Source: Bradyrhizobium sp. WSM471 (GTDB lineage: Bacteria; Pseudomonadota; Alphaproteobacteria; Rhizobiales; Xanthobacteraceae). Taken from it: a stretch of 64,000 nt of DNA. Shown here piece by piece: positions 1-64,000 of this stretch (position 1 is the first letter of the stretch; the number at the start of each line of letters is the position of its first letter). The position numbers and the translations under genes were made by a program. Below the pieces are notes generated by a model that saw only the letters and a program-made list of their open reading frames with translations, ran no database searches and had not been told where the DNA came from. The stretch lies in contig NZ_CM001442.1 in the NCBI RefSeq assembly GCF_000244915.1, forward strand, positions 5,518,001 through 5,582,000, read 5' to 3'.

Positions 1-1114
1 AACCCGGGGTCGGCGCGTTCTTGAAGGTGATGGTGTGACCATCGACGTTGAGCGACGAACCGTCCGTAAGGGTTGCACCCAGCGAGGCCGCGCTCGTGGT
101 TCGGTTGACGGACACGCTCGCATTGCCTGCACCGGAAGATGTCGTCAGGGCGAGAGCCTTGAGCAGGTCGGCCTTGCCGGTGACGCTCAGATCCGCACCC
201 GTCGAGCTCTTCAGCGTGACGGCACCGCCGGCAGCGCTCGAGGCGGTCTGGCCGACGCTGGTGGCGATCGTCGCTGCACCCGCAGTGATGGACACCGTCT
301 TCACACCGCTGGCGAGATCGATTGCAGCCAACAGATCGTTGACGTTCGCAGCCGGGGCGCCCGCGGTGCCGAGATAGACGGTGGTGTTGCCGCTGCCGTC
401 GGTGACGAGATTGCCGCTGACGCCCGAGCCGGACGCAACCGCGGTCGAGGCCGGAGCCGAGCCCGAGCGGAAGGTGATGGTCTTGCCGTTCACGGTCAGC
501 GTGTCGCCGTCGGCCGGCTGGGCGTTGCCGGACAGACCGGTTGCGGTGGTGCCGTTGGTGGCGATCAGCGTGATGGTGCCGGTCAGCGCCGTGGTGCCGT
601 CGCCGGCCGTTGCGCCAGTGCTGGCAAAGGAGCCGATGGTGGCGCCGAGCGTCGTGGTGCCGGTTGCGGCCGTGGTGCCGCCGGCCGTGCCGTTATAGAG
701 CACGTTGCTGCTCGCGGTCGCGCTGGCAAAGGACGTGGTTCCGCGCAGATCGGCCGCCGTCGCACCCGCGATGGTGGTGGAGACGTTGGACTTGGTGGAG
801 TAGCCGACGGTGGTCTGCAGCGCCTGGTTGGCGATCGACTTCGCAGAGTCGATCAGCTTCTGCAGCGAGGTCAGGCCGGTGTTGGCGGCCTGCAGCACCT
901 GCACGCCGTTGGCGATACCGTCGAGCAGATTGTTGATGTCGCTGGCGCGGTTGTCGAGCGACTGTGCCGTGAAGAAGTTGGTGGGATTGTCCAGGGCCGA
1001 GTTGACGCTCTTGCCGGTCGACAGACGGTTCTGTGTGGTGGCGAGAAGATCAGCGGTGGACTGGAGAGACAGCAGGTTCTGACGAACCGACGCAGAGAGA
1101 ACAATACCGGACAT
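1..1114 (-). CDS. fliC: Flagellin, third tandem copy (3' part lies outside the window)
   Basis: Filament subunit exported by the flagellar type III apparatus. The visible part starts with MSGIVL and carries the conserved helical flagellin N-terminus (SVRQNLLSLQ, then LATTQNRLSTGKSVNSALD), followed by a Thr/Ser/Gly-rich variable domain. It matches the two complete 759-residue copies to its right residue for residue over most of its length, so about half the gene is present. The ATG at 1114 is preceded by the same AGAAGGGT leader as the other copies. Near the window edge it differs more from the other two copies. The very long flagellin type fits the thick subpolar flagellum of Bradyrhizobium. 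Confidence 0.95.
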   Translation of the reverse strand, partial: MSGIVLSASVRQNLLSLQSTADLLATTQNRLSTGKSVNSALDNPTNFFTAQSLDNRASDINNLLDGIANGVQVLQAANTGLTSLQKLIDSAKSIANQALQTTVGYSTKSNVSTTIAGATAADLRGTTSFASATASSNVLYNGTAGGTTAATGTTTLGATIGSFASTGATAGDGTTALTGTITLIATNGTTATGLSGNAQPADGDTLTVNGKTITFRSGSAPASTAVASGSGVSGNLVTDGSGNTTVYLGTAGAPAANVNDLLAAIDLASGVKTVSITAGAATIATSVGQTASSAAGGAVTLKSSTGADLSVTGKADLLKALALTTSSGAGNASVSVNRTTSAASLGATLTDGSSLNVDGHTITFKNAPTPG

Positions 1115-1117
1115 GAC

Positions 1118-1136
1118 TCTTACCCTTCTGGTTTAC
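1118..1136 (-). promoter_or_regulatory. Conserved flagellin 5' leader with Shine-Dalgarno
   Basis: On the minus strand this reads TAAACCAGAAGGGTAA just upstream of the ATG at 1114. The motif recurs before both other flagellins. The AGAAGG core can act as ribosome binding site, and the flanking ACC and GGT can pair weakly around it. It is a plausible site for post-transcriptional control by FlbT, by analogy with Caulobacter. Confidence 0.55.
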
Positions 1137-1377
1137 GCGTCTTCGTTCGATCGCTTCGGATCGAGTGACGGGGACAGCGTGCCGCGACATGGCTAACAAA
1201 GGGTGAAACGACACGCGCCCGCATTAAGCGCGGGTTCACCATAAGCGCGGGGAAGGCGTGGTCCCGGCCGGCAATCAGCCTGAAATCATTGGCTTTTATC
1301 CGCGCTTACTCTCCATTAACCATAACCGCTGGTTACTTTTTGGAGCGCTGCGTGGCTGCTCGAATGACAAATGACGA

Positions 1378-1410
1378 AACAAAAAAGCGGCGGGGCCGAA
1401 GCCCCGCCGC
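1378..1410 (-). terminator. Rho-independent terminator of the second flagellin
   Basis: Read on the minus strand, a perfect 10-bp GC stem (GCGGCGGGGC with its complement) closes a TTCG tetraloop and is followed by a run of T. It lies 30 bases after the stop codon of the flagellin at 1440. Confidence 0.92.
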
Positions 1411-1439
1411 CGTAGTCGTCTTAAGATGTCGTCCGCTTG

Positions 1440-3719
1440 TTAGCGGAGCAGCTGCAGCACGCTCTGCTGCGACTGGTTGGCCAGCGACAGCGCGGAGACC
1501 GCGATGGACTGGCGGGTCGACAGCGCCTGGCTGTTCGCGGCTTCGACGTTGGTGTCGGCCAAGGTCAGGTTCGACGAACCGGTCTGCAGCACGTTGATCA
1601 GGTTCTTGTTGAAGTCCTGACGCACCTGCACGATCGTGAGGTTTGAACCAAGGCTCGACGCTTCCGAACGCAGCGTGCTCGACGCCGAGTTCAGATTGGT
1701 CAGCACCTTGTTGGTCGCGGCGTTGTCGATGAAATCGACACCGCTGGTCAGCGAGGCCAGGCCGAGACCCTTGGAGTTATAGGTCACGCCGGTGATGCTC
1801 AGGTTCGACTTGCCGGTCTCGTCGAACACCAGCTTGAGCTGGTCGCCGTTCAGCAGGTTGACGCCGTTGAACGAGGAGTCCTGCGAGGTCGAGTCGATCT
1901 GCGCAAGGATGTTGTTGTACTGGCCGACCAGGTTCGAACGCGAGGTCTGGGCAACCGTGTCCTGGACGGGGCTGGAAGCCGTCGAGAACGTCAGCGAGGA
2001 GGTCAGCGTGCCGCCGATCGAACCACCCGCGGCGCTCGAACCGATCGTCGAGGACGCGTAGTCGTTGGTGGTCGAGACCGTCAGCAGGCCATTGGCGTCG
2101 ATCGTCGCCGTCAGGTTGTTGGCCTGAAGCTTCGTGTTGAGCTGATCGAGCGTCTTGACCGTGCCGTTGGTGCCGTCGCCGAAGGTGGCATTGACCGCCG
2201 TGCCGCCGTTGAAGGAGGTGAAGGTCAGCGTCTTGCCCGTGAGGCCGCCGACGCCCGAGGTCCGTGCCGCGGTGAAGGCGCTCGCAGTGCCGGTGTTGCC
2301 GGCGAAGCCAAGCGCGTTCAGCGCATTGCCGGTGCCGGTGATCGACAGATCGGCGTTGACGCCGGTCGAGATCTTGAGCTGACCCGAGGCGTTGATCGAC
2401 GAGTTGGTCTGGCCGGTCGCCGTCGCAAGCGTCGCGGTGCCGTTGGCATTGACCGTCGCGGTCTGCACGCCACTGGCAAGGTCGATCGCCTTGAGCACGT
2501 CGTTAATCGTGCCGGCCTGCAGATAGACCGTCGAGTTGCCGGCGCCGTCGGTGAGGACGTTACCGCTCGCACCATACCCGCTCGGAACGCTCGGAGCACC
2601 GGTCGAGCCCGGGATCGGCGCGTTCTTGAAGGTGATGACGTGACCGTCGACGTTCAGCGTCGAACCGTCGGCGATGGTCGCACCCAGCGAGGCCGCGCTC
2701 GTGGTCCGGTTGACGCTCACGGTGGCATTGCCGCCGCCCACGGCCGTCGTCAAGGTGAGAGCCTTGAGCAGGTCGGCCTTGCCGGTGACGCTCAGATCCG
2801 CACCCGTCGAGCTCTTCAGCGTGACGGCGCCGCCGGCAGCGGTTGAGGCGGTCTGGCCGACGCTGGTGGCGAACGTCGCTGCACCCGCGGTGATGGACAC
2901 CGTCTTCACGCCGCTGGCCAGATCGATTGCGGTCAACAGATCGTTGACGTTCGCAGCCGGGGTGCCCGCGGTGCCGAGATAGACAGTGGTGTTGCCGCTG
3001 CCGTCGGTGACGAGATTGCCGCTGACGCCCGAACCGGACGCAACCGCGGTCGAAGCCGGAGCGGAGCCGCTGCGGAAGGTGATGGTCTTGCCGTTCACGG
3101 TCAGCGTGTCGCCGTCGGCCGGCTGGGCGTTGCCGGACAGGCCGGTTGCGGTGGTGCCGTTGGTCGCGATCAGCGTGATGGTGCCGGTCAGCGCCGTGGT
3201 GCCGTCGCCGGCCGTTGCGCCAGTGCTGGCGAACGAGCCGATGGTGGCGCCGAGGGTCGTGCTGCCGCTTGCCGCCGTGGTGCCGCCGGCCGTGCCGTTA
3301 TACACGACGTTGCTGCTCGCGGTCGCGCTGGCAAAGGAGGTGGTGCCGCGCAGATCGGCCGCCGTCGCACCTGCGATGGTGGTGGAGACGTTGGACTTGG
3401 TGGAGTAGCCGACGGTGGTCTGCAGCGCCTGGTTGGCGATCGACTTCGCAGAGTCGATCAGCTTCTGCAGCGAGGTGATGCCGGTGTTGGCGGCCTGCAG
3501 CACCTGCACGCCGTTGGCGATGCCATCGAGGAGATTGTTGATGTCGCTGGCGCGGTTGTCGAGCGACTGTGCGGTGAAGAAGTTGGTGGGATTGTCCAGG
3601 GCCGAGTTGACGCTCTTGCCGGTCGACAGGCGGCTCTGCGTGGTGGCGAGAAGATCAGCGGTGGACTGGAGGGAGAGCAGGTTCTGACGAACCGACGAGG
3701 AGAGAACAATACCGGACAT
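1440..3719 (-). CDS. fliC: Flagellin, second tandem copy
   Basis: Complete 759-residue flagellin. Residues 1 to about 130 form the conserved N-terminal helical region. About 130 to 590 is a Thr/Ser/Ala/Gly-rich variable surface domain containing two related blocks, each with a D-x-LTVNGKTITF or LNVDGHVITF strand motif, then DGxGNxTVYL, then LTAIDLASGV or LKAIDLASGV. About 600 to 759 is the conserved C-terminal helix, ending QSVLQLLR. It is far longer than most alphaproteobacterial flagellins (300-500 residues), as in the thick flagellum of Bradyrhizobium. It differs from the copy at 4077 at roughly 26 residues. The gene has its own leader and terminator and is probably transcribed alone. Confidence 0.97.
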   Translation of the reverse strand: MSGIVLSSSVRQNLLSLQSTADLLATTQSRLSTGKSVNSALDNPTNFFTAQSLDNRASDINNLLDGIANGVQVLQAANTGITSLQKLIDSAKSIANQALQTTVGYSTKSNVSTTIAGATAADLRGTTSFASATASSNVVYNGTAGGTTAASGSTTLGATIGSFASTGATAGDGTTALTGTITLIATNGTTATGLSGNAQPADGDTLTVNGKTITFRSGSAPASTAVASGSGVSGNLVTDGSGNTTVYLGTAGTPAANVNDLLTAIDLASGVKTVSITAGAATFATSVGQTASTAAGGAVTLKSSTGADLSVTGKADLLKALTLTTAVGGGNATVSVNRTTSAASLGATIADGSTLNVDGHVITFKNAPIPGSTGAPSVPSGYGASGNVLTDGAGNSTVYLQAGTINDVLKAIDLASGVQTATVNANGTATLATATGQTNSSINASGQLKISTGVNADLSITGTGNALNALGFAGNTGTASAFTAARTSGVGGLTGKTLTFTSFNGGTAVNATFGDGTNGTVKTLDQLNTKLQANNLTATIDANGLLTVSTTNDYASSTIGSSAAGGSIGGTLTSSLTFSTASSPVQDTVAQTSRSNLVGQYNNILAQIDSTSQDSSFNGVNLLNGDQLKLVFDETGKSNLSITGVTYNSKGLGLASLTSGVDFIDNAATNKVLTNLNSASSTLRSEASSLGSNLTIVQVRQDFNKNLINVLQTGSSNLTLADTNVEAANSQALSTRQSIAVSALSLANQSQQSVLQLLR

Positions 3720-3725
3720 TGAGTG

Positions 3726-3740
3726 TTACCCTTCTGGTAC
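3726..3740 (-). promoter_or_regulatory. Conserved flagellin 5' leader with Shine-Dalgarno
   Basis: On the minus strand GTACCAGAAGGGTAA stands six bases before the ATG at 3719. TACC and GGTA can pair and place AGAAG in the loop. It is the second of three copies of this leader. Confidence 0.6.
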
Positions 3741-4013
3741 GCAACGCAACAAACTTCGATTAGGATTAATCGATGTCCGGGACGGTGAACGCAGACGGCT
3801 AACAAAGCATGAAGCGTGTCGCGCCAGTCCTTGCGTGGATTCACCATGTGCGCGATCGAAGCCGGATCTGGCTCGCTCATATCGTCATGATTGGATGACG
3901 CTTTTCCGTGCAGCGACGCGATGTTTGCGACTTGTCAACCATAACTGAGAGTGAGCAATCGGCTGCATCCGAATGCATCGTCTGCGCTTTGCCGCGGCAC
4001 TTTGGTGCCGGCG

Positions 4014-4047
4014 CAAAAAGAAAGCGGCGGGGCCGAAGCCCCGCCGC
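4014..4047 (-). terminator. Rho-independent terminator of the first flagellin
   Basis: It has the same stem and TTCG loop as the terminator at 1378-1410: a perfect 10-bp GC stem followed on the minus strand by a T-rich run. It lies 29 bases after the flagellin stop. Confidence 0.92.
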
Positions 4048-4076
4048 CATAGTCGTCTTGCGATGTCGTCCGCTTG

Positions 4077-6356
4077 TTAGCGGAGCAGCTGCAGCACGCT
4101 CTGCTGCGACTGGTTGGCCAGCGACAGCGCGGAGACCGCGATGGACTGGCGGGTCGACAGCGCCTGGCTGTTGGCCGCTTCGGTGTTGGTGTCGGCCAGG
4201 GTCAGGTTGGACGAACCGGTCTGCAGCACGTTGATCAGGCTCTTGTTGAAGTCCTGACGCACCTGCACCACCGAGAGGTTCGAGCCGAGGCTCGACGCTT
4301 CCGAACGCAGCGTGCTCGACGCGGCATTCAGGTTCGACAGCACCTTGTTGGTCGCGGAGTTGTCGATGAAGTCGACACCGCTGGTCAGCGCAGCAAGGCC
4401 GAGACCCTTGGAGTTGTAGGTCACGCCCGTGATGCTCAGGTTCGACTTGCCGGTCTCGTCGAACACCAGCTTGAGCTGGTCGCCGTTCAGCAGGTTGACG
4501 CCGTTGAACGAGGAGTCCTGCGAAGTCGTGTCGATCTGGTTCAGGATGTTGTTGTACTGAGACACCAGGTTCGAACGCGAGGTCTGGGCAACCGTGTCCT
4601 GGACGGGGCTGGAAGCCGTCGAGAACGTCAGCGAGGAGGTCAGCGTGCCGCCGATCGAACCACCCGCGGCGCTCGAACCGATCGTCGAGGACGCGTAGTC
4701 GTTGGTGGTCGAAACCGTCAGCAGGCCGTTGGCGTCGATCGTCGCCGTCAGGTTGTTGGCCTGAAGCTTCGTGTTGAGCTGATCGAGCGTCTTGACCGTG
4801 CCGTTGGTGCCGTCGCCGAAGGTGACGTTGACCGCCGTGCCGCCGTTGAAGGAGGAGAAGGTCAATGTCTTGCCGCTGATGCCGCCGACGCCCGAGGTAC
4901 GCGCCGCAGTGAAGGCGCTCGAGGTGCCGGTATTGCCGGCGAAGCCGAGCGCATTCAACGCATTGCCGGTGCCGGTGATCGACAGATCGGCGTTGACGCC
5001 GGTCGAGATCTTGAGCTGACCCGAGGCGTTGATCGACGAGTTGGTCTGGCCGGTCGCCGTCGCAAGCGTCGCGGTGCCGTTGGCATTGACCGTCGCGGTC
5101 TGCACGCCGGTGGCAAGGTCGATCGCCTTGAGCACGTCGTTGACCGTGCCGGCCTGCAGATAGACCGTCGAGTTGCCGGCGCCGTCGGTGAGGACGTTAC
5201 CGCTCGCACCATACCCGCTCGGAACGCTCGGAGCACCGGTCGAGCCCGGGATCGGCGCGTTCTTGAAGGTGATGACGTGACCGTCGACGTTCAGCGTCGA
5301 ACCGTCGGCGATGGTCGCACCTAGCGAGGCCGCGCTCGTGGTCCGGTTGACGCTCACGGTGGCGTTGCCGCCGCCCACGGCCGTCGTCAGGGCGAGAGCC
5401 TTGAGCAGGTCGGCCTTGCCGGTGACGCTCAGATCCGCACCCGTCGAGCTCTTCAGCGTGACGGCGCCGCCGGCAGCGGTTGAGGCGGTCTGGCCGACGC
5501 TGGTGGCGAACGTCGCTGCACCCGCGGTGATGGACACCGTCTTCACGCCGCTGGCCAGATCGATTGCGGTCAACAGATCGTTGACGTTCGCAGCCGGGGT
5601 GCCCGCGGTGCCGAGATAGACAGTGGTGTTGCCGCTGCCGTCGGTGACGAGATTGCCGCTGACGCCCGAACCGGACGCAACCGCGGTCGAAGCCGGAGCG
5701 GAGCCGCTGCGGAAGGTGATGGTCTTGCCGTTCACGGTCAGCGTGTCGCCGTCGGCCGGCTGGGCGTTGCCGGACAGGCCGGTTGCGGTGGTGCCGTTGG
5801 TCGCGATCAGCGTGATGGTGCCGGTCAGCGCCGTGGTGCCGTCGCCGGCCGTTGCGCCAGTGCTGGCGAACGAGCCGATGGTGGCGCCGAGGGTCGTGCT
5901 GCCGCTCGCCGCCGTGGTGCCGCCGGCTGTGCCGCTATACACAACGTTGCTGCTCGCGGTCGCGCTGGCGAAGGAGGTGGTGCCGCGCAGATCGGCCGCC
6001 GTCGCACCCGCGATCGAGGCGGAGACGTTGGACTTGGTGGAGTAGCCGACGGTGGTCTGCAGCGCCTGGTTGGCGATCGACTTCGCAGAGTCGATCAGCT
6101 TCTGCAGCGAAGTGATGCCGGTGTTGGCAGCCTGCAGCACCTGCACGCCGTTGGCGATACCGTCGAGCAGATTGTTGATGTCGCTGGCGCGGTTGTCGAG
6201 CGACTGTGCGGTGAAGAAGTTGGTGGGATTGTCCAGGGCCGAGTTGACGCTCTTGCCGGTCGACAGACGGTTCTGCGTGGTGGCGAGAAGATCAGCGGTG
6301 GACTGGAGGGAGAGCAGGTTCTGACGAACCGACGAGGAGAGAACGATACCGGACAT
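4077..6356 (-). CDS. fliC: Flagellin, first tandem copy
   Basis: Complete 759-residue flagellin with the same architecture as the copy at 1440: conserved helical ends around a long variable domain built from two related blocks. Most differences from that copy cluster in the C-terminal third (for example NILNQIDTTSQ against NILAQIDSTSQ, and SVVQVRQDFNKS against TIVQVRQDFNKN). The first 500 residues are almost the same. This suggests recent duplication or continuing gene conversion. It is read leftward and diverges from flbT across a 319-base intergenic region. Confidence 0.97.
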   Translation of the reverse strand: MSGIVLSSSVRQNLLSLQSTADLLATTQNRLSTGKSVNSALDNPTNFFTAQSLDNRASDINNLLDGIANGVQVLQAANTGITSLQKLIDSAKSIANQALQTTVGYSTKSNVSASIAGATAADLRGTTSFASATASSNVVYSGTAGGTTAASGSTTLGATIGSFASTGATAGDGTTALTGTITLIATNGTTATGLSGNAQPADGDTLTVNGKTITFRSGSAPASTAVASGSGVSGNLVTDGSGNTTVYLGTAGTPAANVNDLLTAIDLASGVKTVSITAGAATFATSVGQTASTAAGGAVTLKSSTGADLSVTGKADLLKALALTTAVGGGNATVSVNRTTSAASLGATIADGSTLNVDGHVITFKNAPIPGSTGAPSVPSGYGASGNVLTDGAGNSTVYLQAGTVNDVLKAIDLATGVQTATVNANGTATLATATGQTNSSINASGQLKISTGVNADLSITGTGNALNALGFAGNTGTSSAFTAARTSGVGGISGKTLTFSSFNGGTAVNVTFGDGTNGTVKTLDQLNTKLQANNLTATIDANGLLTVSTTNDYASSTIGSSAAGGSIGGTLTSSLTFSTASSPVQDTVAQTSRSNLVSQYNNILNQIDTTSQDSSFNGVNLLNGDQLKLVFDETGKSNLSITGVTYNSKGLGLAALTSGVDFIDNSATNKVLSNLNAASSTLRSEASSLGSNLSVVQVRQDFNKSLINVLQTGSSNLTLADTNTEAANSQALSTRQSIAVSALSLANQSQQSVLQLLR

Positions 6357-6675
6357 TGGGTGTTACCTTTCTGGTAAACGACGCTTACTGTTACGCGTCT
6401 GCATGGATCGAGTGACCCAGCGACCGGCGGACCGTGGGGCGGAGTCCTCTAACGAAACATGAAATGAAATTGGCGCTTTTGCTGAGTCGGCGCGCGATTC
6501 GGCCCAGTCGCACACTCGCGACGCCACGCAGCCAGGCGATTTCAGCCTTGATATGATTGAGCTTTTCCGCGGCATCGGCCGGGATTTACAACTCGTTAAC
6601 TAGTCTTGATGGAGTATTGCGCCCTGATCCGCCGCAATACACGCTCGGTTACGAAAGCGTTGATGGAGAACAGGC
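6357..6675. other. Divergent intergenic region between flagellin and flbT
   Basis: These 319 bases separate the leftward flagellin from rightward flbT and must carry both promoters. No flaF-sized reading frame fits here, although flaF commonly neighbours flbT in alphaproteobacteria. No other gene is seen. Confidence 0.65.
6363..6377 (-). promoter_or_regulatory. Conserved flagellin 5' leader, perfect TTACC/GGTAA inverted repeat
   Basis: On the minus strand TTACCAGAAAGGTAA lies six bases before the ATG at 6356. Here the arms form a perfect 5-bp inverted repeat around AGAAA. The other two flagellins keep the sequence with one or two arm mismatches. It overlaps the ribosome binding site. Confidence 0.6.
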
Positions 6676-7113
6676 ATGGCCCTCAAGGTCGAGCTCAGAC
6701 CGCACGAACGCATCATCGTCGGTAACTGCGTAATAACCAACACCGACCAGCGCGCCCGCCTTCTGATCGACGGCGACAACGTGCCGATCCTGCGCGAACG
6801 CGACATCCTCACGCCGGAGACCGCCGATACGCCTGCCAAGCTCGTCTATCTGGCGGTCCAGCTCATGTACATCTCGCCGGATCCGCAGACCCAGCACGGC
6901 ACCTATTTCAACCTGGTGCGCGACATCGTCACCGCGGTGCCGAGCTCGTGGCCGATCATCGAAGGCATCAACAACAACATCCTCAACGGCGACCTCTATC
7001 GCGCGCTGAAGGATGCCCGCAAGCTGATCGCCTATGAAGAGAAATTGCGGGGCCAGTTCGAGGCCACGCATCCCAAGACGGAAGCGGACCAGGACGTCAG
7101 CACCGCCGCCTGA
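6676..7113 (+). CDS. flbT: Flagellar biosynthesis regulator FlbT
   Basis: 145 residues, the normal length for FlbT. It shows family features such as LKPHERIIVGN-like LRPHERIIVGN near the start, the segment INRARLLI-like QRARLLIDGD, and YLAVQLMYISPD. In Caulobacter FlbT acts on the 5' leader of flagellin mRNA and lowers its stability; in Brucella it is reported as an activator. The ATG follows GGAGAACAGGC. It stands divergent from the flagellins, which carry a shared leader that could be its target. Its 3' end faces the four-gene modification cluster across a common hairpin. flaF is not adjacent. Confidence 0.93.
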   Translation: MALKVELRPHERIIVGNCVITNTDQRARLLIDGDNVPILRERDILTPETADTPAKLVYLAVQLMYISPDPQTQHGTYFNLVRDIVTAVPSSWPIIEGINNNILNGDLYRALKDARKLIAYEEKLRGQFEATHPKTEADQDVSTAA

Positions 7114-7182
7114 TCCCACGCGTTCGCGTGCCCACGCCGCGCGAACGACCAGGCCGCACGACGACCAAGCCTCATAAACGGC

Positions 7183-7211
7183 AACGGCCCCGGATCGCCT
7201 CCGGGGCCGTT
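7183..7211. terminator. Bidirectional hairpin between flbT and the decarboxylase gene
   Basis: A perfect 11-bp stem (AACGGCCCCGG with its complement) closes a 7-base loop between two convergent genes. The arms start with AA and end with TT, and T residues follow on the plus strand, so it can serve both directions. It closes the flgE-to-decarboxylase gene string. Confidence 0.85.
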
Positions 7212-7234
7212 GTCGTTTCGGGCCTGCGTCAATA

Positions 7235-8731
7235 CTACTGCGCCGCGAGCGGCGGCGCCTCGACCTCGATCACTCCCCCGCTCCGCCGTCCGCCGAATTC
7301 CAGCACGGCCGCGATCAGCGCATCGATGTCAGTCTCGTCGGTGCGATGATTGACGATCGCGGCGCGGATCGCAAACCTGCCGTCCAGCGTGGTGCTCGAC
7401 GGCGCCGCTACGCCGGACTCCTGGATGTCCGCGACGATCTCGCGATTGACCTCATCCGCGGCGCGGTAACGGAAGCAGACGATATTGAGATTGACCGGTG
7501 CCAGCAATTCAAGCCGCTGCTCGGCAAGAACGCGAGTCTCCAGATATTTCGCCAGCGCACAGCTTCGCGCGATCACCGCACCGAGCCGATTTGTGCCGAA
7601 CGTCTTCAGCGTGAACCATGTCTTCAGCGCACGGAAGCCGCGCGACAGATCGGGGCCGAGATCGCAGGGCCAGACCGCGCCCGCCGCAAGCCCCCTCGCC
7701 TCGCGACGCAGATAGGCCGCGGGCTGCGCAAAAGCCTGCCGATGCTGCTCGCCGTCGCGCACCAGCAGGAAGCCGGCGTCATAAGGCACCTGTCCCCATT
7801 TGTGGAAGTCGAGCGCAATGGAATCCGCAAGCTCGATGCCTCCGAGCAGCGGCGCGAGTTCGGGCGACAGGATCGCGAGCGCACCGAAGGCGCCGTCGAC
7901 GTGAAACCAGATTCCCTCCTCGCGGCACAGCTCCGCGATCGCCTTGAGATCGTCGATCGCACCGATGTCGACCGTACCAGCGGATGCGACGACCAGGAAC
8001 GGCTTGAAGCCGACCTCGCGATCGATCGCGATCTGCGCACGCAGCGCGGCAACGTCGATGCGATGATCGGCATCGACGCCGATCTTGCGCAGCGCATCGC
8101 TGCCGAGCCCGGCGATGTCCATCGCCCTCGAGACGCAGCCATGCGCGGCCTGCGATGTATATGCGGTGAGAAGCGCACCGTCATTGCCGATGCCGTACTG
8201 CCGCGCCAGCGTGCCGAGCGTACTCGTGCGTGCCACCAGCACCGCCATCAGATTCGCCATCGACGTGCCCGTGACGAAGATGCCGCTCGCGCTCTCCGGG
8301 AAGGCGAACAGGCGGCGCATCCAGTCGATGACCTGCCGCTCGACCTCGATCGGCATGTGGTCGCGGCCGCCGAGATTGGCGTTGAGGCCTGCCGCGAGCA
8401 TTTCCGCGACCATGCCAACCGCGGTACCGCCGCCATGTACCCAGCCCATGAAAGCGGGATGGACGTTGCCGGTCGCATAGGGCGCGACATGTTCGGTGAA
8501 GTCGCGATAGACGTCGGCGAGATCGCTCGCCTCGCGCGGCACGTCGGCCTTGAATGCCGCGCGAACGCCGTCGGGGATCGGCTGCCACACTGGACGCGCG
8601 CGAACGTTGGCGATCCCGTCGATGGTCTCGTCAAGCATGCGATGGGCAAGCGCGCGAAACTCGCTCCAGTCCTGCGGATCGAGCGAAGTCTGCGTGACGG
8701 ACCTTTGCGTATTGCGGATGATCTCGTTCAT
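7235..8731 (-). CDS. Group II PLP-dependent decarboxylase in the flagellar operon
   Basis: 498 residues of the aromatic-amino-acid/diaminobutyrate/glutamate decarboxylase superfamily. The expected motifs are present in order: HPAFMGWVHGGG near residue 85, the SGIFVTGTSMANLMAV phosphate-binding stretch, VDGAFGALA, and DFHKWGQVPYDAG, whose Lys should form the Schiff base with PLP. The usual motif is DAHKWL; here it is DFHKWG, a sign of a divergent subfamily. The substrate cannot be told from sequence; an amino acid or amino-acyl group is expected. The ATG overlaps the stop of the ATP-grasp gene by four bases (ATGA), so the two are translationally coupled. It is the last gene of the flgE-K-L string. 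Confidence 0.88.
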   Translation of the reverse strand: MNEIIRNTQRSVTQTSLDPQDWSEFRALAHRMLDETIDGIANVRARPVWQPIPDGVRAAFKADVPREASDLADVYRDFTEHVAPYATGNVHPAFMGWVHGGGTAVGMVAEMLAAGLNANLGGRDHMPIEVERQVIDWMRRLFAFPESASGIFVTGTSMANLMAVLVARTSTLGTLARQYGIGNDGALLTAYTSQAAHGCVSRAMDIAGLGSDALRKIGVDADHRIDVAALRAQIAIDREVGFKPFLVVASAGTVDIGAIDDLKAIAELCREEGIWFHVDGAFGALAILSPELAPLLGGIELADSIALDFHKWGQVPYDAGFLLVRDGEQHRQAFAQPAAYLRREARGLAAGAVWPCDLGPDLSRGFRALKTWFTLKTFGTNRLGAVIARSCALAKYLETRVLAEQRLELLAPVNLNIVCFRYRAADEVNREIVADIQESGVAAPSSTTLDGRFAIRAAIVNHRTDETDIDALIAAVLEFGGRRSGGVIEVEAPPLAAQ

Positions 8732-9981
8732 GCTGCACTCTCCTCGCCCGCTCGCGCATGCCGCGACAGCATCGCCGTAAACGCCGCGAAGATCTTGCGC
8801 ATCTGCGGCGGCTTGTACGGAAACACGGCCGGCGGATCCATGTTGTGCACGACGGCGGTGTTGTCGGCCTCGAAGACCAGCAGCTCGCGGTTCTGGTTCT
8901 CGGCGCAATCGACGATGAAGTAATCGAGGCCGACGCGCCTGCTCATTTCGTCCAGCGCGATTTTGTGGCGCGCTGCGAACGCATGGTCGAAGTCGAGCAT
9001 GAAGACGGCTTCCTCGGCCCGCTTCTCCTCGCTGAACGCCATGAAGGCGTTGAGATACCAGATGTCCCAGCGATCGGCGATCGCCATATGGCAGGCATAG
9101 GGTTTGCCGTCGACCATGGCGAGACGATATTTGCGGTAGAGCCCGTCGGGACTGACATAATCTACGAAACGCGCGACGAAAAAGTCGTGTTCGTGCCGCT
9201 CGGCAAGATAGGCAGCGAGCGCCTCCGCATCGTCGAGCTTGGCGAGCCCGACGCCGGCATGCGTGCCGCGCGGCCGCACGATCATCGGAAAACGCAGTTC
9301 GCCCGTGATCTCCTCGCAAACGATCTTGCCTTGCGAAAGCTCCGACAATTGCGCGCGCGTCGTGGGGGCGGTCACGGGAATGTCGAGACCGGGCACGTCC
9401 GCCAGCAACCGATACAGCTTGTCGCGATCGAGATTGCCGATGAGATCGGGACGATTGAGCAGCGGCCTCGGCCAATGCGGCGCGGCCTTCTCGATCAGCG
9501 CGAGTGCCTCCCGGCACTCCTCGGAATCCGATGCGATCACGATGGCGACGTCGTGCTCGGGCAGAGTCTCCGGCAGGCCGATGCCCTTGACCACGTAGAG
9601 CGTCAACAGCTCGATGTCGGAGTCTTCAAGCAGGAAATCGATCGGCGTGTTGCCGCCCATGTCGATATCGGCGGCGAGCGCGAGCACGCGCAGCCGGGGT
9701 TTTGCAGCAGCGCAAGGCGTACGAAACAATTGGTGGAAGGAGAGCACTTCGGTCTGGATCACCAGCCCGGCCTCCTTCTCGCCGAGAAGCTGGGCAATCA
9801 GCGAGAGATCGAGGCCTTCCCCGGCCTCCGCCGTCCCCTCCTCGATCCGCGCCAGCAGCCGCTCGCGCAACGGATGCAGGTCGCCGCCCTCGAAGGCGCG
9901 GCGCGTCAACTGCGCAAAGCCGATGCGGTCGGCATGGTTCGGCGCGGTCACGCCGCTCTGCGCGGAAACTGGATGTTGCAT
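8728..9981 (-). CDS. ATP-grasp ligase (RimK/glutathione-synthetase-like fold)
   Basis: 417 residues. The N-terminal third (to about 190) has a Rossmann-like region with MGGNTPIDFLLEDSD. The ATP-grasp part follows: ELRFPMIVRPRGTHAG supplies the ATP-binding Arg in place of the usual Lys, FVARFVDYVSPDGLYRKYRL lies in the middle, and LVFEADNTAVVHN carries the metal-binding Glu and Asn. Such enzymes join a carboxylate to an amine through an acyl phosphate. The start at 9981 was chosen because it sits one base after the upstream stop (TGAGATG); a start further upstream would overlap that gene. The partner enzymes, two PLP proteins and a glycosyltransferase, suggest ligation of an amino acid or amine to a carrier or sugar. 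Confidence 0.85.
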   Translation of the reverse strand: MQHPVSAQSGVTAPNHADRIGFAQLTRRAFEGGDLHPLRERLLARIEEGTAEAGEGLDLSLIAQLLGEKEAGLVIQTEVLSFHQLFRTPCAAAKPRLRVLALAADIDMGGNTPIDFLLEDSDIELLTLYVVKGIGLPETLPEHDVAIVIASDSEECREALALIEKAAPHWPRPLLNRPDLIGNLDRDKLYRLLADVPGLDIPVTAPTTRAQLSELSQGKIVCEEITGELRFPMIVRPRGTHAGVGLAKLDDAEALAAYLAERHEHDFFVARFVDYVSPDGLYRKYRLAMVDGKPYACHMAIADRWDIWYLNAFMAFSEEKRAEEAVFMLDFDHAFAARHKIALDEMSRRVGLDYFIVDCAENQNRELLVFEADNTAVVHNMDPPAVFPYKPPQMRKIFAAFTAMLSRHARAGEESAA

Positions 9982-9982
9982 C

Positions 9983-11611
9983 TCACACCTCGAACGCGGA
10001 CTTTGCCGGCACGGCCGCGACCGCGCCACGATCAAGCAGCAGCTCGATCTTCACCAGCACATGGGCGATGCGATCGAGAACGTGTTGCACATTGCGCTCG
10101 GCCTGCATTGCATCCGGCGACCACGCCTCGGTCACCAATCGTGCGCCGACGCAGAGGCGCAACACCGCCTGCGGCGCGCCGTCCTGCCGCTCCAGTCGGA
10201 CCGGCTGCCCGACGAGACAGCGCTGGGCGGCCACTTGCCGATCCGCCGCGCTGCCGCTGATCTCCTCGGCCATGTCGCGCGCCAGCGCCCGATGCACGGC
10301 GCTGGTCTCGGCGATCGAGACCGGCTTGCCGTCGCGCAGCAGCGTGAACGGAAAGATCGTGGCTTGCGCGAATTCCTCGTCGTCCGCGCCGGACTTCTCG
10401 ATCGCGGTTGGAACGGCACGAAGCGACGGCGACAACGCGATCATGCTGTCGATGCCGGCTGCAAGCTCGGCCAGCGCCCTGGCGCGGAAAGCCCCCGGCA
10501 CGGCGTAGTAGCTGCCGATCTCGGCCAGCGCGGCTTCCCAGCGCAGCCATTGACCGAAATTCGGCCGGCGCTCGAACCGCGAGCGCAGTGTCGTCCACGC
10601 CATCGGCCAGTCGCAGCGACCGGCATAGTCGAAGATGCCAGGCGCGATCCCGCCAATCCGGTCGATCGATCGCGACAGGCCTTTCGGCAGCAGCAGCGCA
10701 CCGCTGAAGGCGGGTCCGCCGAAGAATTTCGAGCCGGTGATCAGCACCATGTAACCGCGATCGAGATAGGCGCGCAGCCGCCGGCGGCCGAGCCGCGCCT
10801 GACAGGCATCGACGACAATTTGAACCTTGCGCGGCCAGCGCCGCGCGATCTCGTCGAGACACGCCTCGCTCGGCGCACGCCAACCGAGTTTTGACGAATC
10901 CATGATCTGCAACAAAACGCGCCGGCCTTGCGCGAGGCTGGTCTCGACCGCATGCAGCACCGCGGCATCGGCATTGGTGCGCATCGCTATGCCGGCCGCC
11001 ATATCGATCAGCGGCACCGCAATGCTGTCGCCGGCAAGCCCCGTTACCGCGCCGTCCTTGCGCACGGCAACGCCGCCTGCCGTCATCGTGCTGAAATGGT
11101 GGCCGCGTGCGGTATGCGGCGTGCCGCTTCCGGTCTGGTCGGCGCCGACCACGATCGTCACCGGCGCCGCACCGAGCACCGCGCGCGCCACGAACAGGGC
11201 GTGAAGCTGGGAGTCCGTGCCGGACGGCGAGAACACGACGTCGATGCGCGACGAGAGCGCAAGGTGGCCGCGCAGTTCCTCGCGCATGTCCTCGCAGCGG
11301 GCGTCGAAGGCGATTTCGACCTCGTCGAACAGGCACTTGTGCATCAGCTCTTCGCGCGCCAGCGCGGCGCGGTCGTAAGCCATCTGCGAGATCGTCGAGG
11401 CGGTCGCGGAGGCGAAATTCCAGAGCTCCGGCTCCGGCGAAGCCGCGCAGCCATAGCTGTTGACACGGTCGTTCGGATCGAGCGTCAGCCGCGGATCTCC
11501 GCCGGAGGTGAGCAGCGTATCCAGCGGTGTGAACAGATCGCGCAGGCGATAGCGCGAGCCGCCGTCGGACGCGCGCTCGCTGGCTGACAGACGGGATGCG
11601 CCGGCGCTCAT
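9983..11611 (-). CDS. Atypical PLP-dependent (fold type I) enzyme of unknown reaction
   Basis: 542 residues. The pattern is that of aspartate-aminotransferase-fold enzymes: VFSPSGTDSQLHALF (cofactor phosphate loop), VVDACQARLG (Asp for the pyridine nitrogen), then ITGSKFFGGPAFSGALL, where the Lys in GSKFFGG is the likely Schiff-base residue. Before these come NSYGCAASPEPELWNFASATAS and HKCLFDEVE. The arrangement recalls cysteine desulfurases and decarboxylase-like proteins, but I cannot place it in a named subfamily. The last 100 residues look like a small C-terminal domain. The start at 11611 leaves a 10-base gap to the glycosyltransferase stop. It is probably co-transcribed with its neighbours. 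Confidence 0.82.
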   Translation of the reverse strand: MSAGASRLSASERASDGGSRYRLRDLFTPLDTLLTSGGDPRLTLDPNDRVNSYGCAASPEPELWNFASATASTISQMAYDRAALAREELMHKCLFDEVEIAFDARCEDMREELRGHLALSSRIDVVFSPSGTDSQLHALFVARAVLGAAPVTIVVGADQTGSGTPHTARGHHFSTMTAGGVAVRKDGAVTGLAGDSIAVPLIDMAAGIAMRTNADAAVLHAVETSLAQGRRVLLQIMDSSKLGWRAPSEACLDEIARRWPRKVQIVVDACQARLGRRRLRAYLDRGYMVLITGSKFFGGPAFSGALLLPKGLSRSIDRIGGIAPGIFDYAGRCDWPMAWTTLRSRFERRPNFGQWLRWEAALAEIGSYYAVPGAFRARALAELAAGIDSMIALSPSLRAVPTAIEKSGADDEEFAQATIFPFTLLRDGKPVSIAETSAVHRALARDMAEEISGSAADRQVAAQRCLVGQPVRLERQDGAPQAVLRLCVGARLVTEAWSPDAMQAERNVQHVLDRIAHVLVKIELLLDRGAVAAVPAKSAFEV

Positions 11612-11621
11612 CCCGAAACGC

Positions 11622-12404
11622 TCACGCCGCATCGGCCGCCGCCGCGGGCGCCGGTGCGAATTGCGAGGTGATGTCGCCGTGGAACACCGAGGGCCCGACG
11701 TGATCGAGCGAGCTCTCGATGTCGGCCCAGATCTCGCCGCCGATGTCGGTCCAGCGCTTGCAGAAGGCGAAGTCCTCGGACAGATAGGTGCCGGTCGCCG
11801 CATCGATCATGCATTCGAACAAGGCAAACCGGTTCTGGCTCGCCGCCAGCGTATCGTGCGAATGCTCGCGGAAGAATTGCAAGGCCGCGTAGTCCGGATG
11901 GCGGCACATCGCCTCCAGCACGGAGCGCCGGATCATCAGGAAGCCGGTGCCGGCGTAGCGCACGCGGGTGAAGCCGTTCACCACCACGATGCGGTCGGGG
12001 TCCTCGATCTCGAGCACGTAGTCGAGCGATGCGGCCGGCACGTCGGCGCGACCGGACTGGATCGCCCGCGCGGCCTTGTCCCAGTTGATCCGCTTGATCG
12101 GATAGCAGCCGGCGACGACGTCCGCGCCGCACTCGATCAGCCGGAACACCTGCTCCGGCTTGAAGCCGATGTCGGCATCGATGAAGATGAAATGCGTCGC
12201 TTCGGGATCGTCCAGGAACATCGCGGCCAGATTGGCCCGCGCGCGCGTGATCAGCGCATCGCCGTCGCGCAGCAGCACCTTGAGCTCGAGATTGGCCATG
12301 CCGTGCACGGCACGCTGGAGCGCGAAGATCGAGCTCGCATAGATGCTCGTCACCTGCCCGCCGAAACATGGCGTGGCCACCACCAGTTTCATCTTGTCCG
12401 ACAT
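11622..12404 (-). CDS. GT-A type glycosyltransferase in the flagellar operon
   Basis: 260 residues. The start MSDKMKLVVATPCFGG, then DGDALITRARANLAA and HFIFIDADIGFKP with a DAD (DxD) metal-nucleotide motif, point to an inverting or retaining GT-A fold, of the kind seen in GT2-like and Anp1-like proteins. DVVAGCYPIKRINW and YAGTGFLMIRR are also typical of this group. The ATG at 12404 has GGAG eight bases upstream; an upstream TTG at 12425 is less likely. There is no signal peptide or membrane segment, so it should act in the cytoplasm. It lies 70 bases after flgL with no terminator between, so it may modify a flagellar protein or make the sugar part of a modifying group. Confidence 0.85.
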   Translation of the reverse strand: MSDKMKLVVATPCFGGQVTSIYASSIFALQRAVHGMANLELKVLLRDGDALITRARANLAAMFLDDPEATHFIFIDADIGFKPEQVFRLIECGADVVAGCYPIKRINWDKAARAIQSGRADVPAASLDYVLEIEDPDRIVVVNGFTRVRYAGTGFLMIRRSVLEAMCRHPDYAALQFFREHSHDTLAASQNRFALFECMIDAATGTYLSEDFAFCKRWTDIGGEIWADIESSLDHVGPSVFHGDITSQFAPAPAAAADAA

Positions 12405-12474
12405 CGTCAGCTCCGCCCGCTGCAATCCTCACCAAGAGGTAAAGAGGCATGGTTAACGGCGCCTTAACGCCCGC

Positions 12475-14826
12475 TTACAGGAACTTGACGAGCGAGAGCT
12501 GCGCGAGGTTCGAGGTCACCTGGTAGGACGCCTGGAGCGCGTTCTGGAGCGACAGGATCTCGCTCGCGACCTGGTCCGGCGGGGCCGATTCCGCCTGGTC
12601 GATGATGGTCTGGAGCTGCGCCTTGGCCTGGGTCTGGCGCGTGCCCGCGTCCTTCATGGTGTTCTGGGCCATCGCGATGTCGGTCTGGATGTCTTCGATG
12701 CGCTGCTGGCCGGGCTGCTTGGTCAGAGCCTGCGTCACCCGCAGGCTCAGCGCGGCGACCTGCCCGCCCGCATACTGCCCGGTCGGCGAGGTCGAGAACG
12801 TCCCGAACACGGCGACCGCCTGCAGCTCCTTGCGGATGGCGTCCTCGTTCGCCTGCGCGCCATACTGCACCGTGACGGAATCGTCGACCCGGGCCATCGC
12901 GGTGGAGCGCGGCGAACCGGGGCCGTCATTGCCCAGGTACCATTGCACGGTGGTGGCCGAGCCGTTGACCAGCGTCGTCGCCGAGCCGAGGGGCGAAGAG
13001 CCGACGCGCAGCGGAGCCTTTGCCGCCGTGACCGGGGAGGTCGTGAAGCCGAGCGCCGCGAACGCCGTGCTGTTCGAGCTCGTGATGTTGAGGCTCCCGG
13101 GATCGTCCGTGTTGATCGTGATGACGCCGCCATGGATGGTCGACGGCTTCGTGGTGCCGGTGATCTGATCGATCTTGCCAAGGAGAGTTGTGATGTTGTC
13201 GGTAACGTTGATCTGGTTTGGGCCGATGGCGCCCGAGGCGACAAAAGTCAGCGTCTGACCGTTCACCGTGATCGTATCGGGCGCCTGGAACGCCGCTGAG
13301 AGGACTTCCGGGCCGCCCGTGGTCGCAGTGCCGCTCAGCACAGTTGAACCGGTGATCTGAGGCGTCGACGCCGCGCTGCCGCGCGTCACGCTGCTGAGAC
13401 CGAGCGCCGTGGCCGCCGCGCCGCCGGTGACCGCCACGTCGGTGCCGGTGCCGGTCGCGATCTGGATATTGCCGCCGGCGCTCAGAGTCACGTTGGCGGC
13501 GGGGATGCCGGCGGCCGTCGCGATTGCATTCAAGATATCAGACACCTTCGCGGCGCTGCCCGAAGCCAATCCGATCGTGGTATTGCCGCTGGCCGTCGTG
13601 ACAGTGGTGACGGTAGGGTCGAAGGTGATCGTGTGGGCGCCGCTCGCGCCGGTGATGGTCAGGGTGGTACCGGTCGGAGCGTTGGCGAGCGCGGTGAGAA
13701 TGGTCCCGTTGAGATGGGGTGTCGCCGAAGAATCGAGCGACGTGGTCGTAGACGCAATCGCCAATGCGCTGTCCTGCAACGCAACCGAGCCCGTCCCGGT
13801 CGTTGAGGTATAGGAGAGCAGATTGCCGGTGGCCGCCACATTCGCAGTGGCGGATCCCGCCGTGTTGAAGAAATTGTCCCCCGCCGTGACGGCGGATGCC
13901 GCTACCAGCGAGGTGCCGGCAAGCTTCTTGATCGCGGTGTTCAGCGCGGTGTTGAGGTTGGTCGCCGTGTTGTTCGGGTTGACCGGGACGCTTGCATCGA
14001 TCGCAAAGCTGCCGACGGGCGTCGGTGTCGCGGTGGACGCCGTCAGGTCGATCTGCTCGGTCGAGCCATCGGGCAGCGTGAACTGCACGCTGAGCTTGTC
14101 GCCATTGTTCGGATTGACGCCGTTGAGGTCGACCGAGAACGACACCGGCGAGCCGCTCGGGCCGGTGACCGTCGCGCCGGTCAGCGTCGAGGAGACTGCG
14201 GCGATCTTCAGGCCGAATGGCGATGCGGGCGCGTCCTCGGAGACCTTCACCGAGCTCGGCGTCGGCTGTGGGGTCGCCAGCACCAGCCGGCCCATGCCGT
14301 TGGCGCCGAGGTCGGCGGCCTGGCGCTCCGCCATGACGGTCTTGAAGCCCGCCTGCGTCGTGGTGCCGTTGATGATGTCGCCGGCATTCGCGACCGACGG
14401 CGTGTTGAAGGCGGTGCCGGAGAACAGATAGCGGTTGCCGGATTGCGTATTGAGAACGCCGACCATCGAGCCGAATTGCGCAGCTGCGGTGTTCTGCGCG
14501 ACCGTCTGGCCATTGACGTTGAGATCCTGCGCGGTGTTGGCCGAGCCCGTCTGCACCGTGTTGCGGATCGTGGTCAGCGACTGCAACGCGGTATTGGCGA
14601 GGTTGATGCTGACGTTGACGTTGGTCATCGTGTCGGTATAGGCGGCGATGTTGGAGAGCTGCGCGCGCCCGGCGATCGCAAAGCCCTCGTTGGTGCCCAT
14701 CCCGGAATAGTTCTGCGACAGCTTGCCGGTCGAGAGCTGCGTCGACAGGTCGGTGAGCTGCTGGTTGATGTTGCGGATCTGCGAGCCGAGAATCGACGAG
14801 GAATAGTTGATGCTGCTGATCGACAT
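12475..14826 (-). CDS. flgL: Hook-filament junction protein FlgL, greatly enlarged
   Basis: 783 residues against 300-350 in enterobacteria. The N-terminus has the flagellin-like helices (LTDLSTQLSTGKLSQNYSGMGTNEG) and the C-terminus the matching helices (QTDIAMAQNTMKDAGTRQTQAKAQ, split here: AMAQNTMKDAG and LQTIIDQAE). Between them, from about 210 to 640, is a long Ser/Thr/Ala-rich insert with flagellin IN-like motifs such as DTITVNGQTLTF and QINVTDNITTLLGKID. A large part of this insert resembles the insert of FlgE next door. It lies in the order flgE-flgK-flgL with a 21-base gap to flgK. FlgL joins FlgK to the filament. Confidence 0.95.
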   Translation of the reverse strand: MSISSINYSSSILGSQIRNINQQLTDLSTQLSTGKLSQNYSGMGTNEGFAIAGRAQLSNIAAYTDTMTNVNVSINLANTALQSLTTIRNTVQTGSANTAQDLNVNGQTVAQNTAAAQFGSMVGVLNTQSGNRYLFSGTAFNTPSVANAGDIINGTTTQAGFKTVMAERQAADLGANGMGRLVLATPQPTPSSVKVSEDAPASPFGLKIAAVSSTLTGATVTGPSGSPVSFSVDLNGVNPNNGDKLSVQFTLPDGSTEQIDLTASTATPTPVGSFAIDASVPVNPNNTATNLNTALNTAIKKLAGTSLVAASAVTAGDNFFNTAGSATANVAATGNLLSYTSTTGTGSVALQDSALAIASTTTSLDSSATPHLNGTILTALANAPTGTTLTITGASGAHTITFDPTVTTVTTASGNTTIGLASGSAAKVSDILNAIATAAGIPAANVTLSAGGNIQIATGTGTDVAVTGGAAATALGLSSVTRGSAASTPQITGSTVLSGTATTGGPEVLSAAFQAPDTITVNGQTLTFVASGAIGPNQINVTDNITTLLGKIDQITGTTKPSTIHGGVITINTDDPGSLNITSSNSTAFAALGFTTSPVTAAKAPLRVGSSPLGSATTLVNGSATTVQWYLGNDGPGSPRSTAMARVDDSVTVQYGAQANEDAIRKELQAVAVFGTFSTSPTGQYAGGQVAALSLRVTQALTKQPGQQRIEDIQTDIAMAQNTMKDAGTRQTQAKAQLQTIIDQAESAPPDQVASEILSLQNALQASYQVTSNLAQLSLVKFL

Positions 14827-14847
14827 GTTTCAGAGCCCTGTTACTTG

Positions 14848-16731
14848 TTACACTTGAGCCTGGAGCAGCGTATTCATCATGCTCTGCACCACCGACATGA
14901 CATGGGCGTTGGCGGCATAGGCATTCTGGAGCTGGATCAGGTTCGACATCTCCGAGTCCAGGTTGACGCTGGCGGTCGAGTTGAACTTGGCCTGCAGCGT
15001 CGAGACCACGACGCTCTGGCCCTGCTGCAGCTGGGTCGCCTGGGTCGCGGCATTGCCCTGAACGCTCAGGAACTGCTGGAGGTAGTTCGAGACGCTGCCG
15101 GTGAAGGGCTGGCTGGCCGAGCCCAGACCGGATTGCGGCGAATAGGAGAACACCGCCGAGGTGAGCTGCGAATAGAGATAGTCCGAGCGCGTGGTGTCGC
15201 CGGTGGGCGTCACCGGCGAGGTGTTGTAGATCGACAGCCTGGTCGGGTCGGTGGCGAGCTGTGTGTTCACGGCGATGCGGCCGGCAAGGCCGGTCATCTG
15301 CGAACCCGATGCCGTGATCGCGCCGGTGTAGAGCGCCTGCCCACCATCGGTGAACAGCGGCAGTTGCGGATTGCCCGAGGTCAGCGACGAGATCGTCTTG
15401 GTGATCGAGGCCGAATTGACCTTGGCGAGGCCGCTGTTGTCGTCGGTCACCCGCAATGTGGTGGCCGTCGCCGGCGACGGCGCGGCGGCGAAAGACAGAT
15501 GCGAGCCGGAAAGCGCGGTGTTGAGCGCCGAGGCGATCGCGCCCATGCCGCCGGAGAAGTTCACCCCGATCTGCATCGGATTGGCGTTGGTGGGGTTCTG
15601 GAGCGGGAGCGCCGCCGGATCGGTCACGTTGACGAGCGTGACCTGTCGCTTCGTGTTGGTGGTCGTGTCGGTGTAGGTGAAGTTGACGCTGTTGCCCGGC
15701 GCCGCTCCCGCAAGGTCGAGATCGAAGCCGGCCGGCGGGCCGGTGACCGTGCTGCCGGCCGTGGTCTTGTCCGACAACGCGCTCGACATCGTCGCGGCGA
15801 ACTGGTCGATCTGGTTCTGCGCCTGCACCAGCGTCTGGTCGCGCAGCTTCAGATCGGCCGCGATCTGGCCCGAAGACACAACGTTGTTGGCGATGACGTC
15901 GACCGACGATCCGTTCGGGAGCTTGATGTTGAACGCGCCGACGCCGGATTTGGCCGGATCGATGTTGTAGAGCGAGGTCGCCGACAGCGCGCCGGCGGAG
16001 GCAAAGGTGAATTGCGAGGCCAGCCCGGCGCCGACCAGCTGGATGCCGGTGGTGGTGTAGATGTTGGCCTGATTGGACCCGTCGGTGGTGACGTGGACGT
16101 CGACATATTTCGACAGCGTGTTGATGGCCTGGTCGCGCTGGTCCATCAGCGTCGCGGCCGAGGGGTCGTGTTCCGAAAGGCCCTGGAGTCTGGAGTTGAT
16201 GTCGGCGACCTGCTGCATCGCCGCGTTGGCCTGCTGCGCCGAGGTGCTGAGATCCTGCTCGACGTTGGAGCGCAGCGACTGGATGCCTTTGGTGGTGAGG
16301 TTGAGCTGCTGCGCCAGCGTCTGCGCAGCGCCGAGCGCAACGGTTTGCGCCGACGACGAGCCCGCATTGGTCGAGAGCGCCTGCAGCGCCGTGGTGAAAC
16401 TGTTCAGCGCGGTTTCGAGCGTACCGCTGTTGCCGGGCGTGCCATAGACATTCTGAAGCTGCTTCAGGATGTTCGCCATCTGGTCGGCGTAGCCGCTGCC
16501 GCCGGTCTCGGTGCGCAGCTGTTTCTGTACATAGGTGTCGAGCTCGCGGCTGACGCCGGTCGTCGTCACCGTCGAGCCGAAGTCGCCGGTGGTGACCTCG
16601 ATCTGGTTCGGCGTCTGGACGACGTAACCCGGCGTCTGCGAGTTGGCGACGTTCGAGGAAACGATCGAGAGCGCAGCCTGATTGGCACGCAGACCGCTCA
16701 TCGCACTGGCGAGGGCTGAACTCAAACCCAT
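14848..16731 (-). CDS. flgK: Hook-associated protein 1, FlgK
   Basis: 627 residues, close to the usual FlgK length. The N-terminus MGLSSALASAMSGL followed by RANQAALSIVSSNVANSQT and the segment TPGYVVQT are the conserved flagellar rod/hook motif. The C-terminus LDSEMSNLIQLQNAYAANA and VVQSMMNTLLQ is typical of HAP1. FlgK forms the first junction ring between hook and filament. It is 35 bases downstream of flgE and 21 bases upstream of flgL, consistent with one transcript. Confidence 0.96.
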   Translation of the reverse strand: MGLSSALASAMSGLRANQAALSIVSSNVANSQTPGYVVQTPNQIEVTTGDFGSTVTTTGVSRELDTYVQKQLRTETGGSGYADQMANILKQLQNVYGTPGNSGTLETALNSFTTALQALSTNAGSSSAQTVALGAAQTLAQQLNLTTKGIQSLRSNVEQDLSTSAQQANAAMQQVADINSRLQGLSEHDPSAATLMDQRDQAINTLSKYVDVHVTTDGSNQANIYTTTGIQLVGAGLASQFTFASAGALSATSLYNIDPAKSGVGAFNIKLPNGSSVDVIANNVVSSGQIAADLKLRDQTLVQAQNQIDQFAATMSSALSDKTTAGSTVTGPPAGFDLDLAGAAPGNSVNFTYTDTTTNTKRQVTLVNVTDPAALPLQNPTNANPMQIGVNFSGGMGAIASALNTALSGSHLSFAAAPSPATATTLRVTDDNSGLAKVNSASITKTISSLTSGNPQLPLFTDGGQALYTGAITASGSQMTGLAGRIAVNTQLATDPTRLSIYNTSPVTPTGDTTRSDYLYSQLTSAVFSYSPQSGLGSASQPFTGSVSNYLQQFLSVQGNAATQATQLQQGQSVVVSTLQAKFNSTASVNLDSEMSNLIQLQNAYAANAHVMSVVQSMMNTLLQAQV

Positions 16732-16766
16732 GTTGGCTTGCCGCCTCTGGTTACGTCACGCACCAA

Positions 16767-19019
16767 TCAGCGCAACACGTTCAAAAGATCCTGAACCATC
16801 GTATTCGCCGTCGTGATCACCTTGGTGTTGGCCGAATAGGCCTGCTGGGTCACGATCAGCTTGGTGAATTCGTCGGCGATGTCGGTGTTCGAGCCTTCCA
16901 GCGACGAGCCGCTGATCGAGCCGGAAGCACCGTCGATGGCAGGGCCCGACTGTTCAGTCGCGGCGTAGGCGCCGCCGTCCTGCGCCTTCAGGTAGTTGGT
17001 GCCGTTGAAGTGCGACAACGAGACCTGTGCGAGGTCGAGGTTCTGACCGTTGGAGAAGGTCCCGACTACGAGGCCGTTGTTGTTGACGGCGACCGAGCGA
17101 AGCTGACCGGCGGCGTAGCCGTTCTGGGTGATGGTGTTGATGGTGACGGCGCCGCTGGTGCTGGCATATTGCGTCAGTCCGCCCGAGGAGATGTTGAAGG
17201 AGACCGAGCCCAACGACTGGCCGCTGACGCTGACGTTGTTGATGGTGATGCCCGACCCGCTCGGCGAGGTCAGCGAGCCGTCGGCGGCAAAGGTGAAGGC
17301 CTGGCCGGTATTGACCCAGCCGACCGTCGTGCCGGTCGCGTTCGGGTCAGTCTGGTAGAACATGTTCCAGGTATCGGCATGGCCCGCGCCGAGCGAGGCA
17401 CTGTCGGTCTTGGCCCAGCGCAATTGCAGGTTCACCGGCGTGCCGGCCGCGTTGTAGGCGGTCACCGCGCCACCGCTGATCGATTCCTTGGTGAAGGTGG
17501 CGATGTCGTTGCCGATCACGCCGCCGGTGCCGGCAACGCCACCACCGTCACGATTCTTGGTGATGGTCGAGGTGAACCCGAGCGCAGCGAAGGCGGCGCT
17601 GTTGGAGCTCGCCACCGAAAGATTGGAAGCCGTGCCGGTGTTCAGCGTGATCACGCCGCTGCTGCTGACCGACGACCCCGTTGCACCGGAGAGCGCGTCG
17701 ATCTTGCCGAGCAGCATCGTGATGTTGTCAGTGACGTTGATTTGGTTCGGGCCTGACGCGCCGGCGGCCATGAAGGTCAGCGGCTGACCATTGACCGTGA
17801 TGACGTCGCCGGCGGAGAAGCCCGATGTGATCACCTCGGCGCCGCCGGCCGCCGCCGCGCCGCTCAACACCGTGGCGCCCGAGATCGCTGGGGAGGACAG
17901 CACGTTGCCGCCGCGCGTCACGCTGCTGATGCCGAGCGCTGTGGCCGCCTGGCCGCTACCAACCGCTACGTCGGTGGTGGTGCCGCTGGAGATCACGATG
18001 TTGCCGCTGGCGCTGAGCGTTGCGGTAACGCCGGCACCGCCGGCGGTCTGGATCGCGCTCAGGATGCTGGCCACCGTGGCCGTCGTTCCGGCGCCGAGAC
18101 CGATTGTGGTGTTGCTGCCGACCGTCGTGACGGTGGTGCCGCCGTTGAATGTGACCGTGTTGCCGTTGATGGTCAGCACCTGGCCGCTGAGCGCGGTGAG
18201 GGTCGTGGAGGCGAGATGCGTACCCACGGAGTTGTCGAGCGAAGTGGTGGTCGATGCCACCGCCGCAGAGTTGTTCTGGAGCGCCGTTGTGCCGGTCGCA
18301 GTGGTCGACGAGTATGGCGAGCGGATATTGCCGGTTGCGGCAGCGCCGGACGTTGTGGCGTTTGCATACGGCGGAGGCGGCGTGCCGACCGGCAGCGGGT
18401 TGGCCGCGAAGTCCGACGGGTTCAGTCCGCCGGCCGCCAGCAGCGTCTTGGTCGCCGCCGTCGTGCTCGCCACCGTGTTCGGCTGGGTCGGCAGGTTCGC
18501 CGCGTACTGGATCGATGTGGTCGCCTGCGCCGGGATGAAGTTGTTCTGGAATTTCAGGACTGTCGCGACGTTGCCTTGCGGGTTGCCAGTCTTCGGGTCG
18601 ACCGTGACACCCATCAAATAGTAGCCGGCGCCGTTGACCAGATTGCCGTTGGCATTGAGCTGGAAGTCGCCACGCCGCGTGTAATAGGTGACGCCGCTGA
18701 ACACCGGCGCATTGTCGACGACGCCCGTCGCCTTCTGGATCGAGAAGAAGCCGTCACCGGTGATTGCCATGTTGGTGGCGACGCTGGAGCCCGAGATCGT
18801 ACCCTGCGTGGTGATAGTGGCCTTCGCGTTGGCCGTCACGCCGCCCGCGACCTGCTTGCTCGGGACCGAGGAGTCGGGAATGAGATCGACGAAGCTGGTG
18901 CCGATGCCCTTGTACGCGGTGGTGGATGAGTTCGCGATGTTGCCGGAAATGTTCTGCAGCGCGTAGGACTGCGCCTGCAGGCCACCCACCGAGGTGTTCA
19001 TTGCATCGAAGATACCCAT
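16767..19019 (-). CDS. flgE: Flagellar hook protein FlgE, enlarged
   Basis: 750 residues against about 400 in Salmonella. The N-terminus MGIFDAMNTSVGGLQAQSYA and NISGNIANSSTTAYKG, and the C-terminus ITQNGYAAGQLRSVAVNNNG then SLEGSNTDIADEFTKLIVTQ and YSANTKVITTANTM, are clear hook-protein signatures. An insert from roughly residue 225 to 485 closely resembles the insert of FlgL, including GPNQINVTDNIT. The ATG is preceded by GGAGA. It is the first gene of the leftward flgE-K-L string, and its promoter must lie in 19020-19130. Confidence 0.96.
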   Translation of the reverse strand: MGIFDAMNTSVGGLQAQSYALQNISGNIANSSTTAYKGIGTSFVDLIPDSSVPSKQVAGGVTANAKATITTQGTISGSSVATNMAITGDGFFSIQKATGVVDNAPVFSGVTYYTRRGDFQLNANGNLVNGAGYYLMGVTVDPKTGNPQGNVATVLKFQNNFIPAQATTSIQYAANLPTQPNTVASTTAATKTLLAAGGLNPSDFAANPLPVGTPPPPYANATTSGAAATGNIRSPYSSTTATGTTALQNNSAAVASTTTSLDNSVGTHLASTTLTALSGQVLTINGNTVTFNGGTTVTTVGSNTTIGLGAGTTATVASILSAIQTAGGAGVTATLSASGNIVISSGTTTDVAVGSGQAATALGISSVTRGGNVLSSPAISGATVLSGAAAAGGAEVITSGFSAGDVITVNGQPLTFMAAGASGPNQINVTDNITMLLGKIDALSGATGSSVSSSGVITLNTGTASNLSVASSNSAAFAALGFTSTITKNRDGGGVAGTGGVIGNDIATFTKESISGGAVTAYNAAGTPVNLQLRWAKTDSASLGAGHADTWNMFYQTDPNATGTTVGWVNTGQAFTFAADGSLTSPSGSGITINNVSVSGQSLGSVSFNISSGGLTQYASTSGAVTINTITQNGYAAGQLRSVAVNNNGLVVGTFSNGQNLDLAQVSLSHFNGTNYLKAQDGGAYAATEQSGPAIDGASGSISGSSLEGSNTDIADEFTKLIVTQQAYSANTKVITTANTMVQDLLNVLR

Positions 19020-19132
19020 AACTTTGTCTCCAGATCCGATCTCGGCGGCCGGTCGACCATGGCCGCAGTCGGAGGAGACTGTCGCAAGGGCTATGCCAAT
19101 GCGGGTACTTTCACGAAATCAATGACTTAATG

Positions 19133-19159
19133 AAAAAGCCCCGGTCTGACGACCGGGGC
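19133..19159 (-). terminator. Rho-independent terminator after msrB
   Basis: On the minus strand GCCCCGGTC and its complement form a 9-bp stem with a GTCA loop, followed by TTTTT. It separates msrB from flgE. Confidence 0.9.
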
Positions 19160-19197
19160 ACAATTGCCGGGACCGGCAACAATTGCCGGGACGAAAC

Positions 19198-19710
19198 CTA
19201 GGTTGCGGACGCCGCCGCGGGATGGAAGACCAGCCCGAAACCGTCGATGCAGTAGCGCAATCCGGTCGGCTTCGGACCGTCGTCGAAGACGTGGCCGAGA
19301 TGGCCGCCGCAGCGCCGGCAATGCACCTCGGTGCGCAGCATGCCGTAGGTGCGGTCCTCGGTCTTGCCGACATTGCCCTCGATCGGCTGGTAGAAGCTCG
19401 GCCAGCCCGTGCCGCTCTCGAATTTGGTGTCGGAGGCGAACAGCGGCAGGTCGCAGCCGGCGCAGGCGAAGATGCCCTTGCGGTGCTCCTTGAGCAGCGG
19501 GCTGGAGCCCGGCCGCTCGGTGCCCTCCTTGCGCAGGATCTCATATTGCTGCGGCGTGAGCTGGGCACGCCATTCGGCGTCCGTCTTCTCGATCTCGAAT
19601 TTCTGCGCGGCTTTCTCTCCAGCCTCCGCGGGCGATGCTCTGAGCCAGCGGAAGGCCGCAAGGCCAAACAGGCCGGCGACAGTCGTCAACAGGATGCGGC
19701 GGTCAAACAT
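19198..19710 (-). CDS. msrB: Peptide methionine-(R)-S-oxide reductase MsrB, exported
   Basis: 170 residues. It reduces methionine-R-sulfoxide in proteins. Two CxxC zinc pairs are visible (FACAGC and HCRRC), with GTGWPSFYQP and the reductase core GGHLGHVFDDGP, then RYCIDG, whose Cys is catalytic. The N-terminus MFDRRILLTTVAGLFGLAAF with an Ala-x-Ala-like site after ASPAEA suggests export through Tat or Sec, so repair in the periplasm is likely. The ATG at 19710 has GGAG seven bases upstream and is preferred to the ATG at 19722. Confidence 0.94.
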   Translation of the reverse strand: MFDRRILLTTVAGLFGLAAFRWLRASPAEAGEKAAQKFEIEKTDAEWRAQLTPQQYEILRKEGTERPGSSPLLKEHRKGIFACAGCDLPLFASDTKFESGTGWPSFYQPIEGNVGKTEDRTYGMLRTEVHCRRCGGHLGHVFDDGPKPTGLRYCIDGFGLVFHPAAASAT

Positions 19711-19795
19711 CTCATTCTCCATGCGGGAGCGTCTACGCCCTGAGATACGGGCTCTAACCGTCGACGTTACACGTCCGGGCGGAGTTTTTCTCACC

Positions 19796-21253
19796 TTATC
19801 GCGAGGCAGTGTCGTCCTGCGGGACTGGTTCCACGGCTTCCGCCACAGGCTTCGGCGGTGGGGCCGGCCGGGGCCGAACCCCGGGCGGCGAACGTCGCGG
19901 ACCGGTCCCGGCGGCCCGGTTGGCCTCGGCCAGCCGCGCCTCGCGTTCCCGGTCCTTGACCCTGGCACGCTCGCGATAGCGGGCAAGCGAGCCTGCGGCG
20001 GCGGAACTCGCCCTGCCCCAGATTCCGACCAGTTGGCCAGCAACCCGCCCCGTCGTTCCCCCAGCCCAGACCAGCTCGAACGGCGAGAACAGCTTCCAGC
20101 GCTCGTCGCCCCACAGGATGCTGCGGGCGATCATCTGCCCGGCCATGGCCGAGGTGTTCATGCCCTGGCGGCCGAACCCGCTGGCCACCCAGAGGCCTTT
20201 GCGCAACTGGCCGATCTGCGGCATGCCATGCACGGTCTGGCCTGTGGCGCCGCCGAACATGTCGGTGATCTCGACATTGCCGAACTGAGGGAAGATCGAC
20301 CGGATCCGCCGCCTGACGGCGCCTGCAAAGCGCTGCGGCCGCGCGGCCCAAGTGGTCTCCGGACTTTCCCACATCAGCCGGTCGCCGTCGACGATCCGGA
20401 AATGATCGACGCCGTCGGAATCCATCACCGATCCCTTGAAGGAAATGATCTCGTGCACGCGCTCGCCGAGCGGCGCGGTGATGCCGGCATAGCGCCAGAC
20501 CGGCAGCAGCGTCTCCGACAGGCGCCTCAAGGGCGCACCGAGATGGATGTTGCCGGCGAGCACGATATGGGTGGCGCGCAGCCGCGCCGAGGGCGTGACG
20601 ATGCGCTTGCGGATGCCGGAATGATCGATGCTGACGACCGGCGTATCCTCGAAGATGCGCGCTCCCGCCCGTCGCGCCAGCGCGGCGAGGCCGTGCACAT
20701 ATTTGCGTCCGTCGACCTGGAATGCCTTGGGATAGTAGACGCCGTGGAAATAGTGATCGGTCTTGAGCACCGCGCGGACGCGATCGACCTGCCAGCCCTC
20801 GGCTTCGGTGTCGAAATCCTCGTTCAGCATCTGCAAGCGGCTGATCAGCCGGTCGCCGGCATCAACGTTGGAGACCTCGATCACGCCGTCGGTCGGGCCG
20901 ATCCCCGGCATGTTCTCTTCCGTGGCGTTGGCCCGGACGAACTCGGCCCCCTCTTTCGACAGCGTCCACAATTCCCGCGCGTCCTCGAAGCCGATGCGCT
21001 CGATCAGCTCGGCGAGCGGCAGCGCGAAGCCCGGCATCACGGTGCCGAGTTGATTGCCGGAGGCGTTCCAGCCGATGTGGCGGCCCTCGAGCACTGCGAC
21101 GCTGGCCCCCAGCCGGGCCGCCTCGAGCGCGATGGACAGTCCGGCAAGCCCGGCCCCGATGACGCAGATATCGGCATCGAGGTCGAACGACAGCCGCGCT
21201 CGGTCGCGAAAGCCGGCTTCTTCCTGGGACACGCTTGTGAAAGTCTCGCTCAT
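19796..21253 (-). CDS. FAD-dependent oxidoreductase (DAO/PuuB-like)
   Basis: 485 residues. Residues 30-57 hold the dinucleotide-binding motif ICVIGAGLAGLSIALEA ending VLEG. GWNASGNQLGTVMPGF is a DAO-family substrate/FAD segment, and ASGFGRQGMNTSAMAG near 390 closes the FAD site. It most resembles glycine/D-amino-acid and gamma-glutamylputrescine oxidases that act on secondary or primary amines. The last 50 residues are Pro/Arg-rich and probably disordered. It is read leftward and stands alone; the right side carries palindromic repeats. Confidence 0.85.
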   Translation of the reverse strand: MSETFTSVSQEEAGFRDRARLSFDLDADICVIGAGLAGLSIALEAARLGASVAVLEGRHIGWNASGNQLGTVMPGFALPLAELIERIGFEDARELWTLSKEGAEFVRANATEENMPGIGPTDGVIEVSNVDAGDRLISRLQMLNEDFDTEAEGWQVDRVRAVLKTDHYFHGVYYPKAFQVDGRKYVHGLAALARRAGARIFEDTPVVSIDHSGIRKRIVTPSARLRATHIVLAGNIHLGAPLRRLSETLLPVWRYAGITAPLGERVHEIISFKGSVMDSDGVDHFRIVDGDRLMWESPETTWAARPQRFAGAVRRRIRSIFPQFGNVEITDMFGGATGQTVHGMPQIGQLRKGLWVASGFGRQGMNTSAMAGQMIARSILWGDERWKLFSPFELVWAGGTTGRVAGQLVGIWGRASSAAAGSLARYRERARVKDREREARLAEANRAAGTGPRRSPPGVRPRPAPPPKPVAEAVEPVPQDDTASR

Positions 21254-21265
21254 GTTGTTTTCTTA

Positions 21266-21314
21266 GAGCATGATCCGGAAAAGTGTGCAGCGGTTTTCCG
21301 AAAAGATCATGCTC
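21266..21314. repeat. Palindromic repeat GAGCATGATC...GATCATGCTC, copy 1
   Basis: The 10-base ends are perfect inverted repeats, and GGAAAA and TTTTCC inside pair as well. A second copy lies at 32805-32852. It belongs to a class of intergenic palindromes common in Bradyrhizobium. Confidence 0.85.
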
Positions 21315-21327
21315 GAAACAATAACCT

Positions 21328-21366
21328 AAAGCGCGATGACGATTCGCCCTAATCTCATCGCGCTTT
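21328..21366. repeat. Short inverted repeat AAAGCGCGATGA...TCATCGCGCTTT
   Basis: Two perfect 12-base arms are separated by 15 bases. It lies next to the previous palindrome, between the oxidoreductase and sixA starts, and could also stop transcription. Confidence 0.8.
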
Positions 21367-21448
21367 AAGGGCCTGAGCGGCCGCTTGTCACCTTGTCCTC
21401 GACCGGCGCCTGTAGATTATCCTGGTCGTGTAACGATTCGAGAATGCC

Positions 21449-21982
21449 ATGCGCCGTTTGATGCTGCTGCGTCACGCCAAGACCGAGACCGACGCGCCGA
21501 GCGGCCGTGACCAGGACCGCCGGCTCGACGACCGCGGCCACAAGGACGCCGCCGAGATCGGCGACTGGATGGCCTCCCATCCCCCCTTTCCCGAGGCCGT
21601 ACTGGTATCGCATGCCGTCCGGGCCCGGCAGACCTGGGACATTGCCTGGGAGACCATGAAGGACCGCGTCGCCGCGCCGCAGGTGGAGGTCCTGCCGGAA
21701 CTCTACGCCGCCGATCCCGCCCAGATCCTGGAATCCATTCGCACTGCAACCATTCCGGCTGATCCGAGACAATTGCTGCTGGTCGGCCACAATCCGGGCA
21801 TGCACGAGATCGCCCTGATGCTGACAGGCGGCGGCGATCCGACCGCCGCCAAGGCGCTCGCCGACAACCTGCCCACGTCGGGGCTTGCGATCTTCGATTT
21901 TGACGTCAAGGATTGGGGTGACGTGGCTTACCGCCACGGCAAGCTGGTATTGTTCGTCAGTCCAAAGCTGCTTCGAAGTTGA
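21449..21982 (+). CDS. sixA: SixA-like histidine phosphatase
   Basis: 177 residues, the usual length for SixA. The phosphohistidine motif LLRHAKTE is at the N-terminus, RRLDDRGHKDA follows, then SHAVRARQTWDI and the second catalytic His in LLLVGHNPGMHE. SixA removes phosphate from HPt domains or from the nitrogen phosphotransferase system. An HPt protein is encoded in this window at 46859, but no link is shown. It stands alone, rightward, upstream of a universal stress protein. Confidence 0.88.
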   Translation: MRRLMLLRHAKTETDAPSGRDQDRRLDDRGHKDAAEIGDWMASHPPFPEAVLVSHAVRARQTWDIAWETMKDRVAAPQVEVLPELYAADPAQILESIRTATIPADPRQLLLVGHNPGMHEIALMLTGGGDPTAAKALADNLPTSGLAIFDFDVKDWGDVAYRHGKLVLFVSPKLLRS

Positions 21983-22069
21983 GGCTACTTCGAAGTTAAG
22001 GCTGCTTCGATCGGGTTGATCACGCGACGTGCCGGCAAGACGTCCTGACTGGAAGATTTGGAGGCGCAG

Positions 22070-22495
22070 ATGTTCAAGTCCATCCTCGTGCCCATCGACC
22101 TCGCCGACACCGATTTGGCCAAGCCGGCGATCGCGACCGCGGCAACGCTGTCGCAGACCTGGAGCGGCGTGGTGCGCCTGCTCAACGTGCTGCCGATGAC
22201 GCCGGTGATGCTGGCCGAATACGTGCCGGCCGATTTCGACGAGCAGCAGCGCCAGACCTCGGAAGAAGCCCTCGCCATCGTCGCACGCGAGTCCGGCATC
22301 GAGCCTTCCCGCATCTCCAGCGTGGTGCGCCAGGGCGGCATCTACCACGAGATCCTGGAGGAAGCGGTGCACGTGAAGGCCGACCTGATCGTGATGACCT
22401 CGCACCGGCCGGCGATGCGCACCTATTTCCTCGGCTCCAATGCCGGGCATGTCGTCCGCTACGCCAAATGCTCCGTGCTGGTGGTGAGGCACTGA
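22070..22495 (+). CDS. Universal stress protein (UspA family)
   Basis: 141 residues. It starts MFKSILVPIDLADT and ends AKCSVLVVRH, framing the Usp fold. In ATP-binding members a GxxGxxxxxxxxxGS loop comes before the end; here the loop reads SHRPAMRTYFLGSNAG, so the first glycines are missing while GS is kept. Nucleotide binding may be weakened. The ATG at 22070 has GGAG six bases upstream and is preferred to the TTG at 22058. Confidence 0.9.
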   Translation: MFKSILVPIDLADTDLAKPAIATAATLSQTWSGVVRLLNVLPMTPVMLAEYVPADFDEQQRQTSEEALAIVARESGIEPSRISSVVRQGGIYHEILEEAVHVKADLIVMTSHRPAMRTYFLGSNAGHVVRYAKCSVLVVRH

Positions 22496-22511
22496 GGGTC
22501 GGAGCAATGGT

Positions 22512-22973
22512 GTGAAGCAATGGTGGCGGAGATGGACGTACGAGATCCCGCTCGCGATCGGCGACGCTTTATGGGAGGTGCTGGTCGTGCAACTGGCCGC
22601 ACTGCTGGACAGGCTGACGGTGCGGAAGGTGATCGCCTTCATCCCCGTCGTGATCCTCGTACTGGCTTACTACCACAGGATCCCAATCCCGCCGGAATTG
22701 ATGCTGGTCGGCGACTTCCTCGCCTATATCGACATCTTCTCGGTGCTGATCCTGCTCGGCGTGCTTAGCCGCGTCACGACGATGCTGTTCGTCGTTAAAC
22801 AGGCCGCCGCACGTATCGCCAGGTTCGCCGGCAACGTCGCTGCACATTTGCCGCGCCGGGATGTCCGGCATCGGCGCCAACGCGGCGCAGCGACACGACC
22901 TCACCGCAAGCCCGAGCGCTCCGAAGACGATCGAGCTCTCGGCGGTGTTTGGGATCAGGCCGCCTTCGCCTGA
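22512..22973 (+). CDS. Small hypothetical membrane protein
   Basis: 153 residues, not recognised. MKQWWRRWTYEIPLAIGDAL is followed by two likely membrane segments (about 40-56, IAFIPVVILVLAYY, and about 68-95, DFLAYIDIFSVLILLGVL). From about residue 112 the sequence turns Arg-rich (PRRDVRHRRQRG) and reads like out-of-frame DNA, so the true C-terminus may have been lost by a frameshift near 22850 or the gene may be decaying. It starts 16 bases after the stress protein and may be co-transcribed. Confidence 0.55.
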   Translation: MKQWWRRWTYEIPLAIGDALWEVLVVQLAALLDRLTVRKVIAFIPVVILVLAYYHRIPIPPELMLVGDFLAYIDIFSVLILLGVLSRVTTMLFVVKQAAARIARFAGNVAAHLPRRDVRHRRQRGAATRPHRKPERSEDDRALGGVWDQAAFA

Positions 22974-22984
22974 GCCATATACAA

Positions 22985-23070
22985 GCTCGTAGCCCGGGTG
23001 AGCGAAGCGATACCCGGGACAGCTCGTGGTAGGAATCCCGGATGTCGCTTCGCTCATCCGGGCTACAAGC
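22985..23070. repeat. Long palindrome GTAGCCCGG..GAGCGAAGCGA
   Basis: The two arms of about 35 bases are near-perfect inverted complements, with a 15-base spacer. The sequence GTAGCCCGGATGAGCGAAGC is a familiar intergenic repeat in Bradyrhizobium and relatives. It lies just past the 3' end of the small membrane protein gene. Confidence 0.85.
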
Positions 23071-23094
23071 CCTTGCGTTGCCCGTCGGGCAAAA

Positions 23095-23660
23095 CACCCC
23101 AATGCTCGGTCAACGCTCGCCGCCAAAAATATTCCACTTTACCGAAATTCGGAAATCGCGTATGTGTCGCCGCAACCCGGCCCAAGGAAGAGGGGCGTAT
23201 CGCGATCGTCACGAACGCGGGCCGGACGGCGGTGGACGTTGGTCACATCGGCGCGAAGGACTTCGCAGGGCGGGCAACCGTGAGCGAAGGCGTCGCGCAC
23301 ACGACCGGTGTGATCGGCGTACGGCAAAATCGTGTGGTCCTGGCGCCCGGGGTCTGTGCGCCAAGTGTTGCGGTGATGTGGGTTGCCCAACCGGGCACGC
23401 GCGTCAGCCATCCGCAAGGCGACGGGGGCAATAGTGCATCGCTCCCCGGGGAGATCACGACATAAGCCGTAAAGCCACTGCGCAGGGAAGGCCGGATGTT
23501 TTGGCTTCACCTGTATGCCGCTGTGCAGATTTTTTATTGCAACTTCGCACAGTGGACCGCGGGTGCCAGCCGGCGCCCGGTCTTCCCTGCGCCCTCTTTC
23601 AATTGAGGGTGAGACGACGAAGCAAAGCTCGGGCGAAATGCGCCGCGAGGATGCGAGCCC
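23095..23660. repeat. Roughly 0.5-kb noncoding repeat family member
   Basis: The stretch carries GACGGGGGCAATAGTGCATC, then CACTGCGCAGGGAAGGCCGG, and later GTGCCAGCCGGC and TCTTTCAATTGAGGGTGAGA. From memory this block recurs with high similarity at many places in Bradyrhizobium, Rhodopseudomonas and Nitrobacter chromosomes. Parts are sometimes annotated as short hypothetical proteins (here a frame at 23515-23715). I see no supported protein and treat it as a repeat. Its borders are approximate. Confidence 0.6.
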
Positions 23661-23688
23661 ATGTCAGTTATTCAACAACGGTCTCGTG

Positions 23689-23817
23689 CCCCGGACGCAG
23701 CGCAGCGCCTCTTAGCGGTGCGCTGCAGAGCCGGGGCCCATGCGACAGCGAGTGCGCGGCCCTCTGGGTCCGGCTCTGCGCAGCAGCGTAAAAACGCTGC
23801 AGCGCGTCCGGGACAAG
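23689..23817. repeat. Complex palindromic repeat around GCTGCAGAGCCGGG
   Basis: GTGCCCCGGACGCAGCGCAG at the left is mirrored by CTGCAGCGCGTCCGGGAC at the right, with a second inner inverted pair (GCAGAGCCGGGGCCC and GGGTCCGGCTCTGC). This makes a nested two-stem structure, typical of Bradyrhizobium intergenic repeats. Confidence 0.75.
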
Positions 23818-23828
23818 AGCGAAGCGCT

Positions 23829-24065
23829 TTACAGGTAGCGCGTCAGTTCTGCTTTGGCCTGACCGTAGACCGCATCCTCGATCTGGCTGCGCGTGATCCC
23901 GATGTCGCGCAAGGCGCGGTCATCGAGGTCGTTCAGCGTCTTGACGGCGGAGCGGCGCTCCAGGCTGTCGAACAGCGCATAGGCGCCGTTGGCCAGCTTG
24001 CGGAAAAATCCGTCTGACGAGGATGAGCGTAAACTCCGCCCGGCGGTCTGCGAGATCGTGGTCAT
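23829..24065 (-). CDS. DUF1127 (YjiS-like) small protein
   Basis: 78 residues. The C-terminal half holds the DUF1127 pattern: KTLNDLDDRALRDIGITRSQ followed by IEDAVYG. These small Arg-containing proteins are abundant in Rhizobiales; some bind RNA and affect growth and stress responses, but most are uncharacterised. The ATG at 24065 has GGAGAAGGACA upstream, a strong ribosome binding site. It is divergent from a MocR-type regulator across 184 bases that contain repeated motifs. Confidence 0.88.
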   Translation of the reverse strand: MTTISQTAGRSLRSSSSDGFFRKLANGAYALFDSLERRSAVKTLNDLDDRALRDIGITRSQIEDAVYGQAKAELTRYL

Positions 24066-24150
24066 TGTCCTTCTCCGGCCTGTTGTCCACGCGGCGAAAC
24101 GGATGCCGTTGGTGCAAGCGCCCGAGCGCATGCACCTCATTTGCCGTCGG

Positions 24151-24295
24151 ATTGCTCTCGCTCTCCTCGGCTCAATCGTGAAGCTTGATGGAACTTAAAT
24201 GCTCCAGTACACTACTCGGAGCAAGTGAAACATTGCTCTCGGTGCAATAATGTCCAAGTTCGAATACGTGAAGCTTGCCGATGCCATTGCTCTCG
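24151..24295. promoter_or_regulatory. Candidate operator repeats between DUF1127 and mocR
   Basis: ATTGCTCTCG occurs three times (24151, 24232, 24286) and CGTGAAGCTTG twice (24177, 24267), in alternating order. The last copies lie within the start of the mocR coding region. MocR/PdxR regulators commonly bind direct repeats beside their own gene, so this is a likely autoregulatory site; binding is inferred only. Confidence 0.45.
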
Positions 24296-25593
24296 ATATC
24301 TCTAACGGCACGTTAAGGCCGGGCGATCGGCTGCCGCCGCAGCGCAATTTTGCCTATGACCGTGGCATCGCGGTCTCGACCGCGAGCCGGGTTTATACGG
24401 AGTTGCTCCGCCGTGGCCTCGTCGTCGGCGAGGTCGGCCGCGGCACCTTCATCTCCGGCGCCATCAGGCGCGAGGTCGAGGCGCTGAGCGAGCCGCGCGA
24501 CGCGCGGATCGATTTCGAGGTCAATTACCCGCTGCTGCCGCAGCAATGGGCGATGATTGCCAAGAGCCTTGCGGGCCTCGAGCGCGTCGACGCGCTCGAA
24601 TCCGCGCTGCGCGTCTCCACCAGCACCGGCACCAAGAGCGCGCGCAATGCCGCCGCCGCCTATCTCGCGCGCAAGGATTTCGCGCCGCAGGCCGAGCAGA
24701 TCGTCTTCACCGCCAACGGCAAGCAGTCGCTCGCGGCAGCCCTCGCAGCCCTCGTTCCCACCGGCGGCCGCTGCGGCGTCGAGGCGCTGACCTATCCTTA
24801 CGTCAAGAGCATCGCCGCGCGGCTCGGCGTGACGCTGGTCCCGATTCCGATCGACGAATTCGGCGCGCGCCCAGACGCCATCCAGAAGGCGCATCGCGAA
24901 GCGCATCTGTCGGCGTTGTATCTCCAGCCCATCATCCAGAACCCGCTCGGCGTCACCATGAACGCGACGCGGCGCGCCGACATCATGCGCGTCGCCGAGA
25001 AGCTCGACCTCACCATCATCGAGGATGCCGTCTACGGCTTCCTGGCCGACGACACGCCGCTGGCCGCACTCGACCCCGACCGCTGCATCGTGATCGACAG
25101 CCTGTCCAAGAAGGTCGCGCCGGGCCTGGCGCTCGGCATCCTGGTCGCGCCGCCGCGATTGCGCGAGAGCGTGATGAGCGCGGTCCGCACCGGCGGCTGG
25201 ATCGCGTCCGGCCATGCGCTCGCATCTGGACAGCGGCTGATGGCAGACGGCACCGTGGCCGAGCTGACGCGGCTGAAACGCATCGACGCCGCGCGCCGCC
25301 AGCAGACCGCGGCAAGGCTGCTCGCCGGCTACCAGCTCTCCGCCGATCCGCGCTCCTATCACCTCTGGCTCACGCTGCCGGCACACTGGCGCTCGCAGAC
25401 CTTCGTCGCCGCGGCAGCCCGGCGCGGCATCGCGCTGACACCGTCCTCGACCTTCGCGATCGCCCATGGCCACGCACCGAACGCAGTGCGGCTCGCGCTC
25501 GCCCCGCCTTCGTTCGAGCAGCTCGATTCCGGCCTGCGCACGCTCGTGTCGCTACTCGGCACCAAGGAAGAGGATTTCGACTCGACGGAGTAG
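24250..25593 (+). CDS. MocR/PdxR-type regulator (GntR helix-turn-helix plus aminotransferase fold)
   Basis: 447 residues. Residues 1-72 are a GntR winged helix (LRPGDRLPPQRNFAYDRGIA, VSTASRVYTELLRRGLV, GRGTFISG). From about 100 onward comes a type I aminotransferase domain: NPLGVTMNATRRADI, EDAVYGFLAD and DSLSKKVAPGLALGI, where the Lys pair includes the PLP-binding residue. Such proteins sense PLP or PLP-amino acid adducts and control vitamin B6 or amine genes. It is divergent from the DUF1127 gene, its most likely target besides itself. Confidence 0.9.
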   Translation: MSKFEYVKLADAIALDISNGTLRPGDRLPPQRNFAYDRGIAVSTASRVYTELLRRGLVVGEVGRGTFISGAIRREVEALSEPRDARIDFEVNYPLLPQQWAMIAKSLAGLERVDALESALRVSTSTGTKSARNAAAAYLARKDFAPQAEQIVFTANGKQSLAAALAALVPTGGRCGVEALTYPYVKSIAARLGVTLVPIPIDEFGARPDAIQKAHREAHLSALYLQPIIQNPLGVTMNATRRADIMRVAEKLDLTIIEDAVYGFLADDTPLAALDPDRCIVIDSLSKKVAPGLALGILVAPPRLRESVMSAVRTGGWIASGHALASGQRLMADGTVAELTRLKRIDAARRQQTAARLLAGYQLSADPRSYHLWLTLPAHWRSQTFVAAAARRGIALTPSSTFAIAHGHAPNAVRLALAPPSFEQLDSGLRTLVSLLGTKEEDFDSTE

Positions 25594-25619
25594 CGCGCTG
25601 TCCAGGGCAGCAAGGCCAT

Positions 25620-26213
25620 TTAGGGCAACAACGCTCTCGGTAGGCGATCGAAGCTGTAGCTCCGCGGCTGGTTACGCCGCACGAAGCCGCCGATCTGCCA
25701 GGCGAACAGCGCGGCAAAGCCGATGATGAACAGCGCGCCGGCGAATTCGCCGATCGCAAGCGCGCGGATCAGGAGCGCAGTCATCGCCACTGCAAGCACC
25801 GCAAGAAAAGCCAGCATTGTCGCGTAGGTCCTGCGGCCAAGGCCCGCGGTCAACTCGGCGCGGCTGCCGGCCTGCGCCATGCGCGCGTGCAACGCGACGA
25901 TGAAATTGCGAAAGCCATTGTCCTGCGGCGCCATCAGGGCCGCGGTCTGCCAGCTCGTCGACAGGATCGCGACGCGGCTGCCGCCAGTGTGGCTGATATC
26001 GGCGCGAAAGCGGTGCTGCTGCATCGAGACGGGGCGGAACGACAGCCGGATTGCACTGATCTCGTCGTAACGCCACAGGCCCGAACGGCCGCCGATGTGC
26101 CAGGACAGCCCCTCCTCCGTCAGCTCGAAGCGATGCGCCGAGCCGATCAGCGACGCCTTGTAGGCATAGCTCGCGCCCGCAGCCGGCTCAGCTCCCGAAT
26201 CCTCTGTCTTCAC
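25620..26213 (-). CDS. Hypothetical membrane protein with two C-terminal TM segments
   Basis: 197 residues, family not recognised. The N-terminal 120 residues look like a soluble beta-rich domain (FELTEEGLSWHIGG, WRYDEISAIRLSFRP). Two membrane helices follow near 133-152 and 155-173 (MLAFLAVLAVAMTALLIRAL; FAGALFIIGFAALFAWQIGG). It starts with GTG at 26213, with a weak ribosome binding site. It is convergent with the mocR gene. Confidence 0.75.
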   Translation of the reverse strand: MKTEDSGAEPAAGASYAYKASLIGSAHRFELTEEGLSWHIGGRSGLWRYDEISAIRLSFRPVSMQQHRFRADISHTGGSRVAILSTSWQTAALMAPQDNGFRNFIVALHARMAQAGSRAELTAGLGRRTYATMLAFLAVLAVAMTALLIRALAIGEFAGALFIIGFAALFAWQIGGFVRRNQPRSYSFDRLPRALLP

Positions 26214-26286
26214 AATCGATCCAATCCGGGCGATCCCATCAGCGATCCGCTTGCGTGAGCGCCCTGCCCCATCCTACAAGCGGGAC

Positions 26287-26721
26287 ATGGCTGAGACGAT
26301 TTTTTTTCCGCGCCGCCTGATTCTCGGCGCCGCCGTGATCTCCGGCGTGCTGCTCGCGCTCGCCGTGCACATGCTGGGCGCGCGCTACGGGCTCGACCTC
26401 GGCGGCCTCTGGCACTCGGACACGCACGAGTTCATACCGGCGGGCGCGGCGATCGCCTGGTGGCTGATCGCCTCCGTCGGCTTCTCCGGCGGCTATTTCA
26501 CGGCGACATTGATGCAGAGCGCCGTCTCGGGCCAGATCCCGCAACGGATGCGGCAATTCCTGATCGCGGTCGGCGTGCTGCTGCTTGCGGGTGCGGGCCA
26601 GGTGGCCTCGGCGCCGAGCCCGGTCCCGACGGTCTCGGGCGTGCTGGCCGGAATTGCCGCGCTGGGCCTCGGTGCCGTGATGGCGTTCTGCGGCGGGCAT
26701 TTCGCACTGCGCCGCGGCTAG
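26287..26721 (+). CDS. Hypothetical small integral membrane protein
   Basis: 144 residues with about four hydrophobic segments (FPRRLILGAAVISGVLLALA; IAWWLIASVGFSGGYF; FLIAVGVLLLAGAG; GIAALGLGAVMAFCGGH). Family not recognised. The ATG at 26287 is chosen; a TTG 12 codons upstream is possible. Its 3' end abuts the stop of the GGDEF-EAL gene on the other strand with two bases between. Confidence 0.7.
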   Translation: MAETIFFPRRLILGAAVISGVLLALAVHMLGARYGLDLGGLWHSDTHEFIPAGAAIAWWLIASVGFSGGYFTATLMQSAVSGQIPQRMRQFLIAVGVLLLAGAGQVASAPSPVPTVSGVLAGIAALGLGAVMAFCGGHFALRRG

Positions 26722-26723
26722 CC

Positions 26724-29123
26724 TCAGGCGATCGCGCGCAACTGCGGCCGGTCCAGCATGATGGCGACATCGGAAGCCGGCCGGGGCTTGCTGAACAGAT
26801 AGCCCTGCGCCTGGGTGCAGCCTTCGCGCCGGAGCAGCTCGAGTTGCCCGTCGTTCTCGACCCCCTCTGCCGTGGTGACGATGCCGAGGCTGCGGCCGAG
26901 GCCAGTCACGGCACGGATGATCGCCATGGAATCCTCGCGCGTCCCGAGTTCCGACACGAAGGAGCGGTCGATCTTGATCTTGTCGAACGGGAAGCTGCGC
27001 AGATAACTCAGGGACGAATAGCCGGTGCCGAAATCGTCGAGCGAGATGCGCACGCCCATGGCGCGGAGGTCATGCAGCGTGGCCAGCGTCGCCTCGCTGT
27101 TCTGCAGCAGGACGGATTCGGTGATCTCGAGCTCGAGGCGGCGCGCGTCGAGGCCCGACAACGCCAATGCCTCGGTCACGGATGCGATCAGATTTGGGTT
27201 CCTGAACTGCACGGGCGACAGGTTGACCGCGACGTCGACATCGTCAGGCCAGGTGGCGGCGTCGGTGCAGGCGGAGCGTAGCACGAAATCGCCGAGCTGG
27301 ATGATGAGCCCGGTCTCCTCGGCCAATGGAATGAAGCTGAGGGGCGCGATCAGGCCGCGCTGCGGATGATTCCAGCGCAGCAGCGCCTCGAACGCGACGA
27401 CGCGACCGCTGGCGACGTCGCGGATCGGCTGGTAGTACGGCTGGAACTCGTCACGTTGCAGCGCCGCGCGCATGTCCATCTCCAGCAGACGCCGTGCTTG
27501 TGCGCGAGCATCCATGCCGGTCTCGAAGAAGCGATAGGTGCCGCGGCCGTCCGCCTTGGCGCGGTACAGTGCGAGGTCGGCGTTCTTCAGCAGTTCATCG
27601 GGATTGTCGCCGTCCTGCGGCGACAGCGAGATGCCGATAGAGACACCGATGATGATCTGATGGTCGTCGATCTCGTAAGGCGCCGAGATCACCTCGACCA
27701 GGCGGCCGGCAAGGGATCGTGCCGCGGTTTCCTCGGAACGTCCGATCTGGACCACGGCGAACTCGTCGCCACCGAGCCGCGCCACGGTGTCGCTCTCGCC
27801 GACGGTGGCCTTCAGCCTGCGCCCGACCTCCTTGAGCAGCGCATCGCCGATGGGGTGGCCGAGCGAGTCGTTGATGTCCTTGAAGTGGTCGAGATCGAGA
27901 CAAAGCACCGCGAGCTGGTCGCCCGATCCGGTCCGGCGCAGTCCCTGCACGAGCTGCTCGTGGAACAGCACGCGGTTCGGCAGGCTGGTCAGCGCGTCAT
28001 GGCGGGCCATGTGCGAGATCTTGGCCTGGGCCTCCAGCCATTCGGTGATGTCCTCGAAGGTCGCGACCCAGCCGCCACCATGCATCGGCTGGTTCACAAC
28101 CCGGATGGAGCGGCCGAACCTGGTCACGACGTCGGTCGTGGTGCGGCTCTCGCGCGCGTCGGCGACGAGGCGGGCGAAGAATTCGCCGGCATCGCCCTGC
28201 CACTGCCCCTTGGCCTGCTCCTCCCGCAGGACGTCGACCAGCAGCCGGCCGGTGAGCAGGATGTCGGTGCGGCCGAGCATCGCGGCATAACGCTCGTTGA
28301 ACAGGATGATCTTGCCGTCCGCGTCGAACATGCACAGTCCCTGCGACATGTTCTCGAGCGCCGTGTCCAGCACAATCTGCTGGCGGCCCAATTCGCCCTT
28401 GGCGCGGCGGTCGAGCAGCGCGGCCACCAGCGCAATCGCGATGATCGCGACCGCAGCACCTGCGGTAAAGAAGGACAATGAGTCCGCCGGGATCGACAAC
28501 CCGCTGATCGCGAGCGTCGGATCCGGCGTCAACACGACCGCGCCCATTGCTGTGAAATGATGTGCGACGATGGCGACCGTCAGCAGGGCGCTTGCGGTCA
28601 GCGCGTGGAAGAGGTCGTCGCGCCGCGCAGCGACGAACAGCGCGAGCGCTGCGAATACGATTCCGAACAGCACCGAGGCGGCAACCGTGCTCCCGATCCA
28701 ATCGACGCGTGCCGGCATCTCCAGCGCCGCCATGCCGGTATAATGCATCGTCGCGACCGCGGTGCCGACGATGGCGCCGCCGAGCACGATCCACGGCGCG
28801 CGCGCAGAGGATGCCGCCAGACTCAGGCCCACGAAGGTTAGGGAGATCGCGAAGATCAGCGAAAGGATCGTCACCGGGATGTTGTAGGCGCCGGCGCCCC
28901 CCGGCCCGTAGGCGAGCATCGCGATGAAATGCGTCGCCCAGACGCCGCATCCGCTGACGACGGCATCCAGGGCGATCCAGACCAGGCGCCCAAGGCCGTG
29001 CGTCGCGCGCGCCCGGTGAAACAGGCTGATCGCCGCCGCGCTCGCGAGCAGGCACACCGCGCCGCCAAGCGTGACGAGCCGCCAGTCGTGCTCCTCGGTG
29101 AGACAGTAGAGAACTTGATACAT
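26724..29123 (-). CDS. MHYT-PAS-GGDEF-EAL cyclic-di-GMP signalling protein
   Basis: 799 residues. Residues 1 to about 245 form the seven-helix MHYT sensor with three His motifs (THFIAM, MHYTGM, HHFTAM) thought to bind metal and sense oxygen, CO or NO. A PAS domain follows (about 250-365, ENMSQGLCMFDADGKIILFN). The GGDEF domain keeps the intact RLGGDEFAV active site, so diguanylate cyclase activity is possible. The EAL domain has FEALLRW, NLSPVQFRN, DDFGTGYSSL and KIDRSFV, so phosphodiesterase activity is also possible. It is probably anchored in the inner membrane and could tune motility or polysaccharide production. It starts with ATG after AGGGG. Confidence 0.93.
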   Translation of the reverse strand: MYQVLYCLTEEHDWRLVTLGGAVCLLASAAAISLFHRARATHGLGRLVWIALDAVVSGCGVWATHFIAMLAYGPGGAGAYNIPVTILSLIFAISLTFVGLSLAASSARAPWIVLGGAIVGTAVATMHYTGMAALEMPARVDWIGSTVAASVLFGIVFAALALFVAARRDDLFHALTASALLTVAIVAHHFTAMGAVVLTPDPTLAISGLSIPADSLSFFTAGAAVAIIAIALVAALLDRRAKGELGRQQIVLDTALENMSQGLCMFDADGKIILFNERYAAMLGRTDILLTGRLLVDVLREEQAKGQWQGDAGEFFARLVADARESRTTTDVVTRFGRSIRVVNQPMHGGGWVATFEDITEWLEAQAKISHMARHDALTSLPNRVLFHEQLVQGLRRTGSGDQLAVLCLDLDHFKDINDSLGHPIGDALLKEVGRRLKATVGESDTVARLGGDEFAVVQIGRSEETAARSLAGRLVEVISAPYEIDDHQIIIGVSIGISLSPQDGDNPDELLKNADLALYRAKADGRGTYRFFETGMDARAQARRLLEMDMRAALQRDEFQPYYQPIRDVASGRVVAFEALLRWNHPQRGLIAPLSFIPLAEETGLIIQLGDFVLRSACTDAATWPDDVDVAVNLSPVQFRNPNLIASVTEALALSGLDARRLELEITESVLLQNSEATLATLHDLRAMGVRISLDDFGTGYSSLSYLRSFPFDKIKIDRSFVSELGTREDSMAIIRAVTGLGRSLGIVTTAEGVENDGQLELLRREGCTQAQGYLFSKPRPASDVAIMLDRPQLRAIA

Positions 29124-29234
29124 TGCGGGCCCCTATCGACCGCACTGGAACCGACAGAGATGGACAGTCGGTAACCGGCTACGTGCCTGTTTCGTGGATG
29201 GTGAACGGAAGCTGTGTTCAATCGCTCGGATTGT

Positions 29235-30638
29235 TCATCCGCGCGAAGGCGCGCCGAGGCCGATCACGGCGGCGGCGAGCAGCAGCACGGCCGCCGACAC
29301 GACCAGCGACAGGTGCAGGCCGGTCATGAACGCGCCTTCCGAGGCCACCAGCGAACCGAACAGCGCAACGCCGAGCACGCTGCCCGTCTGCCGCGTCGCG
29401 TTCAGGACGCCCGCCGCGATGCCGGAGCGTGCCTTCTCGACGCTGCCCAGCAAGGTCGAGGTCAGCGGCGGCACCAGCAGCCCAAGTCCGCTGCTGATTG
29501 CGATCATCTGCGCAAAGATCGCCCAATAGCTCGTGCCGGCCTCGATCCACAGCAGGCCAAAGCATCCGAGCGCCGAGACGCAGGCGCCGACAACGATGGT
29601 CGGGCATGGGCCGATACGCTCGGCGAGGCGCGGCGCCAGCAGATTGACCGGAAGCACCACCCCCATCATTGGCACGAATGCGAGACCGGTCCACCACGCC
29701 GACAGGCCATTGATCCTCTGGAAATACAGGCTGAGCACGAAGATCAGGCCGTAGATCGCGATGTTGACGAGCAGACCGACGAGCGCGGTCAGCGCGAACA
29801 GTCGATGGCCGAACAGCGACAGCGGCAACATCGGCTGCGCCGCACGGCTCTCGCGCCAGACGAAGAGCACGGCAAGAATTGCGGCTGCGACGAAGGCCGC
29901 GACCACGGCTGGATGTTCCCAGCCAAGCGCGCCACCTTCGATGATCGCTCCGGCGAGCGCTCCCAGCGCGCCGATCGCGGCAAGCTGGCCGGGCAGGTCG
30001 ATCTCGCGCGAGCGCGCCCGCGTCGTTTCGCTGGCGCAACGCCAGCTGAGCCACAGGCCAACGAGCCCGACCGGGAGATTGACCAGGAAGATCGCGCGCC
30101 AGCCGACCAGTGTGATCAACGCGCCGCCGACGAAGGGGCCCGCGGTGAGCGCGAGGCTCGCACCGGCGGCCCAGATCGCGACGGCGCGGCCGCGCTCGCG
30201 GTCGTCCGGATAGGCATGATTGAGCAGGGCAAGAGAATTTGGCACCAGGATCGCCGCCCCCAGGCCCTGGACCAGCCGCGCCCCAATCAGCACGGTCGCA
30301 TTGGGCGAAAACGCACAGGCGAGCGAGGCCGCGGTGAAGATTGCGAAACCCGCCATGAAGACGCGCTTGGCGCCGATGCGGTCGCCGAGCGCGCCGGCCG
30401 TCAGGATGAAGGCGGCAAACGCAATGGTGTAGGCGCTGACAACCCATTGCAGCTCGGCGACGCCGCCGCCGAGCGTCCTGCCCATCGCGTCGAGCGCGGT
30501 GTTGACGATGGTGACGTCAAGCTGCACCACGCCATAGCCGAGGCTCATCGCGGCAAGGGTGAGTGACGTCGCAAGGCGGGAGCCGGCATGCGGCACGCCG
30601 GCTTCGAAGGCTTCGTATCTGGCGGTGCTGACTCGCAT
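29235..30638 (-). CDS. MFS drug/proton antiporter of the DHA2 (EmrB/QacA) type
   Basis: 467 residues with about 14 predicted membrane segments. Family signatures are LDVTIVNTAL at TM1, QWVVSAYTIAFAA, GDRIGAKRVFMAG (the MFS loop 2-3 motif) and LIGARLVQGLGAAILVP. These proteins export drugs or metabolites with proton uptake. The ATG at 30638 has GAGATGG upstream and is preferred to starts further upstream that would lengthen the N-terminus by 34 residues. It appears to be a single gene. Confidence 0.88.
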   Translation of the reverse strand: MRVSTARYEAFEAGVPHAGSRLATSLTLAAMSLGYGVVQLDVTIVNTALDAMGRTLGGGVAELQWVVSAYTIAFAAFILTAGALGDRIGAKRVFMAGFAIFTAASLACAFSPNATVLIGARLVQGLGAAILVPNSLALLNHAYPDDRERGRAVAIWAAGASLALTAGPFVGGALITLVGWRAIFLVNLPVGLVGLWLSWRCASETTRARSREIDLPGQLAAIGALGALAGAIIEGGALGWEHPAVVAAFVAAAILAVLFVWRESRAAQPMLPLSLFGHRLFALTALVGLLVNIAIYGLIFVLSLYFQRINGLSAWWTGLAFVPMMGVVLPVNLLAPRLAERIGPCPTIVVGACVSALGCFGLLWIEAGTSYWAIFAQMIAISSGLGLLVPPLTSTLLGSVEKARSGIAAGVLNATRQTGSVLGVALFGSLVASEGAFMTGLHLSLVVSAAVLLLAAAVIGLGAPSRG

Positions 30639-30744
30639 GCTGCCATCTCGGTTGCAGCCCCATGCGAACGATATACGCTTCCCGCTCGCCGCCATATTAC
30701 GACAAGGATCGAATGATGGATGCGGGACGGATGGCCTCATGTTC

Positions 30745-30774
30745 GAGCGTCGCGCGGATGACCGCGCGACGCTC
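30745..30774. other. Strong 13-bp hairpin between DUF892 gene and MFS gene
   Basis: GAGCGTCGCGCGG and its perfect complement flank a 4-base loop. No T-run follows on either strand, so it is an imperfect terminator candidate for the leftward DUF892 gene or an RNA processing site. Confidence 0.55.
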
Positions 30775-30800
30775 TATCCTGATCCTGGCTACGCCTCGCC

Positions 30801-31307
30801 CTAGCTGGCCGCGCGCAGGTTCACCTTGCTCTCGGCGATCGTGGTCAGCTTTTTGTCGGTGGCCTTCTCCTCCTCGAGCGTCTTGGCGAGCACGCTGGCG
30901 CAGTCGTTGCGGCCGAGTTGCTTGGCCCAGGCGATCAGGCTGCCGTAGCGGACGATCTCGTAATGCTCCGCCGCCTGTGCCGCGTTGATCAGCGCGGCGT
31001 CGAGCACCGCCTTGTCGGCGACTTCGCCGGCGGTCTCGTCGGCTTCCTCGATGATGCCGTCGATCGCGGGGCAATCGACCGCCTTTACCTGCGCACCGTG
31101 CATCTTGAACACTTCCTCGAGGCGCTTGACGTGCTCCCTGGTTTCTTCGAGGTGCGTCAAAAAGCCCTGCTTCAGCTGCGGATCGGTCGCCTTATCCGCC
31201 ATTTTCGGCAGAGCCTTGGTGAGCTGCTGCTCGGCGTAATAGATGTCCTGGAGCTGATGCACGAACAGGTCGTTCATGGTTTTGATGTCTTTTGTGAACA
31301 ATCCCAT
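30801..31307 (-). CDS. DUF892 (YciF-like) ferritin-fold stress protein
   Basis: 168 residues. LFVHQLQDIYYAEQQLTKAL at the start, HLEETREHVKRLEEVF, then AAQAAEHYEIVRYGSLIAWA are the conserved helices with Glu/His ligands of the four-helix bundle family. YciF-type proteins are induced by general and osmotic stress; the exact activity is unknown. The ATG at 31307 is chosen over an upstream start at 31337. A motif matching the EcfG general-stress promoter is found 93 bases upstream. Confidence 0.88.
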   Translation of the reverse strand: MGLFTKDIKTMNDLFVHQLQDIYYAEQQLTKALPKMADKATDPQLKQGFLTHLEETREHVKRLEEVFKMHGAQVKAVDCPAIDGIIEEADETAGEVADKAVLDAALINAAQAAEHYEIVRYGSLIAWAKQLGRNDCASVLAKTLEEEKATDKKLTTIAESKVNLRAAS

Positions 31308-31723
31308 CGGTCCGATCCTCTCGGGTTGTGGGAACACGGAGGCACCGGCTTGCAGGAGAAGCCGGTTATTCCGCCATGTTCGATTGCTGATGGGGCACTA
31401 ACCAGCGCACGGCATCGTCGTTCCAAAAAAGCCCGCATCCCTTGCGCTGGAACAATGCCGGCCGTGCAGGATCTGAAATCATGTCACGGACGGACGCGAC
31501 CGGTCCCACGACTCATATGCTTAACGCGCGTCCGATGTGAACCGCGTATGACAAAGTGGCTGGCCCAAGCCAGAACCTATCCTTGTCAAGGGCTGCACAA
31601 GTTACTGTTTTTGCCTTAAATGAGCTACATCATGCCTAGCGATCCAAGCCCACATCGGGCACTGATCGCATCCGACCGGCCAATGTCTGGCCTGGTCGGT
31701 CTTGCCCCCCGCCGGGAGGATGA
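31308..31723. other. Intergenic region between DUF892 and the flippase-like gene
   Basis: 416 bases without a gene. They hold the EcfG-like promoter for DUF892 and a small inverted repeat (ACCGGCTT...AAGCCGGT, about 31347-31369) in its probable 5' leader. The right third is A/T-richer and presumably carries the promoter of the next gene. Confidence 0.6.
31400..31424 (-). promoter_or_regulatory. Candidate EcfG-type promoter
   Basis: On the minus strand GGAAC, 17 bases, then GTT matches the general-stress sigma EcfG consensus of alphaproteobacteria (GGAAC-N16/17-CGTT), except that the base before GTT is G. It lies 93 bases upstream of the DUF892 start, and DUF892 genes are frequent members of this regulon. 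Confidence 0.5.
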
Positions 31724-32806
31724 ATGCACGGACTGCTGACCGCGCTGAAGCGCGGCTTCAAGAGATGGATCGGCTGGCGGCGACTCGGCGTCGCGGCGAG
31801 CGTCTTCATCATTGCGTTCGCGATCACCACGCTGGTGCGGACCCTGAAGGGCATCGACACCGGGGTCATCCTGACCGCATTGACCGAGATCCCCCGCGGT
31901 AATATCGGGCTCGCGGCGATCTGCGTATGCTTCGCGTTCTGTACGCTGACCTTCTACGACTTTTTTGCACTGCGAACGATCGGCAAGAAGCACGTGCCCT
32001 ATCGCATCGCAGCGCTCTCCAGCTTCACGTCCTATTCGATCGGCCACAATATCGGCGCCACCGTCTTCACCGGCGGCGCGATCCGCTTCCGGATCTATTC
32101 GGATTACGGGCTGAATGCGATCGACGTCGCAAAAATCTGCTTCCTGTCGGGCCTGACCTTCTGGCTCGGTAACATCTTCGTGCTCTCGATCGGAATGACG
32201 ATCCATCCGGATGCCGCCTCCTACATGGATCAGCTGCCATCGTCGATCAACCGGCTGATTGCGATCGGCGGCCTCGCCTCGATCGGCGCCTATCTGGTCT
32301 GGCTGTGCATGGGCGAGAAGCGCCGCGAGCTCGGCCAAAAGGGCTGGAAGGTGGTACTGCCGTCAGCGCCGCTGACGCTGGTGCAGATCCTGATCGGCGT
32401 CGTCGATCTCGGATTCTGTGCGCTGGCGATGTACCTTCTGGTGCCGGCCACTCCGCAGATCGACTTCCTGTCGCTCTCCGTGGTGTTCATTTTGGCGACT
32501 TTGCTCGGCTTCGCCAGCCACGCCCCCGGCTCGCTCGGCGTGTTCGACGCCGCCATGCTGGTGGCGTTGCCCGAATTCGGCCGCGAACAGCTTCTGGCCA
32601 CGCTCCTCGTCTTCCGCATCCTCTATTTCGTGATCCCGTTCGGTCTTGCCATCTCCATCATGGGCACACGCGAGCTCTGGATGAATGTGGTGGAGCCCTG
32701 GCAGGAGCGCCGACGGCTGGCGGAGGCCTGCGCGCAGGCCAACCTGCCCAAGCAGGTGGCAGCGATGGAGCGCGAGCGGTCGCTGCGGCAGGCCAGCAAA
32801 CGCTGA
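31724..32806 (+). CDS. Flippase-like integral membrane protein (LPG synthase TM / UPF0104)
   Basis: 360 residues with about eight membrane segments. FTSYSIGHNIGATVFTGGAI, followed by RFRIYSDYGL, is the family hallmark, and GFASHAPGSLGVFDAAML near 270 is the other conserved block. The family covers the membrane part of lysyl-phosphatidylglycerol synthase (MprF) without the aminoacyl domain, and YbhN-like proteins. A lipid flippase role is inferred. The start ATG follows GGGAGGATGA. Its stop TGA lies within the palindromic repeat at 32805. Confidence 0.85.
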   Translation: MHGLLTALKRGFKRWIGWRRLGVAASVFIIAFAITTLVRTLKGIDTGVILTALTEIPRGNIGLAAICVCFAFCTLTFYDFFALRTIGKKHVPYRIAALSSFTSYSIGHNIGATVFTGGAIRFRIYSDYGLNAIDVAKICFLSGLTFWLGNIFVLSIGMTIHPDAASYMDQLPSSINRLIAIGGLASIGAYLVWLCMGEKRRELGQKGWKVVLPSAPLTLVQILIGVVDLGFCALAMYLLVPATPQIDFLSLSVVFILATLLGFASHAPGSLGVFDAAMLVALPEFGREQLLATLLVFRILYFVIPFGLAISIMGTRELWMNVVEPWQERRRLAEACAQANLPKQVAAMERERSLRQASKR

Positions 32807-32852
32807 GCATGATCCGGAAAAGTGCGAAGCGGATTCCGAGAGGATCATGCTC
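32805..32852. repeat. Palindromic repeat GAGCATGATC...GATCATGCTC, copy 2
   Basis: It has the same 10-base ends and GGAAAAGTG inner segment as the copy at 21266. It begins inside the stop codon of the flippase-like gene. Confidence 0.85.
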
Positions 32853-32958
32853 CAACATAGTCCGCTAGACGGCGGCCGGCAAAACCGTCAGACCAATGTT
32901 GCAGGCGGAAAGCAGCTCTCTTATTTCCGCCTCAACTTTGCCGTTGAAGACGCGGGCC

Positions 32959-34911
32959 ATGATCCCTGTATCCCTTCGCCGTTTGCTCGCCGGTGCCCTG
33001 CTGCTCGCCGGGCTCCTCACCGCCCTGCCGCCGGAGCAGGCGGCCGCGCAAGACGCCGGCGCTCTGCAGATCAGCTGGGAGGTGCGCAACCGCTTCCGGC
33101 TGTTCCGCGAAGAGCGCGACTTCCTGCTCCATGTCGAGAATGCGCGTAACCGCAGCATCCTCGCCGCCGAGCAATCGCTGGAGCTCCAGAGCGAGGGCCG
33201 CGGCTGGGCCCGAAACATGGTCAACCGGCTCTGCATCGACCTCCAGGGCCGGGTCAACCAGCCCTGCACCCGCGACAACACGAAGGAAAATTACCTCACC
33301 CCCCTCGACCATCCCGTCACCGTGCGCCTCGCCGGCGCAGTGCCGGTCGGCGCCACCTGCGCCTGGTCGTTCGACGACGGCGATGGGCCGCAACAATCCA
33401 CATTCGACTGCGCCGAGCCGGTCAATCTGCGGGTCCGCTACGGCAAGCAGACGGTTGCCAGCGTCGACGTCTCCTCCGGCTTCGATCCGACCCAGCGGGT
33501 CCAGACCGAGATCCAGGTCCGGGATATCTTCGTCGCTGGCCTCGGAGACAGCATCGCCTCGGGCGAAGGCAATCCGGACCGGCCGCTGGCACTGTCGGAC
33601 GAAGGTTTTTGCTTCCGCTCCTATCTGGGCACCGCCGGCGCGCAGTATTACCGGCCGAGCCGCGCCGGCTTCAAGGGCGGCCGCGCCTGCGAAGCGCCGG
33701 ATACGCTTGCCAACTGGCAGCGCTACAGCGCGCTCTGGTTCAACTCGCCTTGCCACCGATCGCTCTACAGCTACCAGGCGCGCACCGCGCTGGCGCTCGC
33801 GGTACGCTACACCCACGTCGCGGTGACCTTTTTGCCGCTCGCCTGCACCGGCGCCAGCATTAGCGACGGGCTGCTCGGCTCGCAGCGCGCCCGCGAATGC
33901 CCGCCCGGCAAGACCGGCGTCTGCAACACCAGCGTGAACGCGCAAGTCGCCGAGCTGCGCGAGGCGCTCACCGCCGCCAGGAAGCGCCAACCCGAGCGCA
34001 CGCTCGACCTCGTGCTGCTCTCGGTCGGCGCCAACGACGTCTATTTCTCGGGCCTCGTCGCCGACGTGATCGTCGAGACCTCAACCGAGCGCGCCATATT
34101 CCGCCGCTCCGGCGTGATGGCGAGCGTCGATGATTCCCGCGATGCGCTGGCGCGCGAGCTGCCGCAGAACTTCGTCAAGCTGCGCGAGGCGCTGAAGCCG
34201 CTGGTCGGCGGCGACCTCTCGCACGTGGTCTACGTCTCCTACGCCAACCCGGCGCTCGCCGATGGTGGCGTGCCCTGTCGCGGCGGCCGCGCTGGCTTCG
34301 ACATCCATCCCGCCTTCAACGCCGATCCGCAGCGCCTCGCCCGCGTCTCGACCTTCGTCGACACCGAATTCCTGCCGCAGCTGAAGGGGCTCGCCACCTG
34401 CACCCGCGGTGCACTTTGCCGCGATCCCGAGGCCGACCGCATGACCTTCGTGGATTCGCATCAGGCGGCGTTCGCCGATCACGGCTTCTGCGCCCATTCG
34501 GGCAACGATCCGGAATTCGACCGCACCTGCTTTGCCGAGAACGGCCAGAGCTTCAATCCCGACATCGTGAGCGCGGCGAGCCAGCCGATGCTGTGCGGCC
34601 GCGGTGCCTCCGAATTCCGCGCCTATTTGCCGCGCGCGCGCTGGATCCGCGACGCCAATGACAGCTATTTCGCCGCGATGACCTATCCGCAAGGCTTGCC
34701 GGCGGCGAGCCAGCCGACCGACATCCACGACGCGACCTGGGGCGTCCTCTCCGCCGTCTATGGCGGCGCCGTGCATCCGAGCGCCGAAGGCCACGCCGCG
34801 ATGGCGGACGCGGCGCTGCCGGCCGCAAGCGCCGTGCTGGGGCTGGATGCGGCACCGCCGGGGGTGACACGCGGGCTGCTCGCACCGCTGCTGCCGGGCG
34901 CGCAACAGTAG
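32959..34911 (+). CDS. Secreted SGNH/GDSL-type hydrolase
   Basis: 650 residues. A signal peptide covers residues 1-31 (RRLLAGALLLAGLLTALP ending in QAAAQ). Residues 32 to about 190 are an N-terminal domain of unknown fold. Then GLGDSIASGEGN gives the block I nucleophile Ser, VGANDVYF block III, and HPSAEGH near the end the catalytic His. Many Cys residues (for example CHRSLYSY, CNTSVN, CTRGALC) suggest disulfides, consistent with the periplasm or outside. Likely an esterase or lipase; the substrate is unknown. The start at 32959 was chosen so that the signal peptide stands at the N-terminus. Confidence 0.82.
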   Translation: MIPVSLRRLLAGALLLAGLLTALPPEQAAAQDAGALQISWEVRNRFRLFREERDFLLHVENARNRSILAAEQSLELQSEGRGWARNMVNRLCIDLQGRVNQPCTRDNTKENYLTPLDHPVTVRLAGAVPVGATCAWSFDDGDGPQQSTFDCAEPVNLRVRYGKQTVASVDVSSGFDPTQRVQTEIQVRDIFVAGLGDSIASGEGNPDRPLALSDEGFCFRSYLGTAGAQYYRPSRAGFKGGRACEAPDTLANWQRYSALWFNSPCHRSLYSYQARTALALAVRYTHVAVTFLPLACTGASISDGLLGSQRARECPPGKTGVCNTSVNAQVAELREALTAARKRQPERTLDLVLLSVGANDVYFSGLVADVIVETSTERAIFRRSGVMASVDDSRDALARELPQNFVKLREALKPLVGGDLSHVVYVSYANPALADGGVPCRGGRAGFDIHPAFNADPQRLARVSTFVDTEFLPQLKGLATCTRGALCRDPEADRMTFVDSHQAAFADHGFCAHSGNDPEFDRTCFAENGQSFNPDIVSAASQPMLCGRGASEFRAYLPRARWIRDANDSYFAAMTYPQGLPAASQPTDIHDATWGVLSAVYGGAVHPSAEGHAAMADAALPAASAVLGLDAAPPGVTRGLLAPLLPGAQQ

Positions 34912-34936
34912 ACACGCGCAGCCTCTACCCGCACGC

Positions 34937-35038
34937 TGTCATCGCCCGCGCAGGCGGGCGATCCAGTACTCCGTGACAGACGTGATTGAATCGAGACGTC
35001 ACGGCGTACTGGATTTCCCGCCTTCGCGGGAAATGACA
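34937..35038. repeat. Palindromic repeat TGTCAT..CGTACTGGAT..ATGACA
   Basis: TGTCATCGCCCGCGCAGGCG pairs imperfectly with CGCCTTCGCGGGAAATGACA. It fills most of the gap between the hydrolase and the gudP-like gene. Similar words (GCGTACTGGA, CCCGCCTTCGCG) reappear at about 43874-43915. Confidence 0.7.
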
Positions 35039-35210
35039 ACGGCGTGCGTGGTGCAATCGGGTTCGCCATCACCTCAATCGTTCCCCCCACCTGCCGTTCC
35101 ATCAATCCAAAAGCGGCATCGATCGATACTGCCTTGAACTTGGACACTTTGCCGCGCGCACCTCTAGGAGTCGCGGTGGGGAAACGTTTCGAGTTCTAAG
35201 GAGGCGCGTC

Positions 35211-36551
35211 ATGAGCGCAGTGATGTCCGCAGCGGACGTGAGAAGGTCTCGCGTCAGGCTGTTCATCGTGACCATGTTGTTCCTGGTCACGACCGTCAAT
35301 TATGCCGACCGCGCCACGCTGTCGATCGCGGGCCCCGCGCTCTCCAAGGAGCTGCACCTCGATCCGGTCGCGATGGGCTACATCTTCTCGGCGTTCGGAT
35401 GGTCCTACGTGATCGCGCAGGTGCCGGGCGGCTGGCTGCTCGACCGCTACGGCTCCCGCCTCGTCTATGCCTTCAGCATCATCGTCTGGTCGCTGTTCAC
35501 GACTATGCAGGGCTGGGTCGGATTCTTCAGCGCCGGCACCGCGATCACCGTGCTGTTCGGCCTGCGCTTCCTCGTCGGTATCGCCGAAGCGCCGTCGTTC
35601 CCCGCCAATGCTCGCATCGTGGCGGCCTGGTTTCCGAGCAACGAGCGCGGCACCGCGTCCGCCTTCTTCAATTCCGGACAGTATTTCGCAACAGTGATTT
35701 TCGCCCCGCTGATGGGCTGGATCGCGCATGATTACGGCTGGCGCTACGTGTTCTTCGTGATGGGCGCGCTCGGAATCATCATGGGCCTGGTCTGGATCAA
35801 GACGATCTATGGCCCGAAGGAGCATCCCGGCATCAACGAGGCCGAGTTCGACTACATCAAGGACGGCGGCGCGCTGGTCGATCTCGACGCGCCCAAGGAA
35901 GAGCGCGCGGCCGAGGCCGGCTCCGGGTGGGACCACATCCGCCAGCTGCTCTCCAACCGCATGATGCTCGGCGTCTATCTCGGCCAGTACTGCATCAACA
36001 CCCTGACCTATTTCTTCCTGACCTGGTTTCCGGTCTACCTCGTCAAGGAGCGCGGCCTGTCGATCCTGCAAGCCGGCTTCGTCGCGACGCTGCCGGCGCT
36101 GTGCGGCTTCATCGGCGGCGTGCTTGGCGGCGTCATCTCCGACGCGATCCTGCGCAAGACCGGCTCGTTGACCATGGCACGCAAGGTCCCGATCGTCGGC
36201 GGCATGCTGCTGTCGATGTCGATCGTGGCCTGCAACTATGTCGAAGGCCAGGCACTGGTGGTCGGATTCATGGCGCTCGCCTTCTTCGGCAAGGGCATCG
36301 GCGCGCTCGGCTGGGCTGTCGTCTCCGACACCTCGCCGAAGGAAGCCGGCGGTGTCTCGGGCGGCCTGTTCAATACCTTCGGCAATCTCTCCTCGATCAG
36401 CACCCCGATCGTGATCGGCTACATCCTGGCCGCGACCGGCTCGTTCAACGGCGCGCTGATATTCGTCGGCGCCAACGCGCTGGTGGCCGCATTCGCCTAT
36501 CTCGTGGTCGTGGGCAAGATCGAGCGCGTGGTGCTCAAACGTTCCTCCTGA
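35211..36551 (+). CDS. gudP: MFS hexarate (glucarate/galactarate) transporter, GudP-like
   Basis: 446 residues, 12 membrane segments, anion:cation symporter family. NYADRATLSIAGPALSKEL at TM1 and WSYVIAQVPGGWLLDRYGSR match GudP/GarP/ExuT proteins. A preserved amphipathic middle loop (KEHPGINEAEFDYIKDGGAL) is typical of glucarate transporters. Perfect AAGGAGG lies upstream of the ATG. The downstream genes encode all steps of glucarate and galactarate breakdown, which fixes the substrate. It is followed by a terminator-like hairpin at 36584-36605. Confidence 0.9.
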   Translation: MSAVMSAADVRRSRVRLFIVTMLFLVTTVNYADRATLSIAGPALSKELHLDPVAMGYIFSAFGWSYVIAQVPGGWLLDRYGSRLVYAFSIIVWSLFTTMQGWVGFFSAGTAITVLFGLRFLVGIAEAPSFPANARIVAAWFPSNERGTASAFFNSGQYFATVIFAPLMGWIAHDYGWRYVFFVMGALGIIMGLVWIKTIYGPKEHPGINEAEFDYIKDGGALVDLDAPKEERAAEAGSGWDHIRQLLSNRMMLGVYLGQYCINTLTYFFLTWFPVYLVKERGLSILQAGFVATLPALCGFIGGVLGGVISDAILRKTGSLTMARKVPIVGGMLLSMSIVACNYVEGQALVVGFMALAFFGKGIGALGWAVVSDTSPKEAGGVSGGLFNTFGNLSSISTPIVIGYILAATGSFNGALIFVGANALVAAFAYLVVVGKIERVVLKRSS

Positions 36552-36583
36552 GGGCTCCCATGGGAGCTTGACCAGGCAACTTA

Positions 36584-36613
36584 ACGGCGGCTTCACGGCC
36601 GCCGTCTTTGTTT
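36584..36613 (+). terminator. Terminator after the hexarate transporter
   Basis: ACGGCGGC and GCCGCCGT form an 8-bp stem with a TTCACG loop, followed by CTTTGTTTT. It separates the transporter from the LysR gene. Confidence 0.8.
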
Positions 36614-36673
36614 TGGGAGTAATCGATGCTAGAAGCGCCGGGGAAACGCCTTATCCATCTAAGGCATGTATCG

Positions 36674-37579
36674 ATGTTCGACCTCAACCAGCTCCGCTGT
36701 TTCGTCACCGTGGCGGAGGAATTGCATTTCGGCCGCGCCGCCGCGCGGCTGAACATGACCCAGCCGCCGCTGTCCCGGCAGATCCAGGTGCTTGAGCACA
36801 TCATCGATGCGCCGCTGCTGGAGCGTACCAGCCGCTCGGTACGCCTGACGCCTGCCGGGCGCAGCTTCCTGCCGGAAGCCCGGCGCATCCTGAAGCTTGC
36901 GGAAAGCGCCTCGCAGGTCGCCCGCCGTATCGCGCTCGGCAAGTCCGGCTCGCTGAAGATCGGCTTCACCGCGGCCGCCGCCTACGGCTTCCTCCCCGAG
37001 CTCGTCGCCGCCTGCCGCGCCAAGCTGCCCGAGGTGGACTTCTCACTGAAGGAGATGGTGTCGGGCGACCAGTTCGAGGCGCTGACATCGGGCCAGATCG
37101 ATGCCGGCCTGCTCAGGCCGCCGATCGCGCGCCCCGAAATCGCCAGCCGCCGCGTCGTCGCCGAGCCCCTGCTCGCCGCGATCCCGAAAAAGCATCCGCT
37201 GGCGAATGCCGAGAGCGTCACGATCAAGGATTTCGACAACCAGCCCTTCGTGATGTATTCGCCCTATGAGAGCCGCTACTTTCACGACGTGCTGGTGGCG
37301 CTGTTCACCCGCGCCGACATCCTGCCGCGCTATGTCCAGCACCTGAGCCAGATCCACTCGATCCTCGCCATGGTGCGCGCCGGCCTCGGCCTCGCCATCG
37401 TGCCGGCGGCGGCAGCGAGCCTGAAGATCGCGGATGTCCGCCTGCGGCCGCTGAAGCTGCGCACCCGCGTCCCGGTCGAGCTGTTCATGGTCTGGCGCCG
37501 CGACGACGAGAACCCGCTGCTGTCGGCGCTCGTCAAAATCGCGAGCGAATTGTCCTCGGCGGAGGTGATGGAAGATTGA
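36674..37579 (+). CDS. LysR-family regulator of the hexarate genes
   Basis: 301 residues. The helix-turn-helix is at 1-60 (FDLNQLRCFVTVAEELHFGR; LNMTQPPLSRQIQVLE), followed by the effector domain (GSLKIGFTAAAAYGFLPELV). The subfamily resembles regulators of aromatic and sugar-acid catabolism. It lies between the transporter and the enzymes, on the same strand, so autoregulation together with the enzymes is plausible. The ATG at 36674 gives the normal LysR start; an upstream ATG at 36626 would add 16 residues. Confidence 0.88.
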   Translation: MFDLNQLRCFVTVAEELHFGRAAARLNMTQPPLSRQIQVLEHIIDAPLLERTSRSVRLTPAGRSFLPEARRILKLAESASQVARRIALGKSGSLKIGFTAAAAYGFLPELVAACRAKLPEVDFSLKEMVSGDQFEALTSGQIDAGLLRPPIARPEIASRRVVAEPLLAAIPKKHPLANAESVTIKDFDNQPFVMYSPYESRYFHDVLVALFTRADILPRYVQHLSQIHSILAMVRAGLGLAIVPAAAASLKIADVRLRPLKLRTRVPVELFMVWRRDDENPLLSALVKIASELSSAEVMED

Positions 37580-37703
37580 TGCTGATTTCGCATAGGTCGA
37601 TATAGGCTTTGGCTTGGACCCGCATCGAACGGTCTCCTAAACCACGGCGCATGGACGCGCAGCCTTTGCGTCCTCCACAACACGAGACCAGGGAGCAGCG
37701 CCC

Positions 37704-38648
37704 ATGAGCAAGATGACCCCGCAGGAAATGGCCCAGAAGATCGGATCCGGCCTCCTGTCTTTCCCCGTCACGCCGTTCAAGGCGGATTACTCCTTCGACG
37801 AGGCGACCTACCGCGCCAATATGGACTGGCTGTGCGGCTATGACGTCGCAGGCCTGTTCGCCGCCGGCGGCACCGGCGAGTTCTTCTCGCTGACGGCGGC
37901 CGAGGTTCCGCAGGTCGTCAAGATCGCCGTCGACGAGACCAAGGGCCGCGTTCCCGTGCTCGCCGGCACCGGATACGGCACCGCCACCGCGCGCGAGATC
38001 GCGATCGGCGCGGAGAAGGCCGGCGCCGACGGCCTGTTGCTGCTGCCGCCCTATCTCACCCATGCCGAGCAGGACGGCCTTGCTGCCCACGTGGAAGCGA
38101 TCTGCGCCTCCGTGAAGATCGGCGTCATCGTCTACAACCGCGACAACGCCATCCTCCAGCCCGATACGCTCGCCCGCCTCGCCGAGCGCTGCCCGAACCT
38201 CGTCGGCTACAAGGACGGCATCGGCGACATCGAGCTGATGACCCGCGTCTACACCAAGCTCGGCGACCGCCTGACCTATATCGGCGGCTTGCCGACCGCG
38301 GAGACCTTCGCGCTGCCGTATCTCGACATGGGCGTGACGACCTACTCCTCGGCGGTGTTCAACTTCGTTCCGGAATTCGCCACCAACTTCTACGCCGCCG
38401 TGCGCAAGCGCGACCACGCGCAGATCCACGCCGGCCTGAAGGACTTCATCCTGCCGCTGATCGCGATCCGCAACCGCAAGAAGGGCTATGCGGTCTCGAT
38501 CATCAAGGCCGGCATGAAGGTGATCGGCCGCGATTCCGGCCCCGTCCGCCCGCCGCTGACCGATCTCACCGAGCAGGAGATCGCGGAGGTCGCGGCGCTG
38601 GTGAAGAATCTGCCCGCCATCCGATCGTCACAACAGGCTGCAGAATAA
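37704..38648 (+). CDS. kdgD: 5-dehydro-4-deoxyglucarate dehydratase KdgD
   Basis: 314 residues, normal length. It removes water and CO2 from 5-keto-4-deoxyglucarate to give 2-oxoglutarate semialdehyde. It belongs to the dihydrodipicolinate synthase family: [11 protein letters not shown] in place of [16 protein letters not shown] with the catalytic Tyr at about 144, and [10 protein letters not shown] with the Schiff-base Lys at about 170. The ATG has GGGAG upstream. It stands 25 bases before gudD. Confidence 0.95.
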
Positions 38649-38672
38649 CAGCGACACAGGGAGGAGCCTGCG

Positions 38673-40016
38673 ATGGCCAAGACCGAGATCACCGGCGCAC
38701 CGGTCGTCACCGCGATGCAGGTGATCCCGGTCGCAGGCCGTGACAGCATGCTCCTCAATCTGAGCGGCGCGCATGCGCCGTTCTTCACCCGCAACATCGT
38801 CATCCTCACCGACAATGCCGGCCACACCGGCGTCGGCGAGGTCCCTGGCGGGCAGAAGATCTGGCAGACGCTGCAGGACGCCCGTGATCTCGTGATCGGC
38901 AAGACCGTCGGCGCGATGAACAACATCCTCGCCGATATCAGGACCGCCTTCGCCGATCGCGATGCCGCCGGCCGCGGCAAGCAGACTTTCGATCTCCGCG
39001 TCATGATCCACGCCGTCACGGCCGTGGAGTCGGCGCTGCTCGATTTGCTCGGCCAGCATCTCAACCTGCCGGTCGCAGCCCTGCTCGGCGAGGGTCAGCA
39101 GCGCAACAGCGTCGAGACACTGGGCTATCTCTTCTTCGTCGGCGACATCAGCAAAAGCAAGCTCGACTACGTCACCGGCGAGACCGGCAAGCCCGAGTGG
39201 TTCAACCTCCGCCATCAGCAGGCCATGACGCCGGAAACCGTGGTGCGGCTCGCGGAAGCCACCCACGACCATTACGGCTTCGCCGATTTCAAGCTCAAGG
39301 GCGGCGTGCTGCGCGGCGAGCAGGAGATCGAGGCCGTCACCGCGATCGCCAGGCGCTTTCCGGATGCGCGCGTGACCCTGGACCCGAACGGCGCATGGTC
39401 GCTCGACGAGGCCGTCAGCCTCTGCAAGGACATGCACGGCATCCTCGCCTATGCCGAGGACCCCTGCGGTGCCGAAGGCGGCTTCTCCGGCCGTGAGATC
39501 ATGGCCGAGTTCCGCCGTGCAACGGGCCTGCCGACCGCGACCAACATGATCGCGACCGATTGGCGGCAATTGTCTCACGCGCTGCGCCTCGGCGCGGTGG
39601 ACATTCCGCTGGCCGATCCCCATTTCTGGACCATGCAAGGCTCGGTGCGCGTGGCTCAGACCTGCCGCGACAACGGCCTGACCTGGGGTTCGCACTCCAA
39701 CAACCATTTCGACATCTCGCTCGCCATGTTCACCCATGTCGGCGCCGCCGCCCCCGGCAAGGTCACCGCGATCGACACGCATTGGATCTGGCAGGACGGC
39801 CAGGCCCTGACGAAGGAGCCGCTCCAGATCAGGGCCGGCAAGATCGCCGTGCCGGATAGGCCGGGCCTGGGTATCGAAATCGACAGGGCCGCCATCGAAG
39901 CCGCGCATGACCTCTACAAGCAGCATGGACTCGGCGCCCGCGATGACGCTATTGCCATGCAGGACCTGATCCCCGGCTGGACCTTCGACGACAAGCGTCC
40001 CTGCCTGGTTCGTTAA
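38673..40016 (+). CDS. gudD: Glucarate dehydratase GudD
   Basis: 447 residues of the enolase superfamily. It converts D-glucarate to 5-keto-4-deoxyglucarate. Visible landmarks are [13 protein letters not shown] (first base Lys), [11 protein letters not shown] and [12 protein letters not shown] (metal ligands), [13 protein letters not shown], and [15 protein letters not shown], which includes the second catalytic His. AGGGAGGAG precedes the ATG. It lies between kdgD and the semialdehyde dehydrogenase, with gaps of 25 and 17 bases. Confidence 0.96.
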
Positions 40017-40033
40017 AAACTCTGGAGGAAGCT

Positions 40034-41482
40034 ATGACTGCGATCCTGAAGAACTTCATCGGCGGCGAATGGGTCGATGGCTCCGCCGTCACCAAGAACA
40101 TCAACCCCTCCAACACCAACGACGTCGTCGGCGAATACGCCAAGGCCGACAAGGCGCAGACCGAGAAGGCGATCGCAGCCGCCAAGGCCGCTTTTCCCGC
40201 CTGGGCGCAGTCGACGCCGCAGGCGCGTTATGACGCGCTGAACAAGATTTCGCTCGAGATCATCGCCCGCAAGGAAGAGCTCGGCCGCCTGCTCGCCCGC
40301 GAGGAAGGCAAGACCCTGCCCGAGGGTATCGGCGAGGTCGCCCGCGCCGGCCAGATTTTTGCGTTCTTCGCCGGCGAGGCGCTGCGCATGATCGGCGAAA
40401 AGGGTGCGTCAGTTCGTCCCGGCATCGACGTCGAGCTCACCCGTGAGCCGATGGGCGTCGTCGGCATGATCACGCCCTGGAATTTCCCGATCGCGATCCC
40501 CGCCTGGAAGATCGCCCCGGCGCTCTGCTATGGCAACACCGTGGTGTTCAAGCCGGCCGAGCTGGTGCCGGGTTCGGCGCATGCGCTGTCCGAGATCATC
40601 ACCCGTTCCGGCGTTCCCGCCGGCGTGTTCAACCTCGTGGTCGGTTCCGGCTCGGTGGTCGGCCAGACCCTGATCGAGCATCCCGACGTCGCCGCGATCA
40701 CCTTCACCGGCTCGGTGCAGACCGGCCGCAAGATCGCGCAGGCCTGCGTGACCTCGAGCAACATGAAGAAATTCCAGCTCGAGATGGGCGGCAAGAACCC
40801 GCTGGTCGTGCTCGACGACGCCGATCTCAAGACTGCCGTCGAAGTCGCCGTTAACGGCGCCTATTTCTCGACCGGCCAGCGCTGCACCGCCTCCTCGCGC
40901 CTGATCGTCACCGAAGGTATTCACGACCGTTTCGTTGCGGCGGTGACCGAGCGCCTCAAAGGCCTCACGGTGGACGACGCGCTCAAGGCCGGCGTGCATA
41001 TCGGCCCGGTGGTCGACCAGAGCCAGCTCGACCAGGACCTGCGCTACATCAAGATCGGTCAGGACGAGGGTGCCAAGCTCGCATGGGGTGGCGAGCTGCT
41101 CAAGCGCGAAACGCCCGGCCACTACCTGCAGCCGGCGCTGTTCACGGAAGCCAACAACAACATGCGGATCGCGCGCGAAGAAATCTTCGGCCCGGTGGCG
41201 ACCGTCATTCGCGCCAAGAACTACGAGGAGGCGCTCGCGATCTCCAACGACACCGAGTTCGGCCTCGCCTCCGGCATCTGCACCACCAGCCTGAAATACG
41301 CCTCGCACTACAAGCGCAACAGCGAGTCCGGCATGGTGATGGTCAATCTGCCGACGGCCGGCGTCGACTATCACGTGCCGTTCGGCGGCCGGAAGGGCTC
41401 GAGCTACGGCGCCCGCGAGCAGGGCTCCTATGCCCGCGAGTTCTACACCACGGTGAAGACTGCCTATACCTATCCCGGTTGA
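40034..41482 (+). CDS. 2,5-dioxovalerate (2-oxoglutarate semialdehyde) dehydrogenase
   Basis: 482 residues of the aldehyde dehydrogenase superfamily. MGVVGMITPWNFPIAIPAWK (Asn for the thiohemiacetal), FTGSVQTGRKIAQ (NAD(P) site), QLEMGGKNPLVVLDDADL (general base Glu) and FSTGQRCTASSRL (catalytic Cys) are present. It oxidises the product of KdgD to 2-oxoglutarate, the last step of the pathway. Function is assigned from gene order. GGAGGAA precedes the ATG. Confidence 0.93.
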   Translation: MTAILKNFIGGEWVDGSAVTKNINPSNTNDVVGEYAKADKAQTEKAIAAAKAAFPAWAQSTPQARYDALNKISLEIIARKEELGRLLAREEGKTLPEGIGEVARAGQIFAFFAGEALRMIGEKGASVRPGIDVELTREPMGVVGMITPWNFPIAIPAWKIAPALCYGNTVVFKPAELVPGSAHALSEIITRSGVPAGVFNLVVGSGSVVGQTLIEHPDVAAITFTGSVQTGRKIAQACVTSSNMKKFQLEMGGKNPLVVLDDADLKTAVEVAVNGAYFSTGQRCTASSRLIVTEGIHDRFVAAVTERLKGLTVDDALKAGVHIGPVVDQSQLDQDLRYIKIGQDEGAKLAWGGELLKRETPGHYLQPALFTEANNNMRIAREEIFGPVATVIRAKNYEEALAISNDTEFGLASGICTTSLKYASHYKRNSESGMVMVNLPTAGVDYHVPFGGRKGSSYGAREQGSYAREFYTTVKTAYTYPG

Positions 41483-41497
41483 TGGATCGTAGGTGTC

Positions 41498-41584
41498 GTA
41501 GGGTGGGTTAGCGCAGCGTAACCCACCTCTTGTGGTTCGACGGATGCAGACGGTGGTGGGTTACGCTGCGCTAACCCACCCTAC
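41498..41584. repeat. Perfect 30-bp inverted repeat (GTAGGGTGGGTTAGC type)
   Basis: Arms at 41498-41527 and 41555-41584 are exact complements over 30 bases with a 27-base spacer. It fills the gap between the dehydrogenase and garD. The sequence GTAGGGTGGGTTAGCGCAGC is a widespread repeat in Bradyrhizobium. Confidence 0.92.
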
Positions 41585-41600
41585 ACTTCGGAGTCCGTCC

Positions 41601-43142
41601 ATGGACCAGTCAGTCGCAGCGAAAGAGCAGCCCCGCTACATCAAGCTCAACGAGCGCGACAACGTCGCGATCGTTGTCAATGATTTCGGGCTTCCCGCCG
41701 GCTCCCGCTTCGCCAGCGGGCTGACGCTGCGCGCCTTCGTGCCACAAGGCCACAAGACGGCGCTGGTCGACATCCCGCAGGACGCCCCGATCATCCGCTA
41801 CGGCGAGGTGATCGGTCATGCGCTCGCGCCGATCCTGGCCGGCGAATGGGTGGACGAAGCGCGCATCCGCATGCCGGAGGCCCCTGCCCTCGACAAGCTC
41901 GAAATCTCGACCGCCGTTCCCGCGCCGCTGCCGCCGCTCGAAGGTTTCACGTTCGAAGGCTTTCGCAATTCCGACGGCTCGGTCGGCACCAAGAACATCC
42001 TCGGCATCTCCTCCTCCGTGCAATGCGTCAAGGGCACGATGGAATACGCGGTGAAGCGCATCCGCGCCGAGCTGCTGCCGAAATATCCGAATGTCGACGA
42101 CGTCGTGCCGCTGACGCATGCGTATGGCTGTGGCGTCGCCATCAACGCGCCTGATGCCGTGATTCCGATCCGCACGCTGCAAAACATCGCGCAGAACCCG
42201 AATTTCGGCGGCGAGATCCTGGTCATCAGCTTGGGATGCGAAAAGCTCGCGCCCGAGCGTCTGGTGCCGGAAGGCGTCAGCAACGCCATCGTGCGCATGC
42301 AGGACGAAGCCTTCGACGGTTTTGGCGCCATCGTCGACGCCATCATGACCCAGGCCGAAGCCCGCCTGAAGATCCTCAACACGCGCACCCGCGAGACCTG
42401 CCCGGCCGCCGATCTCGTCATCGGCCTGCAATGCGGCGGCAGCGACGCCTTCTCCGGCGTCACTGCCAATCCCGCCGTCGGCTTCGCCGCCGACCTGCTG
42501 GTGCGCGCCGGCGCCACCGTAATGTTCTCGGAAGTCACCGAAGTGCGCGACGCGATCCAGCTGCTCACGCGACGCGCCATCAACGAGGACGTCGGCCGCG
42601 CTTTGGTCCGCGAGATGGCCTGGTATGATTCCTATCTGGCCCGCGGCGGCGCGGACCGCAGCGCCAACACCACGCCGGGCAACAAGAAGGGCGGGCTTGC
42701 GAACATCGTCGAGAAGTCGCTCGGCTCGATCGTCAAGTCCGGCTCGTCCGCGATCACCGGCGTGCTCTCGCCCGGCGAGAAGGCGACGCAGAAGGGCATG
42801 CTGTTTGCGGCGACGCCGGCATCCGACTTCATCTGCGGCACGCTCCAGCTCGCCTCCGGCATGACGCTGCAGGTGTTCACCACCGGCCGCGGCACGCCCT
42901 ACGGCCTTGCGGCTGCGCCCGTGATCAAGGTCGCTACCCGGACCGAGCTGGCCCGACGCTGGAAGGACCTGATCGATTTCGATGCCGGCGGCATCGCCAC
43001 CGGCGAGAAGACCATCGAGGAGACCGGCTGGGACCTGTTCCGCCTGATCCTCGATGTCGCCTCCGGCCGCACGCAGCCCTGGTCGGATCGCTGGGGCATC
43101 CACAACGATTTGACGCTGTTCAATCCGGCGCCCGTGACCTGA
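41601..43142 (+). CDS. garD: Galactarate dehydratase GarD
   Basis: 513 residues, the normal GarD length. The N-terminal SAF-like domain ([20 protein letters not shown]) is joined to the UxaA-type catalytic part: [37 protein letters not shown] and [18 protein letters not shown]. Galactarate is converted to the same 5-keto-4-deoxy acid made by GudD, which KdgD then processes. GGAG lies upstream of the ATG. It is separated from the rest of the operon by a long palindrome. Confidence 0.94.
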
Positions 43143-43231
43143 CCGCTGCGCGCGGACACTGCCGCGCCGCGCGGATGCATCGGTGCGAGTCCCGTTTCGA
43201 CGCTGCGCATCGCCCGGGATGACGCTTCAAT

Positions 43232-43588
43232 CTACGTCATGCTGCCCGGCATGAAGCAGCGCACGCGGGGATGGCCGTCGATATAGTGCTTCCACACCAT
43301 GGTGCGGCCGATCTTGTTCGGCTCGGTGATGACGGCGCCGTCGGGCACGACCACCCACTCGCCGTCGAGATGCACGCGATAACGGCCCTTATCGGATTCC
43401 CAGTCGACATCGGCGACCACATAGCCGTCGGCATCCGAGCAGCATTGGCCGTATTCGCTGTGCAGGCTTTCGAACCAGGGCTTGAGCGGCGAGTTTGCGT
43501 AGCGCCCGTCGTCGCGTGCCAGCGTCGGGACCGTCAGCAGCACCGTCAGGACCTGCAGCATGGCGGCACACGATATTGCACGTCTCAT
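43232..43588 (-). CDS. Small secreted hypothetical protein
   Basis: 118 residues, family not recognised. A signal peptide is clear (MRRAISCAAMLQVLTVLLTV, cut after ARA-like TLARD). The mature part, about 94 residues, starts with RDDGRYANSPLKPWFESLHS and contains a Cys pair QCCSDADGYVVAD and WESDKGRYRVHLDGEWVVVP. Proteins with this layout are common in Bradyrhizobium. The ATG at 43588 has GGAGAC upstream and is preferred to an upstream start. Confidence 0.8.
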   Translation of the reverse strand: MRRAISCAAMLQVLTVLLTVPTLARDDGRYANSPLKPWFESLHSEYGQCCSDADGYVVADVDWESDKGRYRVHLDGEWVVVPDGAVITEPNKIGRTMVWKHYIDGHPRVRCFMPGSMT

Positions 43589-43965
43589 GTCGTCTCCGCG
43601 GATCGAGATCATCGCCGCGGGGCGATAGTTGCCGTTCGCCTTCCGCGACTCGGCGAAGGGCGTCAAGGACAGCGACTCATTCCCCCAACAGCTTTGCGGA
43701 TAGCTATGCAAATCTGGCGCCACAGCGCATTCCGGGGAACTACTGGCGCGCGTCCGGCACGCGTTCGTCTTTCGACGGGTATGACCGCTACTCGCGCGCC
43801 AAGATCTCCGCGGTCATCGCCGGATGCGCGATTGCACACGGGGGCCAAGGACACCGCGCAAGAACGCGGAGAGGCCGCGGCGTACTGGAGCCCCCGCCTT
43901 CGCGAGCAATGACGGCGGTGTGTGGCGCTACGGAAGTTCGGGCGGCACAGCGCGCGACGTAGACC
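43589..43965. other. Intergenic region with degenerate repeat
   Basis: 377 bases with no supported gene. The segment at about 43874-43915 (GCGTACTGGAGCCCCCGCCT) resembles half of the repeat at 34937-35038. The rest shows no recognisable structure. Confidence 0.55.
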
Positions 43966-44568
43966 CTACTGCTTCGGCGCCGGCGCCATCATCGCGCCGC
44001 CTTTCTTCGCCGCAGGGGCGGGCACCGGCTTGGTCGCGGCGGTCGCTTGCGCCGGGAGATATTTCGCGACGATCGCGGGATCGACCTGCGCGATGTTGGC
44101 GTCGGGAAGACGTGTCCAGGTCTCGTCCTTGCCGAACAGGGAGATGCCGAGGAAACCGCGCATCGTCAGGGTCTGCCCATCCGGGCTGACCGTCATCTTG
44201 GCCTTCCAGATGTTGCCGTCACGCGGATTGACCACGTTGCCGCCGTCATACTTCAAGCCGTCGCGCTTCATGTCGCGGATGAAGGAAAGCCCGAGCACCG
44301 GCGCGTTCTTGCGATCGTCCGTGCATTTCGCGCAGATCTCGTTCGGGTCGTCGCCGGGCCGCGGAAAGGTTTTTGCGATGACGCCTTCGAAGATGCCGTT
44401 GTGGTCGATGAAGAGGAACCAACCCACCGTCTTGCCGTCTTCGACCTTCTGCCAGAGGCCTGCGGCGGTCGGCTGCTGCACTTGCGCCACAACCGGGCTC
44501 ACCGCACCGAGCGACATCGCTAGCGCGAGGAGCGAGAACAGCCGAAAGCTGGAAAAGAGAGTCCGCAT
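43966..44568 (-). CDS. DUF2147-family exported protein
   Basis: 200 residues. The signal peptide is at 1-29 ([20 protein letters not shown]). The mature protein shows the DUF2147 pattern: [38 protein letters not shown], and [19 protein letters not shown], ending in [18 protein letters not shown]. An Ala/Pro-rich tail follows. The function is unknown; it is probably periplasmic. The ATG at 44568 has AAGG eight bases upstream. Confidence 0.85.
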
Positions 44569-44684
44569 TATCATCACCTTGCTGAGCCAATCGCCTTGCT
44601 AAGCCGCCAACTGCAATGGCCGCAGACTACGGCGATTTCGCGAACTGTTCCAGCACCAGAAACATGGGGCATTGGCCCCCGCCA

Positions 44685-45722
<1,038 letters not shown>

Positions 45723-45892
45723 TTATCGTCGTTCGGTGGGACGGCGCCCTGTGGGCCGAGGTGACCCTGCCTGTCTAGCCAACGGGGATGGATCAGGGAA
45801 GGCATAAAAGCGGGAGCGCCCCGCAGCCACGCCCACTTGCCGGGTCAGGATAACTGGGCTGTAACGGGCAACGCTATGACGGAGATCAATCG

Positions 45893-46360
45893 GTGAACGC
45901 ACCAAGCCGCCTCGATACGACGCCGCGCCTGGAGGACTATCCTTTTCGCCTCAGCGACAATGTCCGCTTCGGCGATCTCGACCCCAACCAGCACGTCAAC
46001 AACGCGGTCTACGCCACCTATTTCGAGACCGGCCGTGTCACGCTGATGAAGCTTCCGGAATACGGCCTGACGCCGCCGGGACTTGCCTGGATCATGGTGC
46101 GGCTCGACATGCATTTTCGCGCCGAGTTGCACTGGCCGAATACGATCGAGCTCGGCCTCGGCGTGGTGAAGCTCGGGCGGACATCGGTGACGTTCGAGCA
46201 GGTCGTGTTTTCGAACGGGAAGTGCATTGCGTCTGCGACGTCAGTCGGCGTCATGCTCGACGAGGCGACGCGACGGCCGGCACCGCTGACCTCAGAAGTG
46301 CTCGAGAAGCTCAGACCCTGGCACAAGCGCGGCATTGACGTCGCGCCGCCGAGCCCATGA
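45893..46360 (+). CDS. Acyl-CoA thioesterase (4HBT hotdog family)
   Basis: 155 residues, single hotdog domain. NVRFGDLDPNQHVNNAVYAT carries the catalytic Asp and the HVNN motif of the 4-hydroxybenzoyl-CoA thioesterase family. The rest fits the fold (WIMVRLDMHFRAELHWPNTI). The start codon is GTG, with GGAG eight bases upstream. The substrate is unknown. It diverges from the reductase gene and converges with the ferredoxin gene. Confidence 0.9.
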   Translation: MNAPSRLDTTPRLEDYPFRLSDNVRFGDLDPNQHVNNAVYATYFETGRVTLMKLPEYGLTPPGLAWIMVRLDMHFRAELHWPNTIELGLGVVKLGRTSVTFEQVVFSNGKCIASATSVGVMLDEATRRPAPLTSEVLEKLRPWHKRGIDVAPPSP

Positions 46361-46372
46361 TAGATAAGTGAG

Positions 46373-46693
46373 TTAGGCCTGCCGTTCCGGCGTCGCCACC
46401 ACGAGTCCGTCGAGATCGTCGGAGACCTTGATCTGGCAGGACAGGCGCGAGTTCGGACGCACGTCGAAGCCGAAGTCGAGCATGTCCTCTTCCATCGGCG
46501 TCGGGCTACCGACCTTCTCGCGCCACGCTTCATCCACATAGACGTGGCACGTGGCGCAGGCGCAGGCGCCGCCGCATTCGGCCTCGATGCCGGGAATGCT
46601 GTTGCGGATGGCGGCTTCCATCACAGTCGCGCCGTTCTCGACGTCCACCGTACGGGTTTCGCCCTTGTGATCGACAAAGTGAATTTTGGCCAT
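46373..46693 (-). CDS. [2Fe-2S] ferredoxin, adrenodoxin type
   Basis: 106 residues. The cluster ligands are [15 protein letters not shown] plus a later Cys in RLSCQIKV, the adrenodoxin/putidaredoxin spacing. Acidic residues EEDMLDF after the ligands match the redox-partner helix. It can serve cytochrome P450s or iron-sulfur assembly. The ferredoxin reductase at 44685 is a plausible electron donor. Read leftward; its 3' end lies 12 bases from the thioesterase stop. Confidence 0.92.
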
Positions 46694-46858
46694 GTGTGCT
46701 CGTGCTGCCGCGATCTAGGGAATGAAGGAGGGTCCGGGCTGTCCTATAACGGGTCGCTCAGCCCGGCGCCATAGCGTTTTGATAAGTCGTGAATGCCGTT
46801 TCGCGGGAAGAAAACCCGTCAAAACAAAAGACTAGAGCACGGTTCTGGCCTTGTCGGC

Positions 46859-47233
46859 CTAAGGGTTCAGGATCGCCTCGATTGCGGCGCGCGCCTCGGT
46901 CACCGCCTCTTTCAGCGCGGCGAAGGCGTGAGGCCGGCCCTGTCCGGTCTGGATCGCGGTCTCCAGGCTGGCGGCGGCATCCGCCACCGCAAAGGCGCCG
47001 ATCCCGCGTGCCGACCCCTTGAGCTTGTGGGCGAGCGCACCAGCCTCGGCCGGCAGCGCCGCCATTGCCGCCATCAAGCGCACCGCCTGCTCGGCAAACA
47101 TCGCCAGCACTTCCTGTTTCAGCTCGGAATCGCCGAGCGTCATGCGGGAGAGATGATCGAGGTCGAGCGGGCTGTCGATGGGTGCAAGCGGGGGCGAGGG
47201 CATCCAGTCCATCCGTTGCAGTTCAGGCATCAT
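46859..47233 (-). CDS. Stand-alone HPt phosphotransfer protein
   Basis: 124 residues forming one HPt four-helix domain. AHKLKGSARGIGA, near 68, holds the phosphorylatable His; LKQEVLAMFAEQA precedes it. There is no kinase or receiver nearby, so it must serve a phosphorelay encoded elsewhere. It is divergent from the giant repeat protein gene, 396 bases away. Confidence 0.87.
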   Translation of the reverse strand: MMPELQRMDWMPSPPLAPIDSPLDLDHLSRMTLGDSELKQEVLAMFAEQAVRLMAAMAALPAEAGALAHKLKGSARGIGAFAVADAAASLETAIQTGQGRPHAFAALKEAVTEARAAIEAILNP

Positions 47234-47629
47234 GGCGCAGGCCCCGGCATCGCGCGATGGCCGCCGGTCCGGCGGTCAAGTTCCCTCTACCCAAGCACGG
47301 AAATGGTTAACCAAATGTTCCGGCCGTTTTGCGCAAATCTGCCTGTTTATTGACGAAAAGTTGCCGCAATCCGGCGAGTCCGGTGGAGAATTGCATTTAT
47401 TGCTAAGGCCTTACGGCGCGATCCTGTTAACGATGATTAAGAATGTCTTAATCGCGGGCATTTCATTCGCGACGCTCTGCCAATAGGATGTTGGAGAAAT
47501 TGGCGGACAAGCCGTCCGGGTGGGGATGGCTCGGAGATCCGCGCAAGCGGCATGATCCGGACTGTGGGCTTGCGTAGCGCGCAGAGCTCGCGGGGGGACG
47601 CGTACAAGTAACGAGGGCTCGGACTGAAC
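47234..47629. other. Divergent promoter region between the HPt gene and the growth-pole-ring-like gene
   Basis: 396 bases without a gene. The left half (47280-47470) is clearly richer in A and T than the coding DNA, as expected for promoters. No specific elements were identified. Confidence 0.6.
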
Positions 47630-50600
47630 ATGGCAAACACTCCGAAAAAGGTCAAAGACCCCACAGAAGATGCGCTTTCTGCAATCCAGGAAGCCCTGAA
47701 CATCAGCGACACGGCCGCGGACACCAGCCGCAACGCCTCGATGCGCAGCGAAACGTCGCCCCCGGTCGCGCCACCGGCTCCCCCGATATTCGACGAACCG
47801 AGCTTCGACGCGCGCCCTGCCGCGAACGAACGCGCGATGTTCGACCAGATCGAGGAGCCGCGCTCCTCGCGCCGCGCCGCCAATGACGACCGTGCGACCA
47901 TCGGCCAGCTCTTGCAGACGTTGCAGACGGGACGCCCGACCCGCAACATCTATACCGGCGCGACAATCTTCACGGTCATCTGGCTGGCGGCCTGCGCCGC
48001 GCTGACGGTCGGCTTCCTGCCTTCGATCCAGGCGGCGATGGGCCAGAGCGGCGGCGTGTTGGCCGTTGCCGGCCTGGTCACGATGTTCTTCGCGCCGATC
48101 ATGCTGTTCTTCTTCCTGGCGAGCCTCGTCTGGCGCGGCCAGCAAATGAGCTCGGTCGCGCAGGCGATGGCCCAGGTTGCGATCCGCTTCTCCGAGCCGG
48201 AAGGCTCGGCTTCGGATTCGATGGTCACCGTCGGCCAGGCCATCCGCCGCGAGGTTGCGGCGATGGGCGACGGCATCGAGCGCGCCATCGCGCGCGCCGG
48301 CGAGCTCGAGACGCTGGTCGCCAACGAAGTCGCGGCGCTCGAACGCGCCTATTCCGACAACGAAGTGCGCATCCGCGCCCTGCTCCAGGACATCGCACAT
48401 CAGCGCGACAATCTGGTCGGCCAGGCCGAGCAGGTCCGCAGCGCCATCTCCGGCGTGCAGATCGATTTGCGCCATGATATCGCGCTGATTTCGGACGCGA
48501 TTGCCTCGCGCGTCGACGAGGTCGCCAAGTCCATCACCGGCGCGCTCGAAGAGCGCGGCGCCCACATCACCGGTGCGCTCAGCAACGCCGGCGACAACAT
48601 GATCCTCGCGCTCGGCGAGCGCGGCGGCGACCTGCTCGACCGGCTCGAGGAGGCCAGCAACGAGACCACGCGCGCCGTGCTCGACGCCAGCGAGCGGCTG
48701 ACCACCAGCCTCAATTTCAAGACCGGCCACGTTCACGACGAGTTCGTCGACCTCGCCGACCGCGTCCACGAAATGCTGAACGAGCGCATCGACCGCATCA
48801 CCGGCGAGTTCGAGCAGCGCTCCGCCGCGATCGTCGACGGCATCTCCGAGCGTACCGAGCAGGTGCACGACAGCCTGAAGAATTCGTCCGACTCGCTGCT
48901 GCTCGAGCTCGAGCTGCGCTCCAACGACCTGTCCGCCAAGATCGACGACGCCGGCAACCGCCTCGCCGGCCAGATCATGACCTCCGGCGACAAGGCGAGT
49001 GAGGCGCTCGACGCCACCGTCAACACGCTGGTCGCCAAGGTCGTCAGCCAGACCGAGACCGCGCACGACTCGCTGTCGCTCCAGATGAGCGCCTTCGACG
49101 AGCTGGTGAAGAACCAGGGCACCGAGCTGGTCGAGAAGTTCGCCCGCGACTCCGGCACGCTGGGCGCATTGATCACCCGCCACATCTCCGAGTTCGACCG
49201 CACCGTGAAGACCTTCGGCGGCGAGATCGTCGATCGGATGGGCCAGCGCACCCAGGATATCCATGAGTCGCTGAAGACCTATGTCGACAATTTCGACACC
49301 CGCTTCACCTCTAACGGCGGCGCCATCACGGCTGTGCTCGACCAGCGCCTGGTACAGTTCGAGACCACAATCGGCGAGCGCGTCAGCAACCTCGACACCT
49401 CGCTGAACGGCAAGATCTCCAGCCTCGACTCGACGATCGATGGTCACATCAAAACCTTCGACGAGCAGCTCGTCGGCCGCGTCGCCGCGCTCGAACAGTC
49501 GTTCGATACCCGCGCGAAGTCGGTCACCGAGACCATCGACGGACGGCTCAACACGCTCGCCTCGTCGCTGACCGACGGTGCCGCGCAGGCGATCCAGTCG
49601 ATCGACTCCCGCCTCAACCACCTCACGAGCTCGCTGACCGATGGCGCATCGCAGACCATCCAGACGATCGACACGCGCCTTACGCATCTGACGACCACCC
49701 TCACCGGCGGCGCGTCGCAGGCGCTCGAATCCATCGACACGCGTCTCACCTACCTGACCACCGCGGTGACGAACGGCGCCTCGCAGGCCGTGCAGTCGAT
49801 CGATACCCGCCTCACGCTCCTGACCTCGACGCTCACGGACGGCACCGCGCAGGCGATCGAGGCGGTCGACCGCCGCATCACCGGCGTCACCGAAATCATC
49901 GACGGCCGCAGCATGCACCTGACCGACACGGTCACGGCGCGCTTCCAGGACATCCAGCAGGCCATCGAGACCAAGGTCGGCTCGGTCGCCAGCGACATCG
50001 ACGTGCGCGTGGCGCAGTTCGAGGACCTGCTCGGCTCGCGCGTCGAGGCCGTCGCCGGCCGCATCGAGAGCAGCGGACGCCAGGCCAGCGAGGACATGAT
50101 GTCCCGCGCCGAGATGATCTCGACCGCGATCCGCTCGCATGTCGAGGACGCCGAGCGCTCGCTCACCAACCTCGTGGTCAACACCAGCGAGACCATCCAG
50201 ACCGGTGCGCGCACCGCGCAGCAGTCGCTGATGACGGTCTCCTCCGACGTCAACGCCCAGCTCAAGATGACCTCCGCCGAGGTCGAGCGCGCGCTGACCG
50301 CCGTCGGCACCGGAGCCGCGAACTCGATCCTGACCAGCGCCCGCGAAGCGCAGTCGACGCTGGTCGCGGCCTCGGGCGATGCCTCAAACCAGATCAAGGG
50401 GCTCGCGGCCGACGTCGAACGCACGCTGTCGTCGGCAGGGTCGGCGACCGCCGCCTCGATCCTGGCCGGTGCCCGCGAGGTGCAGACCACGCTCGTCACG
50501 GCGTCCTCGGACGCGGCCAACCACGTCAAGACCCTCACCGCCGACGTGCAGCGCTCGCTCTCGATGGCCGGCTCCGCCACGGCGGAATCGATCACCGCCG

Positions 50601-53272
50601 GCGCCCGCGATGCGCAGAGCGCGCTGATCGCGGCCTCGAGCGAGACCGCCAACCAGATCAAGGCGCTGTCCTCCGACGTGCAGCGCTCGCTCTCGATGGC
50701 CGGCACCGCGACGGCCGAGACCATCATGACCGGCGCCCGCGAAGCCCAGAGCACGCTCGTCAACGCGTCCTCGGATGCGGCGAGCCAGGTGAAGTCCCTC
50801 GCCGCCGAAGTGCATCGGTCGCTCTCGCAGGTCGGCCAGTCGACCGCCGAGACGATCACGACCAGCGCCCGCGATGCCCAGAGCACCCTGCTGGCGGTCT
50901 CCGCCGAACAGACCGGCCAGGTTCGTTCGCTGGCGGCCGAGATGCAGCGCGCGCTGGCGACCGCCGGCGGCGCCACCATCGAAGCGCTCACCAGCGGCGT
51001 ACGCGAGGCCCAGGGCACGCTGATCTCCGCCTCGACGGACGCTGCGGGCCAGATCAAGTCGTTGACCACGGACATCGAGCGCACGCTGACCTCGGTCGGC
51101 GCCGACACCGCCTCGACCATCCTCAACAGCGCGCGTGAGGCGCAGACCTCGCTGGTCTCGACCTCGGCGGATGCCGCAAGCCAGATCCGCACGATCTCGA
51201 GCGAGATCGAGCGTACGCTGAGCACGGCCACCGCGAACGCGACCAACGACATCCAGACCAGCGCGCTCAACGCCCAGAACGCCTTGATCAACGCCTCCAA
51301 CGAGGCGAGCTCGCGGGTCAAGTCGAGCTCGGCGGACGTCGAGCGCTCGGTGCTCGCCGCCAGCAGCAGCTTCGGCCAGGCCATGACCGGCAAGACCGAC
51401 GAGATCGTCACCTACGTGCAGCAGCAGTCCGACCGTCTCGCCAACATGATCGACGCCAAGCGCGGCTCGCTCGTGGACGCGATCGGCTCCAAGACCAGCC
51501 AGCTCACGCTCGATATCGACCGCGTCACGTCCGACGCGCTGAAGTCGATCGAGACGCGCGGACATGCGTTCTCGCAGACCATGATGGGCAACGGCTCCGA
51601 GGTGGCGCGCACCATCAACTCGGCGAGCGAGATGGCGACGGGTGCCGTCAACAAGTCGCTCAAGGACCTCGAGCAGGCCTCGCGCGCGGCGATCGACCAG
51701 TCGCGCCAGGTCTCGATCGCGGCCGTCACCGAAATGCAGGAGACCAGCAAGATCCTGCGCACCGACACGGTCGCCCTGTTCGAGCGCCTGCGCGAAGGCA
51801 ACATCCTGCTCCAGGAGGTGCTGACCGGTGCGCACGACAACCTCAACTCGCTCGAGCGGGCGCTGGTGACGCGCGTCGCCGACTTCGTCTCGGCGATGAA
51901 CGACGTCACTTCGCGCAACGGCGCTGCGACGCAGAACCTGGAAGACCAGCTCAACGTCTTCAACAGCAAGACCACGCGGGCGCTCCAGGATCTCGGCGAG
52001 CTGTCGACCCAGTTCGACGCGCATGGCAAGGCACTGGTCGAGGCCGCGCAGGTCGTCGAGCAGAGCAACAAGAACACCACCGCCTCGCTCGCCGAACGCA
52101 AGGAGGCGCTGGAATCGCTCGTCACCACGATCGACCTGCGCACGGCCGATCTCGACCAGCGCCTGTCGCGCTTCACCGGCCTGCTCGATGAATCGCTGGC
52201 GGCCGCCGAAGAGCGTGCCCGCGACATCGCCCGCGTCGTGGCGGAGACCGCCGGCGCAGGTTCCGCCGCGATCACTCGCCAGTTCGAGGCGGTGCGGTCG
52301 GCCTCCGAAGAGGAGCACCGCCAGACCGTCGAGGCCATGCACGACATCTACCGTCAGACCACCGACGAGGCGGATGCGATGTTCAAGCAGTCGACGGAGA
52401 AGTTCACCAACCTCGTCTCCAGCATGAAGCAGATGGCGTTCGAGATGCACAACGAGCTCGAAGCCACCCGCAACGAGTTGCGCCGCGGCGTGCTCGAGAT
52501 GCCCCAGGAGGCCGCCGAGAGCACTGCGCAGATGCGCAAGGTGATCGTCGACCAGATCGAGGCCCTCGCCGAGCTCAACCGCATCGTGGCCCAGCACGGC
52601 CGCGGCCTCGACGTCTCCACGACGGGCCGCGCCAGCGTGCAGCGCCAGGAAGAGCCGATGCTGGCGGCCGTCGGCGCGCGCAGCACCGAGACGCGCATGC
52701 GCGAGAGCGCCAGCGCCTCGACGCTGCCGCCGCCGGACCTCGGCATGCCCGCGTCCTCGCGCCGCACCGAAGCGCCGCCGGTCGCGCCGGCCGGAAACGA
52801 CCAGGGCCGTGACGGCTGGCTGTCGGACCTCCTGAGCCGCACGGACGCCAACCAGGGTGCGTCCACCGGACGTGAGCCCCAGCGCGGCCGCCAGGCTGCA
52901 CCGGCTCCGCAGCCGCAGGCTCCGCAAGGTGGCGGCAATCCGCTGGAATCCTTGTCGCTCGACATCGGCCGGCTGATGGACCGCAACCTCGCGTCCGAGA
53001 TGTGGGACCGCTACCAGCGCGGCGAGAACAAGGCCTTCACCAAGCGCCTCTACACGCCCGCCGGCCAGAAGGCCTTTGACGAGGTCGCCCGCAAGTATCG
53101 CTCCGACCGCAACTTCAAGGCCACGGTCGACCGCTATGTCGCCGAGTTCGAACGCCTGCTCGACGAAGTCGCCCGCGACGGCCGCGGCCCGCAGGAGCTG
53201 CGCAACCACCTGACCTCGGAGACGGGCCTGGTGTATACGCTGCTCGCCCACGCAGCGGGACGGCTGGGGTGA
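47630..53272 (+). CDS. Giant membrane-anchored repeat protein, growth-pole-ring (GPR/RgsE)-like
   Basis: 1880 residues. Residues 1-105 are polar and Pro-rich. Two membrane helices lie at about 110-130 and 142-166, as in TipN. Residues 180 to about 1700 are an almost unbroken helical, Ala/Ser/Thr/Gln-rich region in 11-residue-based repeats: 22-residue units near 636-755 (IDTRLTHLTTTLTGGASQ) and nine 44-residue units at 859-1254 (SAREAQSTLVAASGDAS). The last 95 residues are a compact conserved domain (RNLASEMWDRYQRGENKAFT; LVYTLLAHAAGRLG). This layout matches GPR of Agrobacterium and RgsE of Sinorhizobium, large apolipoprotein-like proteins forming a ring at the growing pole. Family assignment is from architecture, not a search. 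A hairpin terminator follows. Confidence 0.85.
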   Translation: MANTPKKVKDPTEDALSAIQEALNISDTAADTSRNASMRSETSPPVAPPAPPIFDEPSFDARPAANERAMFDQIEEPRSSRRAANDDRATIGQLLQTLQTGRPTRNIYTGATIFTVIWLAACAALTVGFLPSIQAAMGQSGGVLAVAGLVTMFFAPIMLFFFLASLVWRGQQMSSVAQAMAQVAIRFSEPEGSASDSMVTVGQAIRREVAAMGDGIERAIARAGELETLVANEVAALERAYSDNEVRIRALLQDIAHQRDNLVGQAEQVRSAISGVQIDLRHDIALISDAIASRVDEVAKSITGALEERGAHITGALSNAGDNMILALGERGGDLLDRLEEASNETTRAVLDASERLTTSLNFKTGHVHDEFVDLADRVHEMLNERIDRITGEFEQRSAAIVDGISERTEQVHDSLKNSSDSLLLELELRSNDLSAKIDDAGNRLAGQIMTSGDKASEALDATVNTLVAKVVSQTETAHDSLSLQMSAFDELVKNQGTELVEKFARDSGTLGALITRHISEFDRTVKTFGGEIVDRMGQRTQDIHESLKTYVDNFDTRFTSNGGAITAVLDQRLVQFETTIGERVSNLDTSLNGKISSLDSTIDGHIKTFDEQLVGRVAALEQSFDTRAKSVTETIDGRLNTLASSLTDGAAQAIQSIDSRLNHLTSSLTDGASQTIQTIDTRLTHLTTTLTGGASQALESIDTRLTYLTTAVTNGASQAVQSIDTRLTLLTSTLTDGTAQAIEAVDRRITGVTEIIDGRSMHLTDTVTARFQDIQQAIETKVGSVASDIDVRVAQFEDLLGSRVEAVAGRIESSGRQASEDMMSRAEMISTAIRSHVEDAERSLTNLVVNTSETIQTGARTAQQSLMTVSSDVNAQLKMTSAEVERALTAVGTGAANSILTSAREAQSTLVAASGDASNQIKGLAADVERTLSSAGSATAASILAGAREVQTTLVTASSDAANHVKTLTADVQRSLSMAGSATAESITAGARDAQSALIAASSETANQIKALSSDVQRSLSMAGTATAETIMTGAREAQSTLVNASSDAASQVKSLAAEVHRSLSQVGQSTAETITTSARDAQSTLLAVSAEQTGQVRSLAAEMQRALATAGGATIEALTSGVREAQGTLISASTDAAGQIKSLTTDIERTLTSVGADTASTILNSAREAQTSLVSTSADAASQIRTISSEIERTLSTATANATNDIQTSALNAQNALINASNEASSRVKSSSADVERSVLAASSSFGQAMTGKTDEIVTYVQQQSDRLANMIDAKRGSLVDAIGSKTSQLTLDIDRVTSDALKSIETRGHAFSQTMMGNGSEVARTINSASEMATGAVNKSLKDLEQASRAAIDQSRQVSIAAVTEMQETSKILRTDTVALFERLREGNILLQEVLTGAHDNLNSLERALVTRVADFVSAMNDVTSRNGAATQNLEDQLNVFNSKTTRALQDLGELSTQFDAHGKALVEAAQVVEQSNKNTTASLAERKEALESLVTTIDLRTADLDQRLSRFTGLLDESLAAAEERARDIARVVAETAGAGSAAITRQFEAVRSASEEEHRQTVEAMHDIYRQTTDEADAMFKQSTEKFTNLVSSMKQMAFEMHNELEATRNELRRGVLEMPQEAAESTAQMRKVIVDQIEALAELNRIVAQHGRGLDVSTTGRASVQRQEEPMLAAVGARSTETRMRESASASTLPPPDLGMPASSRRTEAPPVAPAGNDQGRDGWLSDLLSRTDANQGASTGREPQRGRQAAPAPQPQAPQGGGNPLESLSLDIGRLMDRNLASEMWDRYQRGENKAFTKRLYTPAGQKAFDEVARKYRSDRNFKATVDRYVAEFERLLDEVARDGRGPQELRNHLTSETGLVYTLLAHAAGRLG
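49530..49890 (+). repeat. 66-bp tandem repeats in the giant protein gene
   Basis: About five consecutive units encode 22-residue repeats of the form IDTRLTxLTTxLTxGASQAxxS. Similarity is clear at protein level and moderate in DNA. Confidence 0.8.
50204..51391 (+). repeat. Nine 132-bp tandem repeats in the giant protein gene
   Basis: Units begin at 50204 and recur every 132 bases up to 51260. Each encodes 44 residues starting GARxAQ or SAREAQ, then TLVxASSDA, QIKxL and DVxRSLS. The register is exact across all nine units checked. Confidence 0.9.
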
Positions 53273-53303
53273 GCGGCCAGCTCGCAAATGACGAATAAGG
53301 AAA

Positions 53304-53332
53304 CGGAGGCCTCGCGGCCTCCGTTTTTGTTT
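53304..53332 (+). terminator. Rho-independent terminator after the giant protein gene
   Basis: CGGAGGC and GCCTCCG form a 7-bp stem with a CTCGCG loop, followed by TTTTTGTTTT. It starts 31 bases after the stop codon. Confidence 0.92.
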
Positions 53333-53372
53333 TGGGTGTCATTAGGAACGAAGCGATCGACAAACATTCGGT

Positions 53373-53499
53373 GTCGTCCTGGCGAAAGCCAGGACCCATA
53401 CCGCGAGGTCTGTCGATTGCCGCCGGTGGAAGTACCGAACGACTGCTCTTCGCCAAACTCCTCCTTGGGGTAATGGGTCCTGGCTTTCGCCAGGACGAC
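53373..53499. repeat. Perfect 26-bp inverted repeat (GTCGTCCTGGCGAAAGCCAGG type)
   Basis: Arms at 53373-53398 and 53474-53499 are exact complements, and each arm also contains its own small hairpin (CCTGGC-GAAA-GCCAGG). It lies between the convergent giant-protein and mlaD genes. Confidence 0.9.
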
Positions 53500-53524
53500 G
53501 CCGGAGAAGCACGAGGCGATCCCC

Positions 53525-54403
53525 CTACTGCCGCCGGCGCTCCGGCACGGCGGGCTTCGGCGGCTCGGGCGGTGGCGGCGCGGCTGGCGGCCCGCTGTTG
53601 CTGGCGCCGAACAGGACGCGGGTCGGGTTGCGGTCGAAATTGTTGACGGCGCGGCTGATGTCGCCGAGCGTACGGCGGCCGTCGGTCATCAATGCGCCGG
53701 AGCGCTTGTCGAAATCGTCGGCCAGTTCGCGGATCGACTTCACCGCCTGGAACAGCTCGCCGCCGTCCTTGCCGCCGGCGAGCGTGTTGAGGCCAAGCAT
53801 GAGGCTGTCAGCCTTGAGCATGACGCCGTCGACCTTGGCCATCACGCCGTCGATCTTCTCGGAGTTGCGAGCGAGCGAGTTGGTGAAGGTCTCGAGATTC
53901 TTCAGCGAGTTCTTCACCGACTCCTGATTGTCGGCGACGATCTTGTTGATGTTCTGGAGCGTGCCGCGGATCGCCTCGGTGACGTCCTGAAGCTTGTTGG
54001 GATCGGCCGTCAGCGTGGGAATGCCGTCCTCGTCGAGCGGCGGCGACGGCGCGGCCTCCTCGCCGCCCTTGAGCGAGATCGCGGCGACGCCGGTCAGGCC
54101 CTGGAATTCGAGGCCGACCAGGGTGTCCTTGCGGATCGGGGCATTGTTCTCGACCATGGCGAGTGCGACAACCCGCCGCGGGTTGTCGAGCTTCACCGAG
54201 ACCACCTCGCCCACCCGGATACCGTTGAAATTGACGCTACCGCCGTTGCGCAGGCCCGCGGCCGGGCCCTCGAACACGACGCGCAGGGGGCTGCGCTGCT
54301 TGGTGGTGTGCAACGACTGAAACCACAGGACGAAGCCGATCGCGGCGGCGATCACCGCCAGCGTGAACGACCCGATCAGCACGTAATTTGCGCGCGTTTC
54401 CAT
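53525..54403 (-). CDS. mlaD: MlaD-like MCE-domain lipid transport protein
   Basis: 292 residues. One N-terminal membrane anchor (NYVLIGSFTLAVIAAAIGFV) is followed by the MCE domain: VVFEGPAAGLRNGGSVNFNG and IRVGEVVSVKLD. A long helical region follows (about 150-240), then a Pro-rich tail. MlaD forms the periplasmic hexameric ring that passes phospholipids to the MlaE permease. It is the last gene of the leftward mlaE-mlaF-mlaD operon, 16 bases after mlaF. Confidence 0.9.
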   Translation of the reverse strand: METRANYVLIGSFTLAVIAAAIGFVLWFQSLHTTKQRSPLRVVFEGPAAGLRNGGSVNFNGIRVGEVVSVKLDNPRRVVALAMVENNAPIRKDTLVGLEFQGLTGVAAISLKGGEEAAPSPPLDEDGIPTLTADPNKLQDVTEAIRGTLQNINKIVADNQESVKNSLKNLETFTNSLARNSEKIDGVMAKVDGVMLKADSLMLGLNTLAGGKDGGELFQAVKSIRELADDFDKRSGALMTDGRRTLGDISRAVNNFDRNPTRVLFGASNSGPPAAPPPPEPPKPAVPERRRQ

Positions 54404-54419
54404 CAGCTACTCCGGCACC

Positions 54420-55190
54420 TCAGCCCATCACCGCGCGAGCGCGCTTGCCATGGAAATATTGCCTCAGCCAGGGATGTTGCGAGGCCTGCATGTCGGCGAT
54501 CGACCCTGCCGCAATGATCTTACCGTTCCCTAAAACGGCGATGCGGTCACATGCTGTGTAAAGGCTATCGAGGTCGTGGGTTACCATGAAAACGGTCAGC
54601 CCCAAAGTCCGCTGCAGCGTCCTGACCAGCTCGTCGAAATCGCCGGCGCCGATCGGGTCGAGGCCCGAGGTCGGTTCGTCCAGGAAGACGAGATCTGGGT
54701 CGAGCGACAGCGCGCGCGCCAGCGCCACGCGCTTGATCATGCCGCCCGAGAGTTCCGACGGAAAGCGATCGGCGACTTCGGGCTTGAGACCCACCATGGT
54801 GAGCTTGGCGATGGTGATCTCGTCCATCAGCCGCTGCGACACCCGCAGATATTCGCGCATGGGAAACTGGATGTTCTGCCGCACCGTGAGCGAGGAGAAC
54901 AGCGCGCCCTGCTGAAACAGCACGCCCCAGCGCCGCTCCACGTTGCGACGCTGCGACGTATTGGAAGCATCCAGGTCGACGCCGAACACCTCGATGCTCC
55001 CCGCGACCTTCGGCACGAGGCCGATGATGGTGCGTGTCAGCACGGACTTGCCCGCGCCGGAAGGACCGACGAAGCCAAGGATCTCGCCGCGCTTGACGTC
55101 GAGGTCCAGCCCGTCGAGCACGCGCGTCGCGCCGAACTGCACGGTGATGTCGCGGACGCGAATGATGGGATTCTGGATCTCGCCTGCCAT
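54420..55190 (-). CDS. mlaF: MlaF-like ABC transporter ATP-binding protein
   Basis: 256 residues. The Walker A motif is GPSGAGKS, the signature ELSGGMIKRVALARAL, Walker B DLVFLDEPTSGLDP and the switch His MVTHDL. SGGMIKR rather than SGGQ is typical of MlaF/Ttg2A. The ATG at 55190 starts just after the mlaE stop; a GTG at 55196 overlapping that stop is equally possible. It powers lipid movement through MlaE. Confidence 0.93.
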   Translation of the reverse strand: MAGEIQNPIIRVRDITVQFGATRVLDGLDLDVKRGEILGFVGPSGAGKSVLTRTIIGLVPKVAGSIEVFGVDLDASNTSQRRNVERRWGVLFQQGALFSSLTVRQNIQFPMREYLRVSQRLMDEITIAKLTMVGLKPEVADRFPSELSGGMIKRVALARALSLDPDLVFLDEPTSGLDPIGAGDFDELVRTLQRTLGLTVFMVTHDLDSLYTACDRIAVLGNGKIIAAGSIADMQASQHPWLRQYFHGKRARAVMG

Positions 55191-55192
55191 CG

Positions 55193-56326
55193 TCACATCC
55201 CGATCGCGGCGAAGAAGATGGCGAACACACCGTCCATGACGATGACGAAAAAAATGCCTTTCACGACAGACGATGTCGTGTGCTGCCCAAGCGATTCCGC
55301 GCTGCCCTGCACCGCGAGCCCCTCGACGCAGGCAACGATGCCGATCACCGCGGCCATCACCGGTGCTTTCACGATGCCGACGACGAAATGGTCGATCGAG
55401 ATGGCGTCGCGCAACCGCAGCAGGAAAGCCTCCGGCTGCACGCCCCCGTAGAGCCAGGCGACGAGGCCGCCGCCATAGAGCGCGGCCATGGCGCCGAGGA
55501 AGGCCAGGATCGGCAGCGCGAGAACGAGCGCGAGCATGCGCGGCAGCACCAGCACCTCGATCGGGTCGAAACCCATGGTGCGCAGCGCGTCGATCTCCTC
55601 GCGCATCTTCATCGAGCCGAGTTCGGCGGTGTAGGCGCTGCCCGAGCGGCCCGCGACCATGATCGCGACCAGCAGCACGCCGATCTCGCGCAGCACCAGC
55701 ACGCCGAGCATGTCGACGACGAACAGGTCGGCGCCGAACCTGCGGAAGTGGAAGATACCCTGCTGGGCGATGATGCAGCCGATCAGGAAGGTGATCAGCA
55801 CGACGATCGGCACCGCGCGCCAGCAGACCTGCTCCAGATGATGCACGGTCGAGGTCAGGCGGAACGAGCGCGGATGAATCAGGGTACGCGCGACCGCCGC
55901 GAGCACCGCGCCGAGCATGTCGATCAGGCCTGCGACGGTGCCGGCAACACCGGCCACGGCCCGGCCGATCTGCTCCAGCATGCCGGTGATGGTGATCGTG
56001 CTGGTGTCGATGACGGGCGTCGCCCTGACCCGCCGTACCTCGTCCACGAGGCTCGAATAATTGGCGGAGAGGCCGGCGATCTGCGCCTCGACGGCACCCT
56101 GCGTCAGGCTGCGGCGCAGCCGCTCGATCAGCCAGGCGCCAAAGGTGTCGAGCTTGGCGACCTCGGACACGTCGATGAAGATGCTTTGCGAGGTGCCGGC
56201 GAGCTTCTCGGCGTCGGCCACCATCCGCTCCAGGACCGGCGCGAAGCTCGCGGTCCAGGTTCCGGTGGCGCAGAGTGCCAGCGCATTGCCCTTCGCAATC
56301 CGTTCCAGCTTCGGATCGCCGTTCAA
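55193..56326 (-). CDS. mlaE: MlaE-like permease with fused N-terminal STAS domain
   Basis: 377 residues. Residues 1-110 form a STAS domain (SIFIDVSEVAKLDTFGAWLI) that corresponds to MlaB of enterobacteria, fused here to the permease. Residues 150-377 are the MlaE part with about five membrane segments (VVLREIGVLLVAIMVAGRSG; ELGSMKMREEIDALRTMGFD). The only visible start is TTG, with GGGAG upstream. It is the first gene of the operon; no mlaC is seen in the window. Confidence 0.92.
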   Translation of the reverse strand: MNGDPKLERIAKGNALALCATGTWTASFAPVLERMVADAEKLAGTSQSIFIDVSEVAKLDTFGAWLIERLRRSLTQGAVEAQIAGLSANYSSLVDEVRRVRATPVIDTSTITITGMLEQIGRAVAGVAGTVAGLIDMLGAVLAAVARTLIHPRSFRLTSTVHHLEQVCWRAVPIVVLITFLIGCIIAQQGIFHFRRFGADLFVVDMLGVLVLREIGVLLVAIMVAGRSGSAYTAELGSMKMREEIDALRTMGFDPIEVLVLPRMLALVLALPILAFLGAMAALYGGGLVAWLYGGVQPEAFLLRLRDAISIDHFVVGIVKAPVMAAVIGIVACVEGLAVQGSAESLGQHTTSSVVKGIFFVIVMDGVFAIFFAAIGM

Positions 56327-56469
56327 GATGTCCGCTCCCGTGCCGGGGCGCGAGAAACGGTTGAAATCAGATGGTTGCGCACGCGCCCTTACCCGGAGAA
56401 GGTATCCCCAACTGGTTAACCTTAGTTGCTAGAGGTAACCAGCAGGTTCAGATTTCGCCAGAGTTCAAA

Positions 56470-57465
56470 ATGACTTCCAGCAAAGTTCCTGCCCTCGCCG
56501 CACGAATCGAGCGCTTTCCCATCGCGGGCAGTTTCACTATCAGCCGGGGCGCCAAGACCGAGGCCGTCACTGTCGTGGCAGAGGTCAGCCGGGACGACCT
56601 GACCGGCCGCGGCGAATGCGTGCCTTATCCCCGCTATGGCGAGACGCCCGAGGCGACCCTTGCCGCCATCCAGGCCATGCGGGAGGCCGTGGCCGGCGGC
56701 CTCACCCGCCAGGCCCTGCAAGCCGCCATGCCGCCCGGAGCGGCCCGCAATGCCCTGGATTGTGCCCTGATTGATCTGGAAGCCAAGGCGGCGGGCTTGC
56801 GGGCCTGGAGCCTGCTCGACCGCCCGTCGCCGGGCGAGCGCACCACGGCCTACACGATCTCGCTGGGCACGCCCGAGGCCATGGCGGCGGCGACTGCCAA
56901 AGCGGCGCACCGGCCGCTGCTCAAGATCAAGCTCGGCGGCGACGGCGACACGGAGCGGATCGCGGCGGTACGCAAGGCCGCTCCCGAATCCGAATTGATC
57001 GTGGATGCCAACGAGGCCTGGACCGAGGCCAATCTGGAGCACAATCTTGCCGCCTGCGAGGCCGTCGGCGTCACCCTGGTCGAGCAGCCGCTGCCGGCCG
57101 GAAAGGACGACGCGCTGGCCCGGATCAAGCGGCCACTGGTGGTCTGCGCCGACGAAAGCGTGCACGACCGCTCTTCGCTGGCGTCGCTCCGGGAGCGCTA
57201 CGATGCCGTGAACATCAAGCTCGACAAGACCGGCGGCCTCACCGAGGCGCTGGCGATGGCCGATGCCGCGCAGGCGCTCGGCTTCGAGATCATGATCGGC
57301 TGCATGGTCGCGACCTCGCTGTCGATGGCGCCTGCGATGCTGGTGACGCCGCAGGCGCGCTTCGTCGATCTCGACGGCCCGTTGCTGCTGACGCGCGACC
57401 GCGATCATGGCCTGCGTTACGATGACAGCCTGGTCTATCCGCCGGACTCGTCGCTGTGGGGATGA
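56470..57465 (+). CDS. dgcA: Dipeptide epimerase / N-acyl-amino acid racemase-like enolase superfamily enzyme
   Basis: 331 residues. LLKIKLGGDGDTERIAAVRK has the KxK base pair, VDANEAWTEAN, VEQPLPAGKDD and VCADESVHD provide the three metal ligands, and NIKLDKTGGLTEAL has the second catalytic Lys. This is the L-Ala-D/L-Glu epimerase subgroup of the muconate lactonising family, involved in recycling murein peptides; the related DgcA acts on N-acetyl-D-glutamate. The subgroup assignment is good, the exact substrate uncertain. The ATG at 56470 is chosen. The 3' end overlaps the MFS gene on the opposite strand by 31 bases. Confidence 0.87.
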   Translation: MTSSKVPALAARIERFPIAGSFTISRGAKTEAVTVVAEVSRDDLTGRGECVPYPRYGETPEATLAAIQAMREAVAGGLTRQALQAAMPPGAARNALDCALIDLEAKAAGLRAWSLLDRPSPGERTTAYTISLGTPEAMAAATAKAAHRPLLKIKLGGDGDTERIAAVRKAAPESELIVDANEAWTEANLEHNLAACEAVGVTLVEQPLPAGKDDALARIKRPLVVCADESVHDRSSLASLRERYDAVNIKLDKTGGLTEALAMADAAQALGFEIMIGCMVATSLSMAPAMLVTPQARFVDLDGPLLLTRDRDHGLRYDDSLVYPPDSSLWG

Positions 57466-58631
57466 GCTTTCAGCCGGTGCCGCGCCGACCAGATCAGAAG
57501 CGCACCCACACCGGCCATCGCGGCCATGACGTAATAGAGGCCGTCGCCGATGCGGGCGTAGATCGCGCCTGACGCGATCGAGGTGGTCGCACCCAGCAAC
57601 CCGTTGCACGCGGCGTAATAGCCCTGCCCCCGCGCAATCTGATGCGACGGCACGCGCTGCACCAGCAGACTCATCGTGCCGAGGATCGTCATCCCGAAGG
57701 TCAGGCCGTGGCCGAGCTGCACGACCGCGAGCAGCGCGAGCGGCGGATCGTGCGCGGTGACGACCCAGCGCACGACCGCGCTCGCGCCCCCGATCGCCAT
57801 GAGCGAGGACGGGTGCAGCGAGAAGCGCGGCGACAACGCGAACACGACGATCTCGGCGATCACTCCTAACGTCCAGAGCCCTGCGATCGTCAGCCCGCCG
57901 AGGCCGTGGGCCTGCCAGTTGATGGCCGAGAACGTGTAGTACGCGACGTGACTGCCCTGGATCAGCGCGGCCGAAACGATAATGGCCCAGAAGCCGGCAT
58001 CGCGCAGCAGCGCCTTGCTGGCGTGCGCCACCGTCGTCCTTCGCCTGACATCGTCGAGCGGCTGCAGCAGCATGCCGGCGGCGACCGCAACCACGGCCCA
58101 GGCGACGATGACCCAGATCAGATCGCGCGCCGCAATGTGGTCCACCAGATAGCCGCAGGCGAGCGAGCCGGCCGCGAAGGCTGCCGAGCCCCACAGCCGC
58201 ACCGGCCCGTAGTCGAGCCCGTAGCGGGCGACGCCACGCAGCGCATAGGCGTCGGTCAGCGGCATGGTCGGCGTCCACATCATGCAGGTCAGCGCATAGA
58301 TCAGGAACAGCGCCAGCGGCTGCTGCTGCAAGCCGACCGCCGTGAACCCGATCGCCGTCGCCAGCACGGACACCATCATGCCGGCGCGAATGGCATGTCG
58401 CTTTTCGGCAAAGGCCGTGATCTGCGGCAGCGTGGTGAAGCGCGTGATCGCCGGCAGCGCGTTGATGAGGCCGATCCAGGCCGCGTCGATGCCGATGGCC
58501 TTCAGCCAGACCGGAAAGAACGGCAGATGCGTTCCCGACACCGCGAACACGGCCGAATAGAACAGCGCGAGGCTCACGGCGAATCGCCGCTTCCGAGCTG
58601 CTGCGATGGGGATTTGTGATTCGGGCGCCAT
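57435..58631 (-). CDS. MFS transporter (3-phenylpropionate/HcaT-like family)
   Basis: 398 residues, about 12 membrane segments. FYSAVFAVSGTHLPFFPVWL at TM1 and YGPVRLWGSAAFAAGSLACG are marks of the nucleoside:H+ symporter-like HcaT group. HGLTFGMTILGTMSLL and GQGYYAACNGLLG are also typical. The substrate is unknown. It starts at ATG 58631 and is divergent from the Ala/Glu-rich gene, 75 bases away. Confidence 0.86.
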   Translation of the reverse strand: MAPESQIPIAAARKRRFAVSLALFYSAVFAVSGTHLPFFPVWLKAIGIDAAWIGLINALPAITRFTTLPQITAFAEKRHAIRAGMMVSVLATAIGFTAVGLQQQPLALFLIYALTCMMWTPTMPLTDAYALRGVARYGLDYGPVRLWGSAAFAAGSLACGYLVDHIAARDLIWVIVAWAVVAVAAGMLLQPLDDVRRRTTVAHASKALLRDAGFWAIIVSAALIQGSHVAYYTFSAINWQAHGLGGLTIAGLWTLGVIAEIVVFALSPRFSLHPSSLMAIGGASAVVRWVVTAHDPPLALLAVVQLGHGLTFGMTILGTMSLLVQRVPSHQIARGQGYYAACNGLLGATTSIASGAIYARIGDGLYYVMAAMAGVGALLIWSARHRLKAHPHSDESGG

Positions 58632-58706
58632 CAAACCAATTGCGATTCGGTCGATATCGTGATGATCGTTACTGTAACGCGCGGTGATTTGCGCGACGAG
58701 ATTGAC

Positions 58707-60110
58707 ATGGCCAACGAAGCATTCGCCCTCTCGCCTATGTCTGCCCGCGCGGCCGAGCCGAACGAGCAGGATTACGACGCGATCCGCGAAGCCTTCCTGG
58801 AGACCGCGCGCGGCCGCTGGTTCCTCGGCGAATACGCCAAGCGCAACCGCAACGCCGACACCCGCATGGTGCTCGATGCTGTCGCGAAAATCGAAGAAAC
58901 CCTTGCGGCACAGCGCCAGCCCGTCGTCGAGGACCGCCTCCCCGAGGCGCTGGTCGCGATCCGGCACGCGATCCGCGAAGCCGAGACGATTGCGATCGCG
59001 GCGTTCGATCCCGGGGCGATCGAGGCGAGTCTCGCGCCGATCCCGCGCGGTCTCCGCATCATCAAGGAGATCTCCTGGCGCTGGCGCGAGATCGGCGCGG
59101 ACGGGCGAATCTGCGACCTGATTGATTCGCAGCTCGCATCCATCGAGGCGGCCTGCGCGCAGGTTTCGACCATCGATCCCCGCGCCGACCTCAAGGCCGC
59201 ATTCGATCTGCTCAAGGACCGGATCGACCAGACCGACGCTGACGCAACGCCGCAGGCCGCGCCCCCCTCGCCGGCTCCGGTACAGGACGCACCGTCGCCC
59301 GCTGCGGAAGCTCCGCCTGCGGAGGCCGCGCCTGCGGCGATGGCCGGCGAAGCAGCCGTGGCTTTTAGGGAGGCGCCGCAGGACATCGCAGAGGCGATCG
59401 AGCCCGAAACCACCATGGAAGCGGCCGACGTCGTCGCCGAGGCCTTCTCCGTGATGGAACAGGCGATGGACGCCGCCCTGGAGCCGGAGACCCTCGCGGA
59501 GAGCCGGGCCGCGCCTGAAGCCGCCGCTTTTGCAGAGCCGTCCGCTGAGTCCGCCGCCTTTGCCGAGGTGACGGACGAATTTTCGCTCGACGCCGCCGCC
59601 GAAGCCGAGGACGAAGCCATACTCGAGGCCATCGCGTTGGAGATGGCCGCGCCCGATCCGGAATTCGACGAGATCATCGAGCCCGTGGAGATGGAAGCGA
59701 CCGTTCCGGATCCGGTGGTTGCGGAGGCCGCAGCGCCCATCGCAGCCGAGATACCGGAGCCGATCGCACCGGAGCCGGCCGCACCGGAGCCAGTCGCCGC
59801 CGCAACGGTCGTGGAGGAGCCCGTGGAGGAAGCGCCGATCGCGATGGAATCGCTGGCGCGCCTCACCAACGCCATTGCGGAAGCCGCCGCCGAAGTGATG
59901 GAGCAGCCGGCGCCGGTGATGGCAGCCACCGCGACATTCGGCGCGGCGCAGGCCACGACGCTGCCGATGCCCTCGCCGGTTCCGGAAGCCTCGCTCGGCG
60001 CCACCATCCTCGCCAGCGGCATCCTGCAAAAGCCCCGCGCCGCCGCCAACGATCCCATGGCGCCCATTCGCCGCATGACCCAGGCCGAGAAGATCGCGTT
60101 CTTCTCGTAA
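58707..60110 (+). CDS. Hypothetical Ala/Glu/Pro-rich protein with conserved ends
   Basis: 467 residues, family not recognised. The first 170 residues look folded and helical (NEQDYDAIREAFLETARGRW and FLGEYAKRNRNADTRMVL). From about 185 to 445 it is low-complexity, rich in Ala, Pro and Glu, and probably disordered. The last 20 residues (NDPMAPIRRMTQAEKIAFFS) are compact and look like a docking tail. There is no signal peptide or membrane segment. The start at 58707 is preferred; an earlier in-frame start exists 16 codons upstream. Confidence 0.8.
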   Translation: MANEAFALSPMSARAAEPNEQDYDAIREAFLETARGRWFLGEYAKRNRNADTRMVLDAVAKIEETLAAQRQPVVEDRLPEALVAIRHAIREAETIAIAAFDPGAIEASLAPIPRGLRIIKEISWRWREIGADGRICDLIDSQLASIEAACAQVSTIDPRADLKAAFDLLKDRIDQTDADATPQAAPPSPAPVQDAPSPAAEAPPAEAAPAAMAGEAAVAFREAPQDIAEAIEPETTMEAADVVAEAFSVMEQAMDAALEPETLAESRAAPEAAAFAEPSAESAAFAEVTDEFSLDAAAEAEDEAILEAIALEMAAPDPEFDEIIEPVEMEATVPDPVVAEAAAPIAAEIPEPIAPEPAAPEPVAAATVVEEPVEEAPIAMESLARLTNAIAEAAAEVMEQPAPVMAATATFGAAQATTLPMPSPVPEASLGATILASGILQKPRAAANDPMAPIRRMTQAEKIAFFS

Positions 60111-60128
60111 GGGGATGCGCTCTCACTT

Positions 60129-60276
60129 CCGTCATCCTGAGGTGCGAGGCGCACGATGCGCCGCATCGTGCGCGGAGCCTCGAAGGATGAGCGGCCGAGA
60201 TGCAGCCGGGCCGTCGCCCTTCGAGGCGCACTCTGCGTCGCTGTCGCGCCGCAGAGTGCGCGCCTCAGGATGACGG
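60129..60276. repeat. Palindromic repeat CCGTCATCCTGAGG...CCTCAGGATGACGG
   Basis: The 14-base ends are perfect inverted complements. Inner pairs (GCACGATGCG / CGCATCGTGC and GCACTCTGCG / CGCAGAGTGC) form additional stems. A related element lies at 63817-63952. Confidence 0.88.
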
Positions 60277-60298
60277 TGATGGATCGGAGCTCAGCCCA

Positions 60299-60658
60299 TC
60301 ATCCGCAATTCCACACTGCCCCGATCGGCGTCCGCGTCCAGCACGGGCCAAAACTACCGCCATTGTAGCGGCCGCCGCCGAAGCCGGGCCGGCCGAAATA
60401 GCGCCACTCACCGTCCCAGCCGTAATATTGCGGAACTGGATCGATGTACCAATGGCGCCGGTCGCTGGGCGACATCCGCCGCATCGCTTCCTTCTGCTTG
60501 TAGAGCGGGATGCTGTTGCTCAGCGGCTGGCGATAGCCCGGCAGGAAGCCGTAGCCATGCCAGGCTTGCTTGGGACGCTTTTGGATCGAAGCAGCCGGCG
60601 CGACAGCCGGCAGCAGCGATAGGACGATAGCGACAGATAGACACATAAGGCGCGACAT
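60299..60658 (-). CDS. Small secreted hypothetical protein, Gly/Tyr/Trp-rich
   Basis: 119 residues. A signal peptide is clear (MSRLMCLSVAIVLSLLPAVA, cut after APAAS). The mature part is rich in aromatic residues and Gly: WHGYGFLPGYRQP, PQYYGWDGEWRYFGRPGF, GGGRYNGGSFGPCW. No family recognised. The ribosome binding site is weak. Confidence 0.75.
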   Translation of the reverse strand: MSRLMCLSVAIVLSLLPAVAPAASIQKRPKQAWHGYGFLPGYRQPLSNSIPLYKQKEAMRRMSPSDRRHWYIDPVPQYYGWDGEWRYFGRPGFGGGRYNGGSFGPCWTRTPIGAVWNCG

Positions 60659-60779
60659 GGACCGACCATAAACAGTCGGATGCCGGCAGGCCATTCAAAT
60701 TCGGGGGGCGATGTAACAAAGCCCATCGCGAAACCGAAGAGATCGGGAACGGAAATCCATCACCGAGGGTCAAGGAAAC

Positions 60780-61097
60780 ATGATTGGCGAAGTGATTGTC
60801 ATTGGCGATCTGCAATTGCGTAACGGCGCCTCTGTCGACGAACACGACCGGCTCGGCGCGCGCATGTACGACATCGTCAGCCGTCTTCCCGGCTTTGTGT
60901 CGGTCAAGTCGTTCAAGGCCAGTGACGGCGAGGAGCTCACCGTGTTCCGTTTTGCCTCGGAGCAAGCGCTCGAGGCCTGGCGCACCCATCCCGAACATGT
61001 CGAGACGATGAAGCGGGGACATGCCGAATTCTATGCCAGCGGCTTCCTGCAGATCTGCAAGGTGATCCGCGAAGTTGGACCATTCGCGCACGCGTGA
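60780..61097 (+). CDS. ABM-domain (antibiotic biosynthesis monooxygenase-like) protein
   Basis: 105 residues, one ferredoxin-like alpha/beta domain. LPGFVSVKSFKASDGEELTV followed by FRFASEQALEAWRTHPEHV is the family pattern of small monooxygenases and haem-degrading or stress enzymes. AAGGA lies just upstream of the ATG. The specific reaction is unknown. Single gene. Confidence 0.82.
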   Translation: MIGEVIVIGDLQLRNGASVDEHDRLGARMYDIVSRLPGFVSVKSFKASDGEELTVFRFASEQALEAWRTHPEHVETMKRGHAEFYASGFLQICKVIREVGPFAHA

Positions 61098-61127
61098 CGC
61101 GGTTTCACATCGTTCGATCGTGCGCTG

Positions 61128-61571
61128 CTAGCTGATCACACCCTTCCTGATCAGGAAGCATCCGTAACCCCTGCTGTCCCCCACCTGCACCACGCCAAAA
61201 CCCCCCGCCGCCGCGCGATAAAAATCCGGCCGGGAGAGTTTTCCGGGCGTGACCGGCCGGCCAGCGGCGCGTTCGATCTCGGCGAGCACCGCGCGCTGCA
61301 CATCGGGGACGCGGTCGGGATCGTCGACCGGCATCATCACGCGTACCGGATCGGGATCGAAATCGTCGAGCGGGTAGACCGACATGATGGCGCGAATCGC
61401 GGTCTCCATGCGCATGCCCGGCAACTGGATCAGGCGCTGCGAATTCGTGCTCTGCGCGATGCGTGCCGCGGGGTGATTGGCATCGACGAAAGCGAGGTCG
61501 TCGCCATGGCCCATGGAAGCCAGCAGCCAGAGCAGGTCGGGCGTGAGGATCGGATCGATCGATTTCAGCAT
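61128..61571 (-). CDS. RbsD/FucU-family sugar mutarotase
   Basis: 147 residues, the usual length. The family pattern begins LTPDLLWLLASMGHGDDLAF with the catalytic His and Asp, followed by VDANHPA; the C-terminus GGFGVVQVGDSRGYGCFLIR is also typical. It interconverts sugar anomers, FucU-type for L-fucose and RbsD-type for ribose. No sugar transporter is adjacent, so the substrate is open. The ATG at 61571 was chosen; GGAGGA lies 11 bases upstream. Confidence 0.85.
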   Translation of the reverse strand: MLKSIDPILTPDLLWLLASMGHGDDLAFVDANHPAARIAQSTNSQRLIQLPGMRMETAIRAIMSVYPLDDFDPDPVRVMMPVDDPDRVPDVQRAVLAEIERAAGRPVTPGKLSRPDFYRAAAGGFGVVQVGDSRGYGCFLIRKGVIS

Positions 61572-61735
61572 GTGACGGACTGTCCTCCCATGGGGCGCCC
61601 ACCTTGGCAGGTTCCAAGCGTGATTCAGATCACGCAGCCTACCATGGTGATGGGGATCACGGACCTCAAACTCGAACGCGGCCAAGCTCCGCGGCAACCA
61701 ATCTCGTATCGAGATCAGTGCCAAAGGAGCACGCC

Positions 61736-63550
61736 ATGTTCCGCCTAAGACCTTTCCTGATGACGGCTAGCCTGCTGGGAAGCCTGTTCGGCTTTGCCTG
61801 CGGCCCAGTTTCCGCGCAAGTCGCCCCGGTCGAGCCGGCCCCCACCGCGCTGCAAGGCCCGGAACAGCGGGTGGCGCTGGTGATCGGCAATTCGAACTAC
61901 CAGAACGCGCCGCAGCTCGCCAATCCGGACAACGACGCGGAGTCCATGGCGAAGTTCCTGAACTCCGCCGGCTTCGAAGTGGTCGCCGCGACCGACCTCA
62001 CCCAGAACGACATGCTCCGCGTGGTGCAGGACTTCTCCGCCAAAGTGTCGGCGCGCGGTCCGAACACCGTGGCGATGGTCTACTACGCCGGTCACGGCGT
62101 GCAGCTCGCCGGCGAGAACTACCTCGTTCCCGTCGACGCCAAGGTCTCGAGCCAGACCGAGCTCGTCAACAACTCCGTCCGCCTGGTCGACGTGATGTCG
62201 ACGCTGGAGACGATCCCGAGCCGCATGCGCATCGTCATCCTCGACGCCTGCCGCAACAACCCGTTCCCGAACGTGAATGATGCCGGCCGCGGCTTGGCCA
62301 TCGTCGATGCGCCGAACGGTTCGATCGTCGGTTACTCGACCGCGCCGGGCGCGGAAGCGCAGGACGGCACCGGCGGCCACAGCCCCTATACGCAGGCCTT
62401 CCTGAACGTCGCGCGCGAGCCCAACGTGCCGATCGAGCAGCTGTTCAAGCGCGTGCGCCTCGAAGTGAACCAGACCACCAGCGGCGCGCAGATCCCGTGG
62501 GAGAGCTCGTCGCTGACGTCGGACTTCACCTTCTTCGGCGACACCGCCGTTGCCGCCAACCGCGCGCCGGTGAATGCGCCTGTGGTGCAGATGGCCTCCA
62601 ACCTGCCGAGCCGCTCGACCCGCCAAGCCTATGACTACGTCGTGTCCGAAGCACGGCCGGAGTACTATCAGGAATTCATCACGATGTATCCGCACGACCC
62701 GCTGTGCGATCACGTCCGCTGGCTGCTCAACAACCTGCTGCTCACGCAGGCCTGGCACAAGGCGGTGCTCGCGAACTCGCCGCTCGGCTACAAGAACTTC
62801 TACGACAGCTACGGCAACACGCCCTATGCGCAGGTCGCGCTGAAGCTCCAGATGCAGCCGAAGCAGATTCCCTTGATGCAGGCGACCAAATTCCTGGCGC
62901 CGCAGAATATCGCCCCGACCTTCAAGATCGGCAATCTCGGCCAGCCCAAATACATGCCGCTGCAGCAGGGTAATGGCGGCGCGCAAGTGAACGGCAATTT
63001 TCCGATCGTGCAGAAGTCGGGCGACAACAACGGCATCGGCAAGCTCGGCAATGGCGGCCAGATCATCAACCTGCCGGCGGGCAACAACCAGCCCAACCCG
63101 CAGAACGGCACGCCGTCGCAGACCCCGGGCAAGATCGCCACCCTGCCCGCGCCGACCAACACCACCAACACCACCAACAACAATGGCGGCATCGGCAAGA
63201 TCGTGACGCTGCCTGCGACCAATAAGACGCCGAATGGCACTGCCAACGGCACAACCAGTGGCAATCCTGGCAAGATCGTGAGCATGCCGGTGAATGTCGG
63301 CAAGGGCGGCACGACCATCGATACGAAGCCCGTCAACGTTCAGACCCAGAACAACCCGATCCGCATCAACAACGGCGTGAAGATCAGCAACAACCCGGTG
63401 AACAAGCTGCAGGTGCAGAACAACGACCGCCCGCAGTTCAACACGAACAACCGGATCGTCAACAATGGCAACAACAACTTCCGCCAGTCGATGAACCAGA
63501 GCCAGGGTGGCAACAGCGGCAACAACCACCGCGGCGGCTTCATGCACTGA
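61736..63550 (+). CDS. Exported caspase-fold (peptidase C14) protein with Asn-rich tail
   Basis: 604 residues. A signal peptide is at 1-28. The caspase p20 domain follows from about 44: RVALVIGNSNYQNAPQLANP, then VYYAGHGVQ (catalytic His) and VILDACRNNPFP (catalytic Cys). About 290-400 is a helical region (ARPEYYQEFITMYPHDPLCD). The last 200 residues are Asn/Gly/Pro-rich and low-complexity (NNTNN-like, GKIVTLP and GKIVSMP repeats), probably disordered. AAGGAG precedes the ATG. Substrates of bacterial caspase-like proteins are mostly unknown; this one should act in the periplasm or outside. Confidence 0.88.
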   Translation: MFRLRPFLMTASLLGSLFGFACGPVSAQVAPVEPAPTALQGPEQRVALVIGNSNYQNAPQLANPDNDAESMAKFLNSAGFEVVAATDLTQNDMLRVVQDFSAKVSARGPNTVAMVYYAGHGVQLAGENYLVPVDAKVSSQTELVNNSVRLVDVMSTLETIPSRMRIVILDACRNNPFPNVNDAGRGLAIVDAPNGSIVGYSTAPGAEAQDGTGGHSPYTQAFLNVAREPNVPIEQLFKRVRLEVNQTTSGAQIPWESSSLTSDFTFFGDTAVAANRAPVNAPVVQMASNLPSRSTRQAYDYVVSEARPEYYQEFITMYPHDPLCDHVRWLLNNLLLTQAWHKAVLANSPLGYKNFYDSYGNTPYAQVALKLQMQPKQIPLMQATKFLAPQNIAPTFKIGNLGQPKYMPLQQGNGGAQVNGNFPIVQKSGDNNGIGKLGNGGQIINLPAGNNQPNPQNGTPSQTPGKIATLPAPTNTTNTTNNNGGIGKIVTLPATNKTPNGTANGTTSGNPGKIVSMPVNVGKGGTTIDTKPVNVQTQNNPIRINNGVKISNNPVNKLQVQNNDRPQFNTNNRIVNNGNNNFRQSMNQSQGGNSGNNHRGGFMH

Positions 63551-63574
63551 TGATGCAAAGAAGAAGGTGCGCGC

Positions 63575-63700
63575 CCTCCCCCGCTTGCGGGGGAGGGTTG
63601 GGGAGAGGGTGCTTCCACAAACGAGGATCCCGCGAGAGGAAAGAGCCCCCACCCGGCGCTTCGCGCCGACCTCCCCCGCAAGCGGGAGAGGTTGCACCGA
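63575..63700. repeat. Palindromic repeat CTCCCCCGCTTGCGGGGGAG type
   Basis: CCTCCCCCGCTTGCGGGGGA is a self-complementary hairpin, and CTCCCCCGCAAGCGGGAGAG further right repeats it in inverted form. It is a common Bradyrhizobium intergenic element. Confidence 0.8.
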
Positions 63701-63740
63701 GCAAAGCGGCGAGTTCGAACCCACATGCGACAAATAAAGA

Positions 63741-63768
63741 AGGGGCAGAGCGGTGACGCTCTGCCCCT
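63741..63768 (-). terminator. Hairpin, probable terminator of the gene beyond the right edge
   Basis: AGGGGCAGAGC and its complement form a perfect 11-bp stem with a 6-base loop. On the minus strand it is followed by TCTTTATTTG, so it would stop leftward transcription coming from the right edge. Confidence 0.7.
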
Positions 63769-63816
63769 CTTCGCATTGGGGAATAGATATGATCAGCATT
63801 GGCGCGCTCTGAGCGC

Positions 63817-63952
63817 GCGCCTCGTCCTTCGAGACGACCGCTCCGCGGTCTCCTCAGGATGAGGCTAATCAGCATCGGGGCCGATTGAAGCTGCTGCCGC
63901 GCACGCCTTCCTCATCCTGAGGAGCCCGCCAAAGCGGGCGTCTCGAAGGATG
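63817..63952. repeat. Palindromic repeat around CTCATCCTGAGGAGCCCGCC
   Basis: CGTCCTTCGAGACG at the left and CGTCTCGAAGGATGG at the right are inverted complements, with inner CCTCAGGATGAGG and CCTCATCCTGAGG pairing. It is related to the element at 60129. Confidence 0.82.
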
Positions 63953-63970
63953 GCCACAGGGAAACTGCTC

Positions 63971-64000
63971 TCAGGCCACCAGCTCGGCGAACAGATCGGC
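63971..64000 (-). CDS. Possible C-terminal end of a gene outside the window
   Basis: The minus strand is open from the window edge and reads ADLFAELVA before a TGA stop at 63973-63971. It continues beyond the right end. The probable terminator at 63741 supports a leftward gene here, but nine residues cannot identify it. Confidence 0.35.
   Translation of the reverse strand, partial: ADLFAELVA

Follow-up and report, generated by a model that had tools for sequence, protein, structure and literature searches.

A four-gene enzyme module flanked by hook-junction and filament genes in Bradyrhizobium: a possible CtrA-timed flagellar modification cassette

What do four enzyme genes do between the hook-junction genes and the filament genes of Bradyrhizobium sp. 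WSM471? Within the window, by which we mean the whole analysed stretch of 64,000 nucleotides, the open reading frames place a glycosyltransferase (GT), a PLP enzyme, an ATP-grasp ligase and a decarboxylase at 12404-7235, all read leftward. The flgL side holds flgL itself (12475..14826, of the module-associated class), flgK (14848..16731) and flgE (16767..19019), all on the minus strand; the other side holds flbT (6676..7113, plus strand) and two fliC genes of 759 aa each (4077..6356 and 1440..3719, minus strand). ATP-grasp and GT genes adjoining flagellin genes are a feature that the window has in common with ATP-grasp flagellin-modification loci. The gaps are 70 bases (flgL to GT), 10 bases (GT to PLP enzyme) and 1 base (PLP enzyme to ligase), and the ligase and decarboxylase genes overlap by 4 bases, exactly as an earlier, sequence-only reading had described. 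Its statement that no terminator follows flgL also holds: a consensus scan finds no terminator-like site in the 70-base gap, and the fold there is ordinary (z -0.93). The bidirectional hairpin that it saw beside flbT, at about 7176..7218 between the decarboxylase gene and flbT, does fold well on both strands (-49.2 kcal/mol, z -7.7 on the minus strand; -46.3 kcal/mol, z -4.6 on the plus strand), but it lacks a T run and the terminator scan has no match there.

The four proteins are assigned with unequal precision. The decarboxylase (7235..8731, minus strand, 498 aa) scores 226.9 bits against PF00282, well above the gathering cut-off of 27, and resembles group II PLP decarboxylases (DOPA, lysine DfoJ, diaminobutyrate) in family and in the conserved Lys/His/Asp: K311, H197 and D279, whose roles we presume, are invariant in 12 alignment rows. 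It differs from the L-2,4-diaminobutyrate decarboxylases (NF052646), which we reject as its identity, scoring 189.5 bits against a curated cut-off of 900. Reading the substrate from active-site letters was likewise given up, because the enzyme seems to lack a tyrosine at what we take to be its usual place in the catalytic loop, but so, seemingly, does tryptophan decarboxylase 4obu. The ATP-grasp-like carboxylate-amine ligase (8728..9981, minus strand, 417 aa) is recognized from alignment and from weak D-Ala-D-Ala ligase matches only (Dala_Dala_lig_C, 17.2 bits, below the cut-off of 24); the profile search matched neither Pfam 13535/ATP-grasp_4 nor TPR repeats, and no protein-ligase family rose above its cut-off. 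The PLP enzyme (9983..11632, minus strand) belongs to no Pfam family, and has the fold type I fold with its Schiff-base lysine, on the class V aminotransferase/NifS side. Its ATG at 11632 gives 549 aa and overlaps the GT gene by 11 bases, and an alternative start at 11611 gives 542 aa. The GT (11622..12404, minus strand, 260 aa), also outside any Pfam family, is probably a GT-A-like glycosyltransferase: its D76-A-D78 motif is invariant in 27 alignment rows, and the best Foldseek match of its model (pLDDT 63.9) is LH3 (TMq 0.45), followed by STIV A197 and GtrB. Anti-phage defence was considered and rejected, as PADLOC found no match for three of the proteins and only weak partial SspA/DndA matches for the decarboxylase.

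The sequence-only reading placed the module at the end of the flgE-K-L operon and overlooked a perfect TTAA-N7-TTAA box at 12453..12467, which lies between flgL and the GT gene, about 63 bases upstream of the GT start. We take this pattern to be that of CtrA, here as a sequence match alone. The box suggests that the module probably has its own promoter and weakens the view of it as a simple operon tail; a sigma-70 consensus scan of positions 6500-20000 returned no site. The 64-kb window contains two exact boxes, against a mean of 0.02 in 100 shuffles. Of 107 module loci where flgL is within reach, the box is exact in 85, has one mismatch in 16 and is absent in 6, whereas none of 12 module-free flgL-flbT gaps contains it. 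Of 121 exact boxes in 113 loci, 54 precede a called fliC gene, and the 762 aa fliC immediately left of the window has two. The four genes form one compact unit, preceded by a conserved predicted CtrA-type box of the same kind as that before many fliC copies. Several observations count against a cassette reading: neither fliC gene of the window has an exact box, and a one-mismatch site 229 bases upstream of one of them lies closer to flbT; exact boxes number 46 genome-wide against 30 for a control pattern; and the box is absent also in loci L093, L182, L183 and L185.

Within Bradyrhizobium the module follows one type of hook-junction gene. Across 146 genomes, it is carried by 93 of 94 with class I flgL and by none of 48 with class II. 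The ligase and decarboxylase co-occur in all 95 carriers, which bears out in part the earlier view of the genes as a unit; the PLP enzyme and GT are common yet dispensable. To weigh exchange of the flgEKL block against vertical descent, we compared the neighbour gene MsrB with FlgK and FlgL. Median identity to the window is 83% for MsrB in module-free loci and 82% in divergent module loci, and the corresponding values are 52% and 66% for FlgK and 47% and 58% for FlgL. The FlgK tree requires a single change of module status (support 100); the MsrB tree has three, only one of them forced by well-supported branches. The earlier proposal that the module travels with long flagellins does not survive: loci L080 and L081 have flagellins of 752 and 749 aa and no module, and L046 has ligase, decarboxylase and GT with flagellins of 510 aa.

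We consider it about an even chance that the module is a cassette, timed by CtrA, for modifying the thick flagellum. The decarboxylase would convert an amino acid to an amine, the ATP-grasp enzyme would join that amine to a carboxylate as an amide at the expense of ATP, and the PLP enzyme may tailor the sugar or acid. Before export, the GT, joined in some relatives by an enzyme with TPR and GT9 parts, would then transfer the product to flagellin or to FlgE, FlgK and FlgL at the hook junction. The flagellar tie proposed earlier gains from the box in common with fliC copies, from the restriction to one flgL class and from two loci linked to flagellin genes, L093 (PLP-fliC-flbT-ATPg-DEC) and L055 (fliC array-PLP-ATPg-flbT, without a decarboxylase). 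Sequence evidence thus supports a link to the CtrA/flagellar programme but not a role restricted to the flagellum. FliC has a predicted mass of 74.5 kDa, above the published 65-68 kDa for B. diazoefficiens, so no added mass is visible, which speaks against the cassette.

Outside Bradyrhizobium the picture loosens. The module may instead serve a small molecule of the CtrA regulon, soluble or on the surface (a signal, or a group on pilus, LPS or other envelope part), with flagellar neighbours by timing alone; we hold this possible but doubtful. The PLP-ligase-decarboxylase trio of Rhodopseudomonas is found by itself and intact, with no flagellar gene in the flanks fetched, and 11 of the 15 such cases among 80 named loci are from this genus. 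The GT is absent from 10 of 11 trio-bearing Rhodopseudomonas genomes, and the one genome that has it shows no flagellar gene close to the GT. Scattering unrelated to flagella in close relatives had been named as what would speak against the flagellar idea; separation from flagellar genes is seen, but the trio is not scattered, and all 13 of 13 Rhodopseudomonas-type loci have a box with at most one mismatch, as only 2 of 216 other genes do. This stand-alone trio with its box favours the small molecule, as do trios without GT outside Bradyrhizobium and, by eye from gene names, a PLP-DEC pair near Tad-pilus-like genes (L062) and a PLP homologue near a 3300 aa NRPS-like gene (L066). Against it stand the flgL-class association in Bradyrhizobium, the flagellin linkage of L093 and L055, and the TPR + GT9 gene that six variant loci have inside the module (recognized by Pfam in three and by eye in three), whose domain composition is that of the flagellin transferase FlmG as outlined in the available text of PMC7591256.

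That a metabolic operon simply came to lie between flgL and flbT and was carried along, with no common function, seems improbable. Its presence tracks the flgEKL block, which may be plain physical linkage, and in L097-L099 ATPg-DEC neighbours adjoin TonB-type or cell-division genes (names by eye). Against a carried-along operon speak a box kept in the module gap and missing from all 12 module-free gaps, stand-alone copies in which a box is similarly placed although the letters of its spacer differ, and the flagellar linkage of L093. The L097-L099 neighbourhoods count against the cassette too, as does a set that varies outside Bradyrhizobium: besides L055, it is incomplete in L062 and L063, where ATPg is missing, in L094 and L096 (PLP only) and in L100 (ATPg only). 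In the cassette's favour, fusions of PLP with ATPg and of DEC with ATPg tie the enzymes together. Very improbable, in our view, is that the ATP-grasp enzyme works on protein itself, linking the amine from the decarboxylase through an amide bond to a carboxylate, side-chain or terminal, on a flagellar protein. The invariant ligase-decarboxylase pair in Bradyrhizobium would fit, as would ATP-grasp-TPR fusions among distant relatives (L071, L072; by similarity L101, L102, L104), TPR being the domain type by which FlmG binds flagellin according to the same portion of PMC7591256; the usual presence of a GT does not, nor do the absence of a TPR match and of any protein-ligase family above cut-off in the window's enzyme. 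An amine-tagging system for an exported organelle is a speculative and unlikely reading: a decarboxylase under cell-cycle timing would supply an amine, its ATP-grasp partner would couple the amine as an amide straight onto carboxylates of filament or hook-junction proteins, or onto a sugar acid that these carry, and in relatives TPR partners would guide it.

If the cassette reading is right, amine-ligation chemistry would be added to flagellar modification in Bradyrhizobium, one of the main genera of legume symbionts, and that modification would be linked to the cell-cycle regulator CtrA. The rare stand-alone trio of Rhodopseudomonas would be connected to a regulon that appears to be the same. 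In B. diazoefficiens USDA110 the PLP gene is probably Bll5850. A literature search, with most subscription journals outside its scope, found no paper naming bll5848, bll5849, bll5850, bll5851, bll5852 or blr5847 and no title about the CtrA regulon in Bradyrhizobium; on flagellin together with ATP-grasp, the relevant papers that it gave were those on C. difficile and Shewanella discussed below.

The closest regulatory parallel is Caulobacter, where, in the sections available of PMC7591256, CtrA drives flmG, flmA and neuB, and FlmG is a TPR + GT-B transferase whose TPR domain binds flagellin. The CtrA-type box ahead of modification genes, here predicted from a motif match, and the TPR + GT9 genes of variant loci are alike. 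Unlike the Caulobacter system, the window's module has no TPR-GT, and the best match to the variant TPR-GT in its own genome is 31%, over the GT part only, the remaining matches being TPR stretches; Caulobacter uses pseudaminic acid, and those sections yielded no decarboxylase/ATP-grasp pair. The chemical parallels come from elsewhere. In C. difficile type B, as here, glycosyltransferase and ATP-grasp genes lie together, and mutation of the ATP-grasp gene leaves the flagellin glycan without its terminal sulfonated peptidylamido-sugar (PMC5207246, in part). That system belongs to another phylum, its ATP-grasp enzyme is of Pfam 13535 and accompanied by FemAB-like, ornithine cyclodeaminase-like and FdtB-like genes, and no decarboxylase was encountered in the text available. 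SO_3265 (sfmE) in the Shewanella oneidensis operon sfmABCDE is likewise an ATP-grasp gene, and the flagellin mass shifts when it is lost; the operon is otherwise unlike the module: its partners differ (NeuB, TPP, reductase and methyltransferase), and its predicted promoter is of FliA type (PMC3765264, likewise in part). ATP-grasp genes in flagellin-modification loci are thus already known from the accessible parts of these two sources, and the present gene set is a new variation on them.

The presence of the four-gene module (GT, PLP enzyme, ATP-grasp ligase and group II PLP decarboxylase; 12404-7235, between flgL and flbT) follows the class of flgL in Bradyrhizobium. Across 146 genomes of the genus, we found FlgL in 145, GT in 109, ATP-grasp in 95 and PLP in 86. 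The ligase and decarboxylase co-occur in 95 of 95 genomes; the decarboxylase has 97 matches at E 1e-60, the two extra ones being a paralogue at 34% in G167 and an incomplete copy in G182, a genome that is 80% complete. Thirteen of the 95 genomes bearing this pair have no PLP gene at the locus, and three have no close GT at all. The PLP count includes split copies (G222, G254, G259) and leaves out 34-35% matches (G163, G186, G227) and a 45-residue remnant (G157), while the GT count includes one split copy (G224) and three represented by a fragment only (G161, G177, G276). These split, remnant and fragmentary copies record a repeated loss of the outer enzymes. When FlgL is divided by E-value into two classes, the pair is present in 93 of 94 class I genomes (the exception is G182) and in none of 48 class II genomes, with four genomes of fragmentary or absent FlgL match (two with the pair, two without) left out of the comparison.

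In a FlgK tree built from 34 loci with the module and 15 without it, module state changes once, with support 100; the tree of MsrB, a neighbour of the flgEKL block, needs three, one of them forced by well-supported branches. In 12 of the 15 module-lacking loci examined (L078-L092, from a set of 16 genomes) flbT directly follows flgL, 68-133 bases on. The gene caller gave no FlbT in L083, and in L087 and L091 the position after flgL is taken by other genes. In L087, a different gene of 632 aa (8777-10675) lies immediately 3' of flgL.

The window contains two exact copies of TTAA-N7-TTAA (mean of 100 shuffles, 0.02), which we take to be a CtrA site, one of them at 12453-12467 between flgL and GT. 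The other is located at 47437-47451. Where flgL is in reach of the module (107 loci), the box in this gap is exact in 85, has one mismatch in 16 and is absent from six (L034, L035, L038, L041, L045, L119). The 45 loci without flgL in reach, a mix of stand-alone PLP-ligase-decarboxylase trios, PLP or ATP-grasp homologues on their own, and module loci that are cut off or misplaced, gave one exact box, 22 with one mismatch and 22 without; the cut-off or misplaced loci L014, L052, L127 and L148 have an exact box. These counts include the window itself, as L001, and several genomes twice, because they are in both collections used. None of the 12 module-free flgL-flbT gaps has a box, even with one mismatch allowed. 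Of 121 exact boxes in 113 scanned loci, 54 lie 62-231 bases upstream of a called fliC; neither fliC of the window is preceded by one, and a one-mismatch site (6585-6599) lies between fliC and flbT. The whole genome has 46 exact sites versus 30 for the reversed control pattern, and single sites are therefore weak as proof. We inspected 40 of the 46, the module's own included; the genes behind them include the 762 aa fliC, which has two boxes, a sigma-54 activator, Amidase_3, TadE, an HTH_8 protein, a sigma-70 factor, a DUF2336 protein and a flgB-like gene (by eye; Pfam gave none at 1e-4); many other boxes have no clear downstream gene. Box and co-occurrence point to a module tied to the flagellar programme. 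Control of flagellin-modification genes by CtrA has been described (PMC7591256).

The module varies within the genus. L034-L038 and L046 contain an extra gene, TPR plus Glyco_transf_9 by Pfam in the three tested (L034, L035, L037) and similar in L036, L038 and L046 judging from the starts; L034-L038 also have a second ATP-grasp gene. PLP is missing from L034, L035, L038, L045, L046, L048, L049 and L053 and a remnant in L052; L044 and L045 have no GT, and that of L053 is a stub.

From at least 530 confirmed loci, 80 named ones were kept. The order flgL-GT-PLP-ligase-decarboxylase-flbT-fliC occurs in 53, and 12 have other or cut-off orders, including L184 with PLP alone. The remaining 15 are bare trios whose fetched flanks, at most 10 kb per side and often less, contain no FlgL, FlbT or FliC; among the loci listed, they represent 11 Rhodopseudomonas and four alphaproteobacterial/Rhodospirillales MAGs. 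GT is missing from 10 of the 11 trio-bearing Rhodopseudomonas genomes, and that of the eleventh has no flagellar neighbours. A box with at most one mismatch lies 98-128 bases upstream of PLP in 13 of 13 Rhodopseudomonas-type trios (the start in L118 is approximate), compared with 2 of 216 regions upstream of other called genes and 29 of 5043 stretches drawn at random from the same loci; its spacer letters vary among species, and the 13 loci are not independent, because the species are related. Of six further loci, L055 has an exact box, L179 and L184 one mismatch, and L182, L183 and L185 none.

Of 385 alphaproteobacterial genomes, six have PLP and 21 the ATP-grasp family, Bradyrhizobium contributing two of each. 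L055 shows no decarboxylase, and L062 and L063 no ligase. L093 (G347) has PLP, fliC, flbT, ligase and decarboxylase interleaved, and a search there found no box. In L094, ~8 kb containing sugar-nucleotide genes (by eye) separate PLP from a FliC match, and neither ligase nor decarboxylase is at the locus; L095 and L097-L099 are non-flagellar, L096 is PLP alone and L100 the ligase alone. The gene set is thus constant within Bradyrhizobium, but not everywhere. Its core is decarboxylase and ligase, usually also the PLP enzyme, with GT added in Bradyrhizobium. PLP is fused to the ligase in L054/L116 and L182, and the decarboxylase to the ligase in L095. TPR repeats are fused to relatives of the ligase in L071 (9183-12648, two such genes back to back), L072 (near transglutaminase-like genes, by eye), L101, L102 and L104. 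XoxF-type methanol dehydrogenase-like genes (by eye) lie a few kb from PLP-decarboxylase in L062 and L095, loci from two different families, and in L066 (G165 contig 3) a 3300 aa NRPS-like open frame (by eye) directly precedes a 33% PLP homologue.

The nearest homologues place the window in Bradyrhizobium, those of PLP (95-96%) being in records named B. canariense. Two others, P0093 (84%) and P0096, are named 'Bll5850 protein'; since this is a USDA110-style tag, the USDA110 gene is probably Bll5850. FliC1-4 (bll5843-bll5846) form the filament of the USDA110 thick subpolar flagellum (PMC4823718), and the module therefore adjoins thick-flagellum filament genes. Hook and junction proteins have an insert domain in common: a region of 277 alignment columns is 58% identical between FlgE (16767-19019) and FlgL (12475-14826), and FliC resembles it more weakly. 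Judging by enzyme families, the chemistry would produce an amine first and an amide second. Travel of the module with long flagellins, put forward as a check by the sequence-only reading, is not supported: its presence tracks the flgE-K-L class, not flagellin length, and hook-junction proteins are therefore as good a target candidate as flagellin. Printed flagellin sizes of 65-68 kDa versus the higher 74.5 kDa predicted here count against a filament target, though species and gels differ.

Our literature searches found no description of the decarboxylase/ATP-grasp/PLP set or of its CtrA-type box. Two reports place ATP-grasp genes, like the ligase of the module, in flagellin modification: in C. 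difficile type B a mutant in an ATP-grasp gene lacks the terminal peptidylamido-sugar (PMC5207246), and in Shewanella the loss of sfmE shifts flagellin mass (PMC3765264). The general kind of system is therefore already known.
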